Shown: positions 1-24,856 of the stretch, one piece after another
How the letters are laid out: every line of letters begins with the position of its first letter
Position numbering within the stretch: position 1 is the first letter of the stretch
Virus record (IMG/VR): IMGVR_UViG_3300009705_000107
Coordinates: 1-24,856 of that record
Strand: one strand, 5' to 3'
Length of the DNA stretch: 24,856 nucleotides
Source of the DNA: a virus
Translations under genes and position numbers: made by a program
The notes under the pieces: generated by a model
Databases searched by the model: none
What the model saw: the letters and a program-made list of their open reading frames with translations, nothing else
What the model was told of the DNA's origin: nothing

Positions 1-540
1 AAATTAGCAGGTGTTAAACCTGTTGATGATGCTATGATTGGTGCAGAGCCAGAACATGATCACGAACACACTCACGGAGATGACAACGAAGGTTGTGGAC
101 CATCTTGTGCAGAGCACGGTTGCGATTGTGAACACGGCAGAGCAGGTCAAGACGATGCAATGGGTTCACAGGAAATGGGCAGAATGAGAGACATGATGAC
201 TGCTCCTGAAGAAGAAAAACAAGAAGAAACTTTCGACAACGAACCAGACGTAAAAGTACAAAATACAGACACATTGGTTAATACTATGTCAGGTGGTTTA
301 AACAGACAAAAGAAAACTTTCCCAAAAGTTGCTAGTGGAGACAATCCAATGGCGGCGGAAGACACTGTTACTGAAGATGATTTAGCAAACAGTCTTAGAG
401 CACAATACGAAGGCTTCAAAGAAGCATATCAAAAAGAGGCAAAAATTGCAGAAGCAAAACCAGACTTTTTAGATATGGACAAAGATGGCGACAAAAAAGA
501 ACCAATGAAAAAAGCCATCAAAGACAAAGAAGCAAAGTAA
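1..540 (+). CDS. C-terminal part of an acidic phage protein with a His/Cys-rich segment (5' end outside window)
   Basis: The reading frame is open from base 1, so this is the last 179 codons of a longer gene; the first internal ATG is at 34 but the frame runs through it. I do not recognise the family. The visible part begins with KLAGV, a peptide also found in the 2270-4234 protein. It continues with a His/Asp run (codons ~18-27) and a cluster with four cysteines and more histidines (CGPSCAEHGCDC, ~31-42), which could bind a metal. The rest is highly charged and low in hydrophobics, and the end carries DMDKDGDK, like a Ca-binding EF-hand/dockerin loop but without the usual Glu at loop position 12. 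The position directly before the terminase suggests a structural or head-assembly protein; that is inference only. Confidence 0.75.
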   Translation, partial: KLAGVKPVDDAMIGAEPEHDHEHTHGDDNEGCGPSCAEHGCDCEHGRAGQDDAMGSQEMGRMRDMMTAPEEEKQEETFDNEPDVKVQNTDTLVNTMSGGLNRQKKTFPKVASGDNPMAAEDTVTEDDLANSLRAQYEGFKEAYQKEAKIAEAKPDFLDMDKDGDKKEPMKKAIKDKEAK

Positions 541-565
541 TACTTTTCCAAGCACCTAAACAGCG

Positions 566-572
566 TTAAATA
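566..572 (+). promoter_or_regulatory. Late-promoter-like box TTAAATA before the terminase
   Basis: TTAAATA lies 7 bp before the terminase ATG. It resembles the T4 late promoter TATAAATA with one base shorter/changed. No Shine-Dalgarno sequence is visible between it and the start. If it works as a late -10 element the transcript would have almost no leader. Confidence 0.4.
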
Positions 573-579
573 CTACACC

Positions 580-2169
580 ATGGCGTATGTATCACTAGAT
601 AGCGACCAAATTAAAAAGGCGCACAAGAAACACAAATATACCAAAACTCAAGTTGAACAACTTGAACAGTGTATGGATACAAAAACAGGACCTTTATTCT
701 TTATGAGAACTTTCATGAGAATACAGCACCCAGTGAAAGGATCAATACCTTTTGATCCTTTTCCATATCAAGAAAGATTAATCGAAAGTTATAATGACCA
801 TAGATTTTCAATTGCTATGCTACCTAGACAGACTGGTAAAACTACCTGTGCATCAGGTTTCCTTATTTGGTATGCCATGTTTAGACCAGATTCACAGATA
901 CTAATTGCGGCACACAAATACGCAGGTGCATCAGACATCATGTCAAGGGTGCGTTATGCCTATGAGATGTTGCCAGCATGGATCAAAGCAGGCGTAACAC
1001 AGTACAACAGAAACAGTATAGAATTTGACAACGGCTCAAAGATATCAGCAACTACAACAACTGAAAACACAGGGCGGGGTATGTCACTTACACTTGTTTA
1101 TTGTGATGAGTTTGCATTCGTGCAACCACCAGAGAAAGCCAAAGAGTTTTGGACATCACTGTCACCCACACTATCAACAGGTGGTAAGTGTATGATTACT
1201 TCTACTCCTAACTCAGATGAAGATCAGTTTGCATTAATTTGGAAAGAAGCTAATAAAAGATTTGACGAATATGGCAATGATAAAGAAGTAGGAACTAACG
1301 GATTCTATGCCATGAAGGCACACTGGTCAGAACATCCAGACAGGGATCAAGCATGGGCAGATGCAGAGAAGGCTAGAATTGGCGATGAAAGATTTAGAAG
1401 GGAACACGAATGTGAATTCTTAATCTATGATGAGACTTTGATTAACAGTACACACCTAGTAGACATGGAAGCAACTGCACCTGTAGAAACAACCGGACAA
1501 GTACGTTGGTTTAAAAAGCCTACACCAGGAATGACATACATGGTATCACTAGATCCTGCTATGGGAACAGGTGGTGACTATGCCGCAATACAAGTTTTTG
1601 AATTACCAACATTTGATCAAGTAGGAGAGTGGCATCATAATACAACACCTATGAATCAACAAGTTAGAATTTTACAAGGTATTACTAAACATCTATATGA
1701 TTCGATCATAGAACAAGATGCTAGTGCTACACCACAAATATTTTACAGTATGGAAAACAACTCTATAGGTGAAGCGGCCCTATTAAGAGTTATGGATATA
1801 GGTGAAGAAAATATACAAGGTATGTTTTTATCCGAACCTATAAGAAAAGGACATAGAAGAAAATTTAGAAGGGGATTTAACACAACAGCAAAACACAAAA
1901 TAGATGCTTGTACTAAATTCAAAGAATTAGTAGAAGGCGGAAAAATGAAAATTAGTTCACAATTATTAATATCAGAACTAAAAGACTTTGTTGCAAGTGG
2001 ATTAAGCTTCAAAGCTAAACCAGGACAACACGATGACCTTGTTAGTTCTTGTTTGCTAATGACACGTATGATAAAAGTACTTGCAGATTTTGATCCTAAA
2101 ATATTTGAAAAATGGACAGACAGAACATCAGAGCTAACACCAATGCCAATCTTTGGCTCATTCAACTAA
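580..2169 (+). CDS. 17: Large terminase subunit, gp17-like (DNA packaging ATPase/nuclease)
   Basis: This is the packaging motor that pumps DNA into the prohead and cuts the concatemer. The N-terminal ATPase has Walker A LPRQTGKTT (residues 81-89), Walker B TLVYCDEF (171-178, D176/E177) and a coupling motif TSTPNS (208-212). The C-terminal RNase H-like nuclease shows the acidic set SLDPAMG (D325), ENNS (E392) and QHDDLVS (D485/D486). At 529 residues it is shorter than T4 gp17 (610), as is usual in marine relatives. The ATG at 580 is chosen because the protein starts directly with the expected N-terminal helix; it has no SD but sits behind a TTAAATA box. All catalytic residues that I can place are intact. 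Confidence 0.96.
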   Translation: MAYVSLDSDQIKKAHKKHKYTKTQVEQLEQCMDTKTGPLFFMRTFMRIQHPVKGSIPFDPFPYQERLIESYNDHRFSIAMLPRQTGKTTCASGFLIWYAMFRPDSQILIAAHKYAGASDIMSRVRYAYEMLPAWIKAGVTQYNRNSIEFDNGSKISATTTTENTGRGMSLTLVYCDEFAFVQPPEKAKEFWTSLSPTLSTGGKCMITSTPNSDEDQFALIWKEANKRFDEYGNDKEVGTNGFYAMKAHWSEHPDRDQAWADAEKARIGDERFRREHECEFLIYDETLINSTHLVDMEATAPVETTGQVRWFKKPTPGMTYMVSLDPAMGTGGDYAAIQVFELPTFDQVGEWHHNTTPMNQQVRILQGITKHLYDSIIEQDASATPQIFYSMENNSIGEAALLRVMDIGEENIQGMFLSEPIRKGHRRKFRRGFNTTAKHKIDACTKFKELVEGGKMKISSQLLISELKDFVASGLSFKAKPGQHDDLVSSCLLMTRMIKVLADFDPKIFEKWTDRTSELTPMPIFGSFN

Positions 2170-2183
2170 TAACTGGTGCCTGT

Positions 2184-2273
2184 ATGCTACACAGAGTACT
2201 GTATATCGCTGGTAAAAACAACTTTAGTCATGTGTGCCGTTCAACAAAAAGACGTATAAATAACACTATATGA
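2184..2273 (+). CDS. Possible 29-residue small ORF between terminase and the next gene
   Basis: An ATG at 2184 opens 29 codons ending in a TGA that overlaps the next gene's ATG (ATGA at 2270-2273). The peptide starts MLHRVLYIAGKNN and is basic. The stop/start coupling is typical of this genome, but there is no clear ribosome site, the peptide matches nothing I know, and the late-promoter box lies inside it. It may be chance. Confidence 0.15.
   Translation: MLHRVLYIAGKNNFSHVCRSTKRRINNTI
2255..2262 (+). promoter_or_regulatory. T4-type late promoter TATAAATA
   Basis: A perfect match to the T4 late promoter -10 element, recognised in T4 by gp55 sigma with gp33 and the sliding clamp. It ends 7 bp before the ATG at 2270, so transcription would begin about at the start codon. 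No SD is present. It is the best evidence here that the 2270 gene is expressed late, with virion proteins. Confidence 0.65.
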
Positions 2274-4234
2274 ACCCAAAAAACTCAGAAGATTTATTCA
2301 ATAAAATTAGATCGCAGTTTACAAACATTAGACTAGGTGATGAAAACGGTGCCGCAACAGCGGATCCAAGCAGTGCTGTATTTTTTGAATTTGAGTTCAA
2401 AGAAGATGCAGACACATTTGGTTCAGTTAGTGTATCGATAGCAGAAGACGGTACTATGAAAGTATTTTACAACCGTAATTTAGTGGATAAAATTGATGAG
2501 GATAGCAAAGACGAATGGTATGCATTCCTTAAAGAGCTTAAAGACTTTGCAGTAGAGCACCAATTATCCTTTGATGTGCGTGATATTACTAAAAGTAACC
2601 TTACAAAGCAGGATTATCAAAATATAGCAGACACGAATCAAACGGTAAATAACGATGAGATGTCAGAAGAACTAAACAGAATTACTAAATTAGCAGGTGT
2701 TGAAAAGGCATCAGTTGCAGAAGGCTTAACCGGCACTGCAAAACGTTCATACGAGAACCTAGAAAAAACAAGATTAATAATTAGACACAAAGGCAAAGTT
2801 GACGAAACTGTGCCAGGTGCAAGATCAAGACAAATACAATCACTATACATAGAAAACGGTGATGGTGAAAGATTCAAATATCCACTAACACATTTAGCAG
2901 GTGCAAGAGCAATGATGAGACACGTGTCAAATGGTGGAAGACCACATGATGAATTTGGCGAACACATTGTTAGAACATCAGAAGATATAGCAAAATTAAA
3001 TTCATTCTCAAGATACGTTACTAACAAAGATCAATTAAATGATAATGCAGGTGACATTATTGAGCAAACTAAAATGAAACTAGAAAATTTAAGAGGCTAC
3101 ATGAAAAATCTTTCTAATCAAGGACACTATGAAAATGCAAGTAAAGATTTTAAAACTTCAGAAGAACAAGTATTAGACGATGAAACTGTAAACAAAATGA
3201 GAGAGAAATTCACAATGAAAAACTTAGACAGCAGAGTTGAAGATGCACTACCACTTATCAACAGAATTATGAGTGAACTAGAAGCACCCAGAGAAGAAGA
3301 ACAAGTTAATGAATTAGACCCAGGTGATGAGCCAATTGATGCACCAATACAACCAGATGTAGATCACGGAGCAGTGGTACAAGGTTATTTGACCGATCCA
3401 GAGAAAAAATTAATTCTAAGAAAAGATGACTCTGCTGATAAAATGTTATCTGTAACAAAATTTAAAGACAAAAATACTATGTTAGGTTCAATACTTTCTG
3501 ATATAGCATCAAGATTAATTTCAACACCAAAAGGTGAAGAGGACAGAGTGGCAAACTTTGCTTCTAGAGTTGCAGACGGAATAGAGCAAGAAGGTTCTGC
3601 TATGTTTAAACCGGGACCAGACTATAACAGCAACAAAAAAATTGCAGTACAGTTAGCAAAAAGATATTTAGATGACTACAAAAAAATGCAATCAAATCCA
3701 GAATACAAAGACGAAGTGAGAAAAGATCCTCAAGACATAAACAAATTTAAAAATATTAAAGGCCTAGATTACGATAACAAAGGCAAAGCAAAAGAAGAAA
3801 CAGCATTTGAATCATGGGCTGATCAAACTGCAAACGAATATGCAACTGAACCAAAAGATGAAGAAGATAGAAAAGAAAAATTAAAAGCACTAAACGACAT
3901 TCAAAAAAATCCAGACTTAATGAGCGATCCTAGAATGAAAGCTGAAGTAATCAAAAGAAGAATGGAACTGCAAAGAGCAAAACAAGAAGGTGTTGCATTT
4001 GAAGATCTTAAACCTTATATTGAACAGCATCTAAAAGACGGTGGCGATCAATCAACTGCACTTGAAACAGCAATTGAACAATTTAATACAGAAGACAATG
4101 CTCCAGATATGGTTGTTAGAGATCCGGAAGATGAAGCAGAAGATAAAGAACAAGAAGTAGCAAAAGATCAAGTAGACGCTGAAAAGATCAATACAGAATT
4201 AGATAGAATTAAGCAACTAGCTAACTTATCTTAA
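2270..4234 (+). CDS. Conserved marine T4-like phage protein, 654 aa, probable virion/head-assembly protein
   Basis: Function is not known to me. The N-terminal part (about residues 1-115: FFEFEFKEDAD, RNLVDKIDEDSKDEWYAF, SFDVRDITKSNLTKQD) resembles a protein family I recall as common in T4-like marine phages. A middle segment (~150-280) is basic and well conserved in appearance (RLIIRHKGK, ARSRQIQSLYIENGDGERF). The remaining half is very acidic and rich in Lys, Glu, Asp and Gln, likely helical and partly disordered. The motif LNRITKLAGV (135-144) recurs in degenerate form at the extreme C-terminus (LDRIKQLANLS, 644-654), and KLAGV opens the 1-540 fragment. The perfect late promoter just upstream and the terminase neighbour support a late, structural or scaffold role. 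The start has no SD. Confidence 0.85.
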   Translation: MNPKNSEDLFNKIRSQFTNIRLGDENGAATADPSSAVFFEFEFKEDADTFGSVSVSIAEDGTMKVFYNRNLVDKIDEDSKDEWYAFLKELKDFAVEHQLSFDVRDITKSNLTKQDYQNIADTNQTVNNDEMSEELNRITKLAGVEKASVAEGLTGTAKRSYENLEKTRLIIRHKGKVDETVPGARSRQIQSLYIENGDGERFKYPLTHLAGARAMMRHVSNGGRPHDEFGEHIVRTSEDIAKLNSFSRYVTNKDQLNDNAGDIIEQTKMKLENLRGYMKNLSNQGHYENASKDFKTSEEQVLDDETVNKMREKFTMKNLDSRVEDALPLINRIMSELEAPREEEQVNELDPGDEPIDAPIQPDVDHGAVVQGYLTDPEKKLILRKDDSADKMLSVTKFKDKNTMLGSILSDIASRLISTPKGEEDRVANFASRVADGIEQEGSAMFKPGPDYNSNKKIAVQLAKRYLDDYKKMQSNPEYKDEVRKDPQDINKFKNIKGLDYDNKGKAKEETAFESWADQTANEYATEPKDEEDRKEKLKALNDIQKNPDLMSDPRMKAEVIKRRMELQRAKQEGVAFEDLKPYIEQHLKDGGDQSTALETAIEQFNTEDNAPDMVVRDPEDEAEDKEQEVAKDQVDAEKINTELDRIKQLANLS

Positions 4235-4263
4235 TAAAACCTCCATATTACCAATAATAGTAG

Positions 4264-4292
4264 TAGACAACTGATAAATATCAGTGTATATT
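4264..4292 (+). promoter_or_regulatory. Possible sigma70-like promoter for gene 32
   Basis: TAGACA (4264-4269) and TATATT (4287-4292) are separated by 17 bp, each one mismatch from the sigma70 consensus. A start near 4299 would leave a ~63-nt leader and remove part of the hairpin at 4284-4316, so this promoter and the late-type box at 4273 would give different leaders. Confidence 0.4.
4273..4280 (+). promoter_or_regulatory. Late-promoter-like box GATAAATA upstream of gene 32
   Basis: One base from TATAAATA. It lies inside a short palindrome CTGATAAATATCAG-like element (4271-4284, CTGATA/TATCAG arms). A start about 6 bp downstream would put the first transcribed base at the foot of the leader hairpin 4284-4316. 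Confidence 0.4.
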
Positions 4293-4353
4293 ATGTACTA
4301 TATGTCTAATATACACATAGGCAAACTAAAACAAACATAGGCACACAAGGAGG
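4284..4353 (+). promoter_or_regulatory. Structured gene 32 leader: hairpin, A-rich linker, strong ribosome site
   Basis: A perfect 10-bp inverted repeat, GTGTATATTA (4284-4293) and TAATATACAC (4307-4316), encloses a 13-nt loop. The loop's TATGT (4301-4305) could pair with ACATA at 4335-4339, giving a pseudoknot. ACATAGGCA occurs twice, 20 bp apart (4315-4323, 4335-4343), with an A-rich unstructured stretch between. The strong ribosome site AAGGAGG (4347-4353) follows 8 nt before the ATG. In T4, gp32 represses its own translation by binding a leader pseudoknot and then the unstructured RNA over the ribosome site. The same architecture here suggests the same control; this is inferred. Confidence 0.55.
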
Positions 4354-4361
4354 CTTACATT

Positions 4362-5354
4362 ATGGCATCATTAGCTGAAATAAGAGCGAAGTTAAAATCT
4401 CAAGAAGTTAATCGCTCAACTTCACAAACAGGCGGAGACAACGCCATCTACCCACATTGGAATATAGCAGAAGGCTCAGAAGCAGTTGTTAGATTCTTAC
4501 CAGATAAGGATACGAACAATACTTTTTTCTGGACTGAAAGAAACATGATCAAACTACCTTTTGCAGGTATTAAAGGTCAAACTGATTCTAGACCAGTGCA
4601 GGTACAAGTACCATGCATGGAGATGTATGGCAAAACTTGCCCAGTACTAACGGAAGTTAGACCATGGTTCAAAGACAAGAGCATGGAAGACATGGGAAGA
4701 AAATATTGGAAGAAAAAATCTTATATTTTCCAAGGTTTTGTTACAACAAATCCACTAGCAGAGGACTCAACACCTGAGAATCCAGTCAGAAGATTTATAA
4801 TTGGACCTCAGATCTTTAACATCATTAGAAGTGCATTGATGGATCCAGAGATGGAAGAAATGCCTACTGATTTGGTTAAAGGTGTTGATTTTAGAATTAA
4901 CAAAACTACCAAAGGTGGTTATGCTGATTACTCAACATCAAAATGGTCAAGAAGAGAACGTGCATTAGATGAGGCAGAGAGAGCCGCAATCGAAACACAT
5001 GGGTTACACAACCTAAGTGACTATAGACCAAAAGAGCCAACTGAAGCAGAAGTTAAAATAATTGCAGAATTATTTGCGAAATCTGTCGAAGGTGAAGCTT
5101 ATGATCTTGAGCAGTATGGACAATACTTTAGACCAGCGGGAATGGCTTATCAAGCTAAACCCCAAGTATCAGTTCCAACAGCAAGTCCAGTAGCGGCGGC
5201 ACCAGTAAGTGCACCAGTAACTGCAACTGCACCTGTTACAGAATCTGCACCAGCACCACAACCAACAGCGGCGGCTACGGCGGCTCCTGCAGGTGATAGT
5301 GCCAAGAGAGCAGAGGACATCTTGAAACTAATAAGATCAAGACAAGCAAAATAA
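4362..5354 (+). CDS. 32: Single-stranded DNA-binding protein gp32
   Basis: gp32 coats single-stranded DNA during replication, recombination and repair and recruits UvsX/UvsY and the helicase loader. The N-terminal LAEIRAKLKSQ region corresponds to the cooperativity domain. The core (about 30-245) has the family blocks YPHWNIAEGSEAVVRFLPD, TFFWTERNMIKLPF, VPCMEMYGKTCPV, RKYWKKKSYIFQGFV and FRINKTTKGGYADYSTSKW, rich in the aromatic/basic residues that contact DNA. Only two cysteines (C85, C93) lie where T4 has a Cys3His zinc site, so zinc binding is doubtful. Residues 265-312 form a Pro/Ala/Val/Thr linker, and the protein ends in AEDILKLIRSRQAK rather than the long acidic tail of T4. It has the strongest SD in the window and a structured leader, and is followed by a hairpin. 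Confidence 0.95.
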   Translation: MASLAEIRAKLKSQEVNRSTSQTGGDNAIYPHWNIAEGSEAVVRFLPDKDTNNTFFWTERNMIKLPFAGIKGQTDSRPVQVQVPCMEMYGKTCPVLTEVRPWFKDKSMEDMGRKYWKKKSYIFQGFVTTNPLAEDSTPENPVRRFIIGPQIFNIIRSALMDPEMEEMPTDLVKGVDFRINKTTKGGYADYSTSKWSRRERALDEAERAAIETHGLHNLSDYRPKEPTEAEVKIIAELFAKSVEGEAYDLEQYGQYFRPAGMAYQAKPQVSVPTASPVAAAPVSAPVTATAPVTESAPAPQPTAAATAAPAGDSAKRAEDILKLIRSRQAK

Positions 5355-5367
5355 TCTGACATTTTAC

Positions 5368-5397
5368 CAAGGCCCTGATGTTGACGTTAGGGCCTTG
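5368..5397 (+). terminator. Hairpin after gene 32 (candidate terminator/processing site)
   Basis: CAAGGCCCT (5368-5376) and AGGGCCTTG (5389-5397) form a perfect 9-bp stem with a 12-nt loop, only 13 bp after the gp32 stop. It is the most GC-rich element around. There is no run of T after the stem, so it may be a weak or factor-dependent terminator, an RNA 3'-end stabiliser or a processing site. Confidence 0.6.
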
Positions 5398-5409
5398 ATA
5401 TGCTATTAT
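5381..5409 (+). promoter_or_regulatory. Sigma70-like promoter for uvsX, nested in the hairpin
   Basis: TTGACG (5381-5386) and TATTAT (5404-5409) with a 17-bp spacer, both one mismatch from consensus. The -35 box is in the hairpin loop and the spacer contains the right stem arm. The predicted start is about 5416, giving a ~16-nt leader with AAAGGA (5419-5424) before the ATG at 5432. Confidence 0.6.
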
Positions 5410-5431
5410 AGGATATACAAAGGATAAAATT

Positions 5432-6553
5432 ATGACAAAAGTATTTGACGCAACAAAGTTTAGAAAGAGTATCACAAAATCAATCCAAGGTTTAGGCATA
5501 GGATTCAGCGATCCCACTGATTGGATCAGCACAGGAAATTATGCATTGAACTATTTGATGACAGGCGATTTCAACAAAGGAATTCCGCTAGGCAAAGTTA
5601 CTGTATTTGCAGGAGAATCAGGAGCAGGTAAATCATACATAGCCGCAGGAAACATTATTAAGAATGCACAAGAGCAAGGTATATTTGTTATACTTGTTGA
5701 CACAGAGAATGCACTAGATGAAAAATGGTTACAAGCATTAAAAGTGGACACATCAGAAGATAAACTTTTAAAATTAAGTATATCAATGATTGATGACGTA
5801 GCAAAAACTATTTCAGAGTTTATGAAGGGTTACAAAGAAGCACACGCAGATGACAAAGAAGGTGCACCTAAAGTACTATTTGTTATAGACAGTTTAGGTA
5901 TGATGCTTACACCAACTGACGTTAATCAGTTTGAAGCGGGTGATATGAAAGGTGACCTAGGTAGAAAACCTAAGGCATTGACTGCACTTGTGAGAAACTG
6001 TGTTAACATGTTCGGTTCATGGAACGTAGGCCTTGTAGCAACTAACCACACTTACGCATCACAGGATATGTTTGACCCAGATGATAAGATATCAGGTGGA
6101 CAGGGATTTATCTATGCAAGTTCAATCGTTATTGCAATGAAAAAACTTAAATTAAAAGAAGATCTTGATGGTAACAAAGTTACAGACGTAAGAGGTATTA
6201 GAGCGGCATGTAAAGTTATGAAAACAAGATATGCTAAACCGTTTGAAGGTGTACAGGTTAAGATTCCATACGAAACAGGAATGAACCCGTACAGTGGACT
6301 AGTGGACCTATTTGAAAAGAAAGGTATACTTGTACAGACTGGAAACAGGCTAAAATACATTGATAAAGCGGGTAAAGAACATATCGACTTTAGAAAACAA
6401 TGGATAGGTGATAAATTAGATATGCTAATGGCAGACTTCAAAGAATCAACAGACTTTGCTGACAAAGAAGATACTGATGCTCCTATTGAGGTTGATATAA
6501 AACCTAAAGCAAAAACTAAAAAAGCAGAACCAATTAAAGAAGAAAAGGAATAG
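5432..6553 (+). CDS. uvsX: UvsX, RecA-like recombinase
   Basis: UvsX forms filaments on single-stranded DNA and carries out strand exchange in recombination-dependent replication. The RecA core shows Walker A GESGAGKS (61-68), the VDTENALDE segment (89-97) and Walker B VLFVIDSL (148-155). Further along come the DNA-binding loop region DLGRKPKALTALVRN and VGLVATNHTYA, the usual C-terminal half of phage RecA proteins. At 373 residues it is close to T4 UvsX (391). The acidic/Lys-rich C-terminal tail (KPKAKTKKAEPIKEEKE) is variable in the family. The start is supported by AAAGGA 7 nt upstream and a nearby promoter. It is followed after 3 bp by the next gene. Confidence 0.96.
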   Translation: MTKVFDATKFRKSITKSIQGLGIGFSDPTDWISTGNYALNYLMTGDFNKGIPLGKVTVFAGESGAGKSYIAAGNIIKNAQEQGIFVILVDTENALDEKWLQALKVDTSEDKLLKLSISMIDDVAKTISEFMKGYKEAHADDKEGAPKVLFVIDSLGMMLTPTDVNQFEAGDMKGDLGRKPKALTALVRNCVNMFGSWNVGLVATNHTYASQDMFDPDDKISGGQGFIYASSIVIAMKKLKLKEDLDGNKVTDVRGIRAACKVMKTRYAKPFEGVQVKIPYETGMNPYSGLVDLFEKKGILVQTGNRLKYIDKAGKEHIDFRKQWIGDKLDMLMADFKESTDFADKEDTDAPIEVDIKPKAKTKKAEPIKEEKE

Positions 6554-6556
6554 TAC

Positions 6557-6793
6557 ATGATAGATTTTACACACGAGGATATCGAACGCTTGTGGAATTC
6601 AGTTATACATTACGTCCCCGAAAGACAAAAATTGGACATGGCAATTGACTTTATTAAGAGTTTAGAAGATATCGGTGTAGAACATGACGAATTAAAAGCG
6701 TCTGCAGAATACGATCCAAAACTTGAAGAAGCAATAGCAACAGTGTTCGAAGAAGAAGAAGTGGACGAAGATGGATATATTGAGGACGAATGA
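6557..6793 (+). CDS. Small acidic protein between uvsX and uvsY
   Basis: Not a family of known function. The 78 residues have a folded-looking first part (DIERLWNSVIHYVPERQKLDMAIDFIKSLEDIGV) and a strongly acidic tail (EEEEVDEDGYIEDE). It begins 3 bp after uvsX and overlaps uvsY by 4 bp (ATGA), so it is translationally coupled inside the recombination operon. I recall similar small proteins at this place in marine T4-like phages. The context suggests an accessory role with UvsX/UvsY, and the acidic tail could mimic DNA or contact gp32/UvsX; both are inference. Confidence 0.85.
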   Translation: MIDFTHEDIERLWNSVIHYVPERQKLDMAIDFIKSLEDIGVEHDELKASAEYDPKLEEAIATVFEEEEVDEDGYIEDE

Positions 6794-7251
6794 TAAACTG
6801 GTACAACGAAGTTAGCAGAAATTTATCTAAGATACCAGACTGTGTTGCATTTTTTGATAACGAATTATTAGAAGCAAGAAAACAGTGTAAGATATACGGT
6901 AACTTAGAAAGAGCTAGTGCATCATTACCTGGAATAGTTGAAGAAAGATTTAGTCAATTACAACAACTCGAAGCAATTCTTGAATACCTAAACATAGAAT
7001 TAAGAAGATTAAGATCTAAAACTTTTAGAAAATTCTTAGAAAATTATAATAAACTGTTAAGCAGTAGAGATGCAGAGAAGTATGTAGACGGCGAAACTGA
7101 TGTTGTTGACATGACTAAGATAGTTAATGACTTTGCATTAATACGTAACCAATGGTTAGGCATCACCAAAGGATTAGATCAAAAACAATGGCAAATAACA
7201 AACATTGTTAAATTGAGAGTAGCAGGAATGGAAGATGCCGATATCAAATAA
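6790..7251 (+). CDS. uvsY: UvsY, recombination mediator
   Basis: UvsY loads UvsX onto gp32-covered single-stranded DNA. The 153-residue protein (T4: 137) has the family pattern: WYNEVSRNLSKIPDC near the N-terminus, the LEARKQCKIYGNLERASASLPGIVEERF block, and a Lys/Arg-rich coiled part (ELRRLRSKTFRKFLENYN) that matches the DNA-binding and hexamer-forming region. It ends with QWQITNIVKLRVAGMEDADI. Its place after uvsX and its 4-bp overlap with the preceding small gene support the call. It overlaps the following HAD-like gene by 17 bp. Confidence 0.9.
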   Translation: MINWYNEVSRNLSKIPDCVAFFDNELLEARKQCKIYGNLERASASLPGIVEERFSQLQQLEAILEYLNIELRRLRSKTFRKFLENYNKLLSSRDAEKYVDGETDVVDMTKIVNDFALIRNQWLGITKGLDQKQWQITNIVKLRVAGMEDADIK

Positions 7252-7858
7252 TAGAATAATACTTACAGACGTAGACGGAGTACTCCTAGAATGGGAAAAC
7301 CATTTTACTAAATGGATGTTACAAAGCACACTGTTTGATGAAAGAGGTGCTAGATATCACCCTTATAGACTACTACCAGACAAACAAAACACATATTGGA
7401 TGGAAGAAAGATTTGGTTTATCCAAAGAAAAAATGGGTGAAAAAATTAGAGAGTTTAATAGAAGTGCATGGATGGGCACACAACGACCTATGTTGGAATC
7501 ACAAACTTGGGTAAAATTATTACACGCCGAAGGATGGACCTTTATACCTATTACATCACAAACATCAGACAAGCCAGCACAAGAATTACGTAAGAAGAGA
7601 ATGGGAGAATTATTTGGCAACTATGTGTTTACCAATTACCACATACTAGGTACCGGAGCAGACAAAGACTCGGCATTAGCAGAGTTTCACGGTACTGGAC
7701 TGTATTGGGTCGAGGACAAACCTAAGAACGTACTAGCAGGGCTCTCTTACGGTTTAAAGCCTATATTAATCGACCATCCATACAATAGAGATTTTAATCA
7801 CCCCGATGTTATCCGTGTAAATAATTGGAAACAAATACATGAGTTATTAGTAAAATGA
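7235..7858 (+). CDS. HAD-like phosphatase/nucleotidase-type protein
   Basis: The N-terminus ILTDVDGVLLEW gives a HAD motif I (DxDG, D12 and D14, usually the nucleophile and general acid). FIPITSQTSD (about 104-113) fits motif II (hydrophobic strand ending in Ser/Thr). GLYWVEDKPKNVLAGLSYG fits motif IV with acidic residues holding Mg2+, followed by PILIDHPYNR. The 207 residues are usual for small HAD phosphatases. The substrate is unknown: 5'-nucleotides, a DNA 3'-phosphate, or a sugar phosphate made by the following gene block are all possible. It starts inside uvsY (17-bp overlap, GGAAtGGA-like sequence before the ATG) and overlaps the next gene by 4 bp, so it bridges recombination and glycan modules. 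Confidence 0.75.
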   Translation: MPISNNRIILTDVDGVLLEWENHFTKWMLQSTLFDERGARYHPYRLLPDKQNTYWMEERFGLSKEKMGEKIREFNRSAWMGTQRPMLESQTWVKLLHAEGWTFIPITSQTSDKPAQELRKKRMGELFGNYVFTNYHILGTGADKDSALAEFHGTGLYWVEDKPKNVLAGLSYGLKPILIDHPYNRDFNHPDVIRVNNWKQIHELLVK

Positions 7859-8532
7859 AAGTATACGTAGGTTGGGATTCTCGAGAAGACATATCATATC
7901 AAGTGTGTGAACACTCTATCAAACGTAGAGATCCATCTGCAGAAGTTATACCATTAAAACAAAATCAGATGCGAGAGCAAGGTATGTATACTAGAGAAAT
8001 AGACAAGTTAGCCACAACAGAATTTACATTTTCTAGATTCTTTGTGCCTTATCTTAATGACTACAAAGGTTGGGCTGTATTTTGTGATTGTGATTTCCTT
8101 TGGAAAATTCCAGCAAAAGAACTTGAACAATACTGTGATGATTCTAAAGCAGTTGTTTGTGTGCAACACGATTACACTCCTGAAGAAGGATCTATTAAGA
8201 TGGATGGACAAGTACAAACAGCATATCCAAGAAAAAATTGGAGCAGTATGGTACTGTGGAATTGCGGACATCCTAAGAATAAAATATTAACTCCCGAACT
8301 ACTAAACAAAGAAACACCAAAATTCCTACATAGATTTAGTTGGCTAGATGATGCAGACATTGGATCTCTACCTCACGAATACAATTGGCTAGTAGGTTGG
8401 TACAAAGAACCCAAAGATGGCAAACCTAAGATACTACACTACACAGAAGGTGGTCCGTGGTTCGATGGTTATAGAGATTGCGAGTATTCCGATGATTGGA
8501 AGAAAGAAGTAATCAATCTTTTCAGTGCATAA
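7855..8532 (+). CDS. GT-A glycosyltransferase (GT8-like)
   Basis: A probable sugar transferase using a nucleotide-sugar donor. The N-terminus VYVGWDSREDISYQV is the first beta strand with donor-binding residues, as in GT8-like enzymes. FCDCDFLWK supplies the metal-binding DxD motif (D78-C-D80). The C-terminal ILHYTEGGPWFDGY resembles the GT8 HxxGxxKPW metal/phosphate motif. The 225 residues are short, so mainly the catalytic domain is present. No signal peptide or membrane segment is visible, so it acts in the cytoplasm. It overlaps the HAD gene by 4 bp and is the first gene of the sugar block. The acceptor is unknown. Confidence 0.8.
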   Translation: MKVYVGWDSREDISYQVCEHSIKRRDPSAEVIPLKQNQMREQGMYTREIDKLATTEFTFSRFFVPYLNDYKGWAVFCDCDFLWKIPAKELEQYCDDSKAVVCVQHDYTPEEGSIKMDGQVQTAYPRKNWSSMVLWNCGHPKNKILTPELLNKETPKFLHRFSWLDDADIGSLPHEYNWLVGWYKEPKDGKPKILHYTEGGPWFDGYRDCEYSDDWKKEVINLFSA

Positions 8533-8563
8533 TCCACTATATTAAATCAAGATAAGTACAGTT

Positions 8564-8824
8564 ATGAAACACATGAACAGAATGCTTCAGTGGATCGATG
8601 AACTGGGATTAATCGTAGTCCAGTCTGAAATCAAACCATTTGGACCTGGTACACGGAGATACATGGTTGGCAGACATGTCGAAGAACCTAAGCACAATGC
8701 ATGGCAAATGCCAAGTGGTAAATGGGCTTCGACTCATGGTGTACAAGAATGGCTCACACCAGAACCACTAGATGGCCCAGCTTTAGAAAAATGGTTAACC
8801 GACTATGTGAAAGAAAATGTATAG
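8564..8824 (+). CDS. Small hypothetical protein
   Basis: I do not recognise this 86-residue protein. It is rich in Trp (five) and has MPSGKWASTHGVQEWLTPEP in the middle, which suggests a small globular domain; there is no membrane segment or known motif. It follows the GT8-like gene after 31 bp with a weak purine stretch (AAGATAAG) before the ATG, and overlaps the radical SAM gene by 8 bp, so it is probably cotranslated with it. A role as a partner or substrate of that enzyme is possible but unproven. Confidence 0.65.
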   Translation: MKHMNRMLQWIDELGLIVVQSEIKPFGPGTRRYMVGRHVEEPKHNAWQMPSGKWASTHGVQEWLTPEPLDGPALEKWLTDYVKENV

Positions 8825-9818
8825 AGAGATACCATTGCCCTCGTCAATAGCATTTGAACCTATCAACTTATGCAACGCAAAATGTTATTGTTGTCCATAC
8901 ACCACATTAAGTGAAGACAAAACATATCACGGTCAACTAATGACCAAAGAACAATTAGGTATGCTGTTACACGACTACGGTTCACTTATAAAAAAATACA
9001 AAGTAAAAGATTATGCGTGTGCTATTAGTCCATGGAGATACAGTGATCCACTAGTGCAACCTAATCTAGAGTACATCATGGAACTGTGTAATCACTATAA
9101 AATTAATGTTGGTATTACTACTAACGGTGTATCATTTACTAAAAAACAGTGTGAAATTTTAAACAAATACAAACACCTAATAGGTAATGTTCATATGAGT
9201 GTTATCGGACATACCGCAGAAGAACTATGGGAGTTTATGAATATCAAAAAAGACAAGACACTGAAAAGTCTAAACTTTGTAAAAGAAAACTATCCAAAAC
9301 TTTCAGAAAGGATTAAAATCGGTGTTAAACACAAAAATCAATCGGCCACTGCTAGTGCCAAAGTTATTAAAGAATATCAGGACGTTACACTTGGAAAAGT
9401 GAAATCCAAACAGAACTGGGTTGAAAATAGAATGGGCGACGGGGATGGTGATTGGACTAAACCATACAATTCTGTAATTGATGAAGAAAATTATATGCAA
9501 GGGTGTGCAATGGGCTCCGGACGTATACTAAGGAGAATGGAAGTGTTAGTGAGCGGACAAGCAGTTTTGTGTTGTGATGATGCAGAAGGAAAGACAGACT
9601 ATGGAAACATTTTTGAAATCGGAATTGAGGGAGCATGGAAAAACATGCAAAAAGAACACGAAATAATATACGCTGAAAAATACTCAGAAGAAAAAAAGAA
9701 TTTGATCTGCAACACTTGTTCTAGGGCTAAGTTCAACGGCAACTGGACAAGAGGCATGGAATCAAAATTACAGGCAGAACAACAAAATACAATTAGTAAA
9801 ATAGGAAGTATGCAATGA
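8817..9818 (+). CDS. Radical SAM enzyme with SPASM-like C-terminus
   Basis: The N-terminus has FEPINLCNAKCYCCPY, i.e. CxxxCxxC (C19, C23, C26), which binds the [4Fe-4S] cluster that cleaves S-adenosylmethionine. GITTNGV (about 99-105) is the usual strand after the radical SAM GGEP region. The C-terminus has C230, C252/C253 and CNTC (C298, C301), the spacing expected for a SPASM/twitch domain with auxiliary Fe-S clusters. Such proteins modify peptides or act on sugars and aminoglycoside-like substrates; here the glycan neighbours favour a sugar or a carrier. The ATG overlaps the upstream gene by 8 bp and the stop overlaps the next ATG (ATGA). Reaction and substrate cannot be told from sequence. 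Confidence 0.85.
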   Translation: MYREIPLPSSIAFEPINLCNAKCYCCPYTTLSEDKTYHGQLMTKEQLGMLLHDYGSLIKKYKVKDYACAISPWRYSDPLVQPNLEYIMELCNHYKINVGITTNGVSFTKKQCEILNKYKHLIGNVHMSVIGHTAEELWEFMNIKKDKTLKSLNFVKENYPKLSERIKIGVKHKNQSATASAKVIKEYQDVTLGKVKSKQNWVENRMGDGDGDWTKPYNSVIDEENYMQGCAMGSGRILRRMEVLVSGQAVLCCDDAEGKTDYGNIFEIGIEGAWKNMQKEHEIIYAEKYSEEKKNLICNTCSRAKFNGNWTRGMESKLQAEQQNTISKIGSMQ

Positions 9819-10417
9819 TAGGAAAGCATTTTGTAAGTAAATGTATTGACAGCACCACAATCAATGATCCATGGTCGCATCAAATTATAGAAGACACATT
9901 GCCACAAGAAGAATTCGTTAAACTTAAAGATCAGTGTCTCAACATAAAGGTGCCCAAAGACAGACTTGTTCATATATTTCCAAAAGATTTTACTGATCAT
10001 AACATTAAGTTCTATGATCAAATACATGATATAGCTAAAATAATTTTAGATAATGCAAAAGTTTTGTGTGACCAATATCCCAATTATAGATGGTTCGAAG
10101 ACCTATCTGTCAATGCCCACATTTCTGTGACTCCACCGTTGCCTTATAAGTTCTACATACACCAAGAAGGGCTTGAAAAAATATGGAGCAGTGTAACCTA
10201 CATAACTCCAGAAGTGAATGTGGGAACAAAAATGTACACGGAGCAGAATGAAAAAGCGTTTGTTAAAGAAGCAGAATGGAAGCCTAACAGTACTTTTATA
10301 TTTTGCGGACAACAAGGCAAGACTTGGCACAGTTACGAAAGTGATCAAGTGGAGCAAAGAATAACATTAAATTTATTTCTTATGAAAGATAATAAAAATT
10401 GTTTTTATAGAGGTTAA
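9815..10417 (+). CDS. 2OG-Fe(II) oxygenase-like (cupin-type) protein
   Basis: The second half has the order expected of a double-stranded beta-helix dioxygenase: HQEGLEK (H116, E118 in place of HxD), SSVTYITPE, GTKMY, EAEWKPNSTFIFCGQQGKTWHSY (H172) and QRITLNLFLM (R182 as the 2-oxoglutarate-binding Arg). Thus an HxE...H iron triad plus Arg can be proposed. At 200 residues it matches phage prolyl-hydroxylase-like proteins. It overlaps the radical SAM gene by 4 bp, so the two are coupled and may act on the same substrate. Its stop shares a TTAA with the stop of the convergent minus-strand gene. Family assignment is from pattern, not alignment. Confidence 0.6.
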   Translation: MIGKHFVSKCIDSTTINDPWSHQIIEDTLPQEEFVKLKDQCLNIKVPKDRLVHIFPKDFTDHNIKFYDQIHDIAKIILDNAKVLCDQYPNYRWFEDLSVNAHISVTPPLPYKFYIHQEGLEKIWSSVTYITPEVNVGTKMYTEQNEKAFVKEAEWKPNSTFIFCGQQGKTWHSYESDQVEQRITLNLFLMKDNKNCFYRG

Positions 10418-11016
10418 AAGTAGATCTTGTCCACTTGATCTAATCCGTCGTGCGTGGCTATGATGTCGCTGTTATTGAATCCCAATGTGCTCATGTAACT
10501 GTCCATTATTTCTTCATGGGGCATGTCTGGAAAATTTTCATCCTTGTGTAGGTTCACTTCCTGTATCACATACTTTGCTCTCTTAAAAATCTCTGGAGCA
10601 CCTTTCATTATCATAATCTCTGCACCTTGAACGTCTTGTTTTACCAAATCAAACTGTGCGTCACTGCCCACTAACTCATCTAGTGTCTGCATCTGTCTCA
10701 ACTCATAATTTTCATACACACCAAACACACTGGAACCTTTTGTGTACGTTATTTTCTTTTTGTTGCCTTTTGAAATTTCAGCCAGATGCATTTTAATTTC
10801 TCTATTCGAATCTCCTAACACTGCGATATGATAGTTGGACGTAATTTCTTTCAACTTCTTCTCATGCTTTTGTCCTGCTTCTATGCATGTGTATTCTGCC
10901 TCTGCCCAGATTTTTTTAACATTGTTAGTCCAAAAACCATTCCAAGCACCTATGTCTAAGATCTTTGCTGGCATGAACTCGTGTTTGACTTTTAGTTTTT
11001 CTAAGTATTCGTACAT
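10414..11016 (-). CDS. FkbM-family methyltransferase (1)
   Basis: A SAM-dependent O-methyltransferase. Motif I is ILDIGAWNGFW (19-29), followed by the acidic end of strand 2 (YTCIEAG). The FkbM signature is FDLVKQDVQGAEIMIMKGAP (about 120-139), then YVIQEVNLHKDE. The family methylates sugar or polyketide hydroxyls and is common in O-antigen and exopolysaccharide clusters. It is the last gene of a four-gene minus-strand operon; its ATG overlaps the upstream gene's TAA by one base (TAATG). It converges tail to tail with the oxygenase-like gene, with no room for a terminator. 200 residues is short but all core motifs are present. Confidence 0.85.
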   Translation of the reverse strand: MYEYLEKLKVKHEFMPAKILDIGAWNGFWTNNVKKIWAEAEYTCIEAGQKHEKKLKEITSNYHIAVLGDSNREIKMHLAEISKGNKKKITYTKGSSVFGVYENYELRQMQTLDELVGSDAQFDLVKQDVQGAEIMIMKGAPEIFKRAKYVIQEVNLHKDENFPDMPHEEIMDSYMSTLGFNNSDIIATHDGLDQVDKIYF

Positions 11017-11657
11017 TATGCTTTGTAATAGACAAGGTCAGGCCAGGTTTTCATTAATACCTTGAACCCGAGGGATTTCAGATGTTCCTTGATATCCTTT
11101 TTACTGCTACCGTATTTCTCACTATTACCATTCAATTCGATCATTAAGTATTCAACATTTTCTAAAATTTTTCCTGCACCTTTAAGAACTTCCATTTCGA
11201 GGCCCTCGACATCTATCTTAATCATGTCAATGCCTGTTGTGTCTAAGGAATCTAATTTATTGATCTTTGTTTCTCCCTTTTCCATTAGGACTCTAGTATT
11301 CTGTGTGGCAGACTCCTCAGTTAGTTTAACAAATCCATCTTCATTACCAACTGCTTGATTGTACAATCTAACATGATTATATCGTGCTACATTTCTTGTA
11401 AGGCATTCATAATGTATTTTGTTTGGTTCATAACAATGTATATTTTTTGCATATTTTTGCATGGCCAATGTCCATGTTCCGCACCATGCTCCCACATCTA
11501 CTATTAGATTAAATTTTTTATGTTGATTTTCGCACCATTGAAGAAACTCATTGAGTCCAGTTTCCTGCATGAATGGCTTTCCTTTTTCACGCCATTGTTC
11601 TATCTGAGCATCTGCGGACGGAACCCATAGCCCCTCGCTTAATTTTTCTATTTTCAC
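11016..11657 (-). CDS. FkbM-family methyltransferase (2)
   Basis: A second, more canonical FkbM enzyme. Motif I is LIVDVGAWCGTW (51-62), then CYEPN (75-79; Glu binds the SAM ribose), and the signature IDMIKIDVEGLEMEVLKGA followed by VEYLMIELNG. It begins with GTG, in a GTGA overlap with the stop of the upstream gene. It shares the overall fold and the GAWxGxW motif with its neighbour but is clearly diverged, so the two probably methylate different positions. Cytoplasmic; no signal peptide. A sugar or lipid-linked glycan as substrate is inferred from the family and the neighbours. Confidence 0.88.
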   Translation of the reverse strand: MKIEKLSEGLWVPSADAQIEQWREKGKPFMQETGLNEFLQWCENQHKKFNLIVDVGAWCGTWTLAMQKYAKNIHCYEPNKIHYECLTRNVARYNHVRLYNQAVGNEDGFVKLTEESATQNTRVLMEKGETKINKLDSLDTTGIDMIKIDVEGLEMEVLKGAGKILENVEYLMIELNGNSEKYGSSKKDIKEHLKSLGFKVLMKTWPDLVYYKA

Positions 11658-12466
11658 AATAATCCTTTGTCCATTAATATCTCTACTGCTTTACCGTTGG
11701 CAATTTCTTCTGGTGAAAACTGTTGATAAGCCAAACTGTATACCCAATCTTCACAACCAACAAAGAAAGGATTTTCAATGTCTGCAAGTTCTTGTCCACC
11801 AACTTCTTTAGCAAAACTTTTTTCATCACATATAACAGGTATGCCCATACACTGTGCTTCAACGGCGGCTATCGAACAACTTGTTACACATACCCAAGCG
11901 TCTTTGAGATCCTCAGATAAGGGAACTGTTGCTTCACTTGGTCCTGATGTACCTCTACCTCGGGGCTTTTGTCGAATTTTTATTGGTCTATCTGTGTACC
12001 TTTTAATTTGTGCTACGATGTCATTTGTCCAATTAGGTTTGTCTAAGTAGTTGTGTATACCAGCTGAGCTAGGACATACCAATATGTAACTACCTTTAAA
12101 GTTAGGTGCTTTAATTTTAATTCCAAATTTATCAAATCTATCTGACTTGCACATCTTAATATATGATGCATGAATTTTATTTCTACAAATACGCCAATAA
12201 TGATTGTCTGGTTTTAAATTATTATTATCAAATCTTCCAAAGTACGGAGTATCTGTAAACCAAAACTGGTGCTTACGTGCTTCAAGTTTTTTAACCATAG
12301 CTCTATTATTGCCAACGAATCCCCAAAACATACTGTTTGCTACTGGTTCTATTTCAGTTTGATTGTCTAACAATTTTGTTTGTTCGGGCCAAGACTTTTG
12401 CACACCATCGAAGACTTCGTATGCTTTGCTATTTTTATTATTAAATGGTGCGTAAATTGTTAACAT
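11654..12466 (-). CDS. GT-B-like glycosyltransferase family protein, paralog A
   Basis: One of four related proteins in this window (others start at 14285, 15090 and 18714). Shared blocks are a sugar-nucleotide-type strand (TDRPIKIRQKPRG), then AWVCVTSCSIAAVEAQCMGIPVICDE, LADIENPF, and the C-terminal WVYSLAYQQFSPEEIANG. The CSxAAxEAxxxGIPV block is typical of the donor-binding domain of GT-B enzymes and of capsule/Kdo-type transferases. The family name cannot be fixed without a profile search. ATG at 12466 overlaps the SGNH gene by 26 bp; its end overlaps the next gene by 4 bp. No DxD is expected for GT-B. Substrate unknown. Confidence 0.7.
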   Translation of the reverse strand: MLTIYAPFNNKNSKAYEVFDGVQKSWPEQTKLLDNQTEIEPVANSMFWGFVGNNRAMVKKLEARKHQFWFTDTPYFGRFDNNNLKPDNHYWRICRNKIHASYIKMCKSDRFDKFGIKIKAPNFKGSYILVCPSSAGIHNYLDKPNWTNDIVAQIKRYTDRPIKIRQKPRGRGTSGPSEATVPLSEDLKDAWVCVTSCSIAAVEAQCMGIPVICDEKSFAKEVGGQELADIENPFFVGCEDWVYSLAYQQFSPEEIANGKAVEILMDKGLL

Positions 12467-13106
12467 CTATAAACTCTTTTAATTGTTTTGCCCACTGTTC
12501 GTGGCCTTCGGCTGACGGATGTGGATCGTTAGGACTTACTATTAAATTTTTATCAGAGGCAAATTCAAGTTGACTCACTTTTGGATTAAAGAATCTATCC
12601 ATGTTGATTGCATTTCTAATTATAGTAAAGTCTTCGGTGCCATTACCAAAGTCGTTAGGCAGAGAGTTATACATCACATAAGGTATTTGCTTACGTTCAA
12701 AATAATTTTGCAAATCAAAAACATTATTAAGAAACTTCATAGTAAGATTGCTTTCTATATCCCAGCCTTGTTGTTTTCGTATAAAACTTACATTGTCTAA
12801 TGTCTTCCAAGTCCGCCAAGTAAGATCGGTACCGGGTATACGGCCTTTCTTCCACCCATCGTCTGTTATGTAGTCGTTCCTTACTGCACTGGACCACCCT
12901 ATCACAGCAAAAACATCTTCATTATTATTTTGCTCACACCAAACCTTAGTTGAAAAACTTATTCTAGTATTACCACGACCACCCATTGCAAGGTTAAACA
13001 ATTCTAGATTGTAACCTTCCGCTAAGATTTTTGTGGTAAATGTTTCTACCCCGTCTTTGTTTCTCGGTGTTAAGAAACTACACCCATTTGATAATAATTT
13101 GCTCAT
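12441..13106 (-). CDS. SGNH/GDSL-like hydrolase
   Basis: Probable esterase or acetyltransferase-partner of the SGNH fold, 221 residues from the preferred ATG at 13106. A longer reading is possible from 13154, but it adds a hydrophobic 16-residue start that overlaps the divergent promoter. Block I is LLSNGCSFL (Ser10 as nucleophile in GxSF instead of GDSL), then LFNLAMGGRGNTRISFS (block II Gly), DVFAVIGWSSAVRN (block III-like), and NDPHPSAEGHEQWAK (block V Asp-x-x-His). SGNH enzymes add to or remove acyl groups from sugars in O-antigen clusters. It is the first gene of the minus-strand operon. No signal peptide from this start, so it acts in the cytoplasm unless exported by lysis. Confidence 0.75.
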   Translation of the reverse strand: MSKLLSNGCSFLTPRNKDGVETFTTKILAEGYNLELFNLAMGGRGNTRISFSTKVWCEQNNNEDVFAVIGWSSAVRNDYITDDGWKKGRIPGTDLTWRTWKTLDNVSFIRKQQGWDIESNLTMKFLNNVFDLQNYFERKQIPYVMYNSLPNDFGNGTEDFTIIRNAINMDRFFNPKVSQLEFASDKNLIVSPNDPHPSAEGHEQWAKQLKEFIDVNNLRTI

Positions 13107-13138
13107 GCTGTTGTTTAGTAGTATAATTATAGTATACT
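13099..13138. promoter_or_regulatory. Divergent promoter region around an AT palindrome
   Basis: The 50 bp between the SGNH gene (-) and the GT61 gene (+) contain the palindrome TATAATTATA (13122-13131), which gives a perfect TATAAT -10 on both strands. On the plus strand TTGCTC (13099-13104) lies 17 bp upstream, and TATACT (13133-13138) with TTGTTT (13111-13116) is an alternative. On the minus strand TTGCAT lies 17 bp upstream of TATAAT. The -35 boxes are weak. Confidence 0.5.
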
Positions 13139-13156
13139 TACTGACAAAATGCAAAC

Positions 13157-14239
13157 ATGAAAAACATAGATTCGATCAAATACTTTTTAGACAAATGGGA
13201 AATGGTAGATAATGGTTATGATTATGCCGTGCCATACCATGAAGATATTGATCCAAACTTTACAAGTTTACCAACGTTCGTCGCAGAATTTCATAATGTT
13301 AAGGTAAACACTTGCCCAGTACTTGTTACTATGGCTAACAAACTTATAACCAATTATGTTTGGGGACTCACACATGCCAGCAAACATAAGCCTCAAAAAT
13401 CACACAAACTTTGGAATGACTGGAGTGATGATGTGGATGTTGTATTACCACCTACTACCGAATACTTTGACAAGAAATATCATTACGTATGGTTACCAAT
13501 TGATGAAGCAAGTGCAGAAAATCCATGGCATATTTGGATTGACGTTATATCTAAATTTAGACTTTTAGAAAAGAGATGGTCCACAGATTTTACAAGATAC
13601 TGCTACGTGTTAGCAAACGAAAGCAAGTATCTTAAAAAATGTATCAAAGAATTATTTCCCGAGGTCAAAGTTATAGTGATGCCAAAAGGCGAAACATGGC
13701 AGTTTAGACATTTACTAGTGCCCAGTCTAAGCAATTCTAGAGATGGCGTTATTACTCCTCACTTGGCTCCATGGCTAAAACATTTCAAAGGACGTCCTGG
13801 ACTCAAAGGTACAACAGCACACAGGAAAATAGTTGTGTTACGTCCAGGTGCTAAAACAAGAAAACTAACAAACTCCGATGAACTACTATTAGCACTTAAA
13901 GGGTACGAAGCAGTTGCCCTCGAAAATATGAGTATAAGAGAACAGATGAAAACGTTTGCAGAAGCAACACACATTGTTGCGGCTCACGGTGCAGGATTAG
14001 TAAACTTACTGTGGTGTAAACGTGGAACTAAAGTTATCGAAATACAAGAGCCTAAAATGATTCATAAAAAAGTTTATCCAATACTTTCACATCACCTAGG
14101 GTTGAAGCACGAACTTTATATAGCCGAAGCAGTACCGATACCAATGGATGGTAAGAAAAAGCCTGCAGGCATAAAAAGAAAAAGCGATTTAATTAATTTC
14201 AAAGTGAACGTTGCAGAATTAGTTAGACATTTAGATTAA
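13157..14239 (+). CDS. GT61/DUF563-family glycosyltransferase
   Basis: The C-terminal half has the family signature: IVVLRPGAKTRKLTN, the middle EAVALENMSIREQMKTFAEATHIVAAHGAGLVNLLWCKRGTKVIEI (split across residues ~255-300), where AAHGAGL..LLW is the diagnostic stretch. GT61 enzymes transfer pentoses or hexosamines to glycans; bacterial members sit in capsule and LPS loci. The N-terminal half (TCPVLVTM, HYVWLPIDEAS, PWHIWID) fits the variable acceptor domain. 360 residues is the usual size. Start ATG at 13157 follows the divergent promoter; no good SD. Intracellular. Acceptor unknown. Confidence 0.85.
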   Translation: MKNIDSIKYFLDKWEMVDNGYDYAVPYHEDIDPNFTSLPTFVAEFHNVKVNTCPVLVTMANKLITNYVWGLTHASKHKPQKSHKLWNDWSDDVDVVLPPTTEYFDKKYHYVWLPIDEASAENPWHIWIDVISKFRLLEKRWSTDFTRYCYVLANESKYLKKCIKELFPEVKVIVMPKGETWQFRHLLVPSLSNSRDGVITPHLAPWLKHFKGRPGLKGTTAHRKIVVLRPGAKTRKLTNSDELLLALKGYEAVALENMSIREQMKTFAEATHIVAAHGAGLVNLLWCKRGTKVIEIQEPKMIHKKVYPILSHHLGLKHELYIAEAVPIPMDGKKKPAGIKRKSDLINFKVNVAELVRHLD

Positions 14240-14271
14240 ATTGGTAATTTACATCTGGTAACAAGACAACC

Positions 14272-14278
14272 TTAAATA
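14272..14278 (+). promoter_or_regulatory. Late-promoter-like box TTAAATA before paralog B
   Basis: TTAAATA ends 6 bp before the ATG at 14285, the same geometry as at 566, 2255 and 17820. No convincing SD (only GAGT) is present between. Confidence 0.35.
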
Positions 14279-14284
14279 TGAGTA

Positions 14285-15100
14285 ATGATTTACGTTAGTT
14301 CTACTAATAGACAACCCACAGAGAAATATGTCGACTGGGCAGTGCAAGGACTACCTAATGCAAAAAAATTATTACCTAATGACATTATTAATAAAAAAGA
14401 TTGTACTAAAGCTGTGATGTTTGGAGTGCTACGTGGAACACATCTAGTATACAAATGGGCAGAAAAAAACAAGATTGATTTTTATTATATGGACAGACCG
14501 TATTGGGGTGAAACAAGAAACAATCCTTACTACACTAAAATTGTAAAGAACAATCATTTAAAGACCTGGCAAGAAGACAGACCCGATGACCGTTTTAAAA
14601 AATCATTTCCGTGGCCTATTAACCCATGGAAGAAAAACGGAAAGAACATTATTGTATGCCCGCCATCTAATGCTATAAAAGAATTTTTTGGAGTACACGA
14701 CTGGCTAGACAAAACACTAGAGACGCTTAAAGCTAATACCGATCGTCCAATAATAGTAAAGAATAAAGGATACAATCCAATTATAGGATACAATGACGAC
14801 GGAGGAATGATAGTGACAGGCAAAGATAATACTGCACCTAGTGGACCGATAGATTGGAATGATGCTTATGCTATTGTTACCTACAATTCAAATATCACAT
14901 TAGAAGCTACTACTAGAGGTATTCCGTGTTTTACTAATGTGCATAATGCCTGTGCACCTATATCAGAAACAGATTTCTCAAAGATAGAAAACCCTTGCTA
15001 CATTGACAGAGAACCGTTATACTATTCAATGGCATACGGTCAATTCACAGCAGAAGAAATAAGCAACGGTTATGCATGGAGAATACTAGATGAAAGTTGA
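14285..15100 (+). CDS. GT-B-like glycosyltransferase family protein, paralog B
   Basis: Same family and size (271 aa) as the minus-strand protein at 11654-12466: IYVSSTNRQPTEKYVDW at the start corresponds to that protein's first strand. Then IIVCPPSNAIKEF, TDRPIIVKNKG, AIVTYNSNITLEATTRGIPCFT, FSKIENPCYIDREPLYYSMAYGQFTAEEISNG. The SNxTLEATTRGIP block is the GT-B donor-site-like signature. It overlaps the next paralog by 11 bp. The pair of tandem paralogs (B, C) plus A and D suggests duplication within the phage cluster or repeated acquisition of the same family. Donor and acceptor unknown; the fold assignment rests on pattern. Confidence 0.7.
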   Translation: MIYVSSTNRQPTEKYVDWAVQGLPNAKKLLPNDIINKKDCTKAVMFGVLRGTHLVYKWAEKNKIDFYYMDRPYWGETRNNPYYTKIVKNNHLKTWQEDRPDDRFKKSFPWPINPWKKNGKNIIVCPPSNAIKEFFGVHDWLDKTLETLKANTDRPIIVKNKGYNPIIGYNDDGGMIVTGKDNTAPSGPIDWNDAYAIVTYNSNITLEATTRGIPCFTNVHNACAPISETDFSKIENPCYIDREPLYYSMAYGQFTAEEISNGYAWRILDES

Positions 15101-16070
15101 AATATTTAGAAGAACAGTAAAAGATAGACGTAGAGGAGCAAGTTATGATCTCTTGCAATACATGGCTGAAGGTATACGAGCTTGTGGTGACGAACCCATA
15201 ATGATTAATGAAACAAAGACTGGGGATTGGACTAAAGATGAAATGGAGCCAACTGCACCAATCGGTTGCATGTTTGGATATGGTGGCAGTAATCAAATGC
15301 ATCACACCAAGGGACGTAGACGAGACCTAGTAGAACGTGCAAAGAAAAAAGGAATTAAAATAATAACATTTGACGGAGGATTACTTTCAAGTTTTGGCAA
15401 TGTACACGGTGATAAACACCACTGGCGAGTTTCATTATTTTCACCCATGAACAACGGCGACTTCTTGTCAGATAACAGTCCTCCTGATAGATGGGAGGCC
15501 GCAAAAACCAGATGGAATGTTAAAAGCGAACCATGGAGAAAATCCGATCAAGAGGATCCAATTCTGTTTGTGCTACAACCTAAAGACAATTGGAGTATGA
15601 ACAATCTCGATCCTATTGAATGGTTCAACGGAGTTTATGAAAAATTGAGACCTATGACAGATAGAAAATTTATTGTACGACCTCATCCAAATCATGTTGC
15701 TCATATAGAAGAACGAATAAAAGAGTTTCCAGACGATGTAGAAGTTATTGTAGGACAAAAGTTCTTTCAAGGAGATGAAAAAAAGTATTATAGATTCCAT
15801 TTCCAAGAAGCAATATCTAATTGTCATGCTGTTGTTACACATAATTCCACTGCCGGTGTTGACTCTTGTGTTCGCGGGATACCTACGTTTAATACCTCAG
15901 ACCTTGCAATTAGTTGGCCAGTAGCTAACAAAGATTTAAACAACATAGAAACTCCGGAATATCCCGACAGGACTCAATGGCTTAACGATCTCGGATATAA
16001 ACTGTGGAGTGAAAAAGAAATTAGAAATGGTACGGTGTTCAAAAGATTTAAAGAAAAGTTAGGAATGTAA
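15090..16070 (+). CDS. GT-B-like glycosyltransferase family protein, paralog C
   Basis: 326 residues, the longest of the four paralogs because of an extended N-terminal region (EIFRRTVKDRRRGASYDL, GCMFGYGGSNQMHHTKGRRRDLVERA). The shared half carries MTDRKFIVRPHPNHVAH, AVVTHNSTAGVDSCVRGIPTFN, LNNIETPEYPDRTQWLNDLGYKLWSEKEIRNG. RPHP and THNSTAGVDS strongly resemble capsule-type/Kdo-type transferases. The TAA stop and the ATG of the asparagine synthetase share one base (TAATG), so they are coupled. Start at 15090 lies inside paralog B (11-bp overlap). Confidence 0.72.
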   Translation: MKVEIFRRTVKDRRRGASYDLLQYMAEGIRACGDEPIMINETKTGDWTKDEMEPTAPIGCMFGYGGSNQMHHTKGRRRDLVERAKKKGIKIITFDGGLLSSFGNVHGDKHHWRVSLFSPMNNGDFLSDNSPPDRWEAAKTRWNVKSEPWRKSDQEDPILFVLQPKDNWSMNNLDPIEWFNGVYEKLRPMTDRKFIVRPHPNHVAHIEERIKEFPDDVEVIVGQKFFQGDEKKYYRFHFQEAISNCHAVVTHNSTAGVDSCVRGIPTFNTSDLAISWPVANKDLNNIETPEYPDRTQWLNDLGYKLWSEKEIRNGTVFKRFKEKLGM

Positions 16071-17818
16071 TGTGTGGTATATACGGTATAACCGAACACA
16101 ATCCAAAATTTATAAAAGAATTTATAGATATATGTAAGCACAGAGGACCTGACGGGTCGAGTGTTTGGCACAACGAAAATATAACTCTAGGGCACAACTT
16201 GTTAAGCATAATGGGTGAGCCAGGTGATGCTACACAGCCGTGGACAACACCTCAAGGAAACAAACTTGTTTATAATGGAGAAATATTTAATTACTACGAA
16301 TTAAAAGAAAAATATAAAGACTTTACAGACACAACCGGCTGTGATACTGAACTACTTGCTTGGGGACTAGATAAATTTGGCTTATTGTTTGTTGATGAAA
16401 TAGATTCTATGCACGGCTTTGCGTATTACGAAGTTGATAAAAACACACTTACATTAAGCAGAGATCATGCAGGTATAAAACCTGTGTACTATGCAGAAAT
16501 CAAAGAAGGATTGGTTTTTGGTTCTGAGATAAAAGGCATGTTAGATAAAGTTCCTAACAGCAGAACAATGGACAATCTTGCAGTAAGTTTCATGGCAAGG
16601 ACTGGAATCAATGCGTTACGCAATACATTCTTTACAGGAATTAAAAAATTACTAGCAGGAGAGACCATAGTATACAATATGGTCGATAAAAAAATCACAC
16701 AAACACACAGAGTTTATATTAAACCTACAAGTAACAAACAATTTAATGCAGAAGAGTTTAGAACAAACGTAAAAAAAACAGTTGAGATGTGTTCAATAGG
16801 TAGAAGAAAAATTGGTGTATTCCTAAGTGGCGGACTTGATTCAAGCATGGTTGCGTATGAGTTAAAACAATTAAAAGGTGAAGCAAATACATTTACAAAC
16901 AGAATGGAACCTAATGTACAAGCAGATGAAGATTATAATAGTGACGCTAACTGTGCCAAGATAATTGCACAACAAAATAATTTTAATCATAAAGAAGTTA
17001 TAGCAACTCCTGAAACATTTATAGAATGTTGGGACAACAGCATATATTATATGGAACAACCTGTATACAATCCTAGTATGTCGATGTATTGTTCTACTAA
17101 TAAGTTTTTATCAGAGAACGAAATTGTAGTTACAATGGCTGGGGATATGGGTGACGAGATACTTGCTGGATATCCAAAGTACTGGAAAATGAAAAATCCA
17201 CAGTGGCTACAAAAACAAATAGGTAAAACAAAAATAGAGACATGGGACGATGTTCTAGCACTATGGCTAAAGAGAATAAAACGTCCATTGCAATTAACCG
17301 ATAATCCTATAAGTGATGATATACTAATAACAGAATTTCGTAAATGCTATTCAGGAGAATTGTGGAATTCTAATGACCCTATAGGATCATATATGGCGTT
17401 AGACTGTGTTGCTCAGGTACCAGAAGAAATGTTTAATAGAAACGACAAGTACGGCATGGCCTACAGTATGGAAGGACGTTTCCCATTAGCAACAAAAATG
17501 TTTATGCAATATTGTATGAGTATGCACACCGATTCGAAATTAGGTCCTGATAAAAACGATACTAAAACTTTTATTAAGAAGGCATACCTAGGCAAATTAC
17601 CAAACGAAATTATTAATAAAGTAAAAACTGGATGGACTGTTCCTGTTGGGCATTGGCTGACTACTAGTACAAGTTCTAAATTGAATAAATTTTACAAAGA
17701 AAGAACAGGCGAAAATTCTAAACTAGATGTAACGAAAGCTAGTCAGCAAGCCGGCAAGGCACTTATACCTGCATGGATTGTTAGTGATTGGATTAAAAAA
17801 TACAACATGACCAGGTAG
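16070..17818 (+). CDS. asnB: Asparagine synthetase (glutamine-hydrolysing)-like amidotransferase
   Basis: Class II glutamine amidotransferase joined to an ATP-pyrophosphatase domain. Glutaminase half: MCGIYGI with catalytic Cys2, KHRGPDGSS (24-31), VYNGEIFNYYEL, CDTELLAWGL. Synthetase half: PP-loop SGGLDSS (253-259), VTMAGDMGDEILAGYPKYW, and YSMEGRFPLATKMF. Length 582 fits AsnB (E. coli 554). In place of the glutamine-binding Arg of the AsnB block HERLSI, this protein has HNLLSI (Leu44). It may make asparagine, but homologues in O-antigen loci (WbpS-type) amidate uronic-acid sugars, and the neighbours here favour that. Coupled to the preceding paralog by a one-base overlap. Confidence 0.9.
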   Translation: MCGIYGITEHNPKFIKEFIDICKHRGPDGSSVWHNENITLGHNLLSIMGEPGDATQPWTTPQGNKLVYNGEIFNYYELKEKYKDFTDTTGCDTELLAWGLDKFGLLFVDEIDSMHGFAYYEVDKNTLTLSRDHAGIKPVYYAEIKEGLVFGSEIKGMLDKVPNSRTMDNLAVSFMARTGINALRNTFFTGIKKLLAGETIVYNMVDKKITQTHRVYIKPTSNKQFNAEEFRTNVKKTVEMCSIGRRKIGVFLSGGLDSSMVAYELKQLKGEANTFTNRMEPNVQADEDYNSDANCAKIIAQQNNFNHKEVIATPETFIECWDNSIYYMEQPVYNPSMSMYCSTNKFLSENEIVVTMAGDMGDEILAGYPKYWKMKNPQWLQKQIGKTKIETWDDVLALWLKRIKRPLQLTDNPISDDILITEFRKCYSGELWNSNDPIGSYMALDCVAQVPEEMFNRNDKYGMAYSMEGRFPLATKMFMQYCMSMHTDSKLGPDKNDTKTFIKKAYLGKLPNEIINKVKTGWTVPVGHWLTTSTSSKLNKFYKERTGENSKLDVTKASQQAGKALIPAWIVSDWIKKYNMTR

Positions 17819-17819
17819 A

Positions 17820-17826
17820 TTAAATA
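17820..17826 (+). promoter_or_regulatory. Late-promoter-like box TTAAATA
   Basis: TTAAATA ends 8 bp before the ATG at 17835. The start has no SD, only A/T. Same arrangement as the other boxes. Confidence 0.35.
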
Positions 17827-17834
17827 TCAATATT

Positions 17835-18707
17835 ATGAAAATCAAAGTTATCACATCATACAAGCCTGGCTGTTGGGAACAATACGGTAAGAAAGGTATC
17901 GAGTCTATGGCTGAGCAATTTCCAAAAGAAGTTGACATAGTAGTATATGCAGAAGAGCCTAAACCTGAATGCAAATATGATAGGATACAATGGATAGACC
18001 TTAACACTGCCGAGCCAGAATTATTCAAATTTAAAAACAAACACAAAAACGATCCTGTTGCAAACGGAGAGTTAGAAGAAATAGAAGGCGGAGTAAGACG
18101 TCCAGCAGAACTACAAGCAATGGGCGGAAACGACAAAAACAAAGGATCATTTCTTTGGGCCGCTGTGAGATTTTCAAACAAAGTATTTTGTGTTGTAAAT
18201 GCTGTACGTAATTCAAAAGAATATGATTATGTTGTGTGGATCGACGGAGATACATTTTCATTTAGACCTACACCGATAGACTTTTTTAAAAATTTATTAC
18301 CACAGGAAACAATGTTAACATACTTAGGTCGTGAGAATCCAAAACTAAACGACGGTGGCAAATATCCAGAGTGTGGATTCGTTGGGTATAACATGAAACA
18401 TCCAGAGATACAAAACTTTGTAAATGATTGGGAAAATCTTTATGTTACAGACGAAGTATTTAAATTATTAGAATGGCATGACTCGTATGTGTTTTGGCAC
18501 TTGTCAAAAATATATAGAAAAGAAAAAAACATACAAGTAAACGATATAGGTTACTGGAAAGGTGTAAAAGGACACCATGTGTTTGTTAACAGTGAGTTAG
18601 GACAGTATATGGATCACATGAAAGGCAATCGTAAAAAAATCGGTGCGTCATCACGTAATGATTTACGTTCTGAACCTACTGTTGATTACTGGAAACAATT
18701 AAAATAA
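17835..18707 (+). CDS. GT-A-type glycosyltransferase
   Basis: The N-terminus KIKVITSYKPGCWEQYG begins a Rossmann-like fold, and YVVWIDGDTFSFRP contains the metal-binding DxD motif (D137-G-D139) after a hydrophobic strand. ECGFVGYNM, HDSYVFWHL and GYWKGVKGHHVFVNSELG follow. This is the layout of a small nucleotide-diphospho-sugar transferase. The segment between (PKPECKYDRIQ to LQAMGGNDKNK) is an insertion of about 60 residues. It is preceded by a TTAAATA box and followed after 6 bp by paralog D. It differs from the GT8-like protein at 7855, so the cluster has two unrelated-looking GT-A enzymes. Acceptor unknown. Confidence 0.72.
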   Translation: MKIKVITSYKPGCWEQYGKKGIESMAEQFPKEVDIVVYAEEPKPECKYDRIQWIDLNTAEPELFKFKNKHKNDPVANGELEEIEGGVRRPAELQAMGGNDKNKGSFLWAAVRFSNKVFCVVNAVRNSKEYDYVVWIDGDTFSFRPTPIDFFKNLLPQETMLTYLGRENPKLNDGGKYPECGFVGYNMKHPEIQNFVNDWENLYVTDEVFKLLEWHDSYVFWHLSKIYRKEKNIQVNDIGYWKGVKGHHVFVNSELGQYMDHMKGNRKKIGASSRNDLRSEPTVDYWKQLK

Positions 18708-18713
18708 TATTTT

Positions 18714-19586
18714 ATGAAGATAGAAGTTTGGACAGAATATGGACCACAAAATTCAAAACCCATATTCGACGCATTTATAAAGAGTTTACAAGATGCAGGA
18801 GACACAGTAGTTCTCAATAGGTCGTGTAATGCAGACGTGGCAGTAATATGGAGTGTGCTGTGGCGTGGACGAATGGAAAACTATAAAAGGATATGGGATG
18901 AATTTAGATCCACCGGAAGACCTGTTATTGTGTTAGAAGTCGGTGGTCTTAGAAGAAATGAAAGTTTTAAGATAGGAATTAATGGTATCAACAGACAGGC
19001 AGACTTTGCCAATCAAGAGTTTGATGATAAGCGTTGGTCATTATTCAAACACACACTCAAGCCGTGGAACCCGACAGGTGACATAATTGTTATATGCGGA
19101 CAACACGATGCATCAGAACAATGGAAAGGACTTCCAAAGATGTCAACTTGGATTGAGCAACAAATAAGTGAAATTAGAAAATATACTGCTCGACCAATAC
19201 TTGTTAGACCACACCCTCGTAATACTATCCAATTTAAAGAAAGTGATTTTCAAAATGTTAAAGTTCGTTTACCTAAGAGAGATTTTAGAACTTATGATGA
19301 TACTGATTTTAAGAACACATTAGAAAGAACATGGGCTGTGGTTAATCACAGTTCTAATTCTGCCATGGAAGCAATTATTAGTGGTGTGCCAGTTTTTGTC
19401 TCTGAAGACAGTTTGTGCCATGATGTTGGCAATTTAAAACTGTGCGACATTAATACACCAGCGATGCCTAACAGATTAGGGTGGGCACACAAACTTGCAT
19501 ACACAGAATGGTTTAAAGACGAAATCGAACAAGGACTACCATGGACTAGAATTAAAGCAAGACTTGAGGAGAAATATTTAAAATGA
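18714..19586 (+). CDS. GT-B-like glycosyltransferase family protein, paralog D
   Basis: Fourth member of the family: GDIIVICGQHD, TARPILVRPHPRN, AVVNHSSNSAMEAIISGVPVFVSE, LCDINTPAMPNRLGWAHKLAYTEWFKDEIEQG. The order and spacing match paralogs A-C. RPHPRN and HSSNSAMEA suggest a GT-B donor domain. The N-terminal part (KIEVWTEYGPQNSKPIFDAFIKSL, DVAVIWSVLWRGRM, RPVIVLEVGGLRR) is better conserved-looking than in A/B. The start lies 7 bp after TTAAAATA, a one-A-longer version of the late-type box. It overlaps the next gene by 4 bp. Confidence 0.72.
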   Translation: MKIEVWTEYGPQNSKPIFDAFIKSLQDAGDTVVLNRSCNADVAVIWSVLWRGRMENYKRIWDEFRSTGRPVIVLEVGGLRRNESFKIGINGINRQADFANQEFDDKRWSLFKHTLKPWNPTGDIIVICGQHDASEQWKGLPKMSTWIEQQISEIRKYTARPILVRPHPRNTIQFKESDFQNVKVRLPKRDFRTYDDTDFKNTLERTWAVVNHSSNSAMEAIISGVPVFVSEDSLCHDVGNLKLCDINTPAMPNRLGWAHKLAYTEWFKDEIEQGLPWTRIKARLEEKYLK

Positions 19587-20338
19587 AAACTATAAAAATT
19601 GGCGGCAAGCCTGAAATACATCCTATTGAATGGACACCATATGCAGGTGAAACTATTGTCTTGAACACAATAATACGTAAGGGGGAACGTATACAAGAAA
19701 CAGGATTCTTCGAAGACAGAGTGAAAGCAGTCCCTAGAGGAAATGCGTACTGTATAGGCAACGGACCTTCACGTAAAGAGTTTGACCTAAACAAACTAAA
19801 AGCAACAGGACAAACTTATGGATGTAATGCATTGTATAGAGACTTTATGCCCGACTTTATTTTTTCAGTGGATACCAAAGTAACAGTAAAGATGTGTGAG
19901 GACAAAGTTTATGAAAACTGTTTTCACTATGCTCCTGCACTAGAAGTTAACAGGAAACAACACAAAGGCATGTTGCACCTTATACCTAACAATCCTCATT
20001 GGATTTCGGGTAACGCGGCCTTCTGGACTGCTGGTGTACACGGACACAAGAATATCTATTTGATAGGATTTGACTTTAGAGAATATGGCAAGGACCAATT
20101 GAATAATATATACCAAGACACAGAGAACTACGGTGAGAGACATAGCGATGCAATATTCGAAGGATGGTTGAAACAATTCAGAGATATGTTAAAAATGAGA
20201 CCTTATGTAACCTACACAGTAGTACATGACGATCCACCTGACTATATGAATCATTTTCAGACAGGTACTGACCTAGGCAACAGTAGAGTTATAACTTATG
20301 CGGAGTTTGAGAAAGAACTAGCATCTAGCCAGACGTAA
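19583..20338 (+). CDS. DUF115/Maf-like protein (motility-accessory/sialic-acid type)
   Basis: The motif AYCIGNGPSRKEF (55-67), GQTYGCNALY (76-85), FMPDFIFSVDTKV and the later GNAAFWTAGVHGHKNIYLIGFDFR resemble DUF115 proteins, including flagellin glycosylation factors (Maf, which transfer nonulosonic acids) and related pterin-kinase-fold enzymes. The IGNGPS stretch would bind a nucleotide. At 251 residues it is only the core domain. It ends by overlapping the convergent SprT-like gene by 21 bp, so this is the last gene of the plus-strand glycan block. The assignment is by pattern and moderately sure. Substrate unknown. Confidence 0.6.
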   Translation: MKTIKIGGKPEIHPIEWTPYAGETIVLNTIIRKGERIQETGFFEDRVKAVPRGNAYCIGNGPSRKEFDLNKLKATGQTYGCNALYRDFMPDFIFSVDTKVTVKMCEDKVYENCFHYAPALEVNRKQHKGMLHLIPNNPHWISGNAAFWTAGVHGHKNIYLIGFDFREYGKDQLNNIYQDTENYGERHSDAIFEGWLKQFRDMLKMRPYVTYTVVHDDPPDYMNHFQTGTDLGNSRVITYAEFEKELASSQT

Positions 20339-20794
20339 TCCGGCCGCATTAAATTTACTTTTCCAAGCAAAAAAGTTTGCATTGTGATTTGAGTAAGGAT
20401 CTTTCAACCAAGTCATTTGGTATAGATGCACCATTTCGTGTGCTAACGTTTCTATAAAGTCTTTCCACTTAGGAAATTTAAGATGTAGTTCTATATAATA
20501 ATCTACTTCTATATGATATGGTATAACTCTTTGATCAAATTTACCTTTAGGAGTTTTTCTATTATCCCAATTAGCAACACATCTGCCCCAATCTTTGTGT
20601 ATACTTTTTACATATAGTGGAACCATTGGCAATCTGTTGTTGAATAATGTTTTATTTAGATATCTAAACCAACTGTATGCTTGGGCTTCGGTGGGTCTAA
20701 AGCCAACAATGTTCTTGTGTCTAGTCAGAGTGTTTTCCAACTTGATCTTCAGTTGTTTTTTAACATTTACACTTTTACTTTTTATCTTTTTCAT
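20318..20794 (-). CDS. SprT-like zinc metalloprotease domain protein
   Basis: 158 residues from the ATG at 20794; a TTG at 20812 would add 6 residues (VKQST) but the ATG precedes the basic N-terminus (KKIKSKSVNVKK) normally enough. TLAHEMVHLYQ (H119, E120, H123) is the HExxH zinc site, and NHNANFFAW (H137) the third ligand, as in SprT/Spartan proteins, which degrade DNA-bound and cross-linked proteins. NRLPMVPLYVKSIHKDWGRCVANWD fits the family's N-terminal part. The basic start may bind DNA. It is antisense, convergent with the glycan block and divergent from the uvsW operon, which suggests its own promoter. Intracellular. Confidence 0.8.
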   Translation of the reverse strand: MKKIKSKSVNVKKQLKIKLENTLTRHKNIVGFRPTEAQAYSWFRYLNKTLFNNRLPMVPLYVKSIHKDWGRCVANWDNRKTPKGKFDQRVIPYHIEVDYYIELHLKFPKWKDFIETLAHEMVHLYQMTWLKDPYSNHNANFFAWKSKFNAAGLRLARC

Positions 20795-20796
20795 GG

Positions 20797-20824
20797 TTGA
20801 CTGCTTTACCAAATATGTTATAAT
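20797..20824 (+). promoter_or_regulatory. Sigma70-like promoter for the uvsW operon
   Basis: TTGACT (20797-20802) and TATAAT (20819-20824) with a 16-bp spacer: one mismatch in -35, perfect -10. It is the best sigma70-like promoter seen in the window. A start near 20831 leaves a ~15-nt leader before ATG 20846. Its -35 region overlaps the 5' end of the minus-strand SprT-like gene, so the two could interfere. Confidence 0.65.
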
Positions 20825-20845
20825 ATACTAATAATTATCTAAAAT

Positions 20846-22210
20846 ATGATGGACAATATGCACACAGATTTACCAAAAACCGTTAACGAAGCACTTAAAA
20901 TACTAGCATATAATGATTATTTTTGGGGGCCTGATCCAAAAACGCCTAATTCAAAGATCCAACCGCATCCAAAGGATAAGGAAACTGTGAGATCATTGGC
21001 AGAAGCTCAATATGCCTGGACTGAAAAACAAGCCAAATTAGCACTGGTGATCTTAAAGAGGTATCTTACAAAGTTTCAACAACATGGCATGAACATCAAA
21101 GAATTGCTCGACACACCGAAGTATGATGAAGAGTTTAGGGTTATTAACTTCGATAAAAGCATTGAAAAATACATGGATGAAGACGGAATAGAAAAGATAG
21201 AGATAAGATTTCCGTACAATAAAAAACTTATACAGTTAATTAGAGCATTGAAAGATTATCGTGGACTTCCTATGAACTATGCAATATACGATGGAGAGAA
21301 AAAGAAATGGACATTTACACATTCTGATGTGACTGCATACTATCTAACATTGATTGCCGCTAGATACGATTTTAAATTTGTCGACGAATCTATTTTAAAT
21401 GATTACGACGAAGTTAAAAAAGAAATTATAGGATTTAAAAAACCGTCAGCAAGTGTTATCGGCAACGAGGTTTTACTACACAGTGCACCAGAGTCAATGC
21501 AAGAGTATTGGGACAACAACATTAAAGGTTTACCATTAATACAACAAGTAGACAGTTTGAAAAACTTTGGTATATCTGCTAGAGGAATGAACGTACCGGC
21601 AGACACAACTATAGGCGGAGCAATAGCACACAACGATTCGGACAAGTTGTGGATCGACAACAACGATTATAACAGAGATGAAGTTGTACAAGGACTGATA
21701 GAACTAGATGCTTTTCCATTAATGATGCCTGTTAGTGGTGACATCACAACTAGGGAAGAAGTAGAAGAATTTTGGGGTTGGCTTAATGCTTTCAAAAGAG
21801 CAGGCATTGACATAATGACTCAATGTTCTTGGGGATTTGAAGCCAAAGAACCTGTATACCAAAAAGACCTAAAAGACAATTGGACAAGAAGTGAAAGAGT
21901 CGCTGTTGTTAGTAACCAAATTACTCAAGATATGTTTCAAAATATATTTGAACTAAACCAAATGAGCAAACAGTTTAAATTTATAAACAAAGACACTAAG
22001 GTAATTTTTGTTAGAAATAGAATACCTAGAGCATTAATAAAAAGTAAAATAAAACCAAAAGCATCTTTAGTAGCACTAGGTGGCGGTTATTACACAGCAG
22101 GTACCGATAACCTAAAAAGAATGCTAGACAATCTTCCAAAAAAGTTGTATTATAATGATCATCAGCCGAGCAGTTATGATTGGCATGATAGAATTATAGT
22201 GAAACTTTAA
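20846..22210 (+). CDS. Hypothetical protein with a possible HARP-like domain, upstream of uvsW
   Basis: 454 residues, not recognised as a named family. Residues about 115-180 (IEIRFPYNKKLIQLIRALK, AIYDGEKKKWTFTHSDVTAYYLTLIAARY) look like the HARP domain of SMARCAL1-type helicases: a hydrophobic strand, a helix, then KxWTF and a second helix. The N-terminus (LPKTVNEALKILAYNDYFWGPDPKT) and the C-terminus (VIFVRNRIPRALIKSK, YYNDHQPSSYDWHDRIIVKL) show no motif. No helicase motif is seen. The last codon of the stop (TAA 22208-22210) abuts the ATG of uvsW, so the two are coupled. A role in handling branched DNA together with UvsW is a fair inference. Two adjacent ATGs (20846, 20849) could serve as start. 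Confidence 0.7.
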   Translation: MMDNMHTDLPKTVNEALKILAYNDYFWGPDPKTPNSKIQPHPKDKETVRSLAEAQYAWTEKQAKLALVILKRYLTKFQQHGMNIKELLDTPKYDEEFRVINFDKSIEKYMDEDGIEKIEIRFPYNKKLIQLIRALKDYRGLPMNYAIYDGEKKKWTFTHSDVTAYYLTLIAARYDFKFVDESILNDYDEVKKEIIGFKKPSASVIGNEVLLHSAPESMQEYWDNNIKGLPLIQQVDSLKNFGISARGMNVPADTTIGGAIAHNDSDKLWIDNNDYNRDEVVQGLIELDAFPLMMPVSGDITTREEVEEFWGWLNAFKRAGIDIMTQCSWGFEAKEPVYQKDLKDNWTRSERVAVVSNQITQDMFQNIFELNQMSKQFKFINKDTKVIFVRNRIPRALIKSKIKPKASLVALGGGYYTAGTDNLKRMLDNLPKKLYYNDHQPSSYDWHDRIIVKL

Positions 22211-23677
22211 ATGAGCAGTTGTAAATTAGTAATCAAAGACGAAGTAAATGTAAAGTTCGAGAACTTGTCTCTCGACTGGCGTAAGAGATTATCCAATAAA
22301 TTCAAATACGAAATACCATATGCTAGACATCTTCCAGCAGTGAAGCTAGGCAGATGGGACGGTAAGGTTTCGTTCTTTGGATTAGGCGGCACAACATACC
22401 TTAACCTCGTTGATCAAATACTTCCTATACTAGAGGACGGTGGAGTATATGTTGAGATGGAGGATCTTAGAGAACAACACAACTTTGAGTTTAAAGCAGT
22501 AGACAAAGATTATCTAAGTCATATCAAATGGCCTGCAACACATCCAATGGCAGGACAGTCTGTTGAGTTAAGAGATTATCAAGTTGAAACAATAAACAAA
22601 TTTATAGAAAATCCACAGTGCATACAAGAGATAGCCACAGGAGCAGGTAAAACAATAATCACTGCGGCACTATGTCAACTGGTTGAGCCATACGGACGTA
22701 CACTAACAATAGTACCAAACAAAAGTCTAGTAACACAAACAGAAGAAGATTTTATTGCTTGTGAACTAGATGTAGGTGTGTACTATGGAGACAGAAAAGA
22801 GCTGGGAAGATTTAACACTATTGCAACTTGGCAATCATTAAACATATTAGAAAAGAAAAGTAAAGACGAACACTCAGAAGCATTTGCAGAAGCAATAAAA
22901 GGAATTAACACAGTGATTATAGATGAAGTACACATGGCCAAAGCAGATGTACTAAAAAGATTATTAACAGGACCGTTTGCACACTGTGGCATACGTTGGG
23001 GACTAACAGGCACAGTTCCTAAAGCAGACTTCGAGTTTATGGGATTGAAATGTAGCATAGGTGATGTAACACATAGAATACAAGCAAGTGAACTACAAGA
23101 CAAAGGAGTACTTGCAAACTGTCATGTAAATGTTTTGCAGACGCAAGACCATCCAATGTTTAAAACTTATGCAGAAGAACTTAAATGGCTAACTACAGAT
23201 AAAGTCAGAATGAAATGGGTGGCGAACACCATTAAAGATATATCCTCATCAGGAAATACATTAGTACTAGTTGATAGAATATCAGCTGGCGAAATATTAC
23301 AAGAACAGCTGGAAGATTCAGTTTTCGTATCTGGATCAACTAAGAATGTCGATAGGAAGGAACAGTACGATGAAGTGTCTACTGCAACAAATAAAATTAT
23401 TATTGCAACTTATGGGGTCGCATCCGTTGGAATTAATATTCCTAGGATATTCAATCTTGTTCTTATTGAACCTGGCAAATCATTCGTAAGAGTCATACAG
23501 TCAATCGGTAGAGGCATTCGTAAAGCAGAAGATAAGGACAATGTACAGATATGGGACATTACCAGTTCTTGCAAGTTTGCAAAAAGACACTTAACGGCAA
23601 GGAAAAAGTTTTACAAAGAGGCAAATTACCCGTATAATATAGAAAAGATAAATTATGAAAATCCTTACACTAGATAA
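22211..23677 (+). CDS. uvsW: UvsW, SF2 DNA helicase
   Basis: UvsW unwinds branched DNA and R-loops and helps recombination and the switch from origin- to recombination-dependent replication. The N-terminal domain (1-95: YARHLPAVKLGRWDGKVSFFGLG) is the small DNA-recognition domain of T4 UvsW. The helicase core has VELRDYQVE (118-126, Q motif), ATGAGKT (142-148), TIVPNKSLV, IIDEVHMA (236-243, DEVH), LTGT (265-268), LVDRISAGE and the motif VI region QSIGRGIRKAED. Length 488 (T4: 503). It directly follows the preceding gene with no gap and overlaps the next by 23 bp. All helicase motifs appear intact. Confidence 0.95.
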   Translation: MSSCKLVIKDEVNVKFENLSLDWRKRLSNKFKYEIPYARHLPAVKLGRWDGKVSFFGLGGTTYLNLVDQILPILEDGGVYVEMEDLREQHNFEFKAVDKDYLSHIKWPATHPMAGQSVELRDYQVETINKFIENPQCIQEIATGAGKTIITAALCQLVEPYGRTLTIVPNKSLVTQTEEDFIACELDVGVYYGDRKELGRFNTIATWQSLNILEKKSKDEHSEAFAEAIKGINTVIIDEVHMAKADVLKRLLTGPFAHCGIRWGLTGTVPKADFEFMGLKCSIGDVTHRIQASELQDKGVLANCHVNVLQTQDHPMFKTYAEELKWLTTDKVRMKWVANTIKDISSSGNTLVLVDRISAGEILQEQLEDSVFVSGSTKNVDRKEQYDEVSTATNKIIIATYGVASVGINIPRIFNLVLIEPGKSFVRVIQSIGRGIRKAEDKDNVQIWDITSSCKFAKRHLTARKKFYKEANYPYNIEKINYENPYTR

Positions 23678-24158
23678 CAGAACCTACAAGCTGGAAAAGA
23701 TTCCAGAATTTGTAGATGAAAATTTGAGGTTTGCCGTATTGGATAACGCAGATCCAAACGAACCAGACTTCTTTTACATACCTTTAATATTTTTAGAATC
23801 ATTTAATGCACCAGCGGCTGTGTTACAGATAGGCAAGTGGAAAATAAAAATGCCATTGGACTGGAAAATGTTAATAGGTGAAGCAGGACAACAAGAAATG
23901 CATGTGTTACCTATAACAAGTTTAAATGATAGAGGCTTTGATGCTTTTACATTTAATCCGTTAGAGAGCGTTAAGCCTGACTTTTATCCTATTGATGTTG
24001 TAGACATTTACACAGAAGTTAAATGGTACTTTCCTAAAATTAAATCAGGACAACTACTAGCAGTGCCGCTAGAGAATAAAAGAAATCCAGTATGTGCTTA
24101 CTTTGTAAAAGACATATCAAGACAATGCGAACAGATAGATTATGGCTCTTGCTGGTAG
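23655..24158 (+). CDS. Conserved hypothetical protein downstream of uvsW
   Basis: 167 residues, not recognised. It has a tidy mixed alpha/beta look (KILTLDNRTYKLEKIPEF, FYIPLIFLESF, AAVLQIGKWKIKMPLDW, PIDVVDIYTEVKWYFPKIKSGQLLAVPLE) and ends in DISRQCEQIDYGSCW, with Cys and aromatic residues. No membrane segment. Starts inside uvsW (23-bp overlap), and overlaps the next gene by 17 bp, so it is coupled in the same operon. Its constant place next to uvsW suggests a role in phage DNA metabolism or regulation; there is no motif to say more. Confidence 0.8.
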   Translation: MKILTLDNRTYKLEKIPEFVDENLRFAVLDNADPNEPDFFYIPLIFLESFNAPAAVLQIGKWKIKMPLDWKMLIGEAGQQEMHVLPITSLNDRGFDAFTFNPLESVKPDFYPIDVVDIYTEVKWYFPKIKSGQLLAVPLENKRNPVCAYFVKDISRQCEQIDYGSCW

Positions 24159-24390
24159 GAAAACAATTAAGATAGATGCACCAATAATCATTACTAGTGA
24201 TGGGACTCCTGTATGGATGGACCGGAACTGGGCAGTAGATTTTTTTGATTGGTTATCTCAAGTAAAATTAAATGATAAACTTTCAGGTTTACAACACATG
24301 AATAGTAAAGTAAAATTAACATTTGTATCAGCAAAAGACTGTACAATGTTCGGATTAAAATATGCCAGCAAAATCAAAAGAAAAAAGTAA
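24142..24390 (+). CDS. Small hypothetical protein
   Basis: 82 residues, not recognised. Contains KIDAPIIITSDGTPVWMDRNWAVDFF near the start and ends in a basic tail (KYASKIKRKK) that could contact nucleic acid. The ATG lies inside the preceding gene (17-bp overlap), and its end overlaps the gp62-like gene by 29 bp. The three successive overlaps make a tightly coupled set. No further clue to function. Confidence 0.7.
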   Translation: MALAGRKTIKIDAPIIITSDGTPVWMDRNWAVDFFDWLSQVKLNDKLSGLQHMNSKVKLTFVSAKDCTMFGLKYASKIKRKK

Positions 24391-24829
24391 AAGAAAGTTT
24401 TTTGAACTTCGTAATGGTCTTAAAGCAGTAGACTACAGAAACAAAGACTATTATGACAGGATCGATGATCATGAAAAGTCATTATACTCACCTTATATGT
24501 TAATGAGATATGCTTCAAGTGTTTCATCTAAAGATCAATTTTTTGTTGAACACTATGTTGAGATGGTTAACGAGTGTGTCAACAAACACTGCTTTACATT
24601 AGGCAAACACAAAAAGCTATTATGGATATTAACTGCTATGTGTGGTGCATTACAGAATCAATTCCATCCATGGATTAAACCAATGAAACGTGTGCCTAAC
24701 AAGTCATTAAAACAATTACAACAAATCTACCCAACTTGGAAAGAAGCTGATTTAGAAACGTTGGACAAAATTATTACTGACCGAGAACTAGAGGAATTAT
24801 TAGAAGCACATGGCACCCAGTCTAAATAA
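24362..24829 (+). CDS. 62: Probable sliding-clamp loader small subunit, gp62-like
   Basis: 155 residues with a basic start (AKSKEKSKRKFFELRNG) and LYSPYMLMRYASS, where the gp62 family has an YSPF/Y..-type block. A helical segment with FVEHYVEMVNECVNKH and KHKKLLWILTAMCGALQNQFHPWIKPMKR follows, similar in order to the gp62 pattern of an aromatic helix then a basic loop. gp62 joins gp44 to load the gp45 clamp; T4 gp62 is 187 residues. The position near uvsW agrees with T4-like gene order. Sequence similarity is modest, so a different small replication protein remains possible. Confidence 0.6.
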   Translation: MPAKSKEKSKRKFFELRNGLKAVDYRNKDYYDRIDDHEKSLYSPYMLMRYASSVSSKDQFFVEHYVEMVNECVNKHCFTLGKHKKLLWILTAMCGALQNQFHPWIKPMKRVPNKSLKQLQQIYPTWKEADLETLDKIITDRELEELLEAHGTQSK

Positions 24830-24856
24830 ATGTACCTATTGCAGTAAGGAGTTTGC
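24810..24856 (+). CDS. Start of a CxxC (zinc-finger-like) protein, cut by window end
   Basis: ATG at 24810 opens a frame that runs off the end: MAPSLNKCTYCSKEF. Two cysteines as CxxC plus following KEF look like the first half of a C2H2 or zinc-ribbon finger. It overlaps the gp62-like gene by 20 bp, the same coupling as its neighbours, which argues it is real. Only 15 codons are visible. Confidence 0.5.
   Translation, partial: MAPSLNKCTYCSKEF

Follow-up and report, generated by a model that had tools for sequence, protein, structure and literature searches.

A conserved hairpin at the predicted late start of gene 32 mRNA in giant T4-like phages, probably a stage-specific RNA control element

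In phage T4, gp32 represses its own translation via an unstructured UUAA(A) leader (PMC3014915), and RB69 has a counterpart (PMC535899). The T4/RB69 operator combines a pseudoknot with an A+U leader that is unstructured and carries UUAA(A) repeats, on an RNA with an RNase E-processed 5' end at -71. Gene 32 mRNA is also the most stable T4 mRNA, with structure lying just inside the 5' end made by RNase E; a T4 review asks how far T4-style control of this gene extends beyond close relatives, RB49 being without the pseudoknot (PMC3014915). More generally, RppH, like 5'-tethered RNase E, depends on a single-stranded 5' end, 5' hairpins impede RppH, and an added hairpin stabilised the bla mRNA (PMC3997798). 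The consensus of T4 late promoters, TATAAATA, spans -13 to -6, and in Aeh1 the box is CTAAATA, starting at -12 (PMC1524935), whilst CBB and GAP32 have ATAAATA before structural genes (PMC5259590).

Here we analysed the leader of a gene 32 homologue in a 24,856-nt stretch of viral DNA (the window), in which a uvsX recombinase gene follows the gp32 gene. The closest cultured relatives are giant phages (the PA5oct group, Phosso, Atu_ph07 and the RaK2 group), at approximately 41–54% identity. The inverted repeat, the TATGT in its loop, the repeat, the A-rich stretch, the ribosome site and both promoters listed by the initial annotation were all present where it had placed them. The features of the locus are as follows.

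4250..4263, + strand: block ACCAATAATAGTAG, 5' of the weak -35, which may serve the sigma70-type promoter as an activator or UP-like element (candidate, from clade co-occurrence)
4264..4292, + strand: sigma70-type (early/middle) promoter, -35 TAGACA at 4264-4269, 17 nt, -10 TATATT at 4287-4292 (10/12 matches)
4273..4280, + strand: T4-type late promoter box GATAAATA, positions -13 to -6 (clade conservation, box enrichment, T4 spacing, PMC1524935)
4286..4293, + strand: left arm of the conserved 8-bp stem, GTATATTA, whose first base G4286 is the predicted late +1; the sigma70 -10 also falls here
4294..4306, + strand: hairpin loop, differing between relatives (13 loop sequences across the 30 clade leaders), containing the predicted sigma70 start
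4307..4314, + strand: right arm of the conserved stem, TAATATAC (conservation and pairing tests)
4315..4323, + strand: first ACATAGGCA repeat (sequence, AGGCA enrichment)
4324..4346, + strand: A-rich unstructured leader holding the second ACATAGGCA repeat at 4335-4343 (composition, folding)
4347..4353, + strand: Shine-Dalgarno AAGGAGG, 8 nt before the ATG at 4362, largely accessible in both predicted RNAs
4362..5354, + strand: gene 32 homologue, single-stranded DNA-binding protein of 330 aa (phrog_1192, E=3.6e-63; Pfam PF08804 gp32 above cut-off)

Leaders of gp32 homologues were collected by four scans of viral contigs, giving 137 distinct leaders and then 56 further ones (approximately 190 in total), of which 30 belong to the window's own clade. 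This leader family belongs to a large group of giant T4-like phages, mostly uncultured. Two long relatives, of 300 kb (G001) and 117 kb, were used for comparison across other genes. An Rfam search of the leader region gave no match at any family's gathering score, and a search of the open-access literature found no account of a gp32 leader in which a late box, a sigma70-type promoter and a hairpin are arranged in this way.

The late promoter box was assessed through its distribution. ATAAATA occurs twice in the window (10.6 occurrences expected), both times intergenic and on the + strand. ATAAATA and CTAAATA are concentrated in the 4–7% of non-coding DNA of the 300-kb and 117-kb relatives, often approximately 20 nt before start codons, and late-type boxes are enriched upstream of genes in these relatives. 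A TAAATA/TAAGTA box is found in 121 of the 137 leaders in the first set, the other 16 lacking one at the expected place. In box, spacing and placement before genes this matches the T4-type late promoters (TATAAATA, the CTAAATA of Aeh1, the ATAAATA of CBB/GAP32), and on these sequence features the box in the gp32 leader is a promoter; its start site is a predicted one, as T4 spacing places the late +1 at the sixth base past the box, G4286 in the window. Unlike those promoters, the window's box is overlaid on a sigma70-type promoter. The sole other ATAAATA of the window (2256-2262, region 2255-2270) lies 7 nt before the ATG of an ORF for a 654-aa virion protein; by the T4 rule late RNA would begin nearly at that ATG, and the true start codon may be further in.

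The overlapping sigma70-type promoter is also widespread, with a TTGAC-like -35, a spacer of 16–18 nt (mostly 17) and a TATAAT-like -10 in 133/137 leaders. Its predicted start in the window, at about 4297-4300, falls within the hairpin loop, upholding the proposal of the initial annotation that the sigma70-type RNA would lose the left arm. In 104 of the 133 leaders the left arm and the -10 overlap, and all representatives of this layout have their predicted start in the loop or the right arm. We at first favoured a hairpin tied to the sigma70 -10 on account of this overlap, but dropped the idea because the L195/L199/L214 clade has its hairpin at the late +1 and its sigma70 promoter entirely 3' of the hairpin, a layout that ties the hairpin to the late start. 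Thus, as far as promoter sequences predict, the late RNA has the hairpin and the sigma70-type RNA is without it, across clades of differing promoter layout.

Upstream of the -35, an ACCAA block (4250-4269 region in the window) is a possible activator site, judged from its co-occurrence within the 30 clade leaders: it accompanies a TAGAC[AT] -35 in 27/27 cases and is absent in 3/3 with the consensus TTGACA. The 300-kb relative (L177-L185; e.g., G001:101105, 141085, 169466) carries a repeated early-type promoter, TTGACC-17-TATAAT, and at several of these promoters, not at all, TTTGCTATAATATACACATAGCAAA forms a palindrome over the -10.

The hairpin appears in the window as a perfect 10-bp inverted repeat, GTGTATATTA at 4284-4293 and TAATATACAC at 4307-4316, with a 13-nt loop. 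Single-sequence RNA folding of this leader was no better than that of shuffled DNA (z = -0.67), so the case for the hairpin rests on relatives. In all 30 clade leaders (G/C/A)ATAAATA, 5 nt and GTATATTA are invariant, and the right arm reads TAATATAC in 28 of them, the other two having single A-to-G changes that give G.U pairs. The 10-bp stem of the initial annotation was retained in part: its inner 8 bp are conserved in the clade, whereas its two outermost pairs (4284-4285/4315-4316) are unconserved and lie upstream of the predicted late +1, which leaves the inner 8 bp as the functional stem. Since the arms are nearly invariant within this clade, the covariation reported below comes from other clades.

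We assessed the position of the stem relative to the late box, picked by a fixed rule, in 55 lineages less than 60% identical to each other, with relatedness handled by clustering alone. Stem strength peaks at box +6, exactly the late +1 (mean 14.35 vs 8.50 for shuffled leaders, z=17). Taking +1 as predicted by the T4 rule, the late 5' end has no unpaired nucleotide in 36/55 lineages and at most two in 46/55, whilst control start points gave 15–40% on this measure, with the exception of +16 at 72%, which we take to reflect clades with a later stem. Phasing to the late +1 was predicted before the L193-L279 leaders were collected, and these leaders likewise show the hairpin at the late +1. The typical order in approximately 190 leaders is a T4-type late box, 5 nt and a stem starting at the late +1, in agreement with the earlier suggestion that the late box would start the RNA at the foot of the stem, as pairing in the conserved stem begins at the predicted late +1. 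There are departures from this order: in L097 and its kin the late box precedes the -35, and the strongest stem begins approximately 11–15 nt inside the predicted late RNA, followed by a U-run and more terminator-like, and in L072 and L063 the stems reach a few nt upstream of +1.

Pairing between the arms was assessed by swapping them between lineages. Anchored on the late box, own arms scored 17.1 against 11.1 for swapped arms (sd 0.41, maximum 13.1 in 5000 permutations), and anchored on the sigma70 -10, 9.76 against 7.08 (sd 0.24). At non-Watson-Crick stem positions, read on the coding strand with G.U and A.C scored alike, G.U outnumbered A.C by 28:4 (p=2e-5) and 69:17 (p=1e-8). This bias argues for pairing in RNA rather than a DNA palindrome, as a DNA dyad gives no reason for it. 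In one close clade, double changes affect 3/8 pairs with 100% pairing kept (e.g., GTTGGCC...GGCCAAT vs GTTAGCC...GGCTAAT). Covariation among relatives, which the initial annotation had named beforehand as the check that could refute the stem, was therefore found, and the swap tests, G.U bias and phasing bear out its claim of a conserved hairpin. By these comparisons of sequences, the gene 32 leader hairpin is real and conserved, and it is also an element rebuilt many times in evolution.

Among the other promoters of the window and the two long relatives, none pairs a comparable hairpin with a late box, and we rejected the hairpin as a general promoter feature on that basis. In the 300-kb relative a hairpin sits on or beside +1 at two other late promoters (L179:12042-12120 and L178:838-900), ahead of a gene for an Hsp20 (PF00011) and one for an unidentified 128-aa protein.

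Downstream of the hairpin, leader tails are 43% A and fold no better than shuffles. AGGCA is found 1.81 times per leader (0.06 in shuffles) and 6-mer repeats 2.76 times (0.68), across 74 lineages; most leaders of the first set carry (A/T)GGC(A/T) repeats together with the hairpin, a Shine-Dalgarno and ATG. Two or more AGGCA within the upstream 75 nt were found for gp32 and one other gene each in the window and the 300-kb relative, the other case in the window overlapping coding sequence, and for no gene of the 117-kb relative. AGGCA as a general leader motif was rejected, there being no enrichment elsewhere. By their sequence distribution the AGGCA repeats are a real and conserved feature, essentially specific to gp32, and gp32 or some other regulator may bind them. 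With and without the hairpin, the ribosome site is predicted to be open, hence the hairpin is not a direct lid. In L097, L109 and L135 leaders, a GC-rich stem with a U-run has the -10 in its left arm, i.e., a promoter nested within a terminator-like hairpin, and a second small ATCTAA/TTAGAT hairpin lies between AGGCAAC repeats.

The initial annotation had also likened the leader to the T4 gene 32 operator. The layout agrees: the gene is the same, the structured element (at about -76 to -48) precedes an A-rich leader that is open, carries repeats and spans the ribosome site, and there is structure on or close to the 5' end of the functional mRNA. The leader differs from the T4/RB69 operator in being a plain hairpin of unrelated sequence with AGGCA repeats and no supported pseudoknot, and in that its predicted 5' end is set by a late promoter and not by RNase E processing. 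The proposed pseudoknot, between TATGT in the window's loop and ACATA downstream, did not hold up. In a search of 64 representatives for contiguous loop-tail pairing, complementarity was 4.13 against 4.23 in permuted pairs (p=0.85), and the window's ACATA match was no better than that of loops paired with the tails of other phages; an H-type pseudoknot upstream of the ribosome site was accordingly set aside as unsupported. The gp32 leader of the PA5oct group (L083:1371-1500, Pseudomonas phage sp. 30-3; the same in L281-L284) can form an H-type pseudoknot with a AGTTTTGC/GCAAAACT stem, whose loop CTAACCC pairs with GGGTTTAG approximately 9 nt further on and still upstream of the ribosome site. 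The stretch is identical in five members and hence offers no covariation.

The gp32 leader hairpin is probably a stage-specific RNA control element of late mRNA. We favour, with a probability of roughly 0.55, a late-mRNA-specific 5'-terminal hairpin that would most likely serve as a protective cap against 5'-end-dependent decay, a look suggested by its phasing to the first nucleotide, the free loop and arm sequence and the open ribosome site. The sigma70-type promoter would produce an early/middle mRNA starting inside the hairpin, or beyond it in other clades, and so without it. From the late promoter would come an mRNA in which the 8-bp hairpin starts to pair at nucleotide 1 and is followed by approximately 47 nt of open A-rich leader with the AGGCA repeats and ribosome site. 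With 0–2 unpaired nucleotides, such a 5' end would block RppH-type pyrophosphate removal and 5'-end-dependent decay by RNase E (both enzymes being assumed of the hosts), and would keep late gp32 mRNA long-lived in a period of heavy replication and recombination with its ribosome site left exposed. The 0–2 unpaired nucleotides and open ribosome site recall the 5'-terminal stem-loop stabilisers of ompA, papA and the engineered bla mRNA; here, unlike those, the putative stabilisation would affect late transcripts of one gene only, through two nested promoters. As in the T4 gene e and I-TevI leaders, promoter placement leaves one transcript class without the 5' arm, but there the hairpin is on the long early RNA and hides the ribosome site, whereas here it is on the late RNA and the site is open.

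A tentative alternative is an autogenous translational operator, in which gp32 would nucleate at the 5' hairpin or the AGGCA repeats, spread over the open leader and cover the ribosome site, with repression late-specific because the hairpin is in late RNA only. The T4/RB69-like layout, with a structured element at about -70 to -45 and then an unstructured short-repeat leader over the ribosome site (PMC3014915, PMC535899), speaks for such an operator, as do the conserved, essentially gp32-specific AGGCA repeats. The unsupported pseudoknot and freely varying loops speak against it, and a nucleation site need not begin exactly at +1, a phasing for which a protective 5' hairpin accounts at least as well as autoregulation. 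The operator is compatible with protection, and both could hold. The stronger version, in which the nested promoters give a late-only gp32 operator of hairpin and lineage-specific AGGCA, and hence a promoter-selected on/off switch of SSB autoregulation rebuilt many times, is in our view doubtful.

We consider it unlikely that the hairpin is a terminator or insulator against read-through from the upstream virion gene, at which full-length RNAs would fold and stop and RNAs starting inside would escape. The stems of L097/L109 and L063/L072 do fit, being GC-richer, flanked by A- and T-runs and extending past +1, but the window has no T-run, a terminator scan of 3000-6500 finds none, the U-run is seen only in other clades, and stem position follows the late +1 in most lineages. 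Very improbable is a DNA palindrome to which a dimeric repressor would bind across the sigma70 promoter's -10/+1: the left arm does cover the -10 in those 104 leaders, but the strand asymmetry of G.T over A.C (the 28:4 and 69:17 above) is unexpected for a DNA dyad and led us to reject one, the hairpin is kept where the sigma70 promoter no longer overlaps it (L195/L199/L214), and arm sequence is unconserved between lineages. That the repeat arose by chance in AT-rich DNA would agree with the unremarkable single-sequence fold, but is refuted by the swap tests and opposed by the other comparative ones, and we give it next to no credence.

The giant-phage leaders have a conserved T4-like layout that was repeatedly rebuilt, but their hairpin is a plain one, fixed to the late start site, and their repeats are gp32-specific. 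The arrangement makes a precise prediction, namely a 5' end at the first base of the stem and the hairpin in late RNA only, and the cultured Agrobacterium phage Atu_ph07 (L273/L084) shares the combination of late box and hairpin. In its leader the predicted late +1 is occupied by GTAGATAATTTCTAC, which 5 nt separate from GATAAATA, and the place of AGGCA is taken by a repeat of the TTAGCACAA type.

Follow-up and report, generated by a model that had tools for sequence, protein, structure and literature searches.

A putative glycan-building gene island between the recombination genes and uvsW of a giant-phage relative

Between uvsY and uvsW, an uncultured, large T4-like marine myovirus carries a 12.5-kb island (7855-20338) of 15 tightly packed genes, 99% coding, which we tentatively interpret as a phage-encoded cassette of soluble enzymes that would build an oligosaccharide, most likely on the host lipid A-core, and thereby change the cell surface so that rival phages are blocked. 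The DNA analysed (24,856 nucleotides, positions 1 to 24,856 of IMG/VR record IMGVR_UViG_3300009705_000107) is called the window below. An initial annotation had proposed a glycan-building or glycan-modifying locus between the recombination genes and uvsW, and the genes it named were all present as long, closely packed ORFs. Their position was confirmed by the gene order here (uvsY and a HAD gene on the left; SprT, orf454 and uvsW on the right) and by synteny conserved in 58 contigs, which excludes a chance grouping. Every island gene except orf86 carried a glycan or modification signature, that of the oxygenase-like gene being weak (Table 1).

Table 1. Genes of the island and its borders, with the sequence features on which assignments were based.
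Feature	Position	Strand	Sequence features
HAD/NT5C-like gene (phrog_420)	7235..7858	+	left boundary; 4-nt overlap with gtA1
gtA1, GT8-like GT-A glycosyltransferase (phrog_28018)	7855..8532	+	DxD at 78-80
orf86, small ORF	8564..8824	+	often adjoins the radical SAM gene
Radical SAM/SPASM protein, accessory	8817..9818	+	CxxxCxxC at residue 19
Oxygenase-like, putative 2OG-Fe(II) type, accessory	9815..10417	+	HxE...H residues
FkbMb methyltransferase, accessory	10414..11016	-	PF05050 E 2e-10, TIGR01444
FkbMa methyltransferase	11016..11657	-	PF05050 E 3e-12, TIGR01444 6e-24
gtB1, KpsC-related GT-B	11654..12466	-	RxKP replaces (K/R)xHP
SGNH hydrolase-like (DUF6071)	12441..13106	-	PF19547 E 1e-6; GCS motif
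GT61 glycosyltransferase	13157..14239	+	PF04577 E 1.4e-20, above cut-off
gtB2, KpsC-related GT-B	14285..15100	+	degenerate motifs
gtB3, KpsC-related GT-B	15090..16070	+	RPHP; QxxDN replaces QxxxD
AsnB-type glutamine-dependent amidotransferase	16070..17818	+	catalytic Cys2, SGGLDS loop intact
gtA2, GT-A with GT6-like fold (alpha-1,3-GalT/BoGT6a type)	17835..18707	+	DGD motif
gtB4, KpsC-related GT-B	18714..19586	+	RPHP, S...E nucleotide-site residues; QHDAS replaces QxxxD
DUF115/MptE-like, GT42-related gene	19583..20338	+	GNGPS N-terminal motif
SprT-like protease	20318..20812	-	right boundary gene; PF10263 E 2e-7
orf454	20846..22210	+	right flank

Seven or eight of the island genes are likely transferases. 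The GT61 call was upheld by its PF04577 match; the GT8-like, GT-A, four GT-B and DUF115-like genes had no Pfam match above the cut-off. The GT8-like and GT-A calls were nevertheless supported, by weak profile matches of gtA1 (GT8-type WbbM, 0.011; 5gvv, 0.12) and by the fold of gtA2, whose AF2 model (pLDDT 93) matched GT6 enzymes in Foldseek at E 3e-8 and a TM of about 0.4. The gene described initially as DUF115/Maf-like retained that description in part, as it has the GNGPS motif and a profile match to GT42 CstII sialyltransferases (E 9e-4), but only about 30 residues align and the PF01973 (MptE-like) match was below the cut-off. Among the island genes, gtA1 occurs most widely, with homologues in Mosig, in S-SCSM2R, in Caulobacter and Stenotrophomonas phages and on bacterial chromosomes. 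The bacterial homologues neighbour genes for TPR proteins, sulfotransferases and FkbM, and a pathway was not evident.

The four GT-B-like transferases, also predicted initially, are paralogues, and both this paralogy and the fold of gtB4 bear the prediction out. Their family is absent from the libraries searched, and its profile matched no PDB sequence, so that kinship was found only through fold. The model of gtB4, the one GT-B modelled (AF2 pLDDT 95), has a modified GT-B fold of the KpsC/WbbB/KrkA type, and its best 25 PDB matches were all retaining beta-Kdo transferases (E 2e-8 to 3e-5, TM 0.43-0.57). We therefore identify the four proteins, on the modelled fold, as relatives of beta-Kdo transferases, with two predicted subtypes in which the CMP site is kept (gtB3 and gtB4, with the (K/R)xHP CMP-binding motif) or lost (gtB1 and gtB2, without it). 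The fold and S...E pattern of gtB4 and the (K/R)xHP of gtB3 and gtB4 are shared with KpsC, WbbB and KrkA (GT107/GT99/GT140), whereas the QxxxD motif was found in none of the four window GT-Bs and in 14 of 300 phage relatives; QxxxD has the nucleophile role in beta-Kdo transferases (PMC12887879, PMC9587256), and KrkA itself departs from (K/R)xHP. It is possible, if rather doubtful, that this lytic relative of giant phages has in the island a serotype-like locus, in which recombination at a constant site provides each lineage with its own glycan, made mainly by a phage-expanded KpsC-fold family; loss of the covalent-nucleophile motif from that family would then suggest a different mechanism or donor for these enzymes. 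Their relation in fold to beta-Kdo transferases gives biochemistry a concrete starting point.

The modifying enzymes were largely as described initially. Both FkbM methyltransferases (PF05050/TIGR01444), the SGNH hydrolase (PF19547) and the AsnB-like amidotransferase (Asn_synthase and GATase; PF00733, 8e-44; TIGR01536) scored above the cut-off, the last also having Cys2 and the SGGxDS loop, and the radical SAM/SPASM protein was substantiated by its CxxxCxxC motif and SPASM domain at scores just below the cut-off (PF04055, E 2e-6; PF13186, 5e-4). Profile, structure and gene-order checks, as the initial annotation had suggested, thus supported the glycan families and folds, but the oxygenase call proved weak; its HxE...H residues and a weak similarity (E 3e-10) to annotated 2OG-Fe(II) oxygenases of S-SCSM2R speak for it, but it had no Pfam match and a low-scoring PHROG match was labelled endonuclease V. 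In PADLOC, FkbMa was matched as mad2 and the DUF115-like gene as Cas2b, both weakly and implausibly, and nothing else was reported.

An amidotransferase, a radical SAM/SPASM protein, an oxygenase and methyltransferases could also form a secondary-metabolite or glycopeptide pathway rather than make a polymer-attached glycan. AsnB also matches lasso-cyclase and N-acetylglutaminylglutamine amidotransferase models, and a pathway of comparable type has been proposed for a second cluster in jumbo cyanophages (PMC7824862). We consider such a pathway improbable here, because the radical SAM gene (orthologues in 17 of 58 islands) and the oxygenase (in 33 of 58) are accessory, with the reservation that some contigs are truncated, the transferases are the stable core of the islands, and no precursor-peptide candidate was identified among the genes other than orf86.

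The island had been said to resemble an O-antigen or capsule gene set. Several glycosyltransferases are indeed clustered in it, and it is a real multi-enzyme glycan-building or glycan-modifying locus, but a close likeness is not supported, as no assembly genes were seen. A simple hydropathy scan of 1,058 island ORFs found no polytopic membrane protein (none with more than one hydrophobic segment) and no flippase, polymerase or ABC exporter, and neither a Bac_transf-type phosphoglycosyl transferase (PF02397) nor a CTP_transf_3-type CMP-sugar synthetase (KdsB/NeuA family) was present in 16 phage contigs. The hydropathy result speaks, too, against an initiating transferase of the WecA type (PF00953). 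These absences suggest that export, polymerisation and lipid initiation are host-supplied or unneeded, and without a visible flippase, polymerase or lipid-initiating transferase the island looks less like a full O-antigen or capsule set than like a protein-glycosylation locus or an LOS outer-core locus of soluble enzymes. LOS outer-core loci, for example those of Campylobacter and Haemophilus, have soluble GT8/GT42-type transferases and no flippase or polymerase; the island has a similar soluble set, but is phage-borne, with a putative acceptor. Nucleotide-sugar synthesis genes were absent from the window, and other versions of the island add a GDP-mannose dehydratase, an epimerase, a sulfotransferase, LicD or a CTP transferase.

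Island orthologues were found, in conserved order, in 58 uncultured viral contigs. In contigs carrying both flanks the filled site spans 7.7–16.3 kb; in four relatives an empty site of 1.2–1.3 kb has a gene of about 400 aa alone at the orf454 position, and the site is nearly empty in giant-phage isolates. Identity between alleles ranged over 28-99% for the SGNH gene and 42-100% for gtB2, against 81-100% for uvsW. In one phage pair, dS varied from 0.10 to 1.21 between neighbouring island genes, and omega was 0.04-0.2, indicating strong purifying selection. The jump in dS from 0.1 to 1.2 at such omega values suggests a functional, recombining cassette, and the exchange of island parts among relatives suggests that it probably builds a changeable sugar coat, either on infected cells or on virions. 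Transposase and homing-endonuclease models matched none of the alternative-island genes that were Pfam-scanned (part of the set). The region is expandable and of variable size, as expected of functionless filler DNA for headful packaging, an idea raised for cyanophage LPS clusters (PMC3037559); the purifying selection comes close to refuting it, and together with the gene swapping, the coding density, the intact catalytic motifs and the conserved order makes it scarcely credible.

In our preferred, host-surface reading, the GT-A, GT-B, GT61 and GT42-like transferases would lengthen a glycan in the cytoplasm from nucleotide sugars drawn mostly from the host, and the FkbM methyltransferases, amidotransferase and SGNH enzyme would trim it into a lineage-specific form. 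The amidotransferase might, judging by genomic context, turn a uronic acid into a uronamide; where present, a radical SAM protein, an oxygenase, a sulfotransferase or LicD could tailor the glycan as well. The acceptor would be the lipid A-core of the host on the inner leaflet, by analogy with soluble-transferase LOS outer-core loci, and host export would display the altered surface; we slightly favour this acceptor over a virion protein, and DNA is unlikely. Consistent with this reading are the number of likely transferases and modifiers, the KpsC-type fold of enzymes working at the inner membrane face, the GT8/GT42/GT61-type members as in LPS/LOS loci, the sugar-nucleotide enzymes, sulfotransferase and LicD of other versions, the unseen membrane assembly genes, the omega and dS values with filled and empty sites and allele turnover, and published superinfection proposals for pelagimyophage (PMC7029224) and jumbo-cyanophage (PMC7824862) glycan clusters. 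Against it, the GT-Bs of the window lack the nucleophile motif, the membrane-protein scan was a plain hydropathy count, and a virion protein could just as well be the target of such soluble transferases.

Glycosylation of a capsid, tail or fibre protein in the cytoplasm before assembly, which would give variable coats, is a serious possibility, though we hold it to be somewhat short of even. Chloroviruses glycosylate their own capsid protein in this way, and the apparently all-soluble set, without lipid carrier or export genes, and the mosaic diversification of the island would fit. Glycosylation has been reported for mycobacteriophage capsid and tail-tube subunits, as cited in PMC12619734. 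Homologous clusters adjoin a tail gene in Caulobacter jumbo phages (directly after it in CcrBL9), pelagimyophage clusters lie within a host-recognition cluster (PMC7029224), and a 196-kb relative has a second sugar/radical SAM cluster beyond its baseplate and tail genes. However, the island lies among recombination rather than structural genes and contains no late-promoter motif TATAAATA, which favours the host-surface reading; several of its enzyme families are typical of LPS, and a candidate acceptor protein was not identified. The kinship of the GT-Bs with beta-Kdo transferases also offers a way into the question of whether large phages remodel their host's surface or dress their own particles in glycan.

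Modification of phage DNA bases against restriction, as by the glycosyltransferases of T4-like phages, might be suggested by the neighbouring DNA-metabolism genes, but is very improbable. No thymidylate-synthase-type hydroxymethylase (PF00303) was found in the 16 phage contigs (mostly fragments, including 196 kb of one genome), FkbM, AsnB, SGNH, GT61 and GT42-like partners are unfitting, and the genes are too many and their turnover too great.

The initial annotation had allowed for a known phage module with a defined role; the general kind is published, as glycan/LPS clusters of marine T4-like phages, but with no role demonstrated (PMC3037559, PMC7029224, PMC7824862). Since comparable cyano- and pelagimyophage "LPS clusters" are known, and here too a large T4-like myovirus has a cluster of genes for transferases and sugar modification that varies between relatives, we regard the island as a variant of that type, but one that contains an enzyme family without a name. 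The clusters of T4-like cyanophages (P-SSM2, S-SSM7, S-SM2; PMC3037559) are likewise variable and of unproven function, but lie near hli03/phoH and tRNAs, whereas the island is at uvsY-uvsW and not there or in a host-recognition (tail fibre) region, and its phage belongs on the Atu_ph07/Phosso/CBB side (uvsX 61-68% identity). Pelagimyophage Mosig EXVC030M shares gtA1, gtB, gtA2 and FkbM homologues, and GT8-type genes are abundant in pelagimyophages (PMC7029224), but Mosig has only a small cluster, next to RNR/RuvC genes, and the stretch compared is without asnB, GT61 and DUF115-like homologues. Caulobacter jumbo phages (CcrBL9, CcrColossus and others) cluster homologues of gtA1, two gtB genes and the DUF115/sialyltransferase-like gene, the proteins being only about 23-35% identical to those of the island, and Moraphages also carry core GTs (PMC12619734). 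The marine-phage clusters gain here a conserved, testable instance, with one site, filled and empty alleles and a core transferase set.

Megablast of the whole window against phage isolates gave no match, and no Rfam families or tRNAs were found. As sigma70-like and terminator-like sites were not more frequent than in shuffled sequence, transcription units were inferred by gene order only. Sigma70-like sites lie at 13155-13126 and 13147-13120, by the SGNH gene, which likely starts at the ATG at 13106 rather than at the TTG at 13154.

The 24.9-kb virus contig carries terL, ssb, uvsX, uvsY and uvsW with their neighbours, and is a contig of a T4-like phage. Among isolates, its UvsX is nearest to those of the giant phages Atu_ph07 and Phosso (68%) and its TerL to that of the PA5oct/Paride group (54%), the lineage itself being represented here by metagenomic contigs alone. 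Fifteen genes, arranged in three strand blocks (+, −, +), fill the interval between the HAD and SprT genes. Because these cover 99% of 7855-20338, with most same-strand neighbours overlapping or at most 50 nt apart, the island boundaries proposed in the initial annotation proved right. The HAD/NT5C-like product could act on sugar phosphates; the SprT-like gene separates the island from orf454, on the opposite strand, in about 40 contigs.

Genes flanking the island
Feature	Position	Strand	Remark
HAD/NT5C-like gene (phrog_420)	7235-7858		invariably flanks the island on its left in close relatives
SprT-like metalloprotease gene	20318-20812	-	HEMVH motif

The curated Pfam thresholds were passed only by the two FkbM proteins, GT61, AsnB and DUF6071/SGNH, with radical SAM and SPASM slightly under them; the Pfam search gave nothing above cut-off for the other transferases. 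The GT-A protein gtA1 has a DxD motif and weak GT8-type profile matches. The DUF115-like protein has GNGPS, to which its CstII (GT42) match is confined; its GT42 assignment, like that of the oxygenase-like protein as an oxygenase, is putative and tentative. Structure models cover gtB4 and gtA2 alone. The gtA2 model (pLDDT 93) matched GT6 enzymes, and all of the best 25 PDB matches of the gtB4 AlphaFold2 model (45-row alignment, pLDDT 95) were retaining β-Kdo transferases (KpsC, WbbB, KrkA; E 2e-8 to 3e-5), in which the nucleophile lies on QxxxD and (K/R)xHP binds CMP (PMC12887879, PMC9587256). All four GT-B-like proteins are paralogous to one another, at E 1e-7 to 5e-26. Among 300 phage homologues, Q and (K/R)xHP were kept in 58/59 gtB3 and 52/55 gtB4 orthologues, and neither was found in gtB1 (0/65) or gtB2 (0/63); the 14 homologues with a complete QxxxD include none that is close to the window proteins. 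As the fold matches yet motif retention differs and QxxxD is rare, we take the β-Kdo-transferase fold as shared and do not claim membership of the Kdo transferases. Alphaproteobacterial contigs L172 and L176 hold a small chromosomal cluster like the phage set (gtA1-gtB1-TPR protein-gtA2-gtB3), with QxxxD in one gtB.

UvsX and AsnB scans yielded 137 viral loci, in 58 of which GT61 and gtB3 orthologues co-occur in almost constant order, although these contigs are not all independent and three are near-identical to the window. Where uvsY and uvsW share a contig, the gap between them is 14.1-16.3 kb in nine contigs, not counting one duplicate (L120/L134), 7.7-8.0 kb in two more distant ones, and 1.2-1.3 kb, around a single ~400-aa gene, in four. 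The site is nearly empty (one to three genes) in the isolates Phosso, Vibrio phage 2.275.O and CBB, and other small genes occupy it in Atu_ph07. The left portion is swapped most, rSAM/oxygenase/FkbMb alternating with an epimerase and GT2-like pair; further versions carry GDP-mannose dehydratase, sulfotransferase, LicD or methyltransferases.

Compared with the close relative L086, SGNH, gtB2 and gtB3 have diverged at synonymous sites by 0.10-0.13, uvsW by 0.28, the DUF115-like gene, gtA2 and gtB1 by 0.60-0.66, and orf454 by 1.21, a spread that makes the pair a patchwork. Across contigs with uvsW identity of 81-100%, identity spans 28-99% for SGNH and 42-100% for gtB2. Island genes (median ω 0.04-0.2) are functional, exchanged alleles; that the island is filler DNA was rejected on these ω values and the allele exchange.

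The initial annotation likened the locus to an O-antigen or capsule gene set, of which it has the clustered glycosyltransferases. A hydropathy scan found more than one hydrophobic segment in 0/1,058 island ORFs, and neither phosphoglycosyl transferase (PF02397) nor CMP-sugar synthetase (PF02348) was found in 16 phage contigs (196 kb of sequence coming from one relative), so that the usual assembly and export half is missing from the locus. Thymidylate-synthase-type PF00303 was likewise not found in these contigs, and the locus thus gives no sign, at sequence level, of a T4-type DNA-glucosylation route. In the favoured reading, soluble transferases would lengthen a glycan in the cytoplasm from host nucleotide sugars, and the modifier enzymes would complete it. 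Weighing by judgement, we slightly favour host lipid A-core over virion protein as the possible acceptor, in line with the enzyme families, the position among recombination genes without TATAAATA (motif scan of the window), and published proposals for comparable clusters. A virion protein, by the same judgement only slightly less likely, would suit the soluble enzyme set and the cluster of Caulobacter phages, which adjoins a tail gene. The sole window copy of TATAAATA, a T4-type late-promoter motif, lies at 2255-2262, just upstream of the gene following terL; the 196-kb relative has nine copies, and seven genes have one within 120 nt upstream.

Similar clusters are reported in cyanophages (PMC3037559), pelagimyophages (PMC7029224) and jumbo phages in general (PMC7824862), with roles proposed rather than shown; new here are the site and the phage lineage, the occurrence of empty as well as filled alleles, motif loss in a KpsC-fold family, and a mosaic put into numbers. 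Past its baseplate/tail genes, the 196-kb relative has a second cluster (L156:13041-20000 and L157:1-8320) with four radical SAM proteins, DUF6071, carbamoyltransferase, NAD epimerase, DegT aminotransferase and GFO/IDH oxidoreductase. In cyanophage S-SCSM2R (L149), the close neighbours of a gtA1 homologue include 2OG-Fe(II) oxygenases and two genes annotated as CMP-Kdo pathway enzymes, KdsB and KdsA. Contigs of the window's lineage (L161-L164) are binned in MAGs labelled Verrucomicrobia, Pelagibacter, Rickettsiales and unclassified bacterium (TMED46), which is likely mis-binning, or else a host hint. An AsnB homologue (49% identity) occurs in a different phage context in L130 and L131, beside radical SAM proteins and, by eye, a structural-looking and a short-chain dehydrogenase-like ORF.
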